A stretch of 64,000 bases of DNA from Proteiniphilum acetatigenes DSM 18083. Its GTDB lineage: Bacteria > Bacteroidota > Bacteroidia > Bacteroidales > Dysgonomonadaceae. Shown here in pieces: positions 1 to 64,000 of this stretch. The stretch spans positions 62,001-126,000 of the forward strand of contig NZ_KB905702.1 in the NCBI RefSeq assembly GCF_000380985.1. The letters run 5' to 3'. The notes beneath the pieces were generated by a model. It was not told where the DNA came from, did not search any database, and saw only the letters and a program-made list of their open reading frames with translations. Every line of letters starts with the position of its first letter. The first letter of the stretch is position 1. Both the position numbers and the translations under genes were made by a program.

Positions 1-44
1 AAATAAATGCTTTACAGAATAAACTGTGATCGTTACATACACCA

Positions 45-410
45 TCAATTACCTGATAAGCCATGGTCTTCCTTCTCTTCTTTCCAGATTTCAAGCAGAT
101 CAACATCGACAGGTAAAAGCTTATCTTTATCCAAAGAGTGTTGATCAATATAGAATCTCATTAAATCTTCATCAATAACATCCCTGTATTCATTTATTTG
201 GTCAAGAGTAAGAAAAATGGAATCTTTCTCAACCAGTTTTTTTGTTTCCCTTATTAATTTTTTCGTGTCTTCATCAATAAATTTATCATGTTGAGGTTTA
301 CTCCTACGCTTAGATTGAAGCGATAAAGCATAGACTATTACAATAAGCGAGACAAAAACTACTACAACGTAAATACCCATAGCTGTATGAATTTTTGCAA
401 AAATAATCAT
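45..410 (-). CDS. hypothetical membrane-anchored protein
   Basis: Not recognised. The 121-residue product has one strong hydrophobic segment (about residues 10-30, rich in Val, Ile and Leu), followed at once by a basic stretch (QSKRRSKPQH). By the positive-inside rule the charged, probably helical C-terminal 90 residues should face the cytoplasm, which argues against an Rz-type spanin. It lies at the edge of the window on the strand opposite the antirepressor gene and shares its upstream region. A phage accessory role is likely only by position. The start is the first ATG of the frame. Confidence 0.55.
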   Translation of the reverse strand: MIIFAKIHTAMGIYVVVVFVSLIVIVYALSLQSKRRSKPQHDKFIDEDTKKLIRETKKLVEKDSIFLTLDQINEYRDVIDEDLMRFYIDQHSLDKDKLLPVDVDLLEIWKEEKEDHGLSGN

Positions 411-574
411 TTTCCTTTTGTGGATTAAAAAATTATCTCCATATTTGCAATGCTAAACAAAATTATTGGGTGCAAGCCGCCCGCTGTGAAGTAAGGGCTT
501 TTTTTATGCTTGTATGTTTTAAATAGTTATTAAAAAAACTTATAACTGGTAGTGCACCCCCGTTCGGAGCGTTA

Positions 575-1492
575 ATGCGCCCGAAAATTAAAACCCAATG
601 GTTTTGTTTAGCAGCGGGACAGGCGCTACCTCTTTATTTTAAATTGTTTATGCTAAACAAAACCGATTTATTGGATGTCGCAGTCGATATGATGCAATCC
701 AGTACGTCAGCTCACGAAACGAGTATCGTTTTAACCTATGAAGGGACTAACATCACCTTTTTCAGGGGTAATAGAGTGATGGTAAATGCCACGCAAATGG
801 CAAAAACATTTGGCAAACGTCCGATAGACTGGCTTAACACTCAATCAGCCAAAGATTACATTGAAGCACTTAGCGAAGTGAGAAAAATCACTTCGGCTGA
901 TTTAGTGAGAGTTATCAAAGGAGGTAATTTTCGCATGCAAGGCACATGGTTCCATCAAGACGTTGCCCTTGAATTTGCCCGCTGGCTCTCCCCGGCATTC
1001 GCTATCTGGACCAACGACCAGATAAAGGAACTACTGACTACCGGTGTTGCTACTGTTAATAATGACGATGAAACAATCGCCAATGCCATGCTTATCCTTC
1101 AACGCCGATTGGATGCCCACAAACAGCGCGTACAAATACTGGAAGGGCAGACGCAGCTGCAACAGGAGAAAATCAAAGAACTTGCTCCAAAAGCGGAATA
1201 TACGGACAATGTTCTACAGAGTGTGAATGATTATACCATGACGGCGATGGCAAAAGAGTTGAATTTCCGCAGTACGAACGTATTCGTAAGCCTACTCGTA
1301 ACCAGGGGTATTATGTTTCGCCAAAGCGGGCGTTATTACCTTACCGCAAAGTATGCAGGAAGAGATTACACGAAAACCCGGACCCATCATTACAAAAACA
1401 GCAATGGGGATGATTGCACAAACACAATTACCACGTGGACTGAAAAAGGGCGTGCATTCCTTCATTCTTTGAGGAAAGGAGGCAAGTTATGA
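575..1492 (+). CDS. phage antirepressor, KilA-N and KilAC domains
   Basis: Probable DNA-binding antirepressor or regulator of a temperate phage. The N-terminal half is a KilA-N domain (about residues 60-150): it contains VNATQMAKTFGKRPIDWL, a GGNFRMQGTWFHQDVALEFA segment and ARWLSPAFAIW, all typical of the family. A helical linker rich in Gln and Glu (about 175-200) leads to a KilAC-type C-terminal domain (about 205-300) with AMAKELNF and GIMFRQSGRYYL. At 305 residues it has normal length for the fusion. The chosen ATG has GGAG five bases upstream; an ATG at 650 would give a protein 25 residues shorter and cannot be excluded. Its TGA overlaps the ATG of the next small frame (ATGA), so the two are probably translated together. 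Confidence 0.88.
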   Translation: MRPKIKTQWFCLAAGQALPLYFKLFMLNKTDLLDVAVDMMQSSTSAHETSIVLTYEGTNITFFRGNRVMVNATQMAKTFGKRPIDWLNTQSAKDYIEALSEVRKITSADLVRVIKGGNFRMQGTWFHQDVALEFARWLSPAFAIWTNDQIKELLTTGVATVNNDDETIANAMLILQRRLDAHKQRVQILEGQTQLQQEKIKELAPKAEYTDNVLQSVNDYTMTAMAKELNFRSTNVFVSLLVTRGIMFRQSGRYYLTAKYAGRDYTKTRTHHYKNSNGDDCTNTITTWTEKGRAFLHSLRKGGKL

Positions 1493-1756
1493 AAAGCGAA
1501 AAAGATTACCCATTTGTCACGAAAGAAATCACCTTCGGTAATATTTATGATAACAATGACGGTGAAGTCATGTATACCGTTTGCCAGGAAAGTTTCAAAA
1601 TCGAAACTAAAAAATTCACTGAATCGCCTTCTTGACAATTGGGTTAGTGACGGACAAAAGGTACTTTGCCATACCAATCAAACAGATATGTCCGCACGGA
1701 TAATTATCATCCATGATGGCGTGAAGTTAACACTCAGGTTTGAAGAGGATAAATGA
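1489..1756 (+). pseudogene. small phage gene, apparently frameshifted
   Basis: An ATG overlaps the stop of the antirepressor gene and opens a 48-codon frame (starting MKSEKDYPFVTKEITF) that ends at 1635. The next frame carries a protein-like C-terminal part (RLLDNWVSDGQKVLCH ... LTLRFEEDK) up to 1756. The two read as one roughly 88-residue protein if a single base is skipped near the A6 run at about 1610-1615. Either the gene is broken, the run is a sequencing error, or a +1 frameshift is used. No family is recognised. Confidence 0.5.
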
Positions 1757-1765
1757 TTTGTATTA

Positions 1766-1799
1766 ACAGGAAGGCTGGTGATCTCGCCTGCCTTCCTGT
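1766..1799 (+). terminator. stem-loop after the antirepressor operon
   Basis: ACAGGAAGGC (1766-1775) is followed 14 bases later by its exact reverse complement (1790-1799). The 10-bp stem comes directly after the frameshifted gene and before the promoter of the next gene. No T run follows, so it may instead stabilise the 3' end. Confidence 0.5.
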
Positions 1800-1833
1800 A
1801 TATTGAAAATTTTAAATACTTGAAGAATAGTTT

Positions 1834-1841
1834 TACTTTTG
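1834..1841 (+). promoter_or_regulatory. -7 element, Bacteroidota type
   Basis: TACTTTTG matches TAnnTTTG and lies 19 bases before the ATG at 1860. No clear TTTG -33 partner is seen. A TTATATTTTA string (1843-1852), half of the phage late motif described below, follows it. Confidence 0.45.
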
Positions 1842-1859
1842 CTTATATTTTAAAAGAAA

Positions 1860-2342
1860 ATGAAAAGGCAAGATATTCAAAAATTAAGAGGTGAAGATCT
1901 TTTTTACTATTTTACCCACGAACATCCGGATGAAAATTACCGGAGCGTTGTGGCTTTATTGCCGTACGCGTTGATGGACATGGAAAAGGCCTGTGATCTC
2001 ATTGAAAAGTGTGTAAGGGAAAATAAAACACTTATCACCGTGTATCCAGGCATTGAGAATATGGATACATCCGACATGGAATACATAGGGGATATCATGG
2101 ACGGAGGATTATATGTTTCAGATGAACCCTATTTTAAAGAGCGGATGTATCTGATAGATGACCGGCACGAATATTTTTCGTACGGCTCTAAATGTGCCCA
2201 ATGTCAACATTTCGACATGGTAGGGATGGCGTGCAAGGCTTTTCCTAATGGAATCCCTGTTAAATATTTGTCAGGGGATGCTGAGCATACAAAGATAGAT
2301 CCTGAACAAAAAGGAAACACCGTATTTATTTCGAAGATTTAA
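1860..2342 (+). CDS. hypothetical phage protein with Cys/His C-terminal motif
   Basis: A 160-residue protein without a signal peptide or membrane segment. The first 100 residues are acidic and have no recognised fold. The C-terminal 50 residues contain CAQCQHFDMVGMACKAFPNG, then IPVKYLSGD and an H143; the pattern C112-x2-C115-x9-C125 with the conserved FPNGIP is one I associate with small proteins encoded near phage portal and MuF genes, possibly metal binding. Its 3' end overlaps that of the convergent MuF gene by 17 bases. Function is unknown. Confidence 0.7.
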   Translation: MKRQDIQKLRGEDLFYYFTHEHPDENYRSVVALLPYALMDMEKACDLIEKCVRENKTLITVYPGIENMDTSDMEYIGDIMDGGLYVSDEPYFKERMYLIDDRHEYFSYGSKCAQCQHFDMVGMACKAFPNGIPVKYLSGDAEHTKIDPEQKGNTVFISKI

Positions 2343-3966
2343 TTTTTGAATATCCTAATCCGTATTTTTTTGCAAAGTCTTTCATAACGAGGTGATGATG
2401 CAATATTTCGGCCCTCTGTATCCGCTGTTTCTTAACCGCCTCTGTTTTTGCCTTATCAATTATATTTTGCATTTTAGTTTGAACCCTCATATGTGCTGCA
2501 GAGTAGTTCAATGCGACCATCCCTACATTCCATCCACCTTTTGGCCTTTTTAAAGAGAAAGTATATGTGGGTGTCACTGCACGTATTTCAGCCACATCCT
2601 GACCTATGGCGAGGTATATGTCTTGAGGACTGAAAGAATGTCCGATCCCCCCCATTGTGCCCTCTTTTGCAGCCCATCCCCTTGGATGATTGTGTGTCAA
2701 TATGCAATCTTTCATCATCTTCGCCTCACCTTCCGTAAAACTCACACTGGTAGCCTGCCCTCGTTTGTCGATTATAATCTTCCCGTCTTTGTCAAAAACG
2801 ACAGCTGTTTCAAAATCCGCATTTTTCCGTATTTCGTCTTCTACTTTGACTATTTTTTCTGTTAATTCTGTGTAAGCTGCCGGTATCGTATTTTTCTCCC
2901 ATATATCCGATTTGGGTAATTCAGATTTATTCGGATTAATTCCCTTTCTTGCCCCATTGAAAAAGGACTGGTTCAGTTTGCCGAAATAAGAATTGCCAAC
3001 ATATCCAGGTTGATCCGTTATGAATTTTCTTGCGCTGGATGGTATATCCTGAATATACTTATCAACCGGCACAGTATCAAACAGTAGATAATCGGCGAAA
3101 TCATCATGATCCATTACAATCGGCACGGCTATACATATGCAAAATGGATGAAAGGCTGAAAACACAAAGTCCTTTGGATATTTCCCTGTCATTGCATCGC
3201 ATATCGCGCACGGATGCCCGTTGCGGGAGCGCTTCACTTCAAATCCCAGCACAAAATCAAGCTGCTTCCATCGTTCACAGTCACTCATCCGGTAACCCAT
3301 ATTGGTTTCAGTAGCTGATACACGGATGGCGTTCATTTTCGCGCTTTTATATACACCCCGGCCCGGATGGTAATCTTTCATCGGTTGGGATGGAACGAGT
3401 TTTCCGTCTTTATCCCTGACACGCCGGAAACGTTTATCCGGATTATTCAGTAATTGGCGGAAATCCCGGCTTATTGCATCAGCGCTCCGGCCGGAACCAA
3501 TGCCGCTTTCAAGGAATAGTTCAATATTCCCTTTCGTCTGGCTGGTGATGTTCCACACCCTTTGAGAGAGATTTAACCCGTTTTCCGTACGGTTTTGAAG
3601 TAGTTCGAGGGCGTCGAGGTTACGTTTGAACATTCCCTCTTTGACGATGGATGAAAGCGACATCCCTTTGATATAACCTTCGACCATCTTGTCATTTTTG
3701 ATGACAGCCTCCTCCCACGCTTTCGTTTGTCCGGATTTGATTTCATTTTCGAGGTTGGATTGAAGTTGGATGAGGTACCGGTCTATTGCTTTTTCAACGC
3801 CCGGATTACGCACCCACACGCTGTTTTTGTTGCCGGCATCTTTCCACTTACGCATTTCAGGGGCAATAGCGGAAACGAATTGGTTAAATATCATATTTAC
3901 CCGCTGTTCCTGTACGAACATGCGGGTGATATGCTGCTGATCGTGAAATGACAATAGGGTAGGCAT
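2326..3966 (-). CDS. MuF-type head morphogenesis protein with C-terminal JAMM-like domain
   Basis: Minor head protein of the SPP1 gp7/Mu F family, which associates with the portal and acts in head assembly or DNA injection. The MuF domain (about residues 120-290) ends in the usual Cys/His cluster: H251-P-C253-x2-C256, then H273-x2-C276-x-C278. At 546 residues the protein is longer than a simple MuF protein. Residues about 380-480 carry H425-N-H427-P-R-G and S446-P-Q-D449, the metal-binding signature of JAB/MPN (JAMM) peptidases with a longer loop than usual, and E386 is a plausible fourth catalytic residue. MuF proteins with extra C-terminal enzyme domains are known. The gene starts 3 bases after the portal stop, so the two form one operon. 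Confidence 0.82.
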   Translation of the reverse strand: MPTLLSFHDQQHITRMFVQEQRVNMIFNQFVSAIAPEMRKWKDAGNKNSVWVRNPGVEKAIDRYLIQLQSNLENEIKSGQTKAWEEAVIKNDKMVEGYIKGMSLSSIVKEGMFKRNLDALELLQNRTENGLNLSQRVWNITSQTKGNIELFLESGIGSGRSADAISRDFRQLLNNPDKRFRRVRDKDGKLVPSQPMKDYHPGRGVYKSAKMNAIRVSATETNMGYRMSDCERWKQLDFVLGFEVKRSRNGHPCAICDAMTGKYPKDFVFSAFHPFCICIAVPIVMDHDDFADYLLFDTVPVDKYIQDIPSSARKFITDQPGYVGNSYFGKLNQSFFNGARKGINPNKSELPKSDIWEKNTIPAAYTELTEKIVKVEDEIRKNADFETAVVFDKDGKIIIDKRGQATSVSFTEGEAKMMKDCILTHNHPRGWAAKEGTMGGIGHSFSPQDIYLAIGQDVAEIRAVTPTYTFSLKRPKGGWNVGMVALNYSAAHMRVQTKMQNIIDKAKTEAVKKQRIQRAEILHHHLVMKDFAKKYGLGYSKIKSSK

Positions 3967-3969
3967 GGC

Positions 3970-5409
3970 TTATATAGAAAGTCCCGTTAGTGGCATTCTG
4001 GCGCTTTCCTCATCGGCTTCTTTTTTCAACCGTGATAATTCCTCCGGAAGATTCCTTGTGAATGGAGAATTTGATACGATTGTTTCCTGGCTGTTGATCG
4101 GTTTACCTCCATTGGCGCTCACAAGCATTTCAATTTTTTCTTTCAAATCATCCGGCAATATGCTGTCAAATGTTACTTTCGGTTTCGCCTTCTTCAAGCC
4201 CTCTTTGTGCTTTGTTTCCGTAACATTCGACATAAGGGCCTTAACAATAGAAATACAACGCTGCACGACAGGGCCGAATATCTCCATCTTTTCGGCTGCC
4301 TTAATGAATGTTTCGACGAACATTAACTCTATAGCCGACCCTGAAAGAGCTCCAATGCTTTTCATGTTCTCGAATGAGAGATCAGGTGTTGAGGTACCGG
4401 AATAGATTTCATTTCGAAGTGTTTCAAGTTCTAATTTGATGCTGTCTATTGATTGATCCCAAACCAGGTACTCGGCATCTCCATGATACTCCCTCCCCTC
4501 GCCATCTACCTTGATCGGGTATGACAACTGTTTGCCTACCGTGTTCTTCGAGGGTAGAGCACTTTCACCGTAATTTTTCAAGATAGGATCACCAAAGTAA
4601 TCGTTCGTGTCCACCATACGAGATAACCGGTTCTCGTAATAGTCCATCGATACAGCGCCATCATCCCATTCCGGATCGTCCTGTTCGGCATACACGACCG
4701 TGATCTTCTTTGCAAGGTTGGGGATATTCTTCACTTCAACCCATTCCCCGGACACATCCACGTATGTCATTTCCTTTGCGGCTGTCTGAATCCACAGGAA
4801 GTCCCTTTCCTGACCGTCTGTGTGAACCGTACGGTATTTCCGGATGAATGCATCCATATCGTCGTAATCATCGAAATGGGGCCAGAAATCACCGTTTTTG
4901 AGCGAAAGGATCTTCACCTTGATAACGATTTTCTTTTCACCGTCAACTTCCGATGGACGGGGATAAAACACAAGGGCGGATTTCGTTTCACTCATTACAG
5001 TCCGGGTAAACTTGTTCAGCACGGATTTCATTTTAAGGCTTTCCGCAAAAACCTCTTCGAAATATGAAGCTGCATCGTTCTCATCGGCAAAGGTCACGTT
5101 CATATTCCCACCAAAGAGGAATGCTGCAGCGATACGGACGATACGTTTCGGGATATTGGTTTTGACCCGGGCGACAGGAATCAACTTCTGGCCGACCTTC
5201 ACGGGATCGCCGTTTTTGTCGACTATCGTCTCAGAATATACATCGACGAATTTATCTTCACGCTTGTCAACCCCCTTTTCCCGCCGGTCACGTTTGCCTT
5301 TATATTCGTCAACATACTCCTGCCGGTTCCGATCTTTATTGCTGTCGGTTGTAAGTATATCAACCGCCTTTTTAAAGTCCTCTAATGCTAATATTTCATC
5401 GATGGTCAT
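3970..5409 (-). CDS. phage portal protein, SPP1 gp6-like
   Basis: Portal subunit that forms the DNA entry ring at one capsid vertex and docks the terminase. The 479-residue length and the N-terminal pattern (a charged start, then ARVKTNIPKRIVRIAAAFLFG, a hallmark segment of the SPP1 gp6/DUF1073-like portals) support this. A central acidic region, an AEYLVWD strand and a C-terminal ISIVKALMSN helix also fit. The neighbour downstream is the MuF gene, the normal partner. The order is unusual in that the portal follows the tail genes, not the terminase. A copy of the bipartite late motif lies 17-47 bases before the ATG. Confidence 0.85.
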   Translation of the reverse strand: MTIDEILALEDFKKAVDILTTDSNKDRNRQEYVDEYKGKRDRREKGVDKREDKFVDVYSETIVDKNGDPVKVGQKLIPVARVKTNIPKRIVRIAAAFLFGGNMNVTFADENDAASYFEEVFAESLKMKSVLNKFTRTVMSETKSALVFYPRPSEVDGEKKIVIKVKILSLKNGDFWPHFDDYDDMDAFIRKYRTVHTDGQERDFLWIQTAAKEMTYVDVSGEWVEVKNIPNLAKKITVVYAEQDDPEWDDGAVSMDYYENRLSRMVDTNDYFGDPILKNYGESALPSKNTVGKQLSYPIKVDGEGREYHGDAEYLVWDQSIDSIKLELETLRNEIYSGTSTPDLSFENMKSIGALSGSAIELMFVETFIKAAEKMEIFGPVVQRCISIVKALMSNVTETKHKEGLKKAKPKVTFDSILPDDLKEKIEMLVSANGGKPINSQETIVSNSPFTRNLPEELSRLKKEADEESARMPLTGLSI

Positions 5410-5425
5410 ATTGTGCCGTTTACGA

Positions 5426-5456
5426 TAAAATATAAAGGAGGTGTGTTTTTCATTAA
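5426..5456 (-). promoter_or_regulatory. candidate phage late promoter, copy 1 (portal operon)
   Basis: Read on the minus strand this is TTAATGAAAA, 10 bases, TTTATATTTTA, ending 16 bases before the portal ATG. The same two blocks with the same 10-base spacing precede the tape measure gene, and a close variant precedes the terminase operon. It does not match the host promoter type. Confidence 0.55.
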
Positions 5457-5520
5457 TACCCTCAAAGCGGTATTTTTTTATATTTTAGATTGACAAGTTC
5501 ATTCTTATCATTTTATTATA

Positions 5521-5528
5521 TATTTTTG
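5521..5528 (+). promoter_or_regulatory. -7 element of the lipoprotein gene
   Basis: TATTTTTG matches the Bacteroidota TAnnTTTG element, 23 bases before the ATG at 5552. The -33 region is not clear. A host-type promoter suggests expression in the lysogen. Confidence 0.5.
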
Positions 5529-5551
5529 TATTAGTTAAAATTATATGCCTT

Positions 5552-6076
5552 ATGAAAAAAATTCTATTCTTACTTTTTGCGCTTGCACTACTCACGAGCT
5601 GCGAGAAAGATCCTGTTACCGATAAGGGGAAACTTGACCCGAATGCAATGATCCTTATCAAACCCGCAAAGGGTGTACAACTGAAAGCGACCGTTCCCGG
5701 ATTGAACGGGCTGGAAGTTGTACAACAAGCTGTTTCTTTAAAACTTCAAACACGATACTTCGACGATCAAGATGTGGGGGAAATGAGAAGTGGTGCACGC
5801 ATGTTCAACGAGGAAACAATGAAAGACTTCGATACGCCAGCCTTGCTGATGCTCGGGATCGATGTTATTAATGCACAAGGTAAATATATTCGTGATTTTA
5901 CACACTCTAAAAATGTGGTCATTACGAATATCGACGGAGATACAATCGCTTACGTTCCTGATGACGTTATCAATTCAGCCAGATTGCTTATAGAAGCTGC
6001 CTACAACGACGAAAATTATACGGAAGTGTATAGATTATTCAACGAAGCGTTTACCTTCCTTCCGATTTCAGAATAG
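5552..6076 (+). CDS. prophage-encoded lipoprotein (moron)
   Basis: A 174-residue lipoprotein: the N-terminus MKKILFLLFALALLTSC is a signal peptide with a clear lipobox (LTSC, Cys17). EKD follows the Cys; acidic residues there favour surface export in Bacteroidota. The mature part has no recognised domain. The gene sits alone on the plus strand between the tail gene and the portal gene, with its own host-type promoter and its own terminator, the classic layout of a moron. A role in superinfection exclusion or in changing the host surface is an inference from this layout; nothing in the sequence proves it. Confidence 0.8.
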   Translation: MKKILFLLFALALLTSCEKDPVTDKGKLDPNAMILIKPAKGVQLKATVPGLNGLEVVQQAVSLKLQTRYFDDQDVGEMRSGARMFNEETMKDFDTPALLMLGIDVINAQGKYIRDFTHSKNVVITNIDGDTIAYVPDDVINSARLLIEAAYNDENYTEVYRLFNEAFTFLPISE

Positions 6077-6097
6077 AATATTTCAAAGAACTCTTTT

Positions 6098-6123
6098 AAG
6101 CCGGGCAAACGTCCGGCTTTTTT
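6098..6123 (+). terminator. Rho-independent terminator of the lipoprotein gene
   Basis: AAGCCGG (6098-6104), an 8-base loop and CCGGCTT (6113-6119) are followed by a T run. It lies 22 bases after the lipoprotein stop and overlaps the 3' end of the convergent tail gene. Confidence 0.85.
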
Positions 6124-9100
6124 ATGTATTATAATTGTTGCCTATAACAACATAGTCAAACCCTCCTGTACCAAATATTTCAAAATTTGCGTTTGTTTTT
6201 GTTCCGACCCTAAAAGTAGTGTTTGTATGCGGGGTTATTTGAACAACGTATTTGTTATGGCTCATATTCGATAATGGAACTCTAAACCCTCCAGAGATAA
6301 TTGTAATCCCTCCGGCGTTCGATTTCGCACCCCAAACATTACTCTGAACTCCCCCCGACGTTGAACTCCCCGCTGCCAGCACCCCCGGCGTGTTCCATTT
6401 ATCGGCCGCAGCCCTTCCGTCAAAACCCCCGTTTCTCGACATGTGGACATGGAAGTCCTGCCACCAAGACATCATGCCGTCCAACCCGAACTGGAAGTAC
6501 TCGACGTTTTTGGAGAATGACCAGGCAAGGGTGGAAGTAGGAACACCGCCATCTATTGATATAGGGTCACCGGTCCATGTCAATTCCGCCCTCAGCGTGT
6601 ACGTCCCGGTCGGGACTCCCGTTAATACCTTGACGCCAGTATTGACCTCATTGTAGCCACTTTCACCGGAACTTACAGATACAGAAACACCGGCAATATT
6701 CGCATAGAGGATGCCGTTTCGGTACACTTTTAGCGCAACATTCGCACTTGCCAACCCCGGGCCTCTGAACACAGTAATAGTCATCAATGTGCCTCCGAAC
6801 GTCAATGTGCTATTATCCTGGCTGACGGTAACGGAACCGGATAGCGTCACCTGTGGTGTTGTCATATTGACTGCCCCGGATCCGGTATTCACTGACTGCC
6901 CGAGTTGCGTTTCACTCAACAAGTTCGCAACGGTGGGTATATTGAATACCCCGAAGATAAGGCGTGGTTTTCCAGTTGAAGGGTCAACCATCACGATCCT
7001 GCCGCTTTCCTCGATAATGAAATCACCCACTTTTGCCGCTCCGTTATGGAGCATCGTGATCTTTGCGAGATTGGCATATTCGTTTGCTCCCGGTGTCGTT
7101 CCTGCCGACATCTTGGAAAGGAATTGGATAAGGGCAAGTGCTTGTGCATACGTCCCGCCAGACCAATATGCCGGGTTATTACGTAATACTCCCTGAATGC
7201 CTGATATTCCCGCCGTTTCGTAAGAAGAGTTGAGTTCCCTTAGAACCATCATCACGGTCGAGATCAACCCCCCGTCCACCGTCGTGCCGAATTTATCGGT
7301 GATGGCTTTGGATGTATTCGCTTTTTCGAGGGCATCGGCAGCGGTTGTATTTACCTTGTTCGTGATGTTGTTAAGCAGAAACGTTTTTGCGTCGTAATAC
7401 TCTGAAAAGGCTGTTCTGATAGATGCGCCTGAAACAGTTGAGTTTACGGTTAAATTTGCGAGCACGGGAGAAAGCAGATTGTTAAGTGCCGTGTATTTCG
7501 CTTCGTAATTCGATTTATCGACTGCGTAGGTGTTTGCCTGAGCCCAGATGCGTGGGTATTCGGCATAGATCTCCTGCCAGAGATTGCTCAGATACTGTTT
7601 CTCTGACGGGTCTGCAACGTTGTCCGAAAGGATGTCGTTAATACGGGTCTTTTCGGTGTCAATTTCGGCTTGGACGTCTTCGGGAGCTGGTGAATAGTCG
7701 GTAGCTTTGTTGCCTTTTTCGAGTTTCTCCCATTCAATTAAAGTGGTTGTTCCGATTGGTGCATTAGGTTGATAGCCCCTAATAATCTTACTTCCAGCAT
7801 CAGTATTTGTAAAAGTTATTGAATGAATTTCAAAATCATCTTCAATAAGCTTTACTTTTATATCTTGAATTGATAAACCGTCCCAATTATACCAACTTAT
7901 AGCTACGTTGGTTTTTACTTTAACACTAAACGTAAATGTACCTATTTTACTTAATGTAAAAGCTTTCTCTATTCTCGCAGCTGCTGATACCGAAGTATAA
8001 GTTTTTATATACCCATCTTGGGTAATCTGGTGAGTACCATAAACACTTATCCACCCATTATATGAACCTGTCTTAAAGTTTGAGTTTAATAACAAATTCC
8101 TCCCCCCAATCTCCAAAGCATTCACCGCTTCCCACTCACTGCTCACTGCATAGCCTGTGTAAATAGTAGAAGCGGGGTTTTTATAAACCACCTTCACCCT
8201 TGACCAAATATACATCCCACTTGACCATGTAGGTTGAGTTGTGCTCCAACCTGTTGTAGGTTGTGTAGTTTTAGATGTAGAGATAGCGTACTCCTCCGTC
8301 ACGCTATCAACCCCTTGTCCTACCGCTCCAGTGTCACCTTTCTTAGGGGTGATGTTTGCAGGAGTTGAATAAGTAGGATTACCGCTCGAATAGGCTGTTT
8401 TGGTACGAGTCCAAAGCTGTTCACCTTCTAATAATGTCGGTGCGGTTGTAGTCCACCCTGTCGTTGGTGCTGTTGTTGGACTTGTGTTCTTTGCAAATTC
8501 AACATCAACACCAGTTATCGAAACGCCAGCGTCGCCTTTTTGTCCTGTTCTCGACTTTGCAAAAGTTTGGGTTTTAATTAAGCTAAATGAAGCTCCTGCC
8601 GAAGTTTTTCCTATGATTGTAAATGTTATCGTTGCATTGTCGGCTGTCATATTTGAGGCGTTCGCAAAAACGCATGTCAGACCGCTTTCGCTTTTTGCTC
8701 CTGCTGTTATTCCTGTTGCCGAAGCTGTAACGTTGAACTTCCCGTTTGCCGTTCCTATACCGTCATAATCCAGTTCTGTTGCACCCTCGAAAACTCTTAT
8801 AATTGTTCCTGAACCTGAATAGTCACTTACAACTCCTTCTGGTGAAGCAGGCAAAACGTCTGCCTCGTTGCTCAACACTACATTGATAGCATTAACTCCA
8901 GATGCCCCTTTAAACACAACGGGAATTGTCATTGTATCGAGTAGCGTTGTTTTCGCTGCTGTATCGTAAAGCCTTACCGTGTAACTCGTTTTTCCGTCTC
9001 CATTTGCCGGAGCAATTGTTACAGGGCTTGCCGAAGCTGTTCCTGCTTCCGCACCACCGTTGGGCGTAACGGTAATGAATCCTCCTGAAGTGGTTGTTGT

Positions 9101-12016
9101 TCCGCTTCTTAGCTCTCCACTTACGGTTACTGGTGTATGTGTTCCGCTTGTTGCTGCGTTGATGGCATCTTTGTAAATGACAGGTGCGCTCGCTTTTACA
9201 GACCAGTATGTTGCCTTTACTACTGCTTCATCTATAGCAGCTTGAACGTCCTCGGGTGCGGGAGACCAGTCCATGGCTTTACCACCAAGCTCCACCTTCC
9301 AGTTCCGATAGTATAATTTTGTGCCAATCGCAATATCCGCACTCTTTTTCGTCACGAGCGTGGGCATTCGTGACGGGTTGTTTTCGGTTCTCGATATTCT
9401 CGTCCATACGTTCGGTGTCAAGGTGCGGTATGTTCCGCTTCCCAGCGCCACCTCCATTGCCACGGCACTCATCACCTCGACGCTTGTCGTTATCTGTCCG
9501 GTTAATAAGACGCTGAAATTGGCCAATGAGCTGAACAGTGGCCCGTAGGTGCTTATAAAATGCTGGTTATCGGTGGCATCCCGTCCATAAACCCAGTTCA
9601 CACCATCTTCAACTCCCTTTGCTATCGGCCAATTCGTGGAATGGTTGGGTAAAATATTGTTCCAGTTGGCGGAATTTAACAGGTAATTCCTACCTCCGAT
9701 CTGAAGATTATCCACCGTCTTATCAATCGCATCCTGATCCGTATACCTCACCCTTTTAATCCAGTGAGCCTCGACGAAAGTTGTGCTATCCTGTGTTGCT
9801 GTTAGTATCTCCCCTTGCTTGTAGGCGGTACCGTTAACGGTTCTATCTGCATTCAATACCCACGTGTCACCCAGATGGTAATTAGACGGCTGGACAAGGA
9901 AGGTAGTGCTTTTCCCGTCCGCTGTAGCTTGTGCCTGAGCTGCCTGTTGTAATGCTTTTACGGCATCGCTGTCGGCGATCTGTGTCCAACTGTAAACAGA
10001 TCCATTCTTTACGAAACGCCAACTTTTTCCGGCATCCGCTGCGGGGGATGGCTGTGTGTTGGTGAAGGTATCGCCAATATGCCTGTCTTTTTCCGTATCA
10101 GTTGTCCAGTCCGAGGCGGGATAATTGCTTAAAGTTGGCGAATAGGCATCAAACCAGTTCGATACTTCACCGTCGATCTGCTGTTGAAGGTGATCAATAT
10201 TATCTTGGGCGACATCAAGTATAGCTTGATTTTTATAATCTTCAATATCTTGCCTTGCCTGTTCTAACGCTGACGAAAAAGCATTTAATTGTGTTGCATA
10301 AGCAGCTAATTTGCTGTCGATATCATTTTTTTCAGCCTCGGTGATTTTACCGTCAGCGATCGCAGAACTGATTGCGTCCGTAACGCTTGTATATGCGGTT
10401 TGATAAGCGCTCCAGGCATTTGTGAGAGGCGTCTTATTTATGAGATTGATATTACCACGAATAACAAGGTATTGGGCATTCATTTGCCCGCGCTCGATGT
10501 ATAGCCTATCGAGTACGGATTGTATAATAGCCAACTCAGACTCTGTTACGATCCCATCCCGGAATATTGTTTCAAGCGTATTCCTAACATTCACCTGCTT
10601 TGCGAGTATTTCATTCCTTACGTCGTTGACCTTACTTTCGACATACTTCTCCCAGTTCTCTTCCAGATAGTTTGAGACGGTTGCGGATATTGCTCCGGTA
10701 TGCAGGTTTTTTTCAAGCTCCGTAATACGGATAACCTGATAGAAATTCCTTTGCGGAATAGAAATAACAACCAGGTCGCCGATGATTAATTCCGGCTTAT
10801 TCCTCATGTATCGGTAATCAATATCAAGGGAGAATTTAACCCGCTTCTTTGAGAACAAATTCAGATACTTGTTCCCCTTATTACGCAAACGGGTAATGGA
10901 AGCCGTTACATACGATTCAGGCATGAGTACGCCGGTGAAGTTGAATTCATCACCAACTTTTGCCTTCTTACTCGAATTCGGGATTGTCGGTTTTGTTCCG
11001 TCTGCACCTGCCAACGCCGTTTCATCTTCCTGCTCGATAAGTGTTATTTGTTTATTTGAGTTTTGCCATTGGAATTTGAACGGCACTCCCAAAAGGTCGC
11101 CAGTGAGGAAATTGATCCTTGCATTGTCACCTACAGCGACAGCTGCCACATCAAAATCAATTTGCGGACAAGTCAGGATCTTGTTATTGTCGCCGGAGAC
11201 AGTTGCAACGGTACCGACGAATTTAGGGAACTCTTCCTCAAACCTCTTTTTCTTTTCAACGACTTTAGAATGTTCGGAAAAATCTTCAAGGTAGTTTTCA
11301 GGCAGTTTTAGATATCCTTCATTGTCGGCATATTCATTAGGTACGTTCTGGTTTCCGCCCCGGACAATTAACCTCGTTACGGTATCCTCTTTATCGACGT
11401 TTTGCTGTTCGAGGGCATACAAGCCCTTGCCGGCTCCTTGCTGGAATGAGTGGTCAGTAATCCGCTCGATCCGTTCAACGAAGTTGATTTGCTTGTTATT
11501 GAAATAATATTCAGCCTGAAATTCATCGGCCAGTTTGTCGAGTACTTCCTTTCCGTTGAGGTCTGAAAAAGTGAGGTTTTTGTAATCGGTATCGATTATT
11601 TCGCCTATTGCCCAACCGGTATCAACACCATCAGGATTACCGGGTGTTATATTGATACACCAAATGAGCAATTCAACAAAATCACGCAATTTTCCGGTAA
11701 GCGTGAATGTCGTGTCCCCTGTAATCCGGTTACAGTACAATTTATTCAAAAGCACATAGAATGGATGTTCAAAAACAAGATCATAGCTGTATTTTACATC
11801 CGACTCGATTGTATATTCAACGTCACGGTTTAGGGTATAATTTACTCCGCCCAATTTGACATAATCACCTTCCTGGATAGGCAGCATTTCATCAACCGTA
11901 ACGGAGATTTGAATTTCATTTACCCCCCTGATCGCTGTTTTGTGCACCGATTGTTTTGCAGAAACTTCACAAATTTCCGTTTCAACCCCTGATATTTTTC
12001 TATATACTTTTATCAT
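6122..12016 (-). CDS. large phage tail protein (hub plus receptor-binding fibre)
   Basis: A 1964-residue tail-tip protein. Residues about 1-465 look like a baseplate hub/Tal domain (MIKVYRKISGVETEI; short beta strands; LVFEHPFYVL), placed just after the distal tail protein as is normal. A helical region (about 470-600) follows with repeated 'DG-I-TE-E' motifs. Then come fibre modules: two copies of a lectin-like segment opening GGRN-LLNS (about 775 and 1305), each ending in D-SPAPEDVQA; Ig-like strands; two short collagen-like Gly-x-y stretches (GQKGDAG, KKGDTG) and paired TQPTTGWSTTQPTW repeats of tail fibres. The C-terminal 300 residues probably bind the receptor. Residues about 1300-1430 are encoded by visibly more AT-rich DNA. 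The ATG overlaps the stop of the preceding gene (ATGA). Confidence 0.85.
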   Translation of the reverse strand: MIKVYRKISGVETEICEVSAKQSVHKTAIRGVNEIQISVTVDEMLPIQEGDYVKLGGVNYTLNRDVEYTIESDVKYSYDLVFEHPFYVLLNKLYCNRITGDTTFTLTGKLRDFVELLIWCINITPGNPDGVDTGWAIGEIIDTDYKNLTFSDLNGKEVLDKLADEFQAEYYFNNKQINFVERIERITDHSFQQGAGKGLYALEQQNVDKEDTVTRLIVRGGNQNVPNEYADNEGYLKLPENYLEDFSEHSKVVEKKKRFEEEFPKFVGTVATVSGDNNKILTCPQIDFDVAAVAVGDNARINFLTGDLLGVPFKFQWQNSNKQITLIEQEDETALAGADGTKPTIPNSSKKAKVGDEFNFTGVLMPESYVTASITRLRNKGNKYLNLFSKKRVKFSLDIDYRYMRNKPELIIGDLVVISIPQRNFYQVIRITELEKNLHTGAISATVSNYLEENWEKYVESKVNDVRNEILAKQVNVRNTLETIFRDGIVTESELAIIQSVLDRLYIERGQMNAQYLVIRGNINLINKTPLTNAWSAYQTAYTSVTDAISSAIADGKITEAEKNDIDSKLAAYATQLNAFSSALEQARQDIEDYKNQAILDVAQDNIDHLQQQIDGEVSNWFDAYSPTLSNYPASDWTTDTEKDRHIGDTFTNTQPSPAADAGKSWRFVKNGSVYSWTQIADSDAVKALQQAAQAQATADGKSTTFLVQPSNYHLGDTWVLNADRTVNGTAYKQGEILTATQDSTTFVEAHWIKRVRYTDQDAIDKTVDNLQIGGRNYLLNSANWNNILPNHSTNWPIAKGVEDGVNWVYGRDATDNQHFISTYGPLFSSLANFSVLLTGQITTSVEVMSAVAMEVALGSGTYRTLTPNVWTRISRTENNPSRMPTLVTKKSADIAIGTKLYYRNWKVELGGKAMDWSPAPEDVQAAIDEAVVKATYWSVKASAPVIYKDAINAATSGTHTPVTVSGELRSGTTTTSGGFITVTPNGGAEAGTASASPVTIAPANGDGKTSYTVRLYDTAAKTTLLDTMTIPVVFKGASGVNAINVVLSNEADVLPASPEGVVSDYSGSGTIIRVFEGATELDYDGIGTANGKFNVTASATGITAGAKSESGLTCVFANASNMTADNATITFTIIGKTSAGASFSLIKTQTFAKSRTGQKGDAGVSITGVDVEFAKNTSPTTAPTTGWTTTAPTLLEGEQLWTRTKTAYSSGNPTYSTPANITPKKGDTGAVGQGVDSVTEEYAISTSKTTQPTTGWSTTQPTWSSGMYIWSRVKVVYKNPASTIYTGYAVSSEWEAVNALEIGGRNLLLNSNFKTGSYNGWISVYGTHQITQDGYIKTYTSVSAAARIEKAFTLSKIGTFTFSVKVKTNVAISWYNWDGLSIQDIKVKLIEDDFEIHSITFTNTDAGSKIIRGYQPNAPIGTTTLIEWEKLEKGNKATDYSPAPEDVQAEIDTEKTRINDILSDNVADPSEKQYLSNLWQEIYAEYPRIWAQANTYAVDKSNYEAKYTALNNLLSPVLANLTVNSTVSGASIRTAFSEYYDAKTFLLNNITNKVNTTAADALEKANTSKAITDKFGTTVDGGLISTVMMVLRELNSSYETAGISGIQGVLRNNPAYWSGGTYAQALALIQFLSKMSAGTTPGANEYANLAKITMLHNGAAKVGDFIIEESGRIVMVDPSTGKPRLIFGVFNIPTVANLLSETQLGQSVNTGSGAVNMTTPQVTLSGSVTVSQDNSTLTFGGTLMTITVFRGPGLASANVALKVYRNGILYANIAGVSVSVSSGESGYNEVNTGVKVLTGVPTGTYTLRAELTWTGDPISIDGGVPTSTLAWSFSKNVEYFQFGLDGMMSWWQDFHVHMSRNGGFDGRAAADKWNTPGVLAAGSSTSGGVQSNVWGAKSNAGGITIISGGFRVPLSNMSHNKYVVQITPHTNTTFRVGTKTNANFEIFGTGGFDYVVIGNNYNT

Positions 12017-12768
12017 ACCACTGTTGCCCTTAATGTGAATTTAATGATGTTTTCGGCTATAATATTCGCCGTCAATCCGTCTTTAAAATATACGGAGAAG
12101 GTGTTGTTCCTGATCGATAGTGTGCGTAGCCCCGGAGACATCAAAAGAGAATGGAATTGAGCCATTTTATAGTAGATATCTGTAAAGTTGACCCCGACCA
12201 TTGAACAGGATAAATCGATAGTCCTCAGCCCCCGGTAATTTGTCCGTATATAGAATTCCGTTGTCTGAATATCAATACGCTTTGCGGCATTTTGTAAGTT
12301 GTTGCTTTGACCGACATGTATGCCGAAATCTTTCACCAGGTTAAAATTATCAATCCGGTATTCGCCTGTTCCGGATGGAGTAATTGTGACAGGTTTTAAG
12401 TCTACATTATTCTGCCAGAAAGGAACGAGTACTTTGCAGTAACCACCAACTTCCTGAACGGTTATTTCATCTTTCTGGATAACCTGAAACATATCATGAT
12501 CGAATGACAATTCCGTACAAACAACGCTTGCCGCCTTAAACGCATCGATATTAATCCGCTTGATTGCGACGCTGAGTGTAAGCGACCGGCCGTCCAACTC
12601 AATATCTTCCGCATCAACGAATGGTTCAATAGATGTTCCCCAATTGTGTTCAGTTGTGCCAATTCGTCTCGGTAAGTTCATGAATCCCTCGAGCGCATAA
12701 AACTGATTGCCCCGGGATGGGATTGCACCGAAAGAGGATAGGGGTGTATTATCAAGTTTATAGATCAT
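12013..12768 (-). CDS. distal tail protein (Dit-like)
   Basis: A 251-residue protein between the tape measure gene and the hub gene, overlapping both by 4 bases (ATGA). That position and length, the N-terminal start MIYKLDNTPLSSFGAIP and the mixed beta-strand content are typical of Dit-type proteins, which form the ring joining the tail tube to the tip. No residue-level signature is decisive, so the call rests mainly on gene order. Confidence 0.65.
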   Translation of the reverse strand: MIYKLDNTPLSSFGAIPSRGNQFYALEGFMNLPRRIGTTEHNWGTSIEPFVDAEDIELDGRSLTLSVAIKRINIDAFKAASVVCTELSFDHDMFQVIQKDEITVQEVGGYCKVLVPFWQNNVDLKPVTITPSGTGEYRIDNFNLVKDFGIHVGQSNNLQNAAKRIDIQTTEFYIRTNYRGLRTIDLSCSMVGVNFTDIYYKMAQFHSLLMSPGLRTLSIRNNTFSVYFKDGLTANIIAENIIKFTLRATVV

Positions 12769-15700
12769 ATCCTACTTGTGTTTGGCTTTGTATTCTTTTC
12801 AATCTTATCCAATTTCTCTTCGAGCTTCTTTATCCCCTCTTCGAGATAACCGGTATTATCAGCTGTTTCGCGGGTATTGTCCTTTATGGCCTGTAATTCG
12901 TTAAGAAGGGCGTTCAATTCCTTGCCCATATCCGGCATAGGATTCTTTTCAAAGAACTCCCTTATACCCCGAATATCCATAGCCGTCATATTCCAGAGCC
13001 CGACTAATTGGGAGCCGGTTTGTTCGGTCATTTGCGCTTTCAGTTCACCGGTAACGCCGGATGTAGAGGCTTCATCTTTCCATAGTTCAAAACCCCGCTT
13101 TTCCGCCTCTGCCTGCCATTGCTCCATCCACTTCTGGGCATTGTCCATATCGGTGCCGATCGTGTCAAAGAAGTTAGCCATTAGCTCCATTTGCCGTTTA
13201 GCGACCGCCTCCGAACTGTCAAGTTCGTATGTTTTTTCAAGGTCTTCCTGAAGCTTTGCAAATTTTTTAGAGAAGAACAATTCATATGACATCTTTCGCC
13301 CGAGCGCTTCAAGCGCCTCTTCACCCGATTTGCGGAATAGGTCCCATTTATTCGCACCGGTACGGATAGCATTTTCAATCGAATCCATCAAGCCATCGCC
13401 AAGCCCGCCGAAAGTATCACGAAGATCGTCACGGATGACATCCATCAAATCTTCGTATCGACCTTTCATATCTATGATGGCCTGTATCTGCTTACGCTGT
13501 TCGTCCGTTATCTGGGTATTGGTATCAAGGAACGCCTGGGCCGCCTCCACATTAAATTCACCGTTATCATCCCAGAGATCCTTTGCAAGATCCTTTAATG
13601 AAGTGTATTTGTCTTTTTTGCCCCAAAAATTGGCCCACCCGCTGTAATCCTTTGTTTTGATAGCCATCCCTTGTATATCGGTGTAGCCTTTCTTGTAAGC
13701 ATCCAGCAGCGCCTTGGATTCACTACTCATCGTTTTAGTGAGACCTATCCAGCTACCGAAATGCAAACCGCCGAATATGGCAGCTGCAAGGCTCCGGAAT
13801 TCTTTTTGTGTCTCCGGACTGGTAGTTTTACGGATTATTTCATAATATTGAGTAAGCGCTTCCTGTGCATTCTTGGACGCTTCACGGGCTTTTTCCAATC
13901 CGGATGATCCGAATATCGTATCAAAGTCTTTATCATCAACTTCGAGCAATTTCAGGTTGTATGCGTTAAGGAAATCAAGACGGTTTTGCTCGAATTCTTT
14001 TTGTTCTGCCTTTGCCTGGGCGAATGAAGCAATGGTTTGCTCAATCATGTTTTGGGCGCCGCCGATAATAGCGCCGATCCATCCACCTTGCTGAAATCCC
14101 TTAGCAGCGGCTGATATGTTCTCGCTCAAAGCTCCCATCTGGCTGGCGAACTCGGAAAAACGGGAATCGCCGGAAGCCTCAGCTAATTTTTGCATCAGAT
14201 CAGCAAGGGATGATAACCCGTCGGCCGCCTCAACTGCCCCGTCTTTAATGTATTCCAGACCTTTTGCCCGTTGTGCATCCGCTTCGGCTAACAAATAGCG
14301 CCTTGTTTCTTCATTCGCGGCCTTGCTTGCTTTTTCCGTATTTTCAGCAGCCTCTTTCCAGCTATTGAAACCCTTGATGATGCCGGCAAACGGATAGTTG
14401 GTCCGGTCATCCAATTCATCCTGTTTCTGAATGAGTGCATCATAGATGGCTTTAATCTTTTCCGGATCGGCTTTCATTGCCTCAAGCTGGCCTTCTGTAA
14501 AACCGGCTGGCACTGTTGCGTTAACCCCGGAAAGGTAATCGACCAATTTCTTAGCCTCTGCAGTAACTTCTTTAATCCTGCCGGTACTCATCCGGGAAGC
14601 ATCGGAAAATAGTTTTACAAATAATTGTGAACTCTTTTCCGTTTCAGCGATCTCTGCATTATTGATTGATTTCAGGGACTCTTTACGTAGCTTTTCAAGT
14701 ACCGCCAACCGTTCTTTTTCATCAGCAAGGTTCTGGTCTTTTATAGCCTTTGCATCCGCATCGAATTTTTTATTTATGTCGGCCCGCTGCTGTTCATAGG
14801 TCCGGTACTGGTCGAGTAGGGCCTTTTGGTTTTTAGCCTGATTGCTACGGTAGGATGCCCATGCTGTATCATACCAGTTATTCAGTTCTCCCTGTTGGTC
14901 GGTTGGCAATTGACCTATCGAAAAGGTTGTAGGCTTGAATACCCCCTTGCTCCCTGCTCTTTCCCATTCCTTTCGCTCGATCTCCTGTTGCGCCTGGATT
15001 AATTCCTGAGTACGCCGCTGGATGGATAACAGTTCTTTATTATGGTTGAGTTCGATTTGCTTTTCCTGCTTTGCAAACCCATCTTCCATCATATCGATGC
15101 GGGCCTGGGAGATATCCAATTCAGCCTGCCGGACCGCTAATTCCCGCTCAACGGAGGCACGTTTCAGTTCGAGGGTGGAGTTGGCGATTTTCTGGGCGTC
15201 CTTTTGCGCTTTGTTGGCTAATTTTTCTGATTCACCAGTTAGGAGTTCAAGCGTTTCCTTTACACTTTTCAACTCTTTCTCTTTTGCTTCGATATCTGTT
15301 TTATAGTCTGTCGACTCTGTTTTGCCGGAACGTAGGTCTGCCAGATCCTTTTTAAGAACGGCTATTTTGGTTTTTGTTTCCTCGACCTGCTGGTTGATAT
15401 CCTGGGCCGCTTTTTGAGTCCCACTTCCGGCATCTCCGAAGATATCATCCGCCTCTTCGAGAATTTCTTTCAGTTGATATTTAGAACTCAAAATACTGTT
15501 TACATCGTTATAATATTTTGAGATAGCAAAAGAACTCGACTTTCCACTTTCTTCGAAGATGGTTTTGATATACCGGTTGATTTCCCCGGCATCCTGCAAG
15601 GCTGCATCTTCGATACGGGCCTTTATATCGGAAAATGCCTGCTTTCCACGCTCAGCGCCAAGATCTCCGGTTAATCGCTTACGCAGGGAAGAGTATCGGC

Positions 15701-17813
15701 TACCTATGCTTTTCCCAAGTTCTTGGTTATTTTCATCGATGAATTGGTTGCGGAGTTTCGCTCGGGTGTTGCTTTCTATGGCCGCCGTCAACTGATAGTA
15801 AGCATCCTTGGAATATCCTAATACATCAACTTCAAGATTTAGGTTATCAAGATAAGAGCCGTAATTATCGTTGATTTCTTTCTTTATTTGATTGTATCTT
15901 TCGGTTCCCGGCTCTGCACGTTTTAAACTCTCCACCAATGCATCCAGCCGCAATTTTTCAGTTTCGAGCGACTCATTCAGTTTCTTTTGCTGCTTTTCCG
16001 CAGTAGTTTGGTATGTGATAAGTTTGTATAGCCCATACGTCAAAGCAACCGCACCTGCAAGCGCAATAGAAAATGCGTTGGCGCTCAACACGGCATTCAA
16101 TTTTACAGCTACAGCCGCCAACTTGGTTTTGGCAGCCGTGAGGAGCGTTGTGAACGTTATGTTTGCTTTTTTGGAGGCGGTATCTACATTAGTCGATAGG
16201 GTTTCGAGTTGCTGGGCGGCAGTCATGGTTTTTGCCTTGGCGGCCGCCAATTCCTTTACTGTTGAATTATAATTCTGGGCTACCGTATTTTCCTGCAAAA
16301 CGGCCGTGTTTAATCGCTTTTGTGCCGCTTCTGTTTTTTTTGATGATACATTTCCGCTCACGGCTGCAATTTCAGATCTCAATGCAACTACATTACGGGC
16401 TTGCTGTATTTCTTCCTCTTTGGCGGCAATTATTTTTGCATGAATAGACGCAATTTCCCTGTTCTTTGCCGCTATTTTCGCCTCTGTTGCCCCTACGTCT
16501 TTTAGGCTTTGCGCCTGACTTATAGCATCCGCCTTTTGTTCTTCGAGTTTATTCACGAGCAATGCGGCACGGCTTTGTTTTTCAGATGCAAGTAGCATCT
16601 TCTTTTGCAGTGCTACTGTCTTCTCAGCCTCTGCGGTACCGATGATTGCTGCAAGTTCAGCCTGTTTTGCGGCCACATTTTCACTTGCGGCGATTTTTGC
16701 TTCTTTACCGGCAAGCTTTTTTTGCGCAAGCCTGTTTGATTCGGCGGCACTTTCAGCTATTTGCGCTTTCAGGTTTTGCCCCCTGATTTCGATCTCTCTC
16801 TGTATAGCTTTTACGTGCTCCTCTGTTCCTGACTTAAGGTTTAAGGTTGATATCCTTTTCTTTTCCTCTACCGTCAATAGGGCCTCAAGGCTTTTTGCCT
16901 CTTCCGTATATTTAACGGACGCAGTAAACTGTTTGTACGAATCAACCGAAATTATTGCGGCCTTATATACTCCAAGGGCAACCACTACCTCGGCCAATAT
17001 TTTTCCGACCTGTTCATAATTCTCCACAAGCGATATGGCGCCTTTGTAACCGGAATATATAAAATCTTCCTGGCTTTTACCAAGGTTGTTGAACACATCC
17101 TGCCACGCACCCTCCAATTGCGCCTGCAAGCCTTTGATACCCTCTGCCTGCTTTTGTGTCATTCCGTAGAACTTCCCACCCTCGGCAGTAGCGGATGCAA
17201 AGGCATCGGCTACCATTTGAGAGGATATCGCTCCGGACTCCATTTCTTTTTTGAGGTCTGCAATGGATTTTCCGGTTTTTTCAGAAATGACAGAAAGTGG
17301 ATTGAACCCGGCATTAATCATTTGCAGTAGATCCTGGCCCATCAACTTACCGGTCGATGACATTTGAGCGAATGCAAGTGCGAGGGATTGGAAGCGCTGT
17401 TCGTTACCCATAGAGATATCACCCAGCTGCTTGATGGTAGGAATCACCTTTTCAGCCTCAACATTGAAACCCAACAGGGTTTGTGCCGCCTGTGATACGC
17501 CCGAAAGGGAAAGCGGGCTATCGACGGCAAACTGCTTTATCTCGGACATGAATGCCGGCACGCCTTTTCCCCCGAGCAATACCTCGAAGGATGTTTCCAG
17601 CATCTGCATTTCACCCCGGACATTGATAATCTCCTGTCCGAATTGTTTCAACGCCCCGACACCGAAAGCAACGCCAAGCGTTTTACCGGCATTTTTTGCA
17701 AAATCGGATATATCCTGAATATACCTTTTCGCCTCTTCGGAATCCTTTTTCAGGCCGGAATTGTCGATACCGGTGGCAAAGAACAGGGCTCCGTTTTTAT
17801 TTTGAATACCCAT
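12765..17813 (-). CDS. phage tape measure protein
   Basis: Sets tail length and is threaded through the tail tube. The N-terminal tape-measure domain is clear (about residues 60-215), with RGEMQMLETSFEVLLGGKG, MGQDLLQMINAGFNPLSVIS and GLQAQLEGAWQDVFNNLG. Long Ala/Lys/Glu-rich coiled coils (about 300-560 and 800-1100) surround a short hydrophobic segment near residue 580-600 (NAFSIALAGAVALTYGLYKL). A C-terminal coiled coil ends the protein. With 1682 residues, and about 1.5 angstrom of tail per residue as known for the family, a tail near 250 nm is expected. It heads a tail operon under a copy of the late motif. No major tail or assembly-chaperone gene precedes it, which is unusual. Confidence 0.92.
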   Translation of the reverse strand: MGIQNKNGALFFATGIDNSGLKKDSEEAKRYIQDISDFAKNAGKTLGVAFGVGALKQFGQEIINVRGEMQMLETSFEVLLGGKGVPAFMSEIKQFAVDSPLSLSGVSQAAQTLLGFNVEAEKVIPTIKQLGDISMGNEQRFQSLALAFAQMSSTGKLMGQDLLQMINAGFNPLSVISEKTGKSIADLKKEMESGAISSQMVADAFASATAEGGKFYGMTQKQAEGIKGLQAQLEGAWQDVFNNLGKSQEDFIYSGYKGAISLVENYEQVGKILAEVVVALGVYKAAIISVDSYKQFTASVKYTEEAKSLEALLTVEEKKRISTLNLKSGTEEHVKAIQREIEIRGQNLKAQIAESAAESNRLAQKKLAGKEAKIAASENVAAKQAELAAIIGTAEAEKTVALQKKMLLASEKQSRAALLVNKLEEQKADAISQAQSLKDVGATEAKIAAKNREIASIHAKIIAAKEEEIQQARNVVALRSEIAAVSGNVSSKKTEAAQKRLNTAVLQENTVAQNYNSTVKELAAAKAKTMTAAQQLETLSTNVDTASKKANITFTTLLTAAKTKLAAVAVKLNAVLSANAFSIALAGAVALTYGLYKLITYQTTAEKQQKKLNESLETEKLRLDALVESLKRAEPGTERYNQIKKEINDNYGSYLDNLNLEVDVLGYSKDAYYQLTAAIESNTRAKLRNQFIDENNQELGKSIGSRYSSLRKRLTGDLGAERGKQAFSDIKARIEDAALQDAGEINRYIKTIFEESGKSSSFAISKYYNDVNSILSSKYQLKEILEEADDIFGDAGSGTQKAAQDINQQVEETKTKIAVLKKDLADLRSGKTESTDYKTDIEAKEKELKSVKETLELLTGESEKLANKAQKDAQKIANSTLELKRASVERELAVRQAELDISQARIDMMEDGFAKQEKQIELNHNKELLSIQRRTQELIQAQQEIERKEWERAGSKGVFKPTTFSIGQLPTDQQGELNNWYDTAWASYRSNQAKNQKALLDQYRTYEQQRADINKKFDADAKAIKDQNLADEKERLAVLEKLRKESLKSINNAEIAETEKSSQLFVKLFSDASRMSTGRIKEVTAEAKKLVDYLSGVNATVPAGFTEGQLEAMKADPEKIKAIYDALIQKQDELDDRTNYPFAGIIKGFNSWKEAAENTEKASKAANEETRRYLLAEADAQRAKGLEYIKDGAVEAADGLSSLADLMQKLAEASGDSRFSEFASQMGALSENISAAAKGFQQGGWIGAIIGGAQNMIEQTIASFAQAKAEQKEFEQNRLDFLNAYNLKLLEVDDKDFDTIFGSSGLEKAREASKNAQEALTQYYEIIRKTTSPETQKEFRSLAAAIFGGLHFGSWIGLTKTMSSESKALLDAYKKGYTDIQGMAIKTKDYSGWANFWGKKDKYTSLKDLAKDLWDDNGEFNVEAAQAFLDTNTQITDEQRKQIQAIIDMKGRYEDLMDVIRDDLRDTFGGLGDGLMDSIENAIRTGANKWDLFRKSGEEALEALGRKMSYELFFSKKFAKLQEDLEKTYELDSSEAVAKRQMELMANFFDTIGTDMDNAQKWMEQWQAEAEKRGFELWKDEASTSGVTGELKAQMTEQTGSQLVGLWNMTAMDIRGIREFFEKNPMPDMGKELNALLNELQAIKDNTRETADNTGYLEEGIKKLEEKLDKIEKNTKPNTSRI

Positions 17814-17828
17814 AATGGTGTTTTATGG

Positions 17829-17859
17829 TAAAATATAAACCGGTGGGTATTTTCATTAA
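17829..17859 (-). promoter_or_regulatory. candidate phage late promoter, copy 2 (tail operon)
   Basis: Minus-strand TTAATGAAAA, 10 bases, TTTATATTTTA, ending 15 bases before the tape measure ATG. Both blocks are identical to copy 1 while the spacer differs at 8 of 10 positions, so the blocks are selected and the spacer is not. Confidence 0.55.
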
Positions 17860-17938
17860 ACCGGCATGCGTTTACATTTTAATATGTTTTCGTGATAAAA
17901 GTGCGGTTTGTTCACCGGGCGGATAAATAAGGTTGTCA

Positions 17939-17946
17939 CAAAAATA
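17939..17946 (-). promoter_or_regulatory. possible host-type -7 element before the tail operon
   Basis: TATTTTTG on the minus strand matches TAnnTTTG about 125 bases before the tape measure ATG. No TTTG partner is visible at the usual distance. Confidence 0.3.
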
Positions 17947-17971
17947 GGATTTATCATGACATTTTGTAAAA

Positions 17972-19288
17972 TTACGCCACAATAACCGGCCGATCGACTA
18001 CTTTCTTTTGAGGCGGCTTGTTTTTACCTAATACCTCTTCGAGCACCCAGTAACGGACTGCATCGATGGCATGGTTATAATCATCGATCGGCTCGTTAAT
18101 GAAATTATCATTCTTGTCTTTATCCCACGTATAGTTGCGGAACTCTTCCAAAATATTGTACGACCGTTTGGTTATTTTGATATTCAATTCGAGCATCTTA
18201 TCAATACCCGCTTTGATTGAGCCGGAATATTTTTCAACTGGTTTTATCCTTATGCCGGAATTTCGTATTTCATTTACAAGACGGGGATCGGCGCTTTCAC
18301 TGATAACACGACCTTTTTCTTTGTGTAGCTTCAATACTTTAATGATATCAGCCGTACCCATGCGTGTTTTGTAGCACAATTCATCGAGATACAGATCATT
18401 ATCATAAAGTGCACAATCGACAATAGCCGTAGGGTCGTTAGAGTATCCGAAATCCATACCCAACCCACGCTTTTTAACCCAATCAGGTATTTCAGACACA
18501 ATTTCATAGGATGTAAAGATGACACCTTCCGCTATTTCTGCCCATCGGCCAATAACAACATGTGCGTATTTTGAGTTATTGAATTTATGCTTGTCGATTG
18601 ATCCGTCAGGCTTCTTGCATTTTTCAATGGATTTATTCCGGATATCTTCTATCTCCTCGAGGAATACATCATTCAGGTTTGGAATATTATCAAAGTACGT
18701 CGTGTGGATATGGAGAACATTCGGATGGGTGCTTACCTGAACATCCACGCCATCTATTTCAACGATTTTGTGGGTGTTCTTGATGTATTTCTGGTATATG
18801 AAATGATTAACATCAGGCGGGTTCATCACGATGATTACCCGCAGCTGTATGCCCTTTTTACGGATGGAGAGGACTATTTTATCGAAATCCTTTTCATCGG
18901 TCCATTCTTCCCCTTCGTCACAAACAAAAGTAGTGAGCCCCTGGATAGATTTTAGTTTGGCTGTTTGCTTCCCGGAACTTGTTTTTATACCACGAAAAAG
19001 AATTTCACTGCCGGAGTAATTGTTTACGATCTCGTTTTTTGTAACAGAAAAATACTCTTCGGTATTATCCAGTTCGATTTTCTCGTTGAATTCGGGGATA
19101 ACAGACAATTCAGCCGACGTCATTGTATAGCGACTGAATAAAATCAAGTGGCCTTTTTCAAAAGACAGCCGCTCAAGGAATGTGGAAACGTTGAATGATT
19201 TAGCGCTACCACGTCCCCCGGTTACAAGAATTATAAACTTATCTTCATTCTCATATAGCGGATTATATACCGGTTGAACCTTTATCAT
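17972..19288 (-). CDS. terminase large subunit
   Basis: Packages DNA into the prohead using ATP and cuts the concatemer. The ATPase domain has a Walker A (GGRGSAKS, residues 24-31) and a Walker B-like FVCDEGEEW (about 121-129). The C-terminal RNase H-like nuclease has its acidic residues in GMDFGYSNDP (D279), ESADPR (D334) and NHAIDAVRYW (D409). At 438 residues it has the length of the PBSX/Terminase_3 family. The ATG overlaps the terS stop. The next gene downstream is the tape measure gene, not the portal. Confidence 0.93.
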   Translation of the reverse strand: MIKVQPVYNPLYENEDKFIILVTGGRGSAKSFNVSTFLERLSFEKGHLILFSRYTMTSAELSVIPEFNEKIELDNTEEYFSVTKNEIVNNYSGSEILFRGIKTSSGKQTAKLKSIQGLTTFVCDEGEEWTDEKDFDKIVLSIRKKGIQLRVIIVMNPPDVNHFIYQKYIKNTHKIVEIDGVDVQVSTHPNVLHIHTTYFDNIPNLNDVFLEEIEDIRNKSIEKCKKPDGSIDKHKFNNSKYAHVVIGRWAEIAEGVIFTSYEIVSEIPDWVKKRGLGMDFGYSNDPTAIVDCALYDNDLYLDELCYKTRMGTADIIKVLKLHKEKGRVISESADPRLVNEIRNSGIRIKPVEKYSGSIKAGIDKMLELNIKITKRSYNILEEFRNYTWDKDKNDNFINEPIDDYNHAIDAVRYWVLEEVLGKNKPPQKKVVDRPVIVA

Positions 19289-19794
19289 TCCTCATCACCC
19301 CCGAATTTACTTAGCCATTCTTTCACAGGAACGGACCCCTGCATGTCTATTTTCGTAGCCTTATCCCATCCCAACATCTTACTCAACCGGTCAATGGCAG
19401 CTATCTTATCATAAAACTTCACCTCGATCCCTCCTTTGATTTTTTTGATGGATGATATACAAGCCACAACCTCATCCGGGAGTTCTTCAATGCTTTTTAT
19501 CCGGACGGTCATCCCTTTTGCGCTCAAAACGTCCGTTACCCGGGAGCGGACAATGGCGGAGAGTTCTTTTATCGCTTCATCCTTGGTTATGTCGGAGCGT
19601 CTTTGCAGGACATCTTGCAATTGTTTTACCCTTAGGGTAATCTTAGGGTTATTGAGCATCTTCGAGGCCTGAACATTCACCGTCTCATCCTTCATCTTAT
19701 CACACGAATAAGCACGGCGATACGCCTCCGATGCGTTGCCGGTCTCGATGTAATAATTACAGAAGTTTTCTTGTTTGATGGTGAGTTTTGCCAT
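19285..19794 (-). CDS. terminase small subunit
   Basis: Recognises the packaging site and loads the large subunit. The N-terminus (MAKLTIKQENFCNYYIETGN, then ASEAYRRAYSC) is the helix-turn-helix signature of the Terminase_2 family. I chose the ATG at 19794, which has AGGAGG upstream; the frame can be extended to a TTG at 19815, but that would overlap the preceding gene. Coupled to terL by a 4-base overlap. Confidence 0.9.
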   Translation of the reverse strand: MAKLTIKQENFCNYYIETGNASEAYRRAYSCDKMKDETVNVQASKMLNNPKITLRVKQLQDVLQRRSDITKDEAIKELSAIVRSRVTDVLSAKGMTVRIKSIEELPDEVVACISSIKKIKGGIEVKFYDKIAAIDRLSKMLGWDKATKIDMQGSVPVKEWLSKFGGDEE

Positions 19795-19798
19795 GTGA

Positions 19799-20056
19799 TT
19801 ATCCCTCCTCTCCAATCTTTACGAATTTACAATTGAACCATCCCTCAAGATATTGTATCAACGATTTTATAAGCGGATAAGCCCCATTTTTGTAACGCCA
19901 GCTGAACACCCACCTATTATCATCCAAATACCCCAGCACGGCGGCTTTCGATTTCAACCGGTCCATTGCAGCCTTCACGATCTCTTCATCCGTCATTTGG
20001 GATATAGGAAGTTCCCGAAGAATGCGAATATTCCGGGGCTTAATATCATTTGGCAT
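19799..20056 (-). CDS. hypothetical protein heading the terminase operon
   Basis: An 85-residue protein with the start MPNDIKPRNIRILRELPISQ. It has no membrane segment and no family I recognise. It ends 4 bases before the terS ATG and begins 13 bases after copy 3 of the late motif, so it is the first gene of the packaging operon. Confidence 0.65.
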   Translation of the reverse strand: MPNDIKPRNIRILRELPISQMTDEEIVKAAMDRLKSKAAVLGYLDDNRWVFSWRYKNGAYPLIKSLIQYLEGWFNCKFVKIGEEG

Positions 20057-20068
20057 GGTGTTTTTGAA

Positions 20069-20099
20069 TAAAATATAATGCTATTGATTTTTTTATTAC
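20069..20099 (-). promoter_or_regulatory. candidate phage late promoter, copy 3 (packaging operon)
   Basis: A variant of the bipartite motif on the minus strand: GTAATAAAAA, 10 bases, ATTATATTTTA, 12 bases before the ATG at 20056. The first block matches copies 1 and 2 at 8 of 10 positions, the second at 10 of 11, with the same spacer length. It overlaps the divergent promoter of the DUF2158 gene. Confidence 0.5.
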
Positions 20100-20104
20100 C
20101 TTTG
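20097..20104 (+). promoter_or_regulatory. -7 element of the DUF2158 gene
   Basis: TACCTTTG matches TAnnTTTG and lies 30 bases before the ATG at 20135. It abuts late-motif copy 3 on the other strand, so use of the two could exclude each other. Confidence 0.45.
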
Positions 20105-20134
20105 AAAGATATTCAATAATTAATTTTTAGTAGT

Positions 20135-20317
20135 ATGGAAAATGAATTAAAAGCAGGCGATGTAGTTGTTTTAAAATCAGGTGGCCCCAGAATGACAATT
20201 GAGGATATTGGTGAATACACTTATGAGATCAAAGCTCTTTGCTCATGGTTTGACAATAAAAAAAGGATTTCCGAGACTTTTAAATTGGAAGCCTTGTTAT
20301 TGTGCGATGAGGATTAA
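20135..20317 (+). CDS. DUF2158 (YodC-like) small protein
   Basis: A 60-residue protein that fits DUF2158 over its whole length: GDVVVLKSGGPRMTIEDIG, then CSWFDNKKR and a C-terminal FKLEALLL. The family is a small beta-barrel of unknown function found in many bacteria and phages. It is on the plus strand inside the minus-strand late region, with its own host-type promoter. Its 3' end overlaps the end of the truncated HNH frame, so it may have arrived by the event that cut that gene. Confidence 0.8.
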   Translation: MENELKAGDVVVLKSGGPRMTIEDIGEYTYEIKALCSWFDNKKRISETFKLEALLLCDED

Positions 20318-20419
20318 CATGTTGCTATCAGGGTGTTTCAGGCTAAAAATCCCAGTAACACCCTGCATCTCTTTCCAATTCTTCGGGTAGCGTTTCTTGT
20401 TTTCTGGTTTTATTGGCAT
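20297..20419 (-). pseudogene. remnant of an HNH endonuclease gene (N-terminal end only)
   Basis: A 40-codon frame starting one base after the stop of the sigma-like gene. Its first 17 residues, MPIKPENKKRYPKNWKE, are the conserved start of phage HNH endonucleases that lie beside terminase genes. After that the sequence departs (QGVTGIFSLKHPDS) and stops without any Cys-x2-Cys or HNH motif. The break coincides with an 8-bp inverted repeat (AGGGTGTT/AACACCCT) and with the 3' end of the DUF2158 gene. Confidence 0.6.
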
Positions 20420-20420
20420 T

Positions 20421-20981
20421 TCAAAACAGCGTTTTTCCATTTAATTTCTCTTTTATCAATTTTTCAGCCTTGTAATACAAATCGAACAGTTCTTTTTCCG
20501 TTTCCGGTCCCGGCCAATCCCGGAATTTCTCATTCAGGAAAAAGCGCCATTCAAATACTTTACGTGCCTTTTCCGATAAATTCAACCGGCATAGTATTTC
20601 ACGCACCTGGTTCGTTTTTTCGAGAACATCTCCGGGGCGATCATAATCTTCATCAGGGAGATCTTCGATGTCGAGGCGGGAATAATCCACATTGGCATCA
20701 ACCGGCAGCGGCCTGTATTTGTGCTGGTACGGGGATGTTGGAGAAGTGGCGTTCAACTTGATCATTCGCAGGATATAATAATCAAGTTCAGTATATTGCC
20801 CGGATTTCCTCTCATAGAGCGATTGAAGCTGCTTTTCCGGCTTTTGAAGCAAGCTGCAGAGTACCTCATTCAGGACGTCGGTAGCCTCATCTTCAATACC
20901 GGCACATGAACAGTGATATCGGGAATAGTCCAGCCATCGTTCGTAGCGCTTTTCTATGTATTTGTTTACTTCATCTGCCAT
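20421..20981 (-). CDS. sigma-70-like phage transcription regulator
   Basis: A 186-residue protein (a GTG one codon upstream is also possible). Residues about 20-60 (CAGIEDEATDVLNEVLCSLL) resemble sigma region 2, where a similar 'D-V-E--' helix is found. Residues about 125-185 (LNLSEKARKVFEWRFFLNEK ... ELFDLYYKAEKLIKEKL) resemble region 4. The position just before the packaging operon is where late regulators commonly lie. It is the best candidate in view for the factor that reads the late motif, but this is inference. Confidence 0.55.
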   Translation of the reverse strand: MADEVNKYIEKRYERWLDYSRYHCSCAGIEDEATDVLNEVLCSLLQKPEKQLQSLYERKSGQYTELDYYILRMIKLNATSPTSPYQHKYRPLPVDANVDYSRLDIEDLPDEDYDRPGDVLEKTNQVREILCRLNLSEKARKVFEWRFFLNEKFRDWPGPETEKELFDLYYKAEKLIKEKLNGKTLF

Positions 20982-21141
20982 CACCGGGTTGTTTTTGTCG
21001 ATTATAGATATCCAGTTTCAGTTTTTTCAATTGATCTACTCCGTCCTCAATACTGCGATCGTCCGTCTTTTTCAATATCGACAACATGCATGATATCGCA
21101 ATATCCAGGGCGATTATATATTTTGCAGCTTCAATTGTCAT
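20971..21141 (-). CDS. short hypothetical phage protein, translationally coupled
   Basis: A 56-residue frame (MTIEAAKYIIALDIAISCML ... IYNRQKQPGDGR). Its ATG overlaps the stop of the preceding gene (ATGA at 21138-21141) and its own stop lies inside the start of the sigma-like gene. The tight coupling on both sides argues that it is real. No family is recognised; the Asp-Asp-Arg-Ser and Leu/Lys pattern suggests a small helical protein. Confidence 0.6.
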   Translation of the reverse strand: MTIEAAKYIIALDIAISCMLSILKKTDDRSIEDGVDQLKKLKLDIYNRQKQPGDGR

Positions 21142-21605
21142 ATTAAATCCGACTTTTTAACCCTGAATGTTTTCCCGTCAATCTCCCTGATTTCAAAGTC
21201 GGAAAAGGAAGCCTTGCCGGCTGTTACCAGGTCCGAAACTTCCGGGTAGGTATATAACTTCACCTTCCTGTCGAAACGGATCACATCGGAGATATTCAAT
21301 TCCTTGTATGCGAAATTATCAATCACGTGATTTATAGCATCAATAAGCCTATTCTCAGTAAAATCATTCGCTATTATCCTCTCAGAAAGCAAATTGAAAA
21401 ATTGATCGCTCATCTTTGGAAATGCCGCTTTTAGCCTGTTTGTCGATTGATAAATAAGCATAGGCGATGCGAGGCTGTCATCATATTTGCTTACCTCACG
21501 ATTGCCGTCGTTGTTTTTCAAAATTTGCGCGGGCGATGCCTTCAAGGACGTTTCTTGCAAGTTCGGCGTCATTATCTGCTGTATTTTCTTTACTTCTGTT
21601 GTCAT
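21138..21605 (-). CDS. hypothetical phage protein, possible helicase loader
   Basis: A 155-residue protein from the ATG at 21605 (preceded by CAGGA); the frame opens earlier with a TTG. It overlaps the end of the initiator gene by 110 bases. The N-terminal 50 residues look disordered and the rest helical (NRLKAAFPKMSDQFFNLLSE, AINHVIDNFAY). Directly after a DnaD-like initiator gene, a role in loading the host helicase is possible, but no motif shows it. Confidence 0.6.
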   Translation of the reverse strand: MTTEVKKIQQIMTPNLQETSLKASPAQILKNNDGNREVSKYDDSLASPMLIYQSTNRLKAAFPKMSDQFFNLLSERIIANDFTENRLIDAINHVIDNFAYKELNISDVIRFDRKVKLYTYPEVSDLVTAGKASFSDFEIREIDGKTFRVKKSDLI

Positions 21606-22416
21606 AGTTTCCTGATAATATTTTTTCAAAATTTGTCGGTTTAATAATCCAGTCCAAAGTAGCCGTCCAACCCCTATTGTTTTGCCCTTTCAAAAATGGG
21701 CTCATAGCGGCTTTTGAAATAACTTCAGCGAATCGTCTTTTTCCATGTTCTTTTATCCGGGCCGAAATCATACTCTTCCGTTTATCCGACAAAGGGGTTT
21801 TAATATTGCCAAACACGCCTTTCGTTTCAGAATTGAAAAAAGAAATAAGGGAATCGTAATCGATTTTTTCAGTGTGAGGCTGTGAAGCCTTACAAAGTAA
21901 TTCGTTAGAATTACTATCTTTATTTACTTTACTTTCTTTTCTTTTCTTTTGTGTACTTTCCGACCGATTTAGAGGGGTTTCTTCCGCCGGAAACTCTGAA
22001 TTTAGGGAGTTTCTTCCGCCGGAAACCTCTTTTTTGTCATCAATTAGCCAAAATTCCAACTCGTTTTTCTCAACTCGTTTTCGCGTTGCCTCTTTCCATC
22101 TCTTTTGTATTCCCTTGCTGGTTATGATACCAAACGAATCAAACACGGTTCTATCAAAGAAACCCCATTTGACTAACCCGGATATAACCTCTGAAACGAG
22201 GGATTGGGGAACGCCTGCTTGCTTTGCAATCTTAAATTTGAAAGCTTCAGAACACTCTGCGAAATAACCATTACGGTATATCGCGCAGAGCACCCTTACT
22301 ACAACGCATTCCCCTTTTGCTCCAAACTCGCTTGAAATTGGAATAACTTTCTCATCATCGAAAAGATCAACGTTGAAAGGAAAGTAATCTAATCCTGTTT
22401 TTTGTGGTCGTGCCAT
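21496..22416 (-). CDS. DUF4373 phage replication initiator (DnaD-like)
   Basis: The N-terminal 110 residues fit DUF4373 (Lin1244/Lin1753-type): MARPQKTGLDYFPFNVDLF, EFGAKGECVVVRVLC and IYRNGYF, a winged-helix domain of phage replisome organisers. A low-complexity linker (about 130-180, with Ser, Lys and Asn runs) leads to a C-terminal domain (about 185-275: MISARIKEHGKRRFAEVISK, then NNRGWTATLDWIIKPTNF) typical of DnaD/DnaA-interacting phage proteins. The linker DNA holds two exact 18-bp repeats, reminiscent of lambda, where the origin lies inside gene O. Length 306 residues. Confidence 0.85.
   Translation of the reverse strand: MARPQKTGLDYFPFNVDLFDDEKVIPISSEFGAKGECVVVRVLCAIYRNGYFAECSEAFKFKIAKQAGVPQSLVSEVISGLVKWGFFDRTVFDSFGIITSKGIQKRWKEATRKRVEKNELEFWLIDDKKEVSGGRNSLNSEFPAEETPLNRSESTQKKRKESKVNKDSNSNELLCKASQPHTEKIDYDSLISFFNSETKGVFGNIKTPLSDKRKSMISARIKEHGKRRFAEVISKAAMSPFLKGQNNRGWTATLDWIIKPTNFEKILSGNYDNRSKENTADNDAELARNVLEGIARANFEKQRRQS
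21977..22026. repeat. pair of 18-bp iteron-like repeats inside the initiator gene
   Basis: GTTTCTTCCGCCGGAAAC occurs exactly at 21977-21994 and 22009-22026, so 32 bp apart, close to three helical turns. Each copy has partial dyad symmetry (GTTTC/GAAAC and TTCC-GCC-GGAA). Because 32 is not a multiple of three, the two copies are read in different frames and encode different peptides (SGGRN and FPAEET). The DNA, not the protein, is therefore what is conserved. This is a candidate replication origin. Confidence 0.6.
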
Positions 22417-22417
22417 A

Positions 22418-22792
22418 TTATGCTGCCTTCTTGGCTGTTTTCCTCATTTCATGTAGGATGTCAGCCTGATAGTCATTGATCGCTTTTTTCCGGGCTTCCT
22501 CTTTTTCCTCTTCGGTCAGTTCGACCACATGGTTAACCACGATACGGCCCGGATCTATTTCCTTGCCAATATCGATTTTATCTTCATCGTAGTAGTGTGC
22601 AGCCATGCCGAAGATTTCAGGATCAGTGAAGCCGACACAGCCTGATTTTTGCACTTCATTCAGAATATAGGTGACGCAATCGTCAATATTCTTTCCTTCT
22701 TTGGCGTAAACCACTGCGAACAAAGAATCGTCCGCAGCTCTTTTATCCAAATGCGCCTTTATTGTTTCTTTAAAATGATCCGTTGCTTTCAT
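22418..22792 (-). CDS. PcfK-like protein
   Basis: A 124-residue protein that fits the PcfK family along its length: MKATDHFKETIKAHLDKRAA, NIDDCVTYILNEVQKSGCVG, AAHYYDEDKIDIG and VVNHVVELTEEEKEEAR. PcfK proteins occur on Bacteroidota and Gram-positive mobile elements; their function is not known. The ATG overlaps the stop of the upstream frame (ATGA). Confidence 0.85.
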   Translation of the reverse strand: MKATDHFKETIKAHLDKRAADDSLFAVVYAKEGKNIDDCVTYILNEVQKSGCVGFTDPEIFGMAAHYYDEDKIDIGKEIDPGRIVVNHVVELTEEEKEEARKKAINDYQADILHEMRKTAKKAA

Positions 22793-23124
22793 AGTTGTTT
22801 TTTATTAAAATCGTCCATGATCTGCCATAACTTTTTGTAGAATTTCTCATTTGGTTTCTTACCCTCGACGTATTCCCCAAGAGCGACAAAGAATTCTCCG
22901 CTATGCTGCATGTTATTAAAATCCACCGCAAACTTGGCGATTGCGCATGCTTGAGTAGTGTCAAGTTCCTTTATTCCGGATAAATCTTTCTGGTTTGATT
23001 TCAGGATTTCAAGGGCTTTTTCAAGCCCCTGTTTTGCCCCTGAATTCTCCGGTTTGTTAATATTCCCATGTTTGAGAATATTCGATATTTCTCGTTGTAA
23101 TTTTGCTTTTAGTATAATCTCAAT
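22789..23124 (-). CDS. hypothetical phage protein without a standard start codon
   Basis: The frame encodes a clearly protein-like 111-residue sequence (EKALEILKSNQKDLSGIKEL, ACAIAKFAVDFNNMQHSG, VALGEYVEGKKPNEKFY) and its stop overlaps the pcfK-like ATG. In-frame upstream there is a TAG followed at once by ATT at 23124-23122; no ATG, GTG or TTG precedes the coding-like region, and the first ATG is two-thirds of the way in. The ATT overlaps the TGA of the previous gene (ATTGA), mimicking the ATGA couplings elsewhere. Start at ATT, or a frameshift from the upstream gene, are the options. No family is recognised. Confidence 0.6.
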   Translation of the reverse strand: MEIILKAKLQREISNILKHGNINKPENSGAKQGLEKALEILKSNQKDLSGIKELDTTQACAIAKFAVDFNNMQHSGEFFVALGEYVEGKKPNEKFYKKLWQIMDDFNKKQL

Positions 23125-23344
23125 CTATAAATCCATTTAATGTTAAACTATCAGGATGGCAGAGTAATTTTACTTCCTTACCGTCCTTTAATGCATAAAC
23201 GAGCCGTTTCCCATCGACAAGGGCGTCTTTGTGATAAGTCACGCCCTTCAGTCCTGCCTTCGTAGTCACGAGATAGCCGGAATTAAAATGATTATCCGCT
23301 ATGCGCCCGCAGAACCAAATATCATCAGGTGTTAATTCACTCAT
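23120..23344 (-). CDS. small hypothetical phage protein
   Basis: A 74-residue, soluble, beta-rich sequence (DDIWFCGRIADNHFNSGYLV, GVTYHKDALVDGKRLVYALK). It starts 5 bases after the clamp gene ends and its stop overlaps the next frame, so it belongs to the replication operon. No family is recognised. Confidence 0.6.
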   Translation of the reverse strand: MSELTPDDIWFCGRIADNHFNSGYLVTTKAGLKGVTYHKDALVDGKRLVYALKDGKEVKLLCHPDSLTLNGFID

Positions 23345-23349
23345 ATCGT

Positions 23350-24465
23350 TTAATTATTTACCATCATAGGCACAATTATGATAGTCACTTTTTCTGATCC
23401 TTCCGGGCGGAATATTGCCGATGTCGTAGGCCCTGAAAAATGAATATCACATGTTTTTGAATCGACTGAAATAGTTTTCAATACATCTGTAAGGAATTGC
23501 GCCCTGAAACCAATCACCAATTTACCAAGCACGGAATTCAGCATCAGATCCTCATCAGCTTTACGGGAAAAGTCGATATCTTCTGCCGTGATCTTTAAAA
23601 TATTATCCTTGATATTGAGTGATATCATGGACGATGCACTACTGGAAAACACGGATACACGGTTGATCGCAGATATGAGTTCCTGGCAGTCGATATTCAA
23701 TGTCATGTCAGGATTGGAAGGTATCACTCGACGGTAATTCACATACGAACCCTCAATCAGCCGGTAAATTACAGCATACTCACCAATCATGGCCTTTACG
23801 CTATTGCCGGAAGAAGACATCTGTATCATGGTATCATCAACCGGTAGCATTTCGGATATGATCTTTGCATATCGTGCCGGTACGTTCAGGTTGAAAAATG
23901 AAACTTCCGGGGCATCTTCTTCATACATTGCCAGTACATGGCCGTCAGTCCCGGCAAACGCTACGCGTCCATCATTCGACGATACATTCACGGCTGTCAT
24001 CACGGGGCGCAATTGATCATCCGATGCATACTTTGAAACGGTTTTGAAACCTTTCGAAAGGAGAGATGAACTCAAGGACGGGAGCTCTTTGTTAAATACT
24101 GGCAGTTCAGGATAAGCGATTGCATCCATCGGCGCCATCTCGAATCTACCGTTATAGTACTTGAATGTCACTTTTATAAGCGGATCGATAACGATCTCGA
24201 TCGGCTGGTCCGGCAGTTCGCCTAATGCTTTAATTAAAGTTTGGGCATCAAGCAGGAATGATGCTTCTTGAAAATCCTTTATCACGCAATCAACGGTTGT
24301 CGTGATTCGGCCGGCTTCATCCATAGCCGAAATAGAAATCGATTTGTCATTCTCGACACGTATCAAAAACGTGCTGTACATTACCTCCTTTGCCGAGGAT
24401 CTTAGAACTTTTGAAACAACTCTCAATTTGGAGAGCAGATCACTTTTTGTTAGACTAATTTTCAT
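23350..24465 (-). CDS. dnaN: phage-encoded DNA polymerase III beta subunit (sliding clamp)
   Basis: Ring-shaped processivity factor that holds the polymerase on DNA. The 371-residue protein shows the three-domain DnaN pattern from the N-terminus (MKISLTKSDLLSKLRVVSKV, about 1-115) through the middle domain (SYVNYRRVIPSNPD) to the C-terminus ending IIIVPMMVNN, close to the usual clamp ending. FAGTDGHVLAMYE matches the conserved 'ATDGHRLA' site. Its place among phage replication genes shows that it is not the host copy. The leader has TATTTAAAACAA before the ATG, as in other Bacteroidota genes. Confidence 0.92.
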   Translation of the reverse strand: MKISLTKSDLLSKLRVVSKVLRSSAKEVMYSTFLIRVENDKSISISAMDEAGRITTTVDCVIKDFQEASFLLDAQTLIKALGELPDQPIEIVIDPLIKVTFKYYNGRFEMAPMDAIAYPELPVFNKELPSLSSSLLSKGFKTVSKYASDDQLRPVMTAVNVSSNDGRVAFAGTDGHVLAMYEEDAPEVSFFNLNVPARYAKIISEMLPVDDTMIQMSSSGNSVKAMIGEYAVIYRLIEGSYVNYRRVIPSNPDMTLNIDCQELISAINRVSVFSSSASSMISLNIKDNILKITAEDIDFSRKADEDLMLNSVLGKLVIGFRAQFLTDVLKTISVDSKTCDIHFSGPTTSAIFRPEGSEKVTIIIVPMMVNN

Positions 24466-24499
24466 GTTGTAATTGTTTTAAATAGTTATTGAATTGAAA

Positions 24500-27400
24500 T
24501 TAAATAGCTTCTAATGTGTCAAACAGGGATGGCATTTTCATATTCCTTTCGGCACCCTTGCAATATGCCGCACCGTCGATGAAATATGGATTACTCAACT
24601 CGATACCGATACCTTTCCGGCCTTTTAGGACCGCGCGGTATGGCACCGTCATTAATCCACCGAAAGGATCCAATACCGTCTCTCCGGGGTTGCTCAATTG
24701 CTCGATTACACGGTCAGCAATATCAAATTGAAGGGGGCAATTCTTCACAATACAACCCTCGGCTGTATAACTGGCATCATCGGCAACCTGAATTGTCCAA
24801 GTTTCGGCTATCCCGTTTTCAGTAATATCCCTAACAGGGCGCCACGCCCCATCGTCGAGTATCTTCCCAAATGAACGATCTCCGTTCCGCCATGATAATT
24901 GCCATAGTTGTTTTTGATTGATCTCCCGCCCCTGTATGTTATGTTTGCCTGGTTTCTTTCCAGCGAATACGGATGCGATCACACCTCTTGCACGTTGGGC
25001 GACCATAGCCATACCCAACACTAATGCACGGGAAACGGAGCATGCTGTAACCTGATTTCCCGTTTTATTGCCATCACCGGCAAGATACCCGCTTAAAAGC
25101 GCTTCCGATTTTTCAGCGTTAAGGCAAATACCCTCTATCGGTACTTGCTTGTTTTCCGCACCGTGACCGCATTTATGCAGCATGTTTTTCAACTCGATAG
25201 ATGATATGTTCAATCCGAATTGAGAACAACCGTCTGCTATGTTTTCATGTCCGATAAATTCACCGCAAATGCTTTTAAATTCATCGATTTTTTTGTTACC
25301 TACGGATATGAAGAATTGATTGCGAGCACCATGATAGTGTCCATCCGCCAAATATCTGCCGATTAACCACCATTCATTTTCAGTGAATTGGCTTTCTTCT
25401 ATTTCCGGTAATTTTAAATTGACAAAACCACCCTTCGTATCCTTTGATTCTATCCATGCCGGCTCGGTTGAAGGTAGATAATCAAGAGGTCGAGCCTTGT
25501 TGTTTTTGCGTGCCCAAACTTTATGGTCAGATGTCAGGGTTAAATTTGCCACACCTTGCGCTTTCACCTGAACGATTGGATTAATGCCGGTACAGGCTTT
25601 TGCAATAACAGGTTTCCAATTTCCGTTATGGGTTAAAACATTGTCCCCAATATTGATATTTTGTATTTCTTTGTATCCGTCCTTTGTTAAGATTAAACTA
25701 CCTTTCGCCAAACACAGATGCATTTCCTTTCCCTTACTCCATTGTGAGCCGTTGAGGGTCCGCATGCGGGTTACATCCGTCCATACCTCATCTGTCCAAC
25801 TTTGGGGCTGTAAAAGCATGAAGCCGGAAGGAAGTTTACCCTGCATTTCCAGTGTTTCGGCCACTTTTACGACATATTCGAAATCCCATATTTCGTTGAG
25901 GGTGTAGTTTTTGAACCACTGAAAAATCTGTTTGTGGTCCATTGCGGCCAGTTCTTCCGGTGTGACACCTCTATTGCCATCACTGCGTGTATAGCCGGCG
26001 GCATCAAATTGCCATCGGGCGCGGGAATAACCATCGGGGTTAATCCATTCTTCATTAATTTTATCCCACTCCTTTTTGCCCTTTTCGACAGGGATATCGG
26101 CATACGCATTTGTCCGGTCTGTTTGGGGTTTTCTGAAGTATAGGAGATATTCCGGCATTCCGACTCCCATCTTTGTGCCATCCTTGCATTGTTCCGTCCA
26201 TCCGAGCCTGTAAGTCTGATTGTTTTCGCGGACCACATCGGTAACAATTGTTTTCATGCCCATGTATGCGAAACCATGCTTCACGAAGTGATTATACGTG
26301 TCAATATGAAAAGGATAAACCGTTTGAACACCAGCCTTTGATAGTCCCATCGGGACAATCCTGTCCTTTACGTGGATGGCGGCTATCCGGCCGGGTTGCA
26401 GTACCCTGAAAAGGTTGGGCGTTAGATAATCCATCTGCTGGAAAAACTCTTCATTGCTTTCTGAATGTCCCAGGTCTGCGTAATTGGGGCTATATTCGTA
26501 CTGTGTTGAAAATGGTATCGATGTGAGGATCAATCCTACCGAATTGTCTGGATATCTGGTTTTATCTGATAATTCAGGGATGCTGTCATTATTCACCACC
26601 TTAAAATTATTACCGGTGATTTCTATTCTCTCAACTCCCATTTTCCGGGCCAGGTGTTTTGCCATTTCGGCATGGGATAATCCGTACTTTCTTATTATTT
26701 CAGTCATTTTTTTGATTAGTTTGTTATGGTTTTGCCATTTTCGTTCGAGGGATTTACGGACGTTCTTTTCCGTTTCGGTATAGATAAGATCGACACGAAC
26801 AGTGTTTTTTTGAAGGAATCGCTGCAGGCGGTGAATGGATTGTATGAAGTCGTTAAATTTGTAACCTATACCAAGATATATCGCCCAGCTGCAATAACGT
26901 TGAAAATTACAACCGGACCCGGCAATAACCGGTTTGGCCGATAATTCGGGTACACGTCCGTACGAAAAGTCAAGGATATTCTTTTCGCGTTTCTCATAGT
27001 CCTGTGAGCCATATATCGAAGTGATACCGGGAATAGCCTTATCAATTGCGTGGCGCTCATCTTCGAGATCGTGCCAAATGATACGGTGTGCTCCCGGATC
27101 TTCCGCTCTCAATTCGAGCATCTTTTTAATACGGCTATCTAGGCTCAACCGTTTTTCTTTTGCCGATTGCTCCAATCCGAGAGCCTCCGTTTTGAACATT
27201 TGCATTTGGCCGTTTTTCTCGACAGTGATCTCTACGTGATCGGCCGGTATTTCGTGCCAACGCAAATCTAATTCAGGCAGAATATACCCCTCGTCATCTT
27301 TCGGATCACCGGTGATATCGGACGGCTTATTAACGAACAGTGCCCACGAAGAAACCCACAGCCAGAATTCCTCTTCCTTGTGCGCATGGAGTGTTAATTT

Positions 27401-28084
27401 ATCGGCATGCGTGCTATCACGTTTAAAGAATCTCGTTTTTGCCTGGGAGATATCCATTATGCCGAGAAAATCAGCATAAGCGAGCAATTCTATGTAGTCG
27501 TTAGGGGATGGCGTGGCGGTTGCGACAAAACGGTATTTGATATGATCTGAGCCTCTGCGCATTTGCATAGGCCCGGCATCACCGGTAAAGAGCCGCATGA
27601 ATTCCCGGAATGTTTTCGAGCCGCCAAATCCACGTAATACGGAAGCTTCGTCTAAACTTGCAACATCGAATATACGGGGATCAAGGCGACCGTCCCGGAT
27701 GCTTTCATAGTTGGTAAGGTATATACCGTCTCCGGACATTTCAGACGGGCGTCGGATGAATTTCGGTTCTTCTTTCCAACCGAGGATATTGATCGAGTCC
27801 TGGACGAATTCCTGTTTGATGTTGAGCGGGCAAACAATGAGGCCCTTCGAACCGCTTGCTTTTTCGAGGGTATACCGAACAGTTTCTAACTGGGTTACGG
27901 TCTTATGTAATCCAAACGATGCAAAACACGCACGTCGGCCACCCTCAACAAGCCATTTTACCATTAGCTTATTGTGGGGTTTCAAGTTCGGGTTAATATC
28001 TTCTATATCGAGACTAAACCCGAAATTCTCCGAAACTTTAATTTTTGACTTTAAAAATTCGTCGTATGTTTTTTGATTTTGCAT
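24500..28084 (-). CDS. SNF2-like helicase fused to a DNA methyltransferase, intein-split
   Basis: Two-domain enzyme of 1194 residues. The helicase part (about 35-470) has motif I FGLHKT (57-62; Lys and Thr kept, but not the usual GxGKT), SLDEAS (143-148), VATATPSP (187-194) and a motif VI QSIHRLQRF (415-423). The methyltransferase part (about 490-1194) is a beta-class amino-methylase: motif IV is TSIPFS (521-526, in place of (D/S)PP(Y/F)), then motif I VLDPFGG (1137-1143) and GRKGIGIELSNPYF. An intein of 325 residues (791-1115) lies 21 residues before motif I. The mature enzyme would be about 869 residues. Such fusions modify phage DNA or protect it from restriction. It is the first gene of the early operon, under the promoter at 28293-28323. 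Confidence 0.88.
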   Translation of the reverse strand: MQNQKTYDEFLKSKIKVSENFGFSLDIEDINPNLKPHNKLMVKWLVEGGRRACFASFGLHKTVTQLETVRYTLEKASGSKGLIVCPLNIKQEFVQDSINILGWKEEPKFIRRPSEMSGDGIYLTNYESIRDGRLDPRIFDVASLDEASVLRGFGGSKTFREFMRLFTGDAGPMQMRRGSDHIKYRFVATATPSPNDYIELLAYADFLGIMDISQAKTRFFKRDSTHADKLTLHAHKEEEFWLWVSSWALFVNKPSDITGDPKDDEGYILPELDLRWHEIPADHVEITVEKNGQMQMFKTEALGLEQSAKEKRLSLDSRIKKMLELRAEDPGAHRIIWHDLEDERHAIDKAIPGITSIYGSQDYEKREKNILDFSYGRVPELSAKPVIAGSGCNFQRYCSWAIYLGIGYKFNDFIQSIHRLQRFLQKNTVRVDLIYTETEKNVRKSLERKWQNHNKLIKKMTEIIRKYGLSHAEMAKHLARKMGVERIEITGNNFKVVNNDSIPELSDKTRYPDNSVGLILTSIPFSTQYEYSPNYADLGHSESNEEFFQQMDYLTPNLFRVLQPGRIAAIHVKDRIVPMGLSKAGVQTVYPFHIDTYNHFVKHGFAYMGMKTIVTDVVRENNQTYRLGWTEQCKDGTKMGVGMPEYLLYFRKPQTDRTNAYADIPVEKGKKEWDKINEEWINPDGYSRARWQFDAAGYTRSDGNRGVTPEELAAMDHKQIFQWFKNYTLNEIWDFEYVVKVAETLEMQGKLPSGFMLLQPQSWTDEVWTDVTRMRTLNGSQWSKGKEMHLCLAKGSLILTKDGYKEIQNINIGDNVLTHNGNWKPVIAKACTGINPIVQVKAQGVANLTLTSDHKVWARKNNKARPLDYLPSTEPAWIESKDTKGGFVNLKLPEIEESQFTENEWWLIGRYLADGHYHGARNQFFISVGNKKIDEFKSICGEFIGHENIADGCSQFGLNISSIELKNMLHKCGHGAENKQVPIEGICLNAEKSEALLSGYLAGDGNKTGNQVTACSVSRALVLGMAMVAQRARGVIASVFAGKKPGKHNIQGREINQKQLWQLSWRNGDRSFGKILDDGAWRPVRDITENGIAETWTIQVADDASYTAEGCIVKNCPLQFDIADRVIEQLSNPGETVLDPFGGLMTVPYRAVLKGRKGIGIELSNPYFIDGAAYCKGAERNMKMPSLFDTLEAI
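24740..25714 (-). mobile_element. intein with LAGLIDADG homing endonuclease
   Basis: Residues 791-1115 of the helicase-methyltransferase. Block A starts at Cys791 (CLAKGSLILTKDGYKEI, then NIGDNVLTHNGNW). Block B is LTLTSDHKVWA with Thr851 and His854. Two LAGLIDADG motifs follow, WWLIGRYLADGH (905-916) and ALLSGYLAGDGN (995-1006), each with its acidic residue. Block F/G ends AEGCIVKN with Asn1115, and the next residue, Cys1116, is the +1 nucleophile. The penultimate residue is Lys1114, not the common His, which can slow splicing but is found in active inteins. The two exteins join to give HLCPLQF, continuous with a normal methylase. Confidence 0.9.
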
Positions 28085-28102
28085 GACACTTTTTCAAGTG
28101 CC
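28084..28102 (-). promoter_or_regulatory. hairpin abutting the helicase-methyltransferase start codon
   Basis: The mRNA has GGCACTT-GAAA-AAGTGTC, a 7-bp stem (one G-U pair) with a GAAA loop, ending at the base before the ATG. It would occupy the ribosome landing site, so it may limit translation. Confidence 0.4.
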
Positions 28103-28144
28103 CGGCGTGATTGGGAGGGTGTTAAGCTTTTAGTTCAAGGTTGA

Positions 28145-28292
28145 TAATAATGTGTATAAAGGAGCGACCCTGTTTTTGTTATCCTATCCGGGCGGCAAAA
28201 TCCTGAAATCCGAGGCAAGCCTCCGATCCTTATATACACAAAAAGTTGAACCCTGAACCTTTCGATTCAGAATCCAACTCGCTTTATGGATG
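28145..28292 (-). ncRNA. structured leader RNA between integrase and early operon
   Basis: Transcription from the promoter at 28293-28323 gives a roughly 200-base leader. TGTGTATA-T-AAGGA (28240-28227 on the RNA strand) pairs with TCCTT-TATACACA (28163-28151): 13 bp with one bulged base. The 63-base loop holds a further hairpin with a GAGGC/GCCTC stem (28209-28226) and several GGAU repeats; a small 5-bp hairpin (CTGAA/TTCAG) lies before it. It matches no riboswitch or phage RNA class that I recognise. It could be a cis regulator of the early operon or an independent small RNA. Confidence 0.5.
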
Positions 28293-28323
28293 CAAATGTA
28301 CGGGTTATTTTTTAATCACCAAA
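28293..28323 (-). promoter_or_regulatory. strong Bacteroidota-type promoter of the early operon
   Basis: On the minus strand TTTG (28323-28320), 19 bases, TACATTTG (28300-28293). Both elements and the spacing fit the Bacteroidota sigma-70 consensus. It lies downstream of the integrase gene, about 210 bases before the helicase-methyltransferase ATG. Confidence 0.8.
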
Positions 28324-28402
28324 TTTTTTGCAAGAATTTTTTATACAATTTTTCAGGGAAATTATATAAACGATTATACAATCTTTCGATGAAATTATAT
28401 AA

Positions 28403-29623
28403 TCAGTCCCGTAATAAATTCAATACCTTCCTATTAGCATCATCGCAAATCTCATAATCTATATCAATATAGATATCTGCCATCTTGTAATCGTTATTCA
28501 CGTGGCCGAGGCAGAAATCAACATCCGCCTTCGGTACCTTCGCTTTGTTCCGGGCAATACTCGCCCAGGAATGGCGGGCCCAATTGGTTGTGATTTTCGG
28601 AATATTGAATTCGGTACTGATTTTCTCTAACCCTTGATTGATAGCTTTCATAAAATTGTAAGAACAGGTATATCGTGTTTTGATATCAGATAGAAAATAG
28701 CCTGAACTATATTTATCAATCAATTCCTTTAATTCCGGCTCAACCTTTATGGATAACGGAAACATGGAGGTATTTCCGTCTGTATTCGTTTTAGATCGTT
28801 CATATTCTATTCTACCGTATCTTGGACCGGATAGATTAAATAGATCGTTTACGTTAATTCCCATGAGGTAAAACATCATCATGAACATATCCCTTGCAAT
28901 GTTTTCCCGTTCTGTATCGAATTTTCCATCCCTAATCCTCTTTACCGTTTCAATAGGAATATTTTTCTTTCGCCGCCTATATTCTGGTATATCTACATTC
29001 TTGAATGGTTTATTTGGAATGAGAATAATATCATAATCCTCTTTATTATAATGGTCTTTGCATTTATTGAATAAAGAACGGATACCCCTCATATAATTAT
29101 TGATCCCCCCCGGTTGCATCCCGTTCTTTTCTAAAGTTTCTTTATATTCCCTCATCCTGTTTGCTGTAATATCACAAGCATTGATTTTGTCGCTCTTCCA
29201 GAATTTTTTAAATGAATCAATTGAGCATTGATACCATGATGCCGTTTTCTCTTTTACCGTATTATCGATTATGGTTTTAGTGAAATCGATGAAATCAATG
29301 TATTCCGGTTTTTGCTCGGACATACTTTGAAGTATTTCTTTGAGTTCAGAACAAGACATTTTAGATGTTCGAGACGATCCCAATTGAAGAAAATTCTTTT
29401 TATGTAGCTGCATTATTTCACCCAATTCATAATTTAGCATATCAGCATCAGGATAAAATGATGAGATATTTCCGTCAGAATTCATAAATCCGGGTTCAAT
29501 ATAATATGGGGTAGGAAGGTATTGCGATACTTTGCTATGATAAACACGAATTTTGATATTTGTCGTGCCATCTGATTTAATATGGTTTTTAGTTGTAAAT
29601 ACAACCGGTTTAAAAGTTGCCAT
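28403..29623 (-). CDS. tyrosine recombinase / prophage integrase
   Basis: Catalyses integration and excision of the prophage. The 406-residue protein has an N-terminal arm-type DNA-binding region (about 1-90), a SAM-like core-binding domain (about 105-200, KTASWYQCSIDSFKKFW) and a catalytic domain (about 215-400). Visible catalytic residues are the Arg in NWARHSWASIA, the His in FCLGHVNN and a Tyr in YIDIDYE near the C-terminus. The first catalytic Arg is not in its usual place (YLMGINVNDLFNL); this variant occurs in Bacteroidota integrases. The gene lies immediately on the 3' side of tRNA-Val, so the tRNA region is the likely attachment site. Confidence 0.9.
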   Translation of the reverse strand: MATFKPVVFTTKNHIKSDGTTNIKIRVYHSKVSQYLPTPYYIEPGFMNSDGNISSFYPDADMLNYELGEIMQLHKKNFLQLGSSRTSKMSCSELKEILQSMSEQKPEYIDFIDFTKTIIDNTVKEKTASWYQCSIDSFKKFWKSDKINACDITANRMREYKETLEKNGMQPGGINNYMRGIRSLFNKCKDHYNKEDYDIILIPNKPFKNVDIPEYRRRKKNIPIETVKRIRDGKFDTERENIARDMFMMMFYLMGINVNDLFNLSGPRYGRIEYERSKTNTDGNTSMFPLSIKVEPELKELIDKYSSGYFLSDIKTRYTCSYNFMKAINQGLEKISTEFNIPKITTNWARHSWASIARNKAKVPKADVDFCLGHVNNDYKMADIYIDIDYEICDDANRKVLNLLRD

Positions 29624-29687
29624 CGTTGATTTTGTTTTAAATAATTCGACAAAACCAATTCCGCGACCTCAACTTTTAAAATCACTT

Positions 29688-29695
29688 CAAAGATA
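29688..29695 (-). promoter_or_regulatory. -7 element of the integrase gene
   Basis: TATCTTTG on the minus strand matches TAnnTTTG, 64 bases before the integrase ATG. The -33 element is not clear. Confidence 0.4.
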
Positions 29696-29753
29696 GTTCA
29701 AAGAAATATTGATCTTATTTCACCTTAATAGCGAAAAATAAGGGTGATTTTAA

Positions 29754-29791
29754 CAAAAAAAGCGAGTGGTACAGAATTGTACCAACTCGCT
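29754..29791 (-). terminator. Rho-independent terminator of tRNA-Val
   Basis: On the minus strand AGCGAGT-T-GGTACA, a 4-base loop and TGTACC-ACTCGCT form a 13-bp stem with one bulge, followed by seven T. It lies about 40 bases after the tRNA. Confidence 0.85.
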
Positions 29792-29831
29792 TTATGCTGT
29801 TAGTTTGCTGTAATACAGCTTGATAACTCGG

Positions 29832-29906
29832 TGGGCGTTGACGGATTCGAACCGCCGACCCTCTGCTTGTAAGGCAGATGCTCTGAACCAGCTGAGCTAA
29901 ACGCCC
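29832..29906 (-). tRNA. tRNA-Val (anticodon UAC)
   Basis: A complete cloverleaf: 7-bp acceptor stem GGGCGTT/AACGCCC with discriminator A; D-arm TTAGCTCAGCTGG; anticodon loop CTTACAA with TAC at 29871-29869; T-arm GGTTCGAATCC. The CCA end is not fully encoded (CCG follows the discriminator). It borders the prophage. Confidence 0.97.
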
Positions 29907-30041
29907 GGATTTTTTTGAATATTTTGAAAGATCTTCGATAGTTGCTTTCCTGAAAAGCGATGCAAAGATACGTCGATTTTATTTTTCTGCAAAACTTTTT
30001 ACAAATATTTTTTATGAAAATTTTCACGGGTCTATTATTAT

Positions 30042-30068
30042 CCCTATTTTTGTACCATCAAAATAGGG
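30042..30068 (+). promoter_or_regulatory. purB promoter with overlapping 9-bp inverted repeat
   Basis: TATTTTTG (30045-30052) matches the -7 element. It lies inside CCCTATTTT (30042-30050), whose exact reverse complement follows 9 bases later (30060-30068). A dyad over the promoter and start point suggests an operator, or a hairpin at the very 5' end of the mRNA. Confidence 0.5.
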
Positions 30069-30128
30069 GTAGCGATTATATTAATCCGCAATAAACGTTT
30101 TCGTTAGGAAATACGAATACAAGTTACA

Positions 30129-31466
30129 ATGAATTTAGATCAACTGACAGCTATTTCACCCGTCGACGGACGATACAGGGATAAGACCGCAGATCTGGAT
30201 GCGTTCTTTTCCGAGTACGCACTCATCCGGTACCGCGTTCAGGTGGAGATCGATTACTTTATCTCTCTCTGTGAAGAGGGAATCCTTCCGTTGAAGGATG
30301 AGGCCATCTTCGAACAATTAAGGGATTTGTACCGTAATTTCAGTGAAGAGGACGCCCGGCAGATCAAAGAGATCGAAAAAATCACCAATCATGACGTGAA
30401 GGCGGTGGAATATTTCCTGAAAGAGGAATTCGATGCGCTTCAGCTGTCAGATCATAAGGAATTCATTCATTTCGGATTGACATCGCAGGATATTAATAAT
30501 ACCGCTACGCCGATGATGTGGCGGGATGCACTGCACAAGGTCTATATCCCCGAACTGGAAAAACTGGTTTCCCGGATCGATGCACTGGTCGATGAGTGGA
30601 AAGATATTCCCATGCTGGCGCGTACGCACGGACAACCGGCATCACCTACACGCCTGGGGAAAGAGATGAAGGTCTTTACATACAGGTTGACCGGTCAGAT
30701 TGAAGTGCTGAAAAAGATTCCGGCCAAAGCCAAATTCGGTGGGGCAACCGGTAATTTCAACGCGCACCGGGTGGCTTATCCCCATATCGACTGGAAACTG
30801 TTCGGTAACCGTTTCCTGCAGGAGAAACTGGGTCTGCACCGCGAAGAGTACACCACGCAGATATCCAATTACGACGCTTTTGCCGCATCATTCGACGCGA
30901 TGAAACGCATCCATACCATACTGATCGACTTCACAAGGGATATATGGCAATATATATCGATGGAGTATTTCAAGCAGAAGATCAAGGAAGGTGAAGTCGG
31001 TTCGTCGGCCATGCCCCACAAGGTGAACCCGATCGACTTCGAGAATGCCGAGGGTAACCTGGGTATTGCCAACGCATTATTGGAACACCTTGCGGCAAAA
31101 CTGCCCGTCTCACGGTTGCAGCGCGACCTTACCGACTCTACGGTAATCAGGAATATCGGCATACCTATGGCACATGGATTAATTGCGTTAAAAAGTGCAA
31201 CAAAAGGGCTTCATAAATTGTTATTAAACAGAGAGGCAATAGAGAGGGATCTGGAAAATAACTGGGCAGTGGTTGCCGAAGGAATCCAGACCATTTTAAG
31301 ACGCGAAGGATATCCGAAACCCTATGAAGCACTGAAAGCTTTGACACGAACCAATGCGCGTATCACCCGGGAGAGTATTTCGGAATTTATTGACAATTTG
31401 GATGTAAATGAACAGGTGAAAAAAGAATTGAAAGAAATCACACCCCAAAATTATACAGGATTTTAA
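30129..31466 (+). CDS. purB: adenylosuccinate lyase
   Basis: Catalyses two steps of purine synthesis: SAICAR to AICAR plus fumarate, and adenylosuccinate to AMP plus fumarate. The 445-residue protein has the superfamily signature GSSAMPHKVNPIDFENAEGN (about 296-315), which carries the flexible catalytic loop Ser, the TSQDINNTA motif (118-126) and ARTHGQPASPT with the catalytic His (about 163-173). The N-terminus (SPVDGRYRDKT) matches the PurB type found in Enterobacteria and Bacteroidota. It is a single gene with its own promoter. Confidence 0.97.
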   Translation: MNLDQLTAISPVDGRYRDKTADLDAFFSEYALIRYRVQVEIDYFISLCEEGILPLKDEAIFEQLRDLYRNFSEEDARQIKEIEKITNHDVKAVEYFLKEEFDALQLSDHKEFIHFGLTSQDINNTATPMMWRDALHKVYIPELEKLVSRIDALVDEWKDIPMLARTHGQPASPTRLGKEMKVFTYRLTGQIEVLKKIPAKAKFGGATGNFNAHRVAYPHIDWKLFGNRFLQEKLGLHREEYTTQISNYDAFAASFDAMKRIHTILIDFTRDIWQYISMEYFKQKIKEGEVGSSAMPHKVNPIDFENAEGNLGIANALLEHLAAKLPVSRLQRDLTDSTVIRNIGIPMAHGLIALKSATKGLHKLLLNREAIERDLENNWAVVAEGIQTILRREGYPKPYEALKALTRTNARITRESISEFIDNLDVNEQVKKELKEITPQNYTGF

Positions 31467-31771
31467 GAAGACATTTTCGTGAAGTAAACCAAGCAAAGAA
31501 CAAACAAACTTACCTCCTGCCATAACGAGAACTATTTCGTTGAATAAGGGCAGAGACAGTTTATTTGATCTGCCAAACACAAGAAATAGTCCAAAGTACT
31601 TGAAACAGTACAATAAAGATAGGAATGACTAATTTTAATTGAACAGTAAATAATAATTGAAAGAAATCCGGTTCCGGTCATGTTAGCCGGGCGGTAGAAA
31701 TTTGAAAAAATGCGATTTAAAAAAGAAAAAACCGTGAGGTTTCATTAAGTAATCAAAAAGTAAATGCAACA
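31467..31771 (+). other. 305-base intergenic region
   Basis: Lies between purB and the pseudouridine synthase gene. I see no open frame, no convincing TAnnTTTG promoter and no strong hairpin. The last 60 bases are rich in A and G, as in other leaders here. Confidence 0.4.
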
Positions 31772-32971
31772 ATGACAACAAACAATGACGAATCGCGCCC
31801 AAGGCGGAGTTATCACAGCGCGAACAATGAGAGACACGCTTCCTCGAACAGAAATTACGGCAATGAGCGGAGAACACAGCATGATGGTTATTATTCGGAT
31901 AGACCGTCCTATAATCAGGACAGACAGTCGTACAATTCGGAGAGGTCTTCCTACAATCAGGATAGATCGTACCATCAGGAAAGACCGTCTTACAACCCGA
32001 ACTACAGGGATTCCCGCCAGGAAAGCTATGGTGGGAACAGCGAAGGCGGCATGAGAAAACGGCGTCCCCGGGTAGGTGAACGTCCGCAGTCGCCACAGCG
32101 GGTTACCGGTGGCGGCGGTTATAACAACCGGGGCTGGGGCAACCAACCATCAACCGGGCCGGGCAGACCCAATAAGCCTGCCAAGCCGGTGAAAAAGCTG
32201 AAAAAGAAAAAGCCGTTCAAGCAGATCAAGTACAAAGAAAATGCGGATCCCAATGCTCCTATCCGTCTGAACAAATACCTGGCCAATGCCGGAGTATGCT
32301 CCCGTCGTGAGGCTGATGAGTTCATCCAGGCCGGTGTGGTAAAAGTAAACGGAGAGGTGGTAACGGAACTGGGTACCAAGATCACCCGTGCCGATCAGGT
32401 GATGTTCCACAACCAGCCGGTACAACTTGAAAGCAAGGTGTATGTACTGCTGAACAAGCCGAAAGGATTTGTGACTACGACCGATGATCCAGAGAACCGC
32501 AAGACGGTGATGGAACTGGTAAAAAGCGCCGCTTCCGAGAGGATATATCCGGTGGGACGACTGGACAGGGCTACCACAGGGGTATTGCTGCTGACCAACG
32601 ATGGCGACCTGGCATCGAAATTAACACATCCGAAGTACGAAAAACGGAAAATCTATCAGGTATGGCTTGACAAGCCGGTAGCAATGGAGCATATGCAGAT
32701 GATCGCCGACGGTATTGAACTGGAAGACGGTGAGATCCATGCTGATGCGATCAGCTATGTGACGGAAGAAGACCTTACCCAGGTGGGTATTGAGATCCAC
32801 TCCGGCAGGAACCGGATCATCCGCCGTATCTTCGAGAAATTGGGCTACAGGGTGATGAAACTCGACAGGGTCTATTTCGCGGGACTGACCAAGAAAAAAC
32901 TTTCACGCGGAAAATGGCGTTACCTCACAGAACAAGAGGTCAACATGCTTCGGATGGGTGCGTTCGATTAA
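31772..32971 (+). CDS. rluB: RluB-type 23S rRNA pseudouridine synthase with disordered N-terminus
   Basis: Converts a uridine of large-subunit rRNA to pseudouridine. Residues about 160-215 form an S4-like RNA-binding domain (RLNKYLANAGVCSRREADEF). The catalytic domain follows (about 220-395), with the RsuA/RluB motif GRLDRATTGVLLLTNDGDLA carrying the catalytic Asp, and GRNRIIRRIFEKLGYRV. The first 160 residues are low complexity: Asn, Arg, Ser and Tyr with repeats of SYNQDR/SYNSER/SYHQER, then Gly- and Lys-rich. Such extensions occur in Bacteroidota members and may bind RNA. An alternative is an RluE/RluF-like target. Confidence 0.9.
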   Translation: MTTNNDESRPRRSYHSANNERHASSNRNYGNERRTQHDGYYSDRPSYNQDRQSYNSERSSYNQDRSYHQERPSYNPNYRDSRQESYGGNSEGGMRKRRPRVGERPQSPQRVTGGGGYNNRGWGNQPSTGPGRPNKPAKPVKKLKKKKPFKQIKYKENADPNAPIRLNKYLANAGVCSRREADEFIQAGVVKVNGEVVTELGTKITRADQVMFHNQPVQLESKVYVLLNKPKGFVTTTDDPENRKTVMELVKSAASERIYPVGRLDRATTGVLLLTNDGDLASKLTHPKYEKRKIYQVWLDKPVAMEHMQMIADGIELEDGEIHADAISYVTEEDLTQVGIEIHSGRNRIIRRIFEKLGYRVMKLDRVYFAGLTKKKLSRGKWRYLTEQEVNMLRMGAFD

Positions 32972-33165
32972 TGAACAACACTCCCATAGAGAGTCATCTC
33001 GTCTCAAAACGACTAATGTAATTGAATGATAATCCTGTTCCTGTGCGGTTTCGTGCAGGAACAGACTGGATATTTATAGGGTAATTTAATCGAAGAGTAG
33101 CATAATCATTCATGCAAGAGTGGGTGATTAATGTGAGTTGCTTGCGATATTGAAGTATATAGTGT

Positions 33166-34563
33166 ATGAAACAACTAAAACGAACAAAAATTTCAGAAGC
33201 ATTACGACTTACAAATTTCGGTGAGGAAGTCAATGTAAAAGGATGGGTGCGTACCCGCAGAGGAAACAAAAATGTCGGATTTGTCGCTTTGAACGACGGA
33301 TCGACTATCAATAACATACAAATTGTTATTGATATAGCTAATTTTGGCGAAGAGTTACTTCGTCCTGTCACCACGGGAGCCTGCATCAGCGTGAACGGCG
33401 AACTGGTGGAGTCGCAGGGCAAAGGCCAGTCGGTAGAGATACGGGCAACGGAGATCGAAGTCTACGGATCTGCTGATCCTGCCACCTATCCGTTACAGAA
33501 AAAAGGGCACTCACTGGAGTTCCTTCGCGAAATAGCCCATCTGCGGCCGCGTACCAATACTTTCGGTGCTATCTTCAGGATGCGGCATCATATGTCGTAT
33601 GCTATTCACAAATATTTCAACGACAGAGGATTTTATTATTTTCATACGCCTATCATCACCGCGTCCGACGCAGAAGGTGCCGGCTCCATGTTCGAAGTAT
33701 CCACGCTCGATATAGAAAATCCGCCGCGTAACAAAGAAGGCAAGGTGGATTTCTCACAGGATTTCTTCGGACGCCAGACCAACCTCACCGTCTCCGGACA
33801 ACTTGAAGGAGAGTTGGGTGCTATGGCATTGGGTGCCATCTATACTTTCGGACCTACATTCCGTGCAGAAAATTCCAATACGCCCCGTCACCTGGCGGAG
33901 TTCTGGATGATCGAACCGGAAATGGCATTTTATGATATCCACGACAATATGGATCTGGCGGAAGATTTCCTGAAATATCTCATTCGTTACGCTTTAGAGC
34001 ATTGCAGGGAGGATATCGAATTCCTGGCTAAGATGTACGACGAAGAACTGACAGACCGCCTGAATTTTGTGGTAGAGAATGATTTTGTCCGTCTGACCTA
34101 TACTGAGGGAGTAAAGATACTGGAAGAGTCGGGACAAAAATTCGAGTACCCTGTACACTGGGGTACCGACCTGCAGTCGGAGCACGAACGCTACCTGGTA
34201 GAAAAACATTTCAAACGTCCGGTTATCCTGACCGACTATCCGAGGGAGATCAAATCGTTCTATATGAAGCAGAATGACGATGGCAAGACCGTCCGCGCGA
34301 TGGACGTACTTTTCCCCAAGATCGGCGAGATCATCGGCGGATCGGAGCGTGAAGCGGATTATGATAAGCTGATGAACAGGGTAGAGGAGACCGGAATGCA
34401 TACCGAACCGATCTGGTGGTACCTCGAAACCCGTAAGTTCGGTACTGCCCCTCATTCAGGATTCGGCCTCGGTTTTGAACGGTTGATGCTGTTCATTACC
34501 GGTATGGGCAATATCCGTGACGTGATCCCGTTCCCGAGGACGCCGAATAATGCAGACTTTTAA
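33166..34563 (+). CDS. asnS: asparaginyl-tRNA synthetase
   Basis: Charges tRNA-Asn with asparagine. The 465-residue class II enzyme has an N-terminal OB-fold anticodon-binding domain (about 15-110, [20 protein letters not shown]), then motif 2 around [20 protein letters not shown] and motif 3 in [20 protein letters not shown]. The last, with [14 protein letters not shown] at the C-terminus, marks it as AsnS and not AspS. lepA follows after two bases, so they form one operon. Confidence 0.97.
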
Positions 34564-34565
34564 TT

Positions 34566-36353
34566 ATGAAGAATATACGCAATTTTTGTATCATTGCACA
34601 CATAGACCACGGCAAGAGTACGCTGGCCGACCGTCTGCTGGAGTTCACCAAGACCGTAGAAGGAAAGGACCTGCAGGCGCAGGTGCTCGACAATATGGAC
34701 CTGGAGAGGGAACGGGGCATCACGATCAAAAGCCACGCGATACAGATGGATTATGAATATGAGGGTGAGAAATATACCTTCAACCTGATCGACACGCCGG
34801 GGCACGTGGATTTCTCATACGAGGTGTCGCGTTCCATTGCCGCCTGCGAAGGCGCACTGCTGGTGGTCGATGCTGCCCAGGGTATCCAGGCACAGACCAT
34901 CTCAAACGTCTATATGGCTATTGAGCATGACCTGGAGATTATTCCCATACTCAATAAGATCGACCTAGACAGCGCCATGCCTGATGAAGTGGAAGACCAG
35001 ATCGTGCAACTGCTGGGTGTTCCCCGTACAGATATCATCCGTGCAAGCGGAAAGACAGGCATCGGCATCGAAGAGATACTCCATGCCATCATTGAGCGGG
35101 TGCCCGCCCCCCAGGGGGATCCGGAGGCTCCGTTGCAGGCACTGATCTTCGACTCGGTGTTCAATCCGTTCCGCGGTATCATCGCTTACTTTAAGATCGT
35201 AAACGGCAGCCTCAGGAAAGGTGACCTGGTGAAATTCATCAATACCGGCAAGGAGTATGATGCTGATGAAGTGGGTATCCTGCGCCTGAATATGGTGCCG
35301 AAAGAAGAGGTAGGCTGTGGCGATGTAGGTTATATCATCTCCGGCATCAAGACCTCGAAAGAGGTGAAGGTGGGGGATACCCTCACCCATGTGAAACGGC
35401 CTGCCTCCAAGGCCATCGAAGGGTTTGAAGAGGTGAAGCCGATGGTTTTTGCCGGCGTATACCCCATTGACAGCGAGGATTTTGAGAACCTTCGTTCATC
35501 CCTCGAAAAGCTGCAACTCAACGATGCGTCGCTCACTTTCCAGCCCGAATCGTCCGTGGCGTTAGGCTTCGGCTTCCGGTGCGGCTTTCTCGGATTGCTC
35601 CATATGGAAATCGTCCAGGAGCGGTTGGAACGGGAATTCAATATGGATGTAATTACCACGGTACCCAACGTTTCCTACAAGGTATACGACAAGAAGGGAA
35701 ATATGAAGGAGGTACATAACCCCGGCGGCCTGCCCGATGTCACGCTTATCGAAAGCATCGAGGAGCCTTTTATCCGTGCTTCGGTCATCACCAACACCGC
35801 CTATATCGGCCCTATCATGACCCTCTGCCTCGGTAAGAGGGGCATCCTGATCAAACAGGAGTATGTTTCGGGGGACAGGGTAGAGATCATTTACGATCTG
35901 CCGCTGGGTGAGATTGTGATCGATTTCTATGACAAGCTGAAAAGTATATCGAAAGGATATGCCTCATTCGATTACCATATTCATGATTACCGCCCGTCGA
36001 AGCTGGTAAAACTGGATATCCTGCTGAACGGCGAACAGGTGGATGCACTCTCCACGCTTACCCATATAGACAATGCACAGAGTTTCGGCCGGCGCATGTG
36101 CGAGAAACTGAAAGAGTTGATCCCGCGCCAGCAGTTCGATATCGCCATTCAGGCGGCCATCGGCGCTAAAATCGTTGCCCGTGAGACGGTGAAGGCCGTC
36201 CGCAAGGATGTGACCGCAAAATGTTACGGTGGTGATATCTCACGTAAACGCAAGCTGCTCGAAAAGCAGAAGGAAGGGAAGAAACGAATGAAACAGGTCG
36301 GCAATGTGGAGGTTCCGCAGAAAGCGTTCCTGGCAGTGCTGAAGCTGGATTAA
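34566..36353 (+). CDS. lepA: elongation factor 4 (LepA)
   Basis: Ribosome-bound GTPase that back-translocates or remodels ribosomes. G1 is AHIDHGKST (about 10-18), the switch region has [15 protein letters not shown]3 is DTPGHVDF and G4 NKIDL. The LepA-specific C-terminal domain ends [20 protein letters not shown], followed by [18 protein letters not shown]. The 595-residue length is standard. It is co-transcribed with asnS. Confidence 0.98.
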
Positions 36354-36355
36354 GT

Positions 36356-36380
36356 ACCTGCATGTTTATTCCATGCAGGT
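36356..36380. terminator. stem-loop between convergent lepA and nrdG
   Basis: ACCTGCATG (36356-36364), a 7-base loop and CATGCAGGT (36372-36380) form a perfect 9-bp stem between the two gene ends. No T run follows on either strand, so termination efficiency is uncertain. Confidence 0.55.
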
Positions 36381-36381
36381 G

Positions 36382-36864
36382 CTATTGTGCTGTACCATGA
36401 GCTGCGGAATGCATCCGGTGAGTAATATCTATCATATTGTCATCCTCGATCCGGTACAGCCGCTGGTTCGTGATCTTCTTATTCAATCCCCCGAGCATTT
36501 CGATATAGGGGCCGGTCTTCACGAAATCAAAATGATCCTTTGAATTCGCCGGCAGCCTGTCGTTTCCCGAATACCATGCCGTTTTGATCTTTCCTCTCCG
36601 GCTTTTCCGGACGAAATCCGCCAACCGGTATAACTCCCCGGTATCGGCATCCCCTCCCATAAAGCATATACAGGTAATTGCCCTTTCATATGACTGCAGC
36701 AGTCCGGCAAGCGCAGATTCATTCAACTCTTTCCCTATATCCTGCTGCAGGTGCGGACTGTGGCATCCCCTACAACGGTACGGGCAATTCGACAGGTTGA
36801 CCGCCAACGTTACTTCATCGGGGATTTCCTGAAAGACAATATCATAATCGACATATTTCAACAT
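36382..36864 (-). CDS. nrdG: anaerobic ribonucleotide reductase activating protein
   Basis: Radical SAM enzyme that makes the glycyl radical on NrdD. The 160-residue protein has the cluster motif C-x3-C-x2-C in NCPYRCRGCHSPHL (residues about 27-40) and a GGDAD segment. It follows nrdD after 81 bases, the normal pairing, and is therefore under the same cobalamin riboswitch. Confidence 0.93.
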   Translation of the reverse strand: MLKYVDYDIVFQEIPDEVTLAVNLSNCPYRCRGCHSPHLQQDIGKELNESALAGLLQSYERAITCICFMGGDADTGELYRLADFVRKSRRGKIKTAWYSGNDRLPANSKDHFDFVKTGPYIEMLGGLNKKITNQRLYRIEDDNMIDITHRMHSAAHGTAQ

Positions 36865-36945
36865 ACAAACAGCTTATTTCCAGCGAACCTTATCCTGATC
36901 CATTTCTTTTAATATATCGCATTTATTTTAATACATCACGTTTAT

Positions 36946-39063
36946 TTAATATACCACCGTCTCTTTCTCCGATTCCAACTTCCCGTAAAACCTTTTGGAT
37001 GCTTCTGCCTGACGCGGGACGGAGAAATTACTTACCCGTTTCATATAACCGATGATACGTGTAAGATAATCCAGATTCCTGGAAGCGCATACGGGGCACT
37101 GCTTCAGATAGCGTTTATCGATCTTTCCGCAATCATTGCATACCGTATTCGGAATATTAAAGGTGAAGTAATTGCACCCTTCTGCGGCTGCTACCCGCAG
37201 CAGCTGGCGGTATTGCGCTTTTGAGAGATGTTCTTCCAGGTTCATATGGAGCGCAGATCCGCCTGTCAGGTGCTCGATATAATCGCGTCCATGCAGGCGG
37301 AACTTATCGATGACATTGAGTGACGGGTCTTCCACCCGGTAGAAATAGCTGTTATAGCAATCACGGGGTACTGAATATCCATCCTCCCTGTCCCATTTGG
37401 CATGCTTTACACCCACATTTTCGGCAGGGATCATTTCGCAGTTGAACATCAGTTCTTTCGACCGGTATTTTTTATTGTACCTTTCGATGATCCCCAATAT
37501 TTCCTGTACAAATGCCACGTAACGGGGATTATGGTTGATCTCGATGCCCAGTGATTCGGCAGCTTCTACCAACCCGTTCACGCCGATGGTCAGGTACTGT
37601 CGGCTGATATTGATAAATCCCGCATCGAAGAGGGGAAGCATCCCTTTCTGCTGAAACATTTTCAGGTTTTCATTATAAGCGGTTTGTACCTTGTGTGTTA
37701 AATCGACCACCTCTTCCAGAAATGCCGTGTAGGGTTGACCTGTACGTTTCGCGAACTGGATGCAGCGGTTCAGGTTGATGGTAAGCACGCTTTTAGAACC
37801 GGTAGAGACTCCCCCGGCTCCCAATGTGTAGCTGAACCCGTTGTCCTGAATTTCATTGCGCAGGCGGCAGCAACTCGACAGTGAGTCGGCATTGTCGCTC
37901 ATGTAGGTGAAGAACGAGTGCCCTTCGGCATACATTTCAGCCGTAAAATCGGCATATTCGGTATCCATCACATCATCCTCTTTCGAGAGCAACGCCATGG
38001 TTTCTACCGGAAAGGTGAGTACGGTCTTGGTCCGCTCTTTGTTGAACCACCGCATAAAGCGTTTCTGCAGCCAACTGAGTGAATCCCATACCGGACGGGA
38101 GCCGTCGGGAAACTGAAATTCGCCGAACAGGTTTTCGAAGTAGTATTTGTCGTAGTAGGAGATGTTCCAGAAGACAGCCTGGAAATTACGCGCTCCAGTG
38201 GGCTGGTTGATGGAGTAGACGATTTGCTCGAAACAGTCGGTAATCACCTTGTCGAGGGTACGTTGGCGCTTAGAGAGATCCACTACATTCCCGTTGCGGG
38301 TAAAATAGTCGTCGCCATACTCTTTGCGGATAAAGTAGTCCAGATACATCAGAAACTCGGGTGTGGCGCAGGCGCCGCTCAACATGCTTGATACCATGAA
38401 TACCATATTGATGAAGCCGCCACAAAACGATTTCAGGTTGGTCGGCGGTGTAGAGTTCCCGCCGATGGCAAGGGTACCGTTCAGTAGCCAGGGATACATG
38501 GTGATGCTGGCGCAGTAGTTGGCCAGGCTGGTTTCATCGTTTTTATAGATGAAATGCTCGTTCAGCATGCCGATATATTTATCCGCCAGTTCCTTCCCGT
38601 ACATCTCCTTCAGCCGGTCGGTGATCATCTTCCGATTCAGGTCGATAAAGCTCTTTTTGGGTAGTTCGCCGATAAGCGTGGCGATGTTTTTCTTCTCCAC
38701 ATTGGCATTGGAGTCGAATTTACTTCCCGTGGCAGCATTTTGCGCATCGCAATAATTCATCAGGAAGTTCAGGTTGTCCCGGATCTCACGCGTTTCGGTA
38801 TGCTTTTGGCGGTAAAGCATATAGGATTTCGCGACGGCAAAATATTTTTCTGCCATCAGCGCCGTTTCCACCTGGTTCTGGATCTCTTCCACGGTCATCC
38901 CGTCGGAGATGTGAAGGCGCGAGAGGATAGCGATGAAATCATCTTCGGTGGCGAATGCGCCTACCGAGAGAAATGCTTTTGCAACGGCATTTTCTATCTT
39001 TTTAATAGAGAAGGGGACATGTTTACCGTCCCGTTTCAGGATCTGAATTGTTTGGTTTCCCAT
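36946..39063 (-). CDS. nrdD: anaerobic (class III) ribonucleoside-triphosphate reductase
   Basis: Reduces NTPs to dNTPs without oxygen, using a glycyl radical and no B12. The 705-residue protein begins with an ATP-cone (about 4-95, IQILKRDGKHVPFSIKKIEN). The catalytic barrel contains NQPTGARNFQAVFWNISYYD and GAGGVSTGSKSVLTINLNR. Near the C-terminus CNDCGKIDKRYLKQCPVC is the four-Cys zinc site, and RIIGYMKRV holds the radical glycine. A cobalamin riboswitch lies 178 bases upstream, so expression should fall when B12 is present. nrdG follows. Confidence 0.96.
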   Translation of the reverse strand: MGNQTIQILKRDGKHVPFSIKKIENAVAKAFLSVGAFATEDDFIAILSRLHISDGMTVEEIQNQVETALMAEKYFAVAKSYMLYRQKHTETREIRDNLNFLMNYCDAQNAATGSKFDSNANVEKKNIATLIGELPKKSFIDLNRKMITDRLKEMYGKELADKYIGMLNEHFIYKNDETSLANYCASITMYPWLLNGTLAIGGNSTPPTNLKSFCGGFINMVFMVSSMLSGACATPEFLMYLDYFIRKEYGDDYFTRNGNVVDLSKRQRTLDKVITDCFEQIVYSINQPTGARNFQAVFWNISYYDKYYFENLFGEFQFPDGSRPVWDSLSWLQKRFMRWFNKERTKTVLTFPVETMALLSKEDDVMDTEYADFTAEMYAEGHSFFTYMSDNADSLSSCCRLRNEIQDNGFSYTLGAGGVSTGSKSVLTINLNRCIQFAKRTGQPYTAFLEEVVDLTHKVQTAYNENLKMFQQKGMLPLFDAGFINISRQYLTIGVNGLVEAAESLGIEINHNPRYVAFVQEILGIIERYNKKYRSKELMFNCEMIPAENVGVKHAKWDREDGYSVPRDCYNSYFYRVEDPSLNVIDKFRLHGRDYIEHLTGGSALHMNLEEHLSKAQYRQLLRVAAAEGCNYFTFNIPNTVCNDCGKIDKRYLKQCPVCASRNLDYLTRIIGYMKRVSNFSVPRQAEASKRFYGKLESEKETVVY

Positions 39064-39170
39064 ACGAATTTATTTTTTAGTGTGTGAACAGAGATGTCAA
39101 TACCATTACACTTTTCGATACGGGAAAACATTTGCCATTGCGGCGGTAAGCTTATACAGATAGAGCAGTT

Positions 39171-39194
39171 AAAAAAGGTGTATAAACCTCTGTT
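39171..39194 (-). terminator. possible expression platform of the nrdD riboswitch
   Basis: On the minus strand AGGT-TTATAC-ACCT followed by six T forms a short terminator-like hairpin between riboswitch and gene. The stem is weak, so this is tentative. Confidence 0.35.
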
Positions 39195-39240
39195 TTCGAC
39201 TCTCTTTTTACCCGAAAGAGATCAAAAAGTGTACACATCT

Positions 39241-39449
39241 GGCAGGTCTTCTGACTTACTCCTCCTTTTGCGCTTCCTTCCCGGCCTTTCATCAACCCTC
39301 TCACAGGAAAGAGTTCAAGCCAGTGGATGTGAGTATTGCGCAAAGGTTTTATGCAGAGCTTACAGCAGCGGGAACTGTTGCCGACTTTCACGGCATTCCC
39401 TTTTCATTTTATTCGCAGCGGTTTTTCAGGTTGTGCGAATAAAAACCAA
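39241..39449 (-). promoter_or_regulatory. cobalamin riboswitch 1 (upstream of nrdD-nrdG)
   Basis: On the minus strand, a TTTTATTCGC/GCGAATAAAA hairpin precedes AAAAGGGAAT, then CAACAGTTCCCGCTGCTGTA, a CCACTGG box, and GAGTAAGTCAGAAGACCTGC at the 3' end. These are the conserved core blocks of the AdoCbl riboswitch in the right order. B12 binding normally shuts off the downstream gene. Confidence 0.93.
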
Positions 39450-39457
39450 ATACAAAA

Positions 39458-39491
39458 CAAAGATAAGTTATCTTCAATAATAAAGTGCAAA
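39458..39491 (-). promoter_or_regulatory. promoter of the nrdD riboswitch transcript
   Basis: Minus strand TTTG (39491-39488), 22 bases, TATCTTTG (39465-39458), directly before the riboswitch. Confidence 0.65.
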
Positions 39492-40079
39492 GTTTTCCAA
39501 AAAAGTTATCAACAATATTTTTATTACCAATTATTTATTTGTTTATTAATATATTATATTTTTGATCCGGCAATTTATATAGGAAAAACAGAAGATTAAG
39601 TTTTCTTTTTTATTATTTTCATTAGATATTTTACATCTAACGAATTGAGTGGCGACGACTCCATTATTGTTTTTATCCTAAACTTTTTCTTTTACAATAA
39701 GGGAATTATGTTTTCTCGGGAAACAGGAAAAAACGGAAGAACAAAAACGGAAGTACCTTACCAAAGCAAAAAGAAAGGCAAACCAATCTGTCTGGAATGC
39801 CTTTCCTGTCAAAATAATAAATAAAAAAGTAGAGAAGTGTGTGTTCCCGAACTTTATTCCTTATGAGCCTGTCATCGCAGGTGGGCGACGGACATCTTTG
39901 CGTAAAGAGGGGAACAGGGAAACTGAGGCTTCAAACAACCCAAAAAGCGCTGTTGAATACACCAGATCGCCCAATATAGTGTTTTTGAAGAAGGGTATTC
40001 CCGCTGCGTAGCAAGCGACTAAATGGCGTCTGCTGTAATATGCCGCACGAATAACGCCATGCCGCCTATGGGTGCGAAG
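39492..40079. other. 588-base intergenic region
   Basis: Between the nrdD promoter and the end of the B12 uptake operon. It holds the terminator at 39767-39806. The part up to 39720 is very AT-rich and shows no frame; the part from 39810 to 40079 has no gene, repeat or tRNA that I can see. Confidence 0.4.
39767..39806 (-). terminator. Rho-independent terminator of the B12 uptake operon
   Basis: On the minus strand GAAAGGCA (39805-39798), a 17-base loop and TGCCTTTC (39780-39773) are followed by TTTTTG. It lies about 270 bases after the last gene of the operon. Confidence 0.65.
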
Positions 40080-42089
40080 TTATATCTGTTTCCATTTTCC
40101 TGCTTTGAGATCATCGATTGTCGGATTGTAAGCATTATTTCTGACCGTCCATGTGGATTCCCCTTCCAACACTTTTCCGAGAGCGTTTTTGAGCCCTTCA
40201 AAGGATGTCAGAGCTTTTTGTGCTTGTATTGTCACATTGCCTCCGATATAGGTAAGTGCTGAAAATGTATCCAGATCTTTGATATAATTATTTTCCGGAT
40301 TGGAGAAAGCAGTAAGCTGGAAATAATCACCCACATAAGCCAATTGAGGGAACGATATGTTGGCCACGATCGAGCTGTTACCACTTGTCTGTATTACAAA
40401 ATAAGTTTCGGAGCGGGTCAACGAAGGAAATGACAAATCGACAGGAGTTGGTTGACCCTGGGAATAGTATGAAAAAGACCCGACTTTTTCTAATAACGGA
40501 AATTTAAATTCTATTCCGAACTGGTTATTGAACATAAATCTTGCACCTACCTCTTTTAATGCAGGCATTTTATAACTCATGCAATTGGAACCATACTCGA
40601 AGATCAGATCGTTTTGTACGCTTTCTATTTCATTCAATTCAACAGTTGTAATGTTATTGCATCCCGATATATGTAAACCTTTCAGGTGTTTTATACCCGA
40701 AAGATCAGGGAGTTTTTTGATTGTCAGATACCAGAGAGCAATCTCCGTTTCACAGGTTTCACCCGCTATGAGCTTTACAGGATTCGATGTTCCCTGAAAA
40801 ATCAGTTTTCCTGCTTTCAATTTAGTTAAATCCAATTCCGATACGTTCGGCAGGTTATTCAGGGTGAGTTCCCCGACATCTGCCAACGCAGGTAAAATAT
40901 CGCTTAAGCTTGTCGCTTCGTTATTGGATATCTGTAACTTACCACCCACCATAGCCAGCGACTTTATCCAGTCAGCAGCGGTGATTTTCGGAAAACCGGG
41001 CATAGTGAAATCACCTCCTATGGCAATTAAAGAGGAAAAATCGATGGTAGTGATATTGTCGTTCGTCACTGAAAGATTCAGCCTGGTTTCAATCTTTTCA
41101 AGAGAAGGGAATTCAATCTTTACCAGTTTACTAAGCGATGCTATATTCAATTCACGTACACCTGACAGTTTCGGGAAAACAGTTTCGGTTACTTCTTTCC
41201 AGTTAGTGATATCCAGTTTTCCGCCGATTTTCTCCAATGCCGGAAAGTCAATTACTTTTAGCTTATTGGTATTCCAACCGGCTTGGAATGTCACATTATT
41301 CACCACACTTTTCAGTTTGGGGAACTCCATTACCAAAAGCGAATCCAGGTTTATAAATGATATTTCATCATCCACCTTAAGCAATTCGGGGAACTGTATT
41401 GTTTCCACTCTACTCTGTTTGATAATTAATCCCAGCATGACGGCCTGTAGTCTGGGGAACGTCACGGTTTTCAGCTTCTTGTTCTGGTCTATTTGCAGCG
41501 ATCCGATCAACTCCAGATTTTCCAGTCCGGTGAGGTCGTCGCCGGCATAAGTAGGATTAATTGTAAGGTCGTATTTCACTTTTTTAAGTTTCTCCAGTCC
41601 CTCCAGCGAGTAGATGGAATCCTGTCCTGTAACGGCACCAATGGTAAGGCTTCCGTTCAATTCACTGAGCCCGAGTGCTGCAAAAGCATCGACATCGGCT
41701 TGTGTAAGCAATACCACATCGCCATCTTTCGAAACCGCATTGTGTTCGACTCGATAGACATAGGTCTGTGTATTGCCGTTGTAGGATGTAACGGTAAATG
41801 TCTGTTCATTGTCCCAATCGGTAATGGATGACGGATCGGGAGAGATGGTCGCCAGTTCGCTGATGGTGACGGTGGCTGTTGCTCCTTCGAGCGATAAATT
41901 CGCGGGAACGGTTACCACCAGATTTCCTTCTGAGATGGCCGCATAGAAAGTCTGCTCACCCTGTTTTAATTGGAACGATACTATATTATTATCATTACCC
42001 GAGAACGCGCTATTGTCATCGTCACATGCAATCATAAAGAGACCGGCAAACAGCGATATGATGATTGTTTTTATATTGATATTGTTCAT
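40080..42089 (-). CDS. leucine-rich surface lipoprotein B (B12 operon)
   Basis: A 669-residue lipoprotein with lipobox FMIAC (Cys22) followed by DDDN, an acidic run that favours surface display in Bacteroidota. Residues about 30-115 form an Ig-like domain (IVSFQLKQGEQTFYAAI ... FTVTSYNGNTQTYVYRV), similar to DUF5018-type N-terminal domains. The rest is a long array of about 22-residue units with the pattern 'L--I-FP-L--I-G-L-I', as in Receptor-L or LRR solenoids. The C-terminus (NNAYNPTIDDLKAGKW) matches that of the upstream paralogue. Function is unknown. It is the last gene of the riboswitch-controlled operon, 14 bases after its paralogue, which suggests a part in capture of B12 or its carriers. 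Confidence 0.8.
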   Translation of the reverse strand: MNNINIKTIIISLFAGLFMIACDDDNSAFSGNDNNIVSFQLKQGEQTFYAAISEGNLVVTVPANLSLEGATATVTISELATISPDPSSITDWDNEQTFTVTSYNGNTQTYVYRVEHNAVSKDGDVVLLTQADVDAFAALGLSELNGSLTIGAVTGQDSIYSLEGLEKLKKVKYDLTINPTYAGDDLTGLENLELIGSLQIDQNKKLKTVTFPRLQAVMLGLIIKQSRVETIQFPELLKVDDEISFINLDSLLVMEFPKLKSVVNNVTFQAGWNTNKLKVIDFPALEKIGGKLDITNWKEVTETVFPKLSGVRELNIASLSKLVKIEFPSLEKIETRLNLSVTNDNITTIDFSSLIAIGGDFTMPGFPKITAADWIKSLAMVGGKLQISNNEATSLSDILPALADVGELTLNNLPNVSELDLTKLKAGKLIFQGTSNPVKLIAGETCETEIALWYLTIKKLPDLSGIKHLKGLHISGCNNITTVELNEIESVQNDLIFEYGSNCMSYKMPALKEVGARFMFNNQFGIEFKFPLLEKVGSFSYYSQGQPTPVDLSFPSLTRSETYFVIQTSGNSSIVANISFPQLAYVGDYFQLTAFSNPENNYIKDLDTFSALTYIGGNVTIQAQKALTSFEGLKNALGKVLEGESTWTVRNNAYNPTIDDLKAGKWKQI

Positions 42090-42103
42090 ACGATTATTCT
42101 ATT

Positions 42104-44224
42104 TTACGGTTTCACCCATTTGTTATCCAACAGATCCTGATAGGCAGGATTATAGCCATTGTTTTCAACACTCCAGGCGCTTGCCGGAAACGATGATATG
42201 GCTTTACTGAATCCTTCATACGAGATTAATCCCTGATGCCTCACAATTTCGACACCTTTTACCGATTCGAGCGCTGAAAATCCATCAAGATCCGTAAACC
42301 GTTCATTTATATAGTTATCACCTCCATCCAGATAAGGTTTAAGTGTTATTTTTCCGCCTATGGTTTTTAACATGGGGAAAGATAAACTCTTCATGTCGCG
42401 ACCGTAAGGGTCCCACTGAGACGTTGACGCATACCCCGTTCCTATTATAAAATTACCTGCAACATAGGTTAAGGCAGGGAGTTCCAGCGCAATTATATCT
42501 CTTGAGGCGGTGGTAATCCTGAAGTCGCCGCCCACCGATTTCAGTTTTGGAATAATGAACACCGAATCCTCTACCGATACAGAAGAAAGGTGATTGATAA
42601 CGAAGTTACCGCCTACTTCTTCCAGATCGGGCAGGCTGAGCCCAATCAGATTGTTATTAGGAATATGAAATCCTTTGTTTATTTTTCGTATACCTTTCAT
42701 CTCCAGATTTCTGAGATTGGATATATAGTTGCCGTATGATATGGAGTCTATTTCATGGAAACCCTCAAAAACAGGAGATACCCAGTCATACGTTCTACCG
42801 TTTTGGGTATCGAAACTTACTATTCCATGAAACACGTCGTCACCGATAATTTTGATACCGTTTACCGCATCCCGTTCAATCGACAGTTCTCCAAGGTTCA
42901 TCCCTTTTATATTGATTTCAGCGAAATTGCGATCCACATTCTGGTTGTAGATGGTTAACTTTTCAATTCGCCTGATTGAGGAAGGAATTGAAAGGGTCCT
43001 CATTTCAGACATTTCCATAAGCCGGAGTTCGCCTTCTATCTTTTCCAGTTTGTCAAATCCTGTTGAAATACCGGAAAGCGTAGTGTTCTGGATGCTAAGA
43101 TTTGTAATAGCTGTAAGTTTGGGAAAATGAAGCAGCCCCAATTCGGCTCCTTTGACCTCGACCGTATTTGCCTGACGCATTTCGGGGAAGCTCAATTCCG
43201 ACAATTTTGAAACATCAGGAAGAGTAATAGTACCTGTCGATACTTCCAGTTTAGGAGCGTCGATAAAGGCAAGCACAGTAAGCCAGTTTAATTTCATATC
43301 GCCTACTTCTTTCAATTCGGGGAGTAATATCTTTGTCAGCGACGGAAGGAAATAAACCACTATGCTTTCGGCTTTCTCCAACGATGGAAATGCTACTGAA
43401 GTAATCATCGCATCCCTGTCTTCCAAATGAATACTTTGCACCTGTTTCAGGTTGGGAAAACTGATACCGCCCAACGGGCATTGCAGTGTGATGGCCTTTG
43501 TTACATTCTCCAGCCGGCTAAATATTACCTCTCCAAGCTTCGAATTTTTAAAGAATACCGATCCGGCCGACTGTAATTTAGGGAAGCTCACTTTTTCGAT
43601 ATTGGCTGCGGTTGAATATATGTCGCCGCCAACTTTTTCCAGAGCGTCGAATCCGGCTAATTCGGCCGCGGCAAAATTGGGATGGATCGTCAATGAGTAA
43701 GTGATTTCTTTGAGTTTTGCCAGTGGCGCCAGGTCCCTGATAGAGTCGGTGCCGGTGGCACTGCCGATAATCAGGCTTCCTCCGATGGCAGTAATATCGC
43801 TTGCTCCGAAAGCATCCACATCGGCTTGTGTAGCCAGTATTACCGTTTCGTTCGCATCGATATGGCTCCGGATGACGCTGTATTTATAGCTTAGCTGCGT
43901 TGTACCGTCAAAAGCGGTTACGGCAAACAGTATTTCCTCGTCCCATTGGGTAATGTCCGCGGGATCGGGGTATATCGAAGCATTTTCACTCAATTTCACC
44001 GTCGCCGTGGCGCCTTTCAGCGATATACCTTCCGGTACCTTTACGGTGATGAGCCGCTCAGTAATTTCGGCATTAAAAACCGTCTCGCCTTGTCGTAAAC
44101 TGAAAGACGTGATATAGCTGTCGGTACCTGTAAACGGATCATGTTCGTTAGTACAAGCCAACAAAACCAACAGGCTCACCATCAGCATGAAAAAGATATT
44201 TTTATAACTATATATTACATTCAT
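42104..44224 (-). CDS. leucine-rich surface lipoprotein A (B12 operon)
   Basis: A 706-residue paralogue of the next gene. The lipobox is VLLAC (Cys24), then TNEHD. The same Ig-like N-terminal domain (about 35-125, SFSLRQGETVFNAEI, then FAVTAFDGTTQLSYKYSV) leads to a solenoid of short repeats of 'FP-L' type (FPKLQSAGSVFFKNSKLGEV, FPSLEKAESIVVYFLPSLTK). It ends ENNGYNPAYQDLLDNKW. The tandem pair points to gene duplication with divergence of the repeat faces, as expected of binding proteins. No B12-binding residue can be assigned. Confidence 0.8.
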   Translation of the reverse strand: MNVIYSYKNIFFMLMVSLLVLLACTNEHDPFTGTDSYITSFSLRQGETVFNAEITERLITVKVPEGISLKGATATVKLSENASIYPDPADITQWDEEILFAVTAFDGTTQLSYKYSVIRSHIDANETVILATQADVDAFGASDITAIGGSLIIGSATGTDSIRDLAPLAKLKEITYSLTIHPNFAAAELAGFDALEKVGGDIYSTAANIEKVSFPKLQSAGSVFFKNSKLGEVIFSRLENVTKAITLQCPLGGISFPNLKQVQSIHLEDRDAMITSVAFPSLEKAESIVVYFLPSLTKILLPELKEVGDMKLNWLTVLAFIDAPKLEVSTGTITLPDVSKLSELSFPEMRQANTVEVKGAELGLLHFPKLTAITNLSIQNTTLSGISTGFDKLEKIEGELRLMEMSEMRTLSIPSSIRRIEKLTIYNQNVDRNFAEINIKGMNLGELSIERDAVNGIKIIGDDVFHGIVSFDTQNGRTYDWVSPVFEGFHEIDSISYGNYISNLRNLEMKGIRKINKGFHIPNNNLIGLSLPDLEEVGGNFVINHLSSVSVEDSVFIIPKLKSVGGDFRITTASRDIIALELPALTYVAGNFIIGTGYASTSQWDPYGRDMKSLSFPMLKTIGGKITLKPYLDGGDNYINERFTDLDGFSALESVKGVEIVRHQGLISYEGFSKAISSFPASAWSVENNGYNPAYQDLLDNKWVKP

Positions 44225-44243
44225 TACTTTATGCGTTTGATTG

Positions 44244-45929
44244 TTAGAAATTCAAGTTAGTAGGACATCCCGGTTCGGTAGATATCTCTCCAACCGCATT
44301 GCCTTTGGCCGCCATACCTGTATGTACTTTCACGAAGTCGATGTGTGTCAGGTTTGCCGGTGATCCGTCGACCTGGATTGCATCTTCGATCCAGAAATGA
44401 CCGCCTGGGCGGGTGGGATCGGTATTGTAGTTATCCACATATCCCCAGGGGAAATCTCTGGCATAGACTATGCCTGTGGAAGAATCAATATTTGAAGCAA
44501 GACAGGTTCCTACCACCGTATAATAGTCCTCCTCGATAAACATCGGGAAGTAGTAGTCCTGCGTATGATACCCGTTATAATCTACCGAGTTGGAACCGCC
44601 GAAGTTGTCTGTCCACAATACATCCGCTTTTTTCTTGTTAGGCTTATAATAAGTAAGCGCGTAACGTTGACGGGTTTCAGGTTTTCCTGTCTCGCTGCCT
44701 TTCAGTTCATACCATGTGTCGTCAGGTAACCCGTTCCCGTTTACATCCTGCATCACCCATACAATTCCGGGTTCGCTCCATCCGGCAAAAGCATTACCAC
44801 CAATAAACAAATCGGCTTTCTCTTCCACATTCCTGACGCTATGGTCGAATCCGACGATCCAATAACCGCCGTAAGCGCCTATATAAGGAGCGCCACCTCT
44901 GTTCAAAGCATTTTGCAGATCATTTAAAGCACGGGCTTTTGTCGACCCGATCTGGTAGTTAATAAACTGTCCGGGGGCAGGGACATAATCGAAGGCCAGG
45001 GCCGCGGTAGCTTTGCTGCTTTCGGTCTTTTCCCGGAAGTAGGTACCTTCGGGTTTTGTACAGGTTACTTCAACCTCAGCTTTTGCCTGTGTGCTTTGCT
45101 CGGTAACCGTAATAAGATAAACCCCTTCGGTTGACGGAGTAAAGGTAAAAAACTCCGAAGTTTCGGATTGGGTCGCCCCGTCCACCGTCCACTGGAATGT
45201 TCCGGGATCTTCTATATTGCAAATAACAGGGGCCAGTACCAGGCTTTTTCCGACAGGAACCGCCATTTTGCGTAATTCATCTTTGTTGGTCACCGTCCGG
45301 TAATGCCCGTCATCAAAAAACAATTCCGGTTCGGGAACAGGCAGGTTTGTGATGGTGAATACTTTCAGGTCGGAGCCGTCTTCGGTCTCCACTTTTAATG
45401 AAAGCGTCTGGGATCCCAGGGAGACTTCGTTAAACACATACGTCTTTTCTTCCGATACGACCACACCGTTCAGCTTCCATACATAGTGCGCTTCATCGGC
45501 ATACAGCACCTCGGCGGTAAGTTCGTTATCTTTCCCTGCATAAGCAATGAACATGGACGGCATATCGATCTCCGGAGGGAGTTTATCGAGTACGCTCACT
45601 TTCACCTGTTGTTCGGCATGTCCGTTCTCTGCATCGACACGGAAATTAACGAAGTATTCGCCCGCATATTCACCCTCGAACTCGAACTCCTGTTCGGTTG
45701 AAATGATTTTACCATCCAATTTCCATGAATAAATGGGTTTAACGGCATTCTCCACCGTGGCGGACAAGAGAACCGATTTCCCTTTCTTTACTTTATACTC
45801 CCCGTTTTCCGCCTCAATTTTAATGACCGGGGCTCCCAGATCTATCACAGGGTCATCTTTTGAACAAGAGATGATAAAAACTGATAGAAGAGTAAGAAGT
45901 AACAGCTTCGTTCTTGTTGTTTTAATCAT
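44244..45929 (-). CDS. PKD-repeat surface lipoprotein (B12 operon)
   Basis: A 561-residue lipoprotein with lipobox FIISC (Cys22), then SKDD. About three PKD/Ig-like repeats of 80-90 residues follow (33-115, 117-200, 205-295), each with the 'W-L-DG' core (YSWKLDGKIIS, YVWKLNGVVVS, FQWTVDGATQS). The C-terminal domain (about 300-561) has AYGGYWIVGFDHSVRN, NGNGLPDDTWYELKGSETGK and GHFWIEDAIQVDG, a pattern seen in 'cell surface proteins' of Bacteroidota. Known Bacteroides B12 loci contain extra B12-binding lipoproteins (BtuH) beside BtuB and BtuG; this gene could play that role, but I cannot show homology. Confidence 0.8.
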   Translation of the reverse strand: MIKTTRTKLLLLTLLSVFIISCSKDDPVIDLGAPVIKIEAENGEYKVKKGKSVLLSATVENAVKPIYSWKLDGKIISTEQEFEFEGEYAGEYFVNFRVDAENGHAEQQVKVSVLDKLPPEIDMPSMFIAYAGKDNELTAEVLYADEAHYVWKLNGVVVSEEKTYVFNEVSLGSQTLSLKVETEDGSDLKVFTITNLPVPEPELFFDDGHYRTVTNKDELRKMAVPVGKSLVLAPVICNIEDPGTFQWTVDGATQSETSEFFTFTPSTEGVYLITVTEQSTQAKAEVEVTCTKPEGTYFREKTESSKATAALAFDYVPAPGQFINYQIGSTKARALNDLQNALNRGGAPYIGAYGGYWIVGFDHSVRNVEEKADLFIGGNAFAGWSEPGIVWVMQDVNGNGLPDDTWYELKGSETGKPETRQRYALTYYKPNKKKADVLWTDNFGGSNSVDYNGYHTQDYYFPMFIEEDYYTVVGTCLASNIDSSTGIVYARDFPWGYVDNYNTDPTRPGGHFWIEDAIQVDGSPANLTHIDFVKVHTGMAAKGNAVGEISTEPGCPTNLNF

Positions 45930-45970
45930 AATTCCTACTATTTATATTTAAAGTTTTTGTGATATGATAA

Positions 45971-47161
45971 TTAATTGTTTCCAGTTACCAGCGATGAAAT
46001 CCCCTGCAACCGATGCCTCGTAAATACGATATGCGCAGGAATTTCTCCGGTCACCACAGCCCATTTGCGTTTACCATACTTATCAAAACAATACAATACA
46101 CCCGGACTGACATAATCCTTTGCATCGGTTACGTAAATATCCCTGTTTTCCGGGTGGACGGCGATACCATAGGGCGTTACAATCTGTTTGTCCGTCCCGT
46201 CCGTAATGAAATTACGGGAGACCACCATCTGTGTTCTTGTATTGACGATCGCGTAGGTGATGGTGTTTCTTTGGGTGATATGGCTCCATTCAACACTGTA
46301 CATATAGATAGAGTCTCCTGTTGCTGTCATTTCGGAACTGGGCAGGTTGAGTGATTTGGTCACCATATCGTTCTTTCCGATGATATAAGTATTGGAAGAG
46401 GTATACTTGTAATCTCCCCGGGAACTTACATAGATATTGTGATCGCTATCGAGTTCCAGCCGGTGCAGATTGATACCGACCGTTATCTTTTTCATCTCCT
46501 GGAAATTATCCAGGTCTATCACCGACACGGTATTATCGTAGTCCGGTACACGGTAGCCTCCCGAATTGGCGACATACAGTTTATTATCCCGGATCACCAT
46601 CTCTTCGGGTTGATACCCCACAGTAACACGCCCGACTTCTCTCATGGTTACGGTGTCTATTTTGACCACGCATCCGAGCGGTGCATCCGGTTCAATCTTT
46701 ACCGGGCCGTTATAGGAACTCACATAGGCATATCCCTTGTCAAAAACGATATAACGGCAATTAGGTATCGTCAGGGAGTTCACATGTTTCCCGGTTTTCA
46801 CATCCATCACCTCAATATATCCCGACACATTGATCACGGCATACAACTTGTCGCCGTAAATCTGGATATCGTTGCCTACATCTCCCAGCTCATGCGCGAT
46901 TGTCGGGTTAATAAGCGGATAAATATTCTGATAATAGTATCCCGACTCACTGTCGAAATAATCGATGGAGGCTTTGTTACTTCCCATATTGGCCTCGTTC
47001 AGCAGGAAAAATCCTTTTACAGGACCCGACTCTCCCGGCGCAACGGGGGTGACCACGGGCGGGATAAGTTCCTCTTCTTCACCCCTGCATGAGTTGAAAA
47101 GAATGAGGCCAATGATTAAAAGGGGCCACAAAATTTTATGTAAATCTATCTGCATCTGCAA
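45971..47161 (-). CDS. btuG: BtuG-like beta-propeller lipoprotein
   Basis: A 396-residue lipoprotein (lipobox LFNSC, Cys25, then RGEEEE, a surface-export signal) with a seven-bladed YncE/DUF5074-type propeller. Blades are visible as repeats such as DVKTGKHVNSLTIPN, RDNKLYVANSGGYRVPDYDN, TVSVIDLDNFQEMKKITVG and AVHPENRDIYVTDAKDYVSP. Bacteroides BtuG proteins are propeller lipoproteins that bind cobalamin on the cell surface and hand it to BtuB. Here it follows the TonB receptor gene after 7 bases, under a cobalamin riboswitch, which supports that role strongly. Confidence 0.85.
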   Translation of the reverse strand: MQMQIDLHKILWPLLIIGLILFNSCRGEEEELIPPVVTPVAPGESGPVKGFFLLNEANMGSNKASIDYFDSESGYYYQNIYPLINPTIAHELGDVGNDIQIYGDKLYAVINVSGYIEVMDVKTGKHVNSLTIPNCRYIVFDKGYAYVSSYNGPVKIEPDAPLGCVVKIDTVTMREVGRVTVGYQPEEMVIRDNKLYVANSGGYRVPDYDNTVSVIDLDNFQEMKKITVGINLHRLELDSDHNIYVSSRGDYKYTSSNTYIIGKNDMVTKSLNLPSSEMTATGDSIYMYSVEWSHITQRNTITYAIVNTRTQMVVSRNFITDGTDKQIVTPYGIAVHPENRDIYVTDAKDYVSPGVLYCFDKYGKRKWAVVTGEIPAHIVFTRHRLQGISSLVTGNN

Positions 47162-47168
47162 AAAGTAG

Positions 47169-49208
47169 TTATAATGTAATGTTGAGAATAAATTTATAAT
47201 TTGTACCCGGCATCGGGTAATTCAATACTACATCGTAAGCCTGGTTAAACAGGTTATTCACTTCCACCGTTGCTTTCAAGTCTGACTTATTCCACCGGAA
47301 CGAACGCCCCAATGCCAGATCGCTTGTGTACCACGGTTGCAGCCGGTTACGGGCAATATTGGCACTTCCGGTAAACCGTTCGCCGGTATAAATAAAACTG
47401 TATGACAGAGTCCATGAGCGGTAAGCAGCACTCAGAATTGCCGATCCGCTATGGGTCGGGATGTAAGCGATCTGTCCCCTGTAGGTGATAGTATCGCTCT
47501 CTACGGTAATAGGGCTATAATCCTGTGCTTTCTGCCAGGTATAGTTCAGTTGCGCATCGATGGTCAACTCTTTATTGAACCGGTTCGTAGCAGAAAGCGA
47601 CATGTCCATTCCTTTTATCTTTACAAACCCCACATTCATCATCGTCCACCGGAAATTCACTCCGCCGGGGACTGCCAGAAGCTTATCGGTCACTTCATTA
47701 TAGTAGGCATCCACCTGTCCCTGCATATACAATGAAGGGGTGACATTTTTTGAATACAGGATACCTATATTGTGTTGCTTCGTAAATTCAGGCTTCAGGT
47801 AGGACGAGAGACTTCCCATGTAGGCCAGATGCATCTCGGCAAATGTAGGCATGCGGAATATATCCTTATAAAAAGCCCTCAGAAAAAGCTGCTCTTCATG
47901 AAACGGCTGCCATGAAGCCATCACGGTAGGTGTCACTTTTTGCCAGTCACGCTGGATATCCTTTTTATCTTCCCGGGTCGTTTCATGCACAAAAGTTCCC
48001 AGGATACTTGCCTGTATTTTCAGCCTTTGCAGGTCGAACGACGTTGCCGCCGCAATCCAGCCAGACCAGCGTTGCGGATAGATAAATTCCTTTATATCGG
48101 AATTCATTTTATTCCATTGAAAATCCGCAGAGATATTGGCCGTCCAAAAGGGGAGAATCCCGAACAGATTGGCCGACGAGATATAAAAATCGTGCAGCAT
48201 ATATGTGTTACGCAGTTTCTGTATCAGGGTATCGGACTCATAATAGAGGTAATCGTAGGCATACTTTCCGGATAGTCTGATCGAGTAGGAGTCTGTAATC
48301 CGTTTCCTTATGGATGTCTGCAGGAAGATATTCCGGTCTTTTTGGCGATCTTCGTGTTTAAAGCGTCCCGGTTCTTCTTTGACGATCGCTCCCGGATAAC
48401 CTCGTTCCGAGGCATAAAAATAGAGACGTGTTTTCCATTCCCCGTCCTTTATTTTGCCGAACAGCGCCTGTTCCAGCCTGAACAATTGGATATCCCCGTT
48501 CTGGCGAACAGCGGTTGTATCATATCCGCCCCGGTCGTCCAGCTTATTATCCACTATATACCTGAATTTGTATTTTCCCGAAGAGTTGGTATAATCGAAG
48601 TTGACTGAAGAGGATAATTTATCTGATAGTTTTTGTTCCCAATATAGTGACGGATTGATCAGGTCAAAAGATCCTGTTTTAAATGTGAATTTTATATTAC
48701 GTTTTTTTTCGCCTTCGAATGCCGGGATCTTCGCATTCATATAGATGGAACTGGCGGAGGCATAATCTTTGGCGGGTTGGAATATGGCGCTTTTCTGGCC
48801 GTTATAGAGCGATACGGCTTCTATGTTATCAAGGGAATATCTACCCAAATCGACCACACCGTTTTGCGGGTTGTCGATCTCTATACCGTCATAGAACACT
48901 CCTACATGCTGGCTCCCCATACTTCTCACATTCACTGTCTTGAGGCCCCCGATCCCTCCGTAATCCTTCAATTGTACGCCGGAGAAATAGCGAAGAGCAT
49001 CAGCAACCGAATGGGCGCTCAGGTTTTCCAGGAGTTGACCCGACAGTGTTTGCACCGGAATCACATCCATTTGAATTCTGCGTGCCGATACAACGAACTC
49101 CTCCAACGAATAGGTATTGATGGAGTCGGTATCCTGCGCAGCAACGGAGCTGACCACGGAGAGAACAGCGGCAAAAAGGCCGGTTCTGACAATGATAAAA
49201 AATTTCAT
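47169..49208 (-). CDS. btuB: TonB-dependent cobalamin receptor, BtuB-like
   Basis: Outer-membrane transporter for B12. The 679-residue protein has a signal peptide (cut near SVAAQD), a TonB box-like region (TYSLEEFVVSARR), a plug domain (about 45-160: LSAHSVADALRYFSGVQLKD, NVRSMGSQHVGVFYDGIEI) and a 22-stranded barrel ending NYPMPGTNYKFILNITL, with a terminal aromatic-rich strand. It has no carboxypeptidase-like extension, so it is not of the SusC type. The cobalamin riboswitch 165 bases upstream and the BtuG-like gene downstream define its substrate. Confidence 0.93.
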   Translation of the reverse strand: MKFFIIVRTGLFAAVLSVVSSVAAQDTDSINTYSLEEFVVSARRIQMDVIPVQTLSGQLLENLSAHSVADALRYFSGVQLKDYGGIGGLKTVNVRSMGSQHVGVFYDGIEIDNPQNGVVDLGRYSLDNIEAVSLYNGQKSAIFQPAKDYASASSIYMNAKIPAFEGEKKRNIKFTFKTGSFDLINPSLYWEQKLSDKLSSSVNFDYTNSSGKYKFRYIVDNKLDDRGGYDTTAVRQNGDIQLFRLEQALFGKIKDGEWKTRLYFYASERGYPGAIVKEEPGRFKHEDRQKDRNIFLQTSIRKRITDSYSIRLSGKYAYDYLYYESDTLIQKLRNTYMLHDFYISSANLFGILPFWTANISADFQWNKMNSDIKEFIYPQRWSGWIAAATSFDLQRLKIQASILGTFVHETTREDKKDIQRDWQKVTPTVMASWQPFHEEQLFLRAFYKDIFRMPTFAEMHLAYMGSLSSYLKPEFTKQHNIGILYSKNVTPSLYMQGQVDAYYNEVTDKLLAVPGGVNFRWTMMNVGFVKIKGMDMSLSATNRFNKELTIDAQLNYTWQKAQDYSPITVESDTITYRGQIAYIPTHSGSAILSAAYRSWTLSYSFIYTGERFTGSANIARNRLQPWYTSDLALGRSFRWNKSDLKATVEVNNLFNQAYDVVLNYPMPGTNYKFILNITL

Positions 49209-49372
49209 TTTGCCGGTTATTATTTGCTAATAAACAGCTTTGCGCGAGAAATGCACACATGAAGAGGAGTATCTCCTTCCGGAATGAAAAATGATCGAGA
49301 ATGGATAAAGGAATGATTCCCCCTGATGTAGTAAGCTCTAATCCCCGAAAGCTATAAACATATGTTGATTCT

Positions 49373-49554
49373 GGCAGGTCTTCTGACTTACTCCCGTGTC
49401 TGGACGCCTTCCCACCCCGATAAATCGGGGCAGTGGCAATTGAGGTATTTGTCCAGCACGTAAGCGGAGCTTACAGCAGCGGGTCTGTTCAGGATTTGCA
49501 CCTGATTCCCTTTTCATCATTCATTTCGAAGCCGTTTGAAATGAATAACACCAA
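49373..49554 (-). promoter_or_regulatory. cobalamin riboswitch 2 (upstream of the B12 uptake operon)
   Basis: On the minus strand: TTGGTGTT, an ATTCATTTC/GAAATGAAT hairpin, AAAAGGGAATCAGGTGCAAA, CAGACCCGCTGCTGTAAGC, the box GCCACTG, GGGAAGGC and AGTAAGTCAGAAGACCTGCC. All core blocks of the AdoCbl class are present. A variable stem is formed by the perfect palindrome CCCCGATAAATCGGGG (49415-49430), a repeat also found elsewhere in this window. Confidence 0.95.
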
Positions 49555-49563
49555 AATTCAGGG

Positions 49564-49596
49564 CAAAGATAGGTTATTCTTTTGGGATTTATTCAA
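49564..49596 (-). promoter_or_regulatory. promoter of the B12 uptake operon
   Basis: Minus strand TTG (49596-49594), 22 bases, TATCTTTG (49571-49564), ten bases before riboswitch 2. Layout and sequence match the promoter of riboswitch 1. Confidence 0.65.
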
Positions 49597-49684
49597 TAAA
49601 TTTGTAAAAATGACACAAGAATGTTGTTAAAATACTGGTGTAGGTGGTCTTAATCTATAGCTTGAATTAGTCATGTTTTCCACC

Positions 49685-51217
49685 TTACAGCGGAATGTTC
49701 CCGTGCTTTTTGGGCGGGTTGGTCTCCGTCTTATTGGCCGTCATTTCCAGCGCCTGGATCAATTTGAACCGGGTATCTTTCGGCAGGATGATCTCATCGA
49801 TATATCCTTTTTCCGCAGCCCGGTAAGGATTGGCAAACAGTTCACCGTATTCGCTCAGCGCTTTTTGCCGTTCCGTCTCGTCGGATGAACGATACAGGAT
49901 ATTCACCGCGCCTGCTGCTCCCATTACCGCAATCTCGGCATTCGGATAGGCTAAATTCACGTCCGCACCCGACTCTTTGGATGCCATGACAACATACGCG
50001 CCCCCATATGCTTTACGCGTTATAAGGGTGATCTTCGGAACGGTCGCTTCCACATAGGCAAACACGATCTTGGCTCCGTGACGGATAATACCGTTATGCT
50101 CCTGGTCACGCCCGGGAAGAAAACCCGGCACATCCTCGAAAGTAATGATAGGGATGTCGAAACAGTCGCAGAAACGGATGAACCGTGCTGCTTTGTCCGA
50201 TGCGTCGATATCCAGTACGCCGGCCAGATAAGCCGGTTGATTAGCCACAATCCCTACTGTGCGGCCCCCCATGCGGGCGAATCCTATCACGATATTTTGT
50301 GCGAATTGCGACATGATCTCGAAGAAGTAATGTTCGTCCACCACCTCTTCAATGAGTTTCTTCATATCATAAGGAATATTGGGATCGTCGGGAATCAGCG
50401 TCTGCAATTTGGGTGATTCTCGATAGATACTGTCGTTTGTAGGCACTATCGGAGGATCTTCCATATTGTTGGAAGGAAGAAAACTCAGCAATTCACGGAT
50501 CATCATAAGCGTTTCTTCCTCGTCCTCGCCCACAAAATGAGCCACCCCGCTCTTGGATGCGTGGGTAGTTGCCCCGCCCAGCTCTTCCTTGGTCAGTTCT
50601 TCATGCGTGACTGTTTTCACCACATCAGGGCCGGTCACAAACATATAGCTTTTCTCTTTCACCATAAAGATGAAGTCGGTAAGCGCCGGGGAATAGCAGG
50701 CGCCGCCAGCGCAAGGGCCCAGGATAGCGGAAATCTGGGGTACAACCCCTGAAGCTTTGATATTCTGGTAAAAAATATCGGAATAGCCGCTGAGGGCCAT
50801 CACTCCTTCCTGGATGCGCGCACCGCCCGAATCGTTCAGGGCAATGATCGGCGCCCCGTTTTTCATAGCGAGTTTCTGTACCTTTACAATCTTATTGGCG
50901 TTGGTGCGGCTCAGGGAACCGCCGTACACCGTGAAATCGTAAGCATAGACATACACCAGCCGGCCGTCTATCTTTCCGTAACCGGCCACTACGCCGTCGC
51001 CGGGAATACGGCTGTTCTGCATGCCATAGTGGTTACATTCGTGAAGTATGAATTTATCGATTTCAACAAACGTGTTATCATCCAACAACATATCGATGCG
51101 CTCGCGTGCGGTCTGTTTTCCGGCTTGCTTTTGTTTCCCGATTGCTTTCTCTCCACCGCCGGCTTCGGCAGCTCTGTTTTTTTCTTCAAAAGCCTGATAT
51201 ATTTCCTGTAGTGTCAT
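49685..51217 (-). CDS. pccB: acyl-CoA carboxylase beta subunit (propionyl-CoA/methylmalonyl-CoA carboxyltransferase)
   Basis: Transfers carboxyl between biotin and an acyl-CoA. The 510-residue protein has the two crotonase-like halves of the family: N-terminal ARERIDMLLDDNTFVEID and NDSGGARIQEGVMALSGYSD, with GPCAGGACYSPALTDFIFMV; C-terminal ITFEDVPGFLPGRDQEHNGI, then AYGGAYVVMASKESGADVN. Length and motifs fit PccB or MmdA. With accC and a biotin carrier upstream and no oadB-like membrane subunit, propionyl-CoA carboxylase is more likely than the sodium-pumping decarboxylase. Specificity cannot be read from the sequence alone. Confidence 0.88.
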   Translation of the reverse strand: MTLQEIYQAFEEKNRAAEAGGGEKAIGKQKQAGKQTARERIDMLLDDNTFVEIDKFILHECNHYGMQNSRIPGDGVVAGYGKIDGRLVYVYAYDFTVYGGSLSRTNANKIVKVQKLAMKNGAPIIALNDSGGARIQEGVMALSGYSDIFYQNIKASGVVPQISAILGPCAGGACYSPALTDFIFMVKEKSYMFVTGPDVVKTVTHEELTKEELGGATTHASKSGVAHFVGEDEEETLMMIRELLSFLPSNNMEDPPIVPTNDSIYRESPKLQTLIPDDPNIPYDMKKLIEEVVDEHYFFEIMSQFAQNIVIGFARMGGRTVGIVANQPAYLAGVLDIDASDKAARFIRFCDCFDIPIITFEDVPGFLPGRDQEHNGIIRHGAKIVFAYVEATVPKITLITRKAYGGAYVVMASKESGADVNLAYPNAEIAVMGAAGAVNILYRSSDETERQKALSEYGELFANPYRAAEKGYIDEIILPKDTRFKLIQALEMTANKTETNPPKKHGNIPL

Positions 51218-51238
51218 TGCTGTGATTTTTAATTGCTT

Positions 51239-51742
51239 TTAATTGGTCTTAAAAGATATGAGTAACTGATCGCGGGCTACGGAATCGCCTTCCTCTACGT
51301 GGATCTTATCCACAATAGCATTCTGGGCGGCCGTATAAGTGCTCTGCATCTTCATGGCTTCCACCACAATGAGGGGATCGCCCTGTTTTACTTCCATACC
51401 TTCGGAAACCATTATTTTTATGATTTTACCCGGCATAGGGGAGGTAATGGTTTCCTGTGCTTCTTCCGGGGTGGATTGACGTCCTCTGATATATTTTTTC
51501 TGCGGATTCGACAGTTCGATGTCAAAGTAACGAAAATTGGTGGTGATGGTATATTTCCCTTCCGAATGGCGTACCGATTCGGCGTTGTAGGAACGTCCTT
51601 CGTGAAGAATGGAACAGAATCCGCTCTCCGACATTACCACATCGATATCATATATTTTTCCGTCCACTGAGATTTCGACTCTGTTTCCATCTTTGGATAT
51701 CAGTTCCACCTCACATGTCCTGTTGCCTATTTTAGCTTTCAT
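51239..51742 (-). CDS. accB: biotin carboxyl carrier protein
   Basis: Carries carboxybiotin between the two catalytic subunits. The 167-residue protein ends in a biotinyl domain (about 97-167) with EAMKMQ, whose Lys is biotinylated, and SPMPGKIIKIMVSEGMEVKQ. The N-terminal 85 residues form a beta domain (VEISVDGKIYDIDVV) seen in propionyl-CoA-type carriers. It lies 105 bases after accC and 21 before pccB. Confidence 0.93.
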   Translation of the reverse strand: MKAKIGNRTCEVELISKDGNRVEISVDGKIYDIDVVMSESGFCSILHEGRSYNAESVRHSEGKYTITTNFRYFDIELSNPQKKYIRGRQSTPEEAQETITSPMPGKIIKIMVSEGMEVKQGDPLIVVEAMKMQSTYTAAQNAIVDKIHVEEGDSVARDQLLISFKTN

Positions 51743-51847
51743 TCAATATTCAATATTTCAGATTCCAAATTTCAAATTCCATCATTAAAGCATTCTGTTT
51801 TCAAATCAGTTTTAACCCACATGGTTGTTTTTTACATTGGCGGGGAA

Positions 51848-53356
51848 TTATATCCTCAAAACTCCTTTTTGTTTACCGAATGCGCGCCAGCGGCTTATGG
51901 GAAGATTATCGGCAGGCGATAATGAAGGTGCGTCATTACTGTTCACTATATGGTCTATATAGGCCGCGATGATGGCCATGTCTTCTATTTCGTTGTTATT
52001 TCCGGCACTTTCCTGCAGCTTCTTGCTGTTGTCTTCGATAAAATGGGTGGTATAATTTCCTTTTACGAAATCACGCGTGTCCATAATGCGGCGAAGGTAA
52101 TCGATATTGGTCTTTACCCCCGTGATCTTATATTCATATAACACACGGCGCATCCGTTCCAGCGCATAGATGCGGCTGGTTGCCCACACAATCAGTTTAC
52201 CGAGCATCGAGTCGTAATAGACCGGGATTTCGTATCCATCGTAAATAAAACTGTCCACCCGCACACCTATGCCTTCGGGTGTTTGAATATGCCGGATAAT
52301 ACCGGGCGACGGTGCGAAGTTATTTTCAGGATCTTCAGCGCATATACGGCATTCAATGGCATGACCACGCTGATGTAAATGCTTCTGGCGTAAACGTAGT
52401 TTTTTTCTGTTGGCAATATGTATCTGTTCTTTTACCAGGTCGACGCCCAGTACCTCTTCAGTAATAGGATGTTCCACCTGGAGGCGGGTATTCATCTCCA
52501 GGAAATAGAAATTCATATCGCCATCCACCAGAAATTCTATTGTACCGGCCCCGACATAGCCGATAGACCTGGCTGCCTTGACGGCGATGGCGCCCATGGC
52601 CTGGCGGGTCTTGTCATCGATAAAAGGGGAGGGGCTTTCCTCCACGATCTTCTGGTGACGGCGCTGTACCGAGCATTCACGGTCGAACAGATGTATCACA
52701 TTCCCGTGGGCATCACCCAGGAACTGTATTTCGATATGGTGAGGCGATTCGATATATTTTTCGATATATACCGAGTCGTTCCCGAATGAGGCCCTTGCTT
52801 CCGACTTTGCGGCTTCGTAGGCCTCGTACAATTGTTTTTCTTCATAGACCAGACGCATACCTTTACCGCCGCCTCCGGCCGTTGCTTTAATAATGACGGG
52901 AAGTCCTATCCTGCGGCAGACACGGAACAGGTCTCTCGGCTTCAGGTCTTCCGATGTACCGGGTACCACAGGTACCTTGGCTTTTATCATCTGCCGGCGA
53001 GCCGATATCTTATCGCCCATGGCTTCGATACTTTCTGCCGACGGGCCAATGAAAATAATACCCTCTTCCTTGCAACGACGTGCAAAACCGGCATTTTCAC
53101 TCAGAAATCCGTATCCCGGATGAATAGCGTCCGCTTTGAACTGTTTTGCGGCTTTGATGATTTTATCGGCATTCAGATAGCTCTCCTGCGAAGAGGCCAG
53201 ACCGATACATACCGCTTCGTCGGCATAAGAGACGTGCCTTGAGGTACGGTCGGCCTCGGAATAGACGGCCACCGTACGGATACCCATCTCTTTACATGTG
53301 CGCATCACACGCACAGCAATTTCGCCCCGATTTGCAATTAGAATTTTTTGTATCAT
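51848..53356 (-). CDS. accC: biotin carboxylase subunit
   Basis: Carboxylates biotin with ATP and bicarbonate. The 502-residue protein starts MIQKILIANRGEIAVRVMRT, the family hallmark, and has the ATP-grasp loop KATAGGGGKGMRLV (about 160-173), the HHIEIQFLGD strand and MNTRLQVEHPITEEVLGVDL (about 290-310). The C-terminal 50 residues are longer than in E. coli AccC, as in propionyl-CoA carboxylases. It follows nrdF after 340 bases containing repeats and probably has its own promoter there, though none is clear. Confidence 0.95.
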   Translation of the reverse strand: MIQKILIANRGEIAVRVMRTCKEMGIRTVAVYSEADRTSRHVSYADEAVCIGLASSQESYLNADKIIKAAKQFKADAIHPGYGFLSENAGFARRCKEEGIIFIGPSAESIEAMGDKISARRQMIKAKVPVVPGTSEDLKPRDLFRVCRRIGLPVIIKATAGGGGKGMRLVYEEKQLYEAYEAAKSEARASFGNDSVYIEKYIESPHHIEIQFLGDAHGNVIHLFDRECSVQRRHQKIVEESPSPFIDDKTRQAMGAIAVKAARSIGYVGAGTIEFLVDGDMNFYFLEMNTRLQVEHPITEEVLGVDLVKEQIHIANRKKLRLRQKHLHQRGHAIECRICAEDPENNFAPSPGIIRHIQTPEGIGVRVDSFIYDGYEIPVYYDSMLGKLIVWATSRIYALERMRRVLYEYKITGVKTNIDYLRRIMDTRDFVKGNYTTHFIEDNSKKLQESAGNNNEIEDMAIIAAYIDHIVNSNDAPSLSPADNLPISRWRAFGKQKGVLRI

Positions 53357-53419
53357 CGTTAAAAAAATGGAATTACACTTTATATACCTATTTCAATCTT
53401 TCATATGATTAAAAAATTT

Positions 53420-53455
53420 AGACACAAGAGCCAAGAATCAAGACACAAGACTAAA
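53420..53455. repeat. interspersed AAGA-CAAGA intergenic repeat, copy 1
   Basis: Contains GAGCCAAGAATCAAGACACA and 'CAAGACT'. Related strings lie at 54709-54741 and 57135-57171, each time just before or after an RNR-cluster gene. Confidence 0.5.
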
Positions 53456-53490
53456 CTAATGAGCTAATTGAATTTCCAATCATCACTACT

Positions 53491-53551
53491 TCCCGATAAA
53501 TCGGGACAAGTTCCCGAAGGATCGGGACAAGTTATCCCGACTTGTCGGGAT
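53491..53551. repeat. three tandem TCCCGA/TCGGGA palindromes
   Basis: TCCCGATAAATCGGGA (53491-53506), CCCGAAGGATCGGG (53513-53526) and ATCCCGACTTGTCGGGAT (53534-53551) follow one another between nrdF and accC, separated by 'CAAGTT'. They could fold as three hairpins in RNA. The first is the same palindrome as in riboswitch 2. This looks like a REP-like intergenic element. Confidence 0.65.
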
Positions 53552-53696
53552 CGTTAATCAGTAAATCATCACATCAATCAAATTCCCGACTCTTGATTCT
53601 TACACTCATTTCAAAAGGAGTATAATTCAAACAAATCTTTTGTAATATTTGTTCTCAATGAGCACAATTCCAATTGAAAATAAAACAGCAAAATTA

Positions 53697-54692
53697 TCAA
53701 ATCTCCATCTCCAATTCTTTTTTCATGTCGAAATCACCGTCGTGAAGATACACTACTTCGAGGGTTTTTTCGTAATTGGTCGATTTTTTGGAAAAGAAAT
53801 CGTGTTGTGTTGTTTCCACATTCAATCCATTCAGCACAATCGGGTTTACCTCATTGATCTCGTAACGCGGTTCGAAGCCGAGGTTCATCAAAGCCTTGTT
53901 ACCGTTATACCGTATATATTCCTTTACTTCGGCTCCCAGACCGATATCACTATACACATGATCGGTATATTTCATTTCATTTTCATAAAGCAGGTCCATC
54001 AGGGCGAATAAATCGGTTTTGAGTTTTTCCTGTTTCTTTTCGTTGAAAGTCTCAAATATCTCCTGTGCCAGCAGACCGACAAATACGCCGTGAATGGATT
54101 CGTCGGCGATGATCTTCTTTATGATATCGCAACTGGCTACCATTTGTCCTTGTCCTGCCAACCACAGAGGCAGGAAGAAACCACTATAGAACAGGAATGT
54201 TTCAAGAAAAACAGAAGCTACCAAGGCCATATATACCTCTTCTTTGGAGACATGCTCTTTGTCGAGTTTCCGGTAATAGCTATCAATCGTTTTGGCTTTG
54301 AACTGGAGTTGTTCATTGGTGGATGCCCATTCAAAGATAGCATCGATTTCGGTGGTGGAAGCCACTGTCGTAAAAATAGTGGAATAGGATTTGGCATGGA
54401 TGGCTTCCATCATACACATATAGGAAAGTACCGATTTGTTTTGCAACCCCTCGATATTGTCGATCACCTTAGGCATACCGGTATGGCTCTGCAGGGTATC
54501 GAGCAGGGTCAATCCCCCCAATGCTTTTTTATATGCTTCGCGCAGTTCGGGCGAAAGCGATTTCCAGGAATCGATATCTTTTGAAGGGATATATTCGGTA
54601 TCGATCCAGAACTGTTTCAGGTTTTGTTCCCAGAACATCTCTACGTAGTCGTTCTCGGGAGTATTCCAGTTGACGGCTTTAAATTGTTTCAT
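53697..54692 (-). CDS. nrdF: ribonucleoside-diphosphate reductase beta subunit, class Ib
   Basis: Supplies the tyrosyl radical through a dimetal site. The 331-residue protein (ATG at 54692; an in-frame TTG at 54713 is less likely) has the carboxylate and His ligands in MCMMEAIHAKSYSTIF, ALVASVFLETFLFYSGFF and IIADESIHGVFVG. The radical Tyr is in AKSYSTIF. The short length and the lack of an NrdB-like N-terminal extension, with nrdI, nrdE and nrdH nearby, place it in class Ib (usually Mn2-Tyr). It is separated from nrdE by 340 bases with a large inverted repeat. Confidence 0.93.
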   Translation of the reverse strand: MKQFKAVNWNTPENDYVEMFWEQNLKQFWIDTEYIPSKDIDSWKSLSPELREAYKKALGGLTLLDTLQSHTGMPKVIDNIEGLQNKSVLSYMCMMEAIHAKSYSTIFTTVASTTEIDAIFEWASTNEQLQFKAKTIDSYYRKLDKEHVSKEEVYMALVASVFLETFLFYSGFFLPLWLAGQGQMVASCDIIKKIIADESIHGVFVGLLAQEIFETFNEKKQEKLKTDLFALMDLLYENEMKYTDHVYSDIGLGAEVKEYIRYNGNKALMNLGFEPRYEINEVNPIVLNGLNVETTQHDFFSKKSTNYEKTLEVVYLHDGDFDMKKELEMEI

Positions 54693-54708
54693 TATGATTA
54701 ATATTAGA

Positions 54709-54741
54709 GCCAAGAATCAAGAGCCAAGACACAAGACTATT
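54709..54741. repeat. interspersed AAGA-CAAGA intergenic repeat, copy 2
   Basis: AGAGCCAAGAATCAAGAGCC continues with AAGACACAAGACT, nearly the same as copy 1. It lies just before the nrdF start. Confidence 0.5.
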
Positions 54742-54874
54742 CAGTCCTGTAATAGGAAGCAAAAGGGTTTTGCTAATGCTGGCCGTTGGTTCATGTTTGT
54801 TTTTTATAATATTGTTGTTTTTATTTTCGCGTGTGTCTTTGGAATATGACTGAGACTAAAGCGGAGACCTTTTA

Positions 54875-54986
54875 GATATTTTGTGGGGACCCATTGCTCG
54901 TGAGTAGCGTTAAAAGAGTAGCTGTTTGAGCGAAGCGAGTTCTACTCTTTTAGCGTAGCACGAGCTGTAATGGGTCACAAAATATC
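54875..54986. repeat. 112-base imperfect inverted repeat between nrdE and nrdF
   Basis: The left arm (GATATTTTGTGGGGACCCA, then TTGCTCGTG ... TAAAAGAGTAG) pairs with the right arm (CTACTCTTTTA ... CACGAG ... TGGGTCACAAAATATC). The arms are about 47 bases with a few bulges, and the loop is GAGCGAAGCGAG-like, itself able to fold. No open frame is present. It resembles a MITE- or REP-like element, or an mRNA-stabilising hairpin inside the nrd operon. Confidence 0.65.
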
Positions 54987-55032
54987 GTCAGTCGATGATT
55001 TAGTTGTAGTCATACCTCTTTGCAAAAATCAA

Positions 55033-57123
55033 TTACACCGAGCAGGAGATACAGTCTTCGACTGTCGTTTTCCTTGTCCGGGTATAATACAATGATTTCA
55101 ATCCCGCCTTATGGGCGTAGATATAGTACCGCGCCAGATCGCGGGTCGTATGGCTGCTTTTGGTATGCAGTATGGTCGATATGCCTTGATCCACATGCCG
55201 TTGGATCACCGAGATCAGCCTTATCACTTTCATCTGATCCATATCATATGCCGATTTGTAAAAGAAATAATTGTCGTTGGTGAGGTAAGGCATCGGATAG
55301 AACGAAGTGCTGTCGCCATATTCGCGCACCTCTATCGTATCCACCACGGGCATTACCGAAGCGGTGGAGCTCATGATATACGAAGTCGACTGGTTGGGCG
55401 CTATCGCCAGCCGGTAGGCATGATACAGCCCGTGTTGCATTACCTGTTCTTTCAGATTCTTCCACTCTTCGATCCCGGGGATATCGATCCCTTCGAACAG
55501 TTCTTTTACCTTGTCGGTTTTAGGGAGATAATCCCATTCGGTATATTTGTCGAAATAGGTTCCTTTGGCATATTCCGATTTGTCGAAATCTTTAAATACG
55601 ATCCCTCTTTCGCGTGCGATCTCCATCGACCGCTCCAGAGAGTAGAAATTCATCATCATGAAAAACACGTTGCAGAAGTCGAGTGCTTCAGTACTTTCGT
55701 ACGAAATAAAATTCTTGGCAAACAACCCGTGCAGGTTCATGGCTCCCAGTCCCACGCTGTGCAGCTCTTCATTGGCTTTTTTGACGGAGGGGACAATATC
55801 GATATTGGAAATATCCGAAACAACCGTCAGGGAGCTGATGGCGGTCTTCACCGCTTCCCTGATCCGTTTGTTATCCATCACGGTCACGATATTCAGCGAG
55901 CCCAGGTTACAGGAAATACCACGGCGGATCACATCCTCCTCATAATAATCGTTGATCCCGGATACTTCCGACAATTGCATTATCTCCGTACAGAGGTTGG
56001 AGAATTTCACTTCACCGATATCTTTCAACGCATGCCCGCGGTTAGCATTGTCCTTGAAGAAGAGATAAGGATAACCGCTCTCTTTCTGTGTCTGGGCAAT
56101 CTTTACCAGCATCAGGCGGGCATTGAGCCTTTTCTTCCTTACTTTAGGGTTATCGACCAGTTCGGTGTACATTTCGTTGATATCCATATCGTCGAGATAC
56201 TGCCCGTACGCCTGAAACACGGTGTGCGGATAGAACACATAGAACGGCTCATCCTTTTCGGCAAGCTCCATGAACTTGTCGGGAATCACTACGCCGATGG
56301 AGAGGGATTTGATACGCACTTTCTCGTCCACGTTGATCTTTTTACAATCGAGGAATTCCTCGATATCGGAGTGGAACACGTTCAGGTAAACCGCCCCGGC
56401 GCCCGGCCGTTGTCCCAGTTGATTGGCATAGGAGAATACATCCTCTAAAAGTTTCATCACCGGCAATACGCCGCTGGCACGGCCTTCCACTCCTTTTATC
56501 GCTTCCGAACGTCCGCGTAGCTTGGAGAGGTTGAGCGAAACGCCCCCGCCGATAGACGAAAGTTTCATGGAGGAGTTGATCGCATAACCGATACCGTTGA
56601 GGCTGTCGCCGATCTCGTCGAGGAAGCATGACACCAACTCTCCCGAGCGTTTTTTGCCGGCATTCAGGAAGGTCGGTGTGGCGGGTTGATATTCCTGGTT
56701 GATAAACAATTCGGCATATTCCATTGCCTTGTTTATATCGCCACGGCCGAGATAAAGCGCAGCACACGCCAACCGGTCCTCATACCGTTCCAGGAATTTC
56801 TCCCCGCTATCGTCCCGCAGGGCATAATTCTGGAAGAACTTGAACGCGCTGATATAAGACGGGAAACGGAATTTCTTCTCGTACATCAGGTTGTACACCT
56901 CTTTGATCTCTTCGAAGGAATACCATTCCAGTAAATTCTCGTAATAGTTGTTTTCGATCAGATAATCTATCTTTTCTTTCAGCGTATAGAAAAATACGGT
57001 GTTTTTATTGACATATTCGAGAAAATAGGAGCGTACCGCCTCTTTGTCCTTCCCGAACTGAAACTCATCGTCCTTTTTCACCATTACCTGGTTGTTGAGT
57101 AATATCCAGTTTTTTACTTTCAT
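55033..57123 (-). CDS. nrdE: ribonucleoside-diphosphate reductase alpha subunit, class Ib
   Basis: Reduces NDPs to dNDPs with the radical from NrdF. The 696-residue protein has no ATP-cone, as usual for class Ib. Active-site residues are visible in SNLCTEI (Asn, Cys, Glu), in the first redox Cys of SGELVSCFLDEIGDSL and in the C-terminal pair CISCSV. IAPNQSTSYIMSSTASVMPV is the usual nucleotide-binding loop. NrdI and NrdH lie upstream. The long antisense frame across this gene is a shadow. Confidence 0.95.
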   Translation of the reverse strand: MKVKNWILLNNQVMVKKDDEFQFGKDKEAVRSYFLEYVNKNTVFFYTLKEKIDYLIENNYYENLLEWYSFEEIKEVYNLMYEKKFRFPSYISAFKFFQNYALRDDSGEKFLERYEDRLACAALYLGRGDINKAMEYAELFINQEYQPATPTFLNAGKKRSGELVSCFLDEIGDSLNGIGYAINSSMKLSSIGGGVSLNLSKLRGRSEAIKGVEGRASGVLPVMKLLEDVFSYANQLGQRPGAGAVYLNVFHSDIEEFLDCKKINVDEKVRIKSLSIGVVIPDKFMELAEKDEPFYVFYPHTVFQAYGQYLDDMDINEMYTELVDNPKVRKKRLNARLMLVKIAQTQKESGYPYLFFKDNANRGHALKDIGEVKFSNLCTEIMQLSEVSGINDYYEEDVIRRGISCNLGSLNIVTVMDNKRIREAVKTAISSLTVVSDISNIDIVPSVKKANEELHSVGLGAMNLHGLFAKNFISYESTEALDFCNVFFMMMNFYSLERSMEIARERGIVFKDFDKSEYAKGTYFDKYTEWDYLPKTDKVKELFEGIDIPGIEEWKNLKEQVMQHGLYHAYRLAIAPNQSTSYIMSSTASVMPVVDTIEVREYGDSTSFYPMPYLTNDNYFFYKSAYDMDQMKVIRLISVIQRHVDQGISTILHTKSSHTTRDLARYYIYAHKAGLKSLYYTRTRKTTVEDCISCSV

Positions 57124-57134
57124 TTGATTAAAAT

Positions 57135-57171
57135 TTAGAGCCAGGGATCAAGATTCAAGAACCAAGACTTT
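57135..57171. repeat. interspersed AAGA-CAAGA intergenic repeat, copy 3
   Basis: AGAGCCAGGGATCAAGATTC, then AAGAACCAAGACT, a diverged copy of the repeats near nrdF. It lies between nrdE and nrdI. Confidence 0.45.
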
Positions 57172-57268
57172 TGATAAATTAAAAATTAAGAGTGAAGAAT
57201 TAAAAATGATAAATAGCTGTTTACACATGTTTTGTATCTTCCTATTTCTTCACTATTGCTGCTATTTT

Positions 57269-57658
57269 CTACATAACCTGTTCGTGTAGCCGCACCTTAA
57301 AGGAGTTGACTTTTTCTATAAAGGCGTTTACATCCCGTTCCAACCCCGACAGTTCGAATTTCAGCAAGAGCGGTATACCGTATCTCGTCGCAATCTTGTC
57401 GGCTGCCACGGCAAAGTTCGCACCCCAGTTCATATTCCCGCTCGATGAGATGGTTAAGATAAACGGGGAGTTTACCTGCATGAATCGCTCAGTAGAGTAG
57501 GACACCTGCCCTATCTTAGTAGTATAGGTAATAAGGTGACCGGGGCTTGAAATGATCAAATCTTCAGATATTTTCAGGCATTGCCATCCGGTTCTTGCTG
57601 ATACCTTACGCACGAAACGTTCCACATTGCCCGTTCTGCTATCATAATAGATTGTCAT
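57269..57658 (-). CDS. nrdI: NrdI flavodoxin-like protein
   Basis: Flavoprotein that supplies oxidant for assembly of the Mn2-Tyr cofactor of NrdF. The 129-residue protein begins MTIYYDSRTGNVERFVRKV, the FMN-binding loop of the family, and has SSGNMNWGANFAVAADKIA, the NrdI signature. Its ATG overlaps the nrdH stop (ATGA). Confidence 0.94.
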   Translation of the reverse strand: MTIYYDSRTGNVERFVRKVSARTGWQCLKISEDLIISSPGHLITYTTKIGQVSYSTERFMQVNSPFILTISSSGNMNWGANFAVAADKIATRYGIPLLLKFELSGLERDVNAFIEKVNSFKVRLHEQVM

Positions 57659-57894
57659 AGTTGTGCTACCATTGTATTCAACTTCTCCGGATCATAACCC
57701 ACAATACGTACTAATTCCTCGCTCCCGTCGACCAGGATAGTAGTGGGAACAGAACGTATTTTATGTTTCATTGCCAATTCCGGACTGTTAAACGGGTTGA
57801 CAGCCTCAAAAGCAATGTTTTTATCTTTAAGGAATCTCGACACCATCAGGCACGGATTGCAATCTTCTTTTTCAAATTTGACGATCTTTCTCAT
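57655..57894 (-). CDS. nrdH: NrdH-like thioredoxin/glutaredoxin
   Basis: Electron donor for NrdE. The 79-residue protein has the redox motif CNPC (residues 12-15) after KFEKEDC, a cis-Pro segment SVPTTILVDG and a short C-terminal helix. The motif is more thioredoxin-like than the CVQC of classic NrdH. It is the first gene after riboswitch 3 and is coupled to nrdI. Confidence 0.88.
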   Translation of the reverse strand: MRKIVKFEKEDCNPCLMVSRFLKDKNIAFEAVNPFNSPELAMKHKIRSVPTTILVDGSEELVRIVGYDPEKLNTMVAQL

Positions 57895-57931
57895 TTTGAT
57901 GCAATTTTACAGGTTATTAAATAGTCGATAT

Positions 57932-57956
57932 ATGCATAACACACCCTGTTATGCAT
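57932..57956 (-). promoter_or_regulatory. perfect 10-bp inverted repeat in the nrdH leader
   Basis: ATGCATAACA (57932-57941), five bases, TGTTATGCAT (57947-57956). It lies 38 bases before the nrdH ATG and far downstream of riboswitch 3. It does not fit the NrdR box pattern. It may be an operator or an RNA hairpin. Confidence 0.55.
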
Positions 57957-58116
57957 GGGATAAATAAATATCGGATTGAATTTTTTACTTCTGAACTATT
58001 TTTTAAGTCAGATAGATAGTCAATAAGTTTTCTTATTCTACAACTTAATAAAAAAATAGTTTAGCTTTATTGCACATTTTCTTTATAAAACCCGAAAGAA
58101 AATTATTTCTTCTTTT

Positions 58117-58288
58117 GGCAGGTCTTCTGACTTACTCTGTTTCCGGCGGCCTTCCCTTTACATATAATAAAAGTGGCAAAAAGAATTGCAGAAACACTTG
58201 AATGAGTTTACAGCAGCGGGCTCTGTTCAGGATTTGCACCTGATTCCCTTTTCATTCCGGTCACGAGAACTCATGATCGGAACACCAA
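58117..58288 (-). promoter_or_regulatory. cobalamin riboswitch 3 (upstream of nrdHIE-nrdF)
   Basis: On the minus strand: TTGGTGTT, a TCCG/CGGA-type stem, AAAAGGGAATCAGGTGCAAA, CAGAGCCCGCTGCTGTAAAC, a TTGCCACTT box, GGGAAGGC and GAGTAAGTCAGAAGACCTGC. The core blocks and order match riboswitches 1 and 2. The nrdH ATG is 222 bases downstream. Confidence 0.94.
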
Positions 58289-58489
58289 AATTTCCAACAA
58301 ATATCGAATAAAAAAACGGAATAGATACTTAAAACGGAATATATTTTTCTATGGAATATCGATAAAGTTTATCAAAATGGAAAATTTTTCAATTTAAAAT
58401 TGTAGTAAAGTTTTCCATTTTTAAAATTACAGAACGATTTTATTTTTCTAAATCTTCTGTTTTGTAGAAGTTGTGGATCGTTTTCTGAG

Positions 58490-59311
58490 TTAGTGTTGTC
58501 TGCTTTCCAGATACCTGATTAATGCTTCGCTTTTTTCTTTTTCTAATTTCAGCTGTTCAATATCAAGCAATAGGGAGGAGAGTTCGAAAGAGTCGCTGAC
58601 GCCTTTTTTGGCAGCATCGGTCATTGTGACTGTGACAGTACGGTTACCGATAAATTGAATGGAGATCGGTTGATTCCGGAAGGTATAGATAAATCCGGCA
58701 ACTCCGTTTTCACTGTTTCCACTGTATCGAACAATCTCATAGGCCTTATCCTGTGTATTAAACCGGTAATTCAACCCGTCGGAAGTAACAGGCAGTGTCT
58801 CGGCATAATTTCCGTCGGCAGTGCTCACCTTGACCTTATTATGCCTGATAGTACTCCCCGAAAGGATACTTTCGATAAAGAGCACACCTTTTTCCCGTAC
58901 ACCTGAACGCAAGCCGTTTCGGCTTAAGGACGACTGATGCGGGTATGCCTTGGGGTAGTACTCACCGAACTCCTGGTACCGCTCATCGCGTACATAATCG
59001 AAAAGGCTGAGCTTGCTATTGAGCTCGGTGTATTTTACACCAAGCATCGAGTCGCAATACACAATATTTCGCCTGTTTTCCGCCATACGTATTTCCTGCA
59101 TAAGTGTGAATCCGGCGTTGATTTCATCAAAAGATTTAGGAAAAAGAATTTTAATGCTGTCAATCTTCAACTTGGCCAGCGGATAATTGCCTTCCTGATA
59201 TGCTTTTCCCGCTTGGGAAAGATATTCTTTTGCTCCTCTGTTTTTTCCCGAACAGGAAAAAAGGAGAAGTACAGAAAGGAACAGTACAGTGGTCTGAAAA
59301 GAAAAACGCAT
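58490..59311 (-). CDS. hypothetical lipoprotein
   Basis: A 273-residue lipoprotein with lipobox LLFSC (Cys20), then SGKNRG; the absence of acidic residues there suggests a periplasm-facing protein. A helical, TPR-like hairpin follows (about 25-75, YLSQAGKAYQEGNYPLAKLK). The middle is beta-rich (about 130-230), and the C-terminus is a coiled coil (IEQLKLEKEKSEALIRYLES). I do not recognise the family; similar proteins with a TPR-like start are common in Bacteroidota. A single gene convergent with the upstream cluster, with a TAATTTTG element at 59376-59369. Confidence 0.75.
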   Translation of the reverse strand: MRFSFQTTVLFLSVLLLFSCSGKNRGAKEYLSQAGKAYQEGNYPLAKLKIDSIKILFPKSFDEINAGFTLMQEIRMAENRRNIVYCDSMLGVKYTELNSKLSLFDYVRDERYQEFGEYYPKAYPHQSSLSRNGLRSGVREKGVLFIESILSGSTIRHNKVKVSTADGNYAETLPVTSDGLNYRFNTQDKAYEIVRYSGNSENGVAGFIYTFRNQPISIQFIGNRTVTVTMTDAAKKGVSDSFELSSLLLDIEQLKLEKEKSEALIRYLESRQH

Positions 59312-59420
59312 CTCAATAATAGCATTTTATGAACACGGAGGATCGCCCTCCGGCCTTGTTTACCTCTGCAAAATTACAAATATATTCCTCATCAAAAGCT
59401 GTTATAAAGCACAATTATTG

Positions 59421-59428
59421 TAATTTTG
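59421..59428 (+). promoter_or_regulatory. -7 element of the cca gene
   Basis: TAATTTTG matches TAnnTTTG, 139 bases before the ATG at 59568. The -33 element is not clear. Confidence 0.4.
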
Positions 59429-59567
59429 CAATTCGTAACAGATAATACACTGTAATGTAATCACTTCGGCAGAACGGACATTCTACAGCCAATAAAAAAA
59501 CGTGTTCGTTAAACAATACGGGCACATGGCAAATGACGACAAACCGGGCTAAAAACTATTATTATTT

Positions 59568-61001
59568 ATGGAGATATCCAGGGAAGAGATACAGGCGCAT
59601 TTAGACAAGAAGATATTCAGGTTGATTTCAGAAACGGCCGATGAGATGGGAGTAGCATGCTACCTGATCGGTGGTTATGTGCGTGATTTCTTTCTATACC
59701 GCCCGTCGAAAGACATCGATGTGGTAGCAGTCGGCCAGGGGATCGAACTGGCGAAAGCGGTAGCGGAAAAACTGGGTAAGAAAAGCAGGATCTCCGTTTT
59801 TAAAAATTTCGGTACGGCGCAGATAAAGTACAAAGAGTATGAAATTGAGTTTGTGGGTGCCAGGAAAGAGTCTTACCGGCTGGATTCCCGTAAACCTATC
59901 GTGGAGGACGGTACTCTGGAAGATGACCAGCGGCGGCGTGATTTTACTATCAACGCAATGGCTTTCTGTCTGAACAGGGAGCGATACGGGGAATTGTCAG
60001 ACCCTTTCAACGGGATGCAGGATCTGGAATACCTGATCATCCGCACACCTCTCGATCCGGATATCACCTTCAGCGACGATCCCCTGCGGATGATGCGTGC
60101 CATCCGGTTCGCCTCCCAACTCGGTTTTGATATCTATCCCGACACATTTGATGCCATCGGCCGGAACAAGGAGCGTTTAAGCATCCTTTCGATGGAGAGG
60201 GTGATCGATGAACTTAACAAAATAATTCTGTCACCCAAACCCTCCGTCGGATTCATTCTATTGGAAAGGACAGGTCTCCTCGATATTATTTTCCCCGAGC
60301 TGACAGCCCTGAAAGGAGCCGAAACGAAAGACGGGGTGGGGCATAAAGATAATTTTTACCATACGCTCACAGTACTGGATAATATTGCGCGGCAGACGGA
60401 TAACCTTTGGCTGCGCTGGTCTGCACTTCTTCACGATATCGCCAAACCCGTCACCAAAAGATGGGATCCGCGGCTGGGATGGACTTTCCATAACCATAAT
60501 TTTATAGGGGAGAAGATGGTACCTAAAATCTTCCGGAGGATGAAATTGCCGCAGAATGAAAAGATGAAATATGTCCAGAAGATGGTGTCACTCCATATGC
60601 GTCCCATGCAACTGGTGGAGGAGGAGGTGACCGACTCGGCGGTACGCCGCCTGCTCTTTGATGCCGGAGACGATATAGACGACCTGATGACATTGTGTGA
60701 AGCTGATATCACATCGAAGAATCCCGAGAAAGTGCGCAGGTTTCTGAATAACTTCAGGATCGTGCGGAGAAAACTGGAAGAGATCGAGGAGAAAGACCGG
60801 GTACGTAATTTCCAGCCGCCTGTGGATGGTAATGAGATCATGGAGATCTTCGGTCTTCCGCAATGCCGGGAAATAGGGTTGCTGAAATCTGCTATAAAAG
60901 AAGCCATATTGGAAGGGGAGATACCTAACGAGCGGGAAGCTGCTTTTCAGTTTATGTTAAAAAAAGCTACAGAGATGGGGCTTACACCTAAGGTAAATTG
61001 A
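59568..61001 (+). CDS. cca: CCA tRNA nucleotidyltransferase with HD domain
   Basis: Adds or repairs the CCA end of tRNAs. This matters here because the tRNA-Val gene lacks an encoded CCA. The head domain has [20 protein letters not shown] with the catalytic DxD, then [12 protein letters not shown]; the neck and RNA-binding region follow ([20 protein letters not shown]). An HD domain lies at about 260-370 ([11 protein letters not shown], then [10 protein letters not shown]). At 477 residues it is of the usual Bacteroidota type. A poly(A) polymerase cannot be excluded but is unlikely. Confidence 0.92.
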
Positions 61002-61218
61002 AAATGGAAAATGGAGAATTGAAAATTAAAGGTGGAAAAGTGGAAAAGAGCCATGGAGATTAGGAGAGTGGGCGAAAGGAAGACTATGGAGTGAAAAGTG
61101 GAAAAGTGAGTAGGTGCCTGAGTGCCTAAGTAAGGGTGTTTTGAACTTTTCACAAGCACAATTGTTGTAGTGAAGTAAATTTCTTAGGTTATATCAATAT
61201 TTTTATACATTTTCACAA
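61002..61218 (+). other. low-complexity purine-rich intergenic region
   Basis: Contains repeats of GGAAAAGTGGAAAAG and GAAAATGGAGAATTG type between cca and the terC-like gene. No yybP-ykoY (manganese) riboswitch core is visible, although such riboswitches often precede terC-family genes. Confidence 0.5.
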
Positions 61219-62226
61219 ATGGAAGTAAATTCCGCGTTCTGGATAGGATTTATCATCCTCATTATCGTATTGTTGTTGCTCGACATGTTTGCCTTTCACA
61301 AAAAGGGAGAAGTTGTCAACGTGAAGAAAGCATTATGGCTAAGTTTTTTTTGGATTTCCCTCGCACTTATTTTTAATGCGGGGATTTATTTTGTTTTCGG
61401 CAAAGAGCCGGCCCTTGAATTTTTTACCGCCTATTTGATTGAAAAATCGTTGAGTGTGGACAATCTCTTTGTCTTTATACTCATTTTTACTTCATTTAAG
61501 ATCGCCCCCAAATACCAGCATGATGTTCTCTTCTGGGGAATCCTGGGTGCTTTGATCTTCAGAGCTATATTCATTTTCGCAGGAATTGCGCTGTTGGAAC
61601 GTTTTGCCTGGATCATGTATGTGTTCGGAGGGTTCCTGGTGATTACCGGAATAAAAATGGTAGCAGACTTTATCCGTGAAAAAAGAGGCGAAGAGAAAGA
61701 AGAAGAAAAAGACCTGAACAATAGCTGGTATGTGAAACTTACCCGCAGGATCATCCCTATGACGAATGATATGTCCGTACCCAAATTCTTCAGGAAGATC
61801 GATCATAAAGTGGTGGCAACCCCCTTTTTCCTGGCATTACTGGTGATCGAGATGACCGACCTGGTGTTTGCGATAGATTCTATCCCTGCCGTATTGGCTG
61901 TTTCCACCGATATGTTTATCGTCTATACATCCAATATTTTTGCCATCCTCGGACTTCGCTCGCTCTATTTCGCACTGAGGGGAGTGATGGATTACTTCCA
62001 CTATTTGAAATACGCATTGAGCGCCATCCTGCTGTTTATCGGAGGTAAGATGATATTCAACCATTATGCCCACACGCATGGAATGGATTTTCATATTCCT
62101 ACCGTCACTTCTCTGCTGATCATATCGGCATTGATCGTAATATCCATTGCGGCTTCTATCATCAGGACCAAACTAATAGAGAAAAGTGCAAAAGTGAATT
62201 TTCATAGGAATGAGGACACAGTCTAG
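61219..62226 (+). CDS. TerC family membrane protein (Alx/MeeF type)
   Basis: A 335-residue membrane protein with about nine segments. The TerC signature is clear: EKSLSVDNLFVFILIFTSFK and ALLVIEMTDLVFAIDSIPAV, whose Asp and Glu residues lie within the membrane and are thought to bind metal. A charged cytoplasmic loop (about 155-175, REKRGEEKEEEKD) splits the two halves. Related proteins (Alx, MeeF, YkoY) export manganese or supply metal to secreted proteins. Manganese export would fit a bacterium that uses Mn2 class Ib RNR, but that link is speculative. Confidence 0.88.
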   Translation: MEVNSAFWIGFIILIIVLLLLDMFAFHKKGEVVNVKKALWLSFFWISLALIFNAGIYFVFGKEPALEFFTAYLIEKSLSVDNLFVFILIFTSFKIAPKYQHDVLFWGILGALIFRAIFIFAGIALLERFAWIMYVFGGFLVITGIKMVADFIREKRGEEKEEEKDLNNSWYVKLTRRIIPMTNDMSVPKFFRKIDHKVVATPFFLALLVIEMTDLVFAIDSIPAVLAVSTDMFIVYTSNIFAILGLRSLYFALRGVMDYFHYLKYALSAILLFIGGKMIFNHYAHTHGMDFHIPTVTSLLIISALIVISIAASIIRTKLIEKSAKVNFHRNEDTV

Positions 62227-62387
62227 TTTACCAAGACTATGCCGAGCGACGACAAAAAAATCTACGATAGTGAAAAGACCTTAATATTTCACATTCGTTC
62301 CTTTTTCTGCGATAATTTTTATTACTTTGCAGTTTATTTGGAAAAAGTGCATTCTCTGCGTTTTTGCACACACTATCTGTAACTCGT

Positions 62388-63266
62388 ATGACTGGCAAAA
62401 AAAAGGTATCTACAGCTCGATTCTTAAATGCTAAGATCACATCCACTATCAGTATCTCGCTGGTTTTGGTATTGTTGGGGATTACCATACTGATTCTTTT
62501 CATGGGAAACGGATTGTCCAGATTTGTAAAGGAGAACATGAGTTTTAACGTAATGCTCTCCTCAGAGGTGTCAGATGCCGAGATATCAAAGATCAGGAAT
62601 AATCTGGATGCCCAGCCGTTCGTCAAGTCATCACGATTTATCAGCAAGGAAGAAGCCAAGGAGCAACTCATCAAGGATTTGGGTGAAGACCCGGAAGAAC
62701 TGCTGGGGTATAATCCGGCGCAGGACTGTATTGAGATCTTTCTCCATTCGGAATATGCCAACAGCGACAGTATCGCGGTCATCAACAAGGTGATCCGGCA
62801 GAATAACAATGTGACAGACCTGCTCTACCAGCAGGAGGCAATTGATCTGATCAACGACAATCTCTCGAAAGTGATGACTGTCTTACTGGTTCTTGCCGCC
62901 ATACTGTTATTGATATCCTTCACGCTCATCCGCAACACCATTCGCCTGAGCGTCTATTCAAAACGGTTCCTCATCAATACCATGAAATTGGTGGGGGCTA
63001 CCGGTAGCTTTATCAGACGGCCATTCGTGGTAAATAACATTTTCACGGGCATTATTGCGGGTATTATTGCAGATCTGATTATCCTTGGCATCATCACCTA
63101 TTTCAGCAGAGAGTATGCTGAAATACAACCCATTGTCAGCTCGATGGAGTTAATCATCATATTTGCAATCGTGATTCTGCTGGGAGTAGTTATCTCCACC
63201 ATAGCCACTGCTTTTGCAGTCAACAGATATGTGAAAATGAAGTCGGACCAGTTGTATTATGTATAA
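62388..63266 (+). CDS. ftsX: cell division ABC transporter permease FtsX
   Basis: Membrane partner of FtsE that controls peptidoglycan hydrolases at the septum. The 292-residue protein (ATG at 62388; an upstream TTG is open but unlikely) has one N-terminal membrane segment (about 18-40), a periplasmic domain (about 45-165, with VKSSRFISKEEAKEQL) and three C-terminal segments. The FtsX motif RNTIRLSVYSKR and MKLVGATGSFIRRPF are clear. ftsE is not in the window. The two genes after it complete an order typical of Bacteroidota. Confidence 0.93.
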   Translation: MTGKKKVSTARFLNAKITSTISISLVLVLLGITILILFMGNGLSRFVKENMSFNVMLSSEVSDAEISKIRNNLDAQPFVKSSRFISKEEAKEQLIKDLGEDPEELLGYNPAQDCIEIFLHSEYANSDSIAVINKVIRQNNNVTDLLYQQEAIDLINDNLSKVMTVLLVLAAILLLISFTLIRNTIRLSVYSKRFLINTMKLVGATGSFIRRPFVVNNIFTGIIAGIIADLIILGIITYFSREYAEIQPIVSSMELIIIFAIVILLGVVISTIATAFAVNRYVKMKSDQLYYV

Positions 63267-63281
63267 AAACTATCACCCAAT

Positions 63282-63530
63282 ATGTCTCAAAAAAGTATTG
63301 CTTTAAGTAAAACGAACCTGATTATCTGTGGTATCGCCATTCTTCTTATCATTGCCGGTTTTCTCCTGATGACAGGACCGGCCACTACTTTCGAAGGTGG
63401 ATTTGAACCCGATATCTTCAGCGCCAGACGTATAAAATTGGCTCCTGTCGTTTGTCTTGCCGGTTTTGTGCTGATGGTAGTCGGCATTCTGTATCCCTCG
63501 AAAGAAAAAAGCAGCGTAACCGGAAAATAA
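63282..63530 (+). CDS. DUF3098 family membrane protein
   Basis: An 82-residue protein with two membrane segments (about 12-33 and 52-71). The loop between them (FEGGFEPDIFSARRIKLAPV) is the hallmark of DUF3098, which always lies between ftsX and uppP in this phylum. The function is unknown; a role in division or envelope synthesis is inferred from context. Confidence 0.88.
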   Translation: MSQKSIALSKTNLIICGIAILLIIAGFLLMTGPATTFEGGFEPDIFSARRIKLAPVVCLAGFVLMVVGILYPSKEKSSVTGK

Positions 63531-63563
63531 TCCAATCACCGGATACTGCAAAATATATTATCC

Positions 63564-64000
63564 ATGAGCATATTAGAAGCAATTATCATTGCAATTGTAG
63601 AGGGGCTCACAGAGTTTCTTCCGGTATCGTCTACCGGCCATATGATCATCACTCAGGCATTACTGGGAATGGAGAGCACTGATTTTGTGAAAGCATTTAC
63701 GGTGATTATTCAGTTCGGTGCTATTCTGTCGGTAGTGGTTCTCTACTGGAAACGTTTTTTTCGTCTCAATCCGATCATTGTCTTCGATAAAGAAGCAGTG
63801 CATGGTATGTCTGCCGGAAAAAGGGGATGGACTTACCTCACCCGATTTATTTACAAATTCGATTTTTACTGGAAACTGTTTATTGCGGTCGTCCCGGCCG
63901 GAGTTATAGGTTTACTTCTCGGCGATCAGATCGATACATTGCTCGAAAATGTAACTGTGGTGGCAGTAATGCTCGTGCTGGGGGGGATCTTTATGTTATT
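63564..64000 (+). CDS. uppP: undecaprenyl-diphosphatase (5' part, cut by the window end)
   Basis: Recycles the lipid carrier of cell-wall synthesis. The first 146 residues are present. [15 protein letters not shown] (residues 13-27) is the BacA/UppP signature with the catalytic Glu and Ser/His, and several membrane segments follow. ATG at 63564, 34 bases after the DUF3098 gene. Confidence 0.95.

Follow-up and report, generated by a model that had tools for sequence, protein, structure and literature searches.

Which proteins are encoded behind btuB and btuG in a vitamin B12 locus of Proteiniphilum acetatigenes DSM 18083, and do they capture the vitamin? The first-pass annotation of the window (the whole stretch of 64,000 nucleotides analysed here) had placed three open reading frames there, and described them as unassigned surface lipoproteins, one with PKD repeats and two with a leucine-rich repeat (LRR) solenoid in tandem, that could be new cobalamin-capture factors. 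The three reading frames are present where it had placed them (Table 1), and the gene order on the minus strand is cobalamin riboswitch, btuB, btuG, btuH (the PKD lipoprotein), LRR copy 1 and LRR copy 2. Since the gaps between the five genes are short (7, 41, 19 and 14 bases in that order), they are read as a single operon, which by the homology of its members is a riboswitch-controlled btuB-btuG-btuH-btuL-btuL operon.

Table 1. Features of the B12 operon, with positions in the window
Feature	Coordinates	Strand	Evidence
Cobalamin riboswitch, operon head	49356..49570	-	RF00174, 104.2 bits, E 5.1e-25
btuB, TonB-dependent cobamide transporter, 679 aa	47169..49208	-	TIGR01779 (TonB-B12), Plug domain
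btuG, surface beta-propeller B12-binding lipoprotein, 396 aa	45971..47161	-	DUF5074, E 7.4e-17
btuH, BtuH2 type, PKD/Ig stalk and C-terminal B12-binding domain (by homology), 561 aa	44244..45929	-	
btuL homologue copy 1, lipoprotein, Ig-like N-domain and LRR solenoid, 706 aa	42104..44224	-	
btuL homologue copy 2, architecture as copy 1, 669 aa	40080..42089	-	

The transporter, its lid and BtuH

The btuB product matches TIGR01779 with an E value of 6.6e-22, which is under the curated cut-off of that model, and the btuG product finds 8blw_B by phmmer (E 7.3e-39), 8blw being the B. thetaiotaomicron BtuB1G1 entry. Judged by these matches, BtuB is the transporter and BtuG its lid. The likeness to the BtuBG complexes of B. 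thetaiotaomicron lies in the pairing of a TonB-dependent transporter with a DUF5074 propeller lipoprotein, the difference being that the operon in the window is without ABC transporter genes.

The PKD lipoprotein can no longer be called unassigned. Pfam finds PKD_3 in it (E 5.5e-32), and a similarity search with phmmer against the PDB returns 7biz_A (E 9.8e-82, residues 105-552) and 8blw_B (E 1.4e-49), of which 7BIZ is the entry of BtuH2 (BT_1956; PMC8941943, consulted portion). By homology the protein is BtuH, and the PKD/Ig stalk and the C-terminal domain are common to it and BtuH2. The B12 contacts published for BtuH2 are Q333, N399, F401, H476, Y510, W511, W577 and L578 (same portion of PMC8941943), and a 593-aa homologue identical to 7BIZ has all eight at the published numbers. 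The window BtuH keeps 4 of the 8 positions (Q321, N379, F381, H455) and has I, V, A and V in place of Y510, W511, W577 and L578. Thus, whereas BtuH2 contacts the corrin through Tyr, Trp and Trp, the window BtuH is without all three aromatics. Among 74 BtuH-domain proteins, a set that includes near-copies and several fragments, all eight contact letters are found in 22 and the Tyr, Trp and Trp are kept in 28, while 10 (including the window BtuH) have no aromatic at either 511 or 577, mostly Glu and Ala being present there; the remainder are mixed. Cobamide binding by the window BtuH may be weaker or altered.

Each of the three lipoproteins has a signal peptide and acidic residues after the lipobox Cys, as noticed earlier: CSKDDP in btuH, CTNEHD in LRR copy 1 (the weakest motif of the three) and CDDDNS in LRR copy 2, the lipoprotein signal and export motif of the LRR pair being judged by eye. 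Acidic export motifs tie surface exposure to vesicle packing, and against the motif CS(D/E)2 given in the consulted part of PMC6222051 neither CTNEHD nor CDDDNS matches exactly. The description of the PKD protein and the LRR pair as surface lipoproteins of a B12 locus agrees with what can be judged from their sequences.

The LRR pair and the BtuL family

In the LRR pair, Pfam finds Recep_L_domain LRRs (1.1e-07 in copy 1 and 1.4e-10 in copy 2) and a DUF5018-like N-terminus that is under the cut-off of that family, and no match to DUF4465, the BtuJ domain. The first-pass annotation took the pair to lie outside the known B12 scheme, which did not survive comparison with the loci of four genomes (L183-L186) having the order riboswitch, DUF4465 lipoprotein, BtuH, LRR lipoprotein, BtuG and BtuB, after which come genes for a periplasmic binding protein, FecCD permease, ABC ATPase and DUF2284 protein (Pfam annotation from L183 only). 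BtuH of these loci is 100% identical to 7BIZ across 482 residues, and BtuG of L183 is 100% identical across 366 residues to 8BMX, which its depositors labelled BtuG2-CNCbl. The order fits operon 2 of B. thetaiotaomicron, where BtuJ2 (BT_1957), BtuH2 (BT_1956), BtuL (BT_1955) and BtuG2 (BT_1954) are followed by BtuB2, BtuF, BtuC, BtuD and BtuX (J-H-L-G-B-F-C-D-X). The name BtuL dates from December 2025 and comes from work on this one species (PMC12751083, here as throughout from the part consulted). As the LRR gene stands between neighbours identical to BtuH2 and BtuG2, it occupies the BtuL position, and BT_1955 is equated with it through these neighbours and not by name.

Both window copies align end to end with this protein (27%, E 1e-50 for copy 1; 24%, E 2e-46 for copy 2) and with each other at 30-34% identity (30% in the larger alignment). 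By this homology the LRR pair consists of two members of the BtuL family, tandem copies that have diverged. Apart from the end-to-end homology, the pair shares with BtuL its lipoprotein nature, the place directly behind btuH and the cobalamin riboswitch. The differences are that BtuL is a single copy, that it lies between btuH and btuG whereas the window pair is at the operon end, and that its operon has BtuJ2 whereas the window genome is without any DUF4465 match. BtuK (BT_1486/BT_1487) was also considered, BtuK1/BtuK2 being likewise an adjacent lipoprotein pair, and was dropped once the btuH2-btuG2 flanks matched, though the LRR pair may still be distantly related to it. It may be noted that the words "leucine" and "LRR" have zero occurrences in the main text of PMC12751083, and that no paper joining an LRR protein with btu loci was found among the matches listed in the open-licence literature.

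To describe the surroundings of the family we used 34 loci collected by LRR searches, holding 52 LRR ORFs or fragments in all: the window's own locus, 11 loci from 10 relatives, 3 from a search of the order, 3 named loci (Pedobacter sp. MC2016-24, Niastella yeongjuensis and a Prevotellaceae MAG) and 16 from a search of one family. The btuH of L187 is split into two ORFs, which made the clustering count this locus separately, so that the distinct loci number 25-26. In all 34 loci the gene immediately before the first LRR gene is btuH, an arrangement far beyond chance, though so collected the set tests whether LRR implies btuH and not the reverse. A cobalamin riboswitch precedes the LRR genes in 32 of the 34 loci, which answers the earlier question whether the orthologues elsewhere follow such riboswitches; the remaining two (L053, L192) are both cut by contig ends. 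In one case the riboswitch of a locus (L045) sits in the adjoining stretch (L044). The orthologues are thus found beside btuH and not mostly in loci unrelated to B12, and the sequence evidence for the B12 link of the LRR/BtuL family is strong.

A generic LRR protein was rejected as the identity of the pair, as the matches seen away from btuH loci are all partial. Among 150 relatives searched, 45 have any LRR match, 11 of them long (own genome included) and 34 with short-part matches only, these last being counted by match length irrespective of their gene surroundings. In the order search, 9 of the 13 matching genomes have LRR-only matches (L079-L087), and in the annotated stretches of these no btuH or btuG was seen, apart from which L080 has one weak partial btuB-like receptor. 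In the phylum search, the match of 3 of the 5 matching genomes covers just the part of the model beyond about position 120. The search of named genomes gave 8 loci, of which 6 are strong (3 of these share their contigs with G007, G039 and G028), and around the 2 weak ones (a Flavobacteriaceae MAG and Dokdonia) no B12 genes were seen. The BspA-type and receptor L-domain LRR proteins have the LRR solenoid in common with the pair, but away from btuH loci give just partial matches to it.

Full-length members were found in 4 of 393 genomes searched in the order, 16 of 399 in one family and 2 of 395 in the phylum, and by these sequence searches the distribution across the phylum is patchy. In the same 393 order genomes, BtuH is present in 92 as against 4 for BtuL. 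Full-length BtuH occurs in 15 of them (two pieced from partial matches; C-terminal-only BtuH loci were fetched in part), and BtuL adjoins it in 4. That all 4 BtuL genomes fall within these 15 has a hypergeometric probability of 1.4e-6, kinship ignored, while the other 11 are without BtuL beside btuH, so BtuH does not require BtuL. Near-identical stretches of 14 kb (99.7%) in two genera and of 18.7 kb (99.94%) in two families show that the operon as a whole was recently transferred.

Duplication, divergence and predicted fold

In a tree of 39 LRR proteins, each lineage has its first copy in one clade and its second in another, and the starred branches force at least 3 changes for the first-copy label. 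On this topology tandem BtuL pairs could have arisen at least three times, one gain with two losses also fitting three changes, while some of the copy-clade pattern could also be mimicked by gene conversion. Within an operon the LRR copies have diverged more rapidly than BtuB, BtuG and BtuH and are the least conserved members: identities to the window for BtuB, BtuG, BtuH, LRR1 and LRR2 are 65, 72, 66, 46 and 38% in L040 and 74, 78, 59, 44 and 34% in L041. For copy 2, comparison with three orthologues gives 20-33% identity over residues 301-600 and 49-56% over residues 46-125. The contrast is weak in copy 1, with 39-55% for residues 501-600 and 30-62% for residues 46-125 (six orthologues). Separately, a transposase insertion interrupts LRR copy 1 in one close relative (G015).

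Could the pair be a mere passenger, that is, rapidly evolving surface proteins that act as decoys or as a shield against phage and persist through linkage? The fast divergence and the transposase insertion would suit such a role, but the btuH linkage in 34 of 34 loci over several families, the transfer of the operon as a unit and the riboswitch control speak against it, and we hold it to be improbable.

AlphaFold2 models of copy 1 and copy 2 (mean pLDDT 87.8 and 88.1) both have an N-terminal signal helix, Ig-like domain strands and, as in a solenoid, many short strands in succession; BtuL is accordingly predicted to carry a leucine-rich solenoid on an Ig stalk in both copies. A structure search with the copy 2 model is topped by LRR proteins, which indicates the LRR class alone; as repeat folds give high Z easily, these matches carry no functional inference, and Foldseek gives TM values by query length of about 0.1-0.3. 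The SGBP of the levan utilisome (8A9Y, 8AA2) has an Ig-like domain that matches the Ig-like N-domain of the pair in sequence and in fold (the latter from the copy 2 model), the head being a glycan-binding domain in the SGBP and an LRR solenoid in the pair. According to the consulted part of PMC7618045, the N-terminal domain of the levan SGBP forms a rigid unit with SusC; by analogy, we would guess that BtuL docks on BtuB as the SGBP does on SusC, although the same paper remarks that SusC exceeds the classic transporters in size.

The fold and the duplications also bear on the possibility that the pair is a surface receptor for a B12-carrying protein, vesicle or partner cell, with the copies differing in target or forming a heteromer and BtuH taking over the vitamin. 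The predicted fold is like that of protein-binding LRR and receptor L domains, tandem pairs have at least three origins in the first reading of the tree with copies that diverged, and the copy 2 solenoid diverges more than its N-terminal domain. Against this, the solenoid contrast is weak in copy 1, the LRR fold is uninformative on the ligand, and BtuL of B. thetaiotaomicron is not reported as required for uptake in the consulted part of PMC12751083. We consider such a receptor a rather unlikely explanation, if one to be kept in view.

Role of the pair in cobamide capture

BtuG and BtuH of B. thetaiotaomicron are published B12 binders. For BtuL, the consulted part of PMC12751083 reports no cobalamin binding detected in a Ni-column retention assay, a strong rise in vesicles under B12 starvation, and fewer vesicles released early on btuL deletion; vesicles of a strain restored with btuL alone supplied no cobalamin to cells. 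New corrinoid-capture factors, as proposed in the first-pass annotation, are therefore an unlikely identity for the LRR pair. The constant position in B12 operons would agree with direct corrinoid binding, and in the BtuK1/BtuK2 lipoprotein pair one is a binder and the other a non-binder (same source), so that a single negative homologue is insufficient. But the BtuL results above and the LRR proteins being the least conserved of the operon make direct binding by the pair a poor prospect.

The consulted part of the same paper reports that cells were fed by BtuJ vesicles only, those of BtuH and BtuG having failed. DUF4465 has no match in the window genome (G000, whole genome searched) and was not found in 6 of the 12 searched genomes carrying BtuL pairs, G000 included; these genomes are not independent, G000 and G015 being close kin. 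Taken with BtuH standing beside BtuL in 34 of 34 loci, this makes BtuH, not BtuJ, the constant partner of BtuL, and any vitamin-binding vesicle cargo in the window genome would then be BtuH or BtuG. The BtuL-BtuH partnership itself is suggested by gene neighbourhood.

On balance we favour the LRR pair as partners of BtuH, induced by B12 starvation, that bind proteins or promote vesicles, a reading that we think probable by a modest measure and whose mechanism we infer as follows. When cobamide is scarce, the riboswitch would allow all five products to be made; BtuH and BtuG would take up cobamide, and the two large Ig-stalked LRR solenoids would stand next to BtuH, either at the cell surface or on vesicles. 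There they may act as protein-binding or membrane-crowding partners that help vesicle formation or help BtuH to pass its load on, the solenoids themselves being without vitamin binding. This favoured reading has points against it. The vesicle data come from one distant homologue (24-27% identity) in one paper, the failure of BtuH and BtuG vesicles to feed cells argues against a useful vesicle cargo without BtuJ, and a mutant that had lost operons 1 and 3 together with btuJ2, btuH2 and btuL grew better than the wild type at low B12 (PMC12751083, part consulted). Also BtuH is far commoner than BtuL and hence does not depend on it.

A wider proposal, which we put forward as speculative and doubtful, is that BtuL-type LRR lipoproteins are a BtuJ-independent, protein-recognising arm of BtuH cobamide capture, scattered over the phylum. 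Heteromeric pairs, made by repeated tandem duplication, would bind a foreign B12 carrier, vesicle or neighbour cell and pass the vitamin to BtuH, which in the window lineage would be an altered form, poor in aromatics and with another cobamide preference. What is new here is the predicted BtuL fold, the repeated tandem pairs, the association with BtuH and not BtuJ, and a window BtuH without the Tyr/Trp contacts. That no DUF4465 protein was found beside the BtuL pairs in 6 of the 12 searched genomes questions the scheme in which BtuL makes vesicles and BtuJ fills them. With the predicted fold, the tie to btuH, the duplication and the independence from BtuJ, a finding from a single species becomes a testable family.

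Mobility and possible domain exchange of B12 operons

B12 operons that are near-identical across different genera and families were found in L183-L186 (loci whose BtuH is identical to BtuH2 of B. thetaiotaomicron) and in L077, L195 and L196, and in L183 the operon copy is adjoined by a tyrosine-integrase-like ORF. Therefore, these operons have been mobilised recently. In B12 operons other than that of the window, a DUF4988 N-terminus is joined to a head of either DUF4465 (BtuJ) or DUF5074 (BtuG-like), so that stalks and heads seem to be exchanged.

Features located in the window, its genome and relatives
Sequence	Positions	Feature
L076	3184-5298	DUF4988-fused protein
L136	4146-6272	DUF4988-fused protein
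L140	7143-8609	DUF4988-fused protein
L142	7842-9506	DUF4988-fused protein
L143	5182-6900	DUF4988-fused protein
L147	7662-9140	DUF4988-fused protein (DUF4988 match below the DUF4988 cut-off)
L039 (G015)	10351-11576	LRR copy 1, interrupted
L045 (G012)	1658-13631	Tandem LRR genes
L044 (G012)	4088-8963	Second B12 locus
L050 (own genome, contig 12)	6138-13407	Riboswitch with CobN family, TonB-plug and CobB/CbiA-like genes
Window	39224-39465	Cobalamin riboswitch
Window	58100-58304	Cobalamin riboswitch
Window	58218-58317	tRNA-Arg (ARAGORN)

LRR genes in relatives

G015, a near-identical relative, has an LRR copy 1 interrupted by an inserted DDE transposase, and an intact copy 2. In G012, two btuH genes flank four tandem LRR genes, and the second B12 locus close by carries one.

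Riboswitches and putative cobamide genes in the own genome

The two tabulated riboswitches of the window lie ahead of nrdD (anaerobic ribonucleotide reductase) and of a gene run made up of two small ORFs, nrdA and nrdB; judged by eye, the small ORFs resemble thioredoxin and NrdI. The tRNA-Arg call, which overlaps the second riboswitch on the same strand, is probably false. A B12-dependent NrdJ is encoded elsewhere in the genome. This arrangement is a predicted B12-controlled swap of reductases, a pattern already known. On contig 12, a riboswitch lies among CobN family, TonB-plug and CobB/CbiA-like genes, which suggests that the organism may make or remodel cobamides besides importing them.
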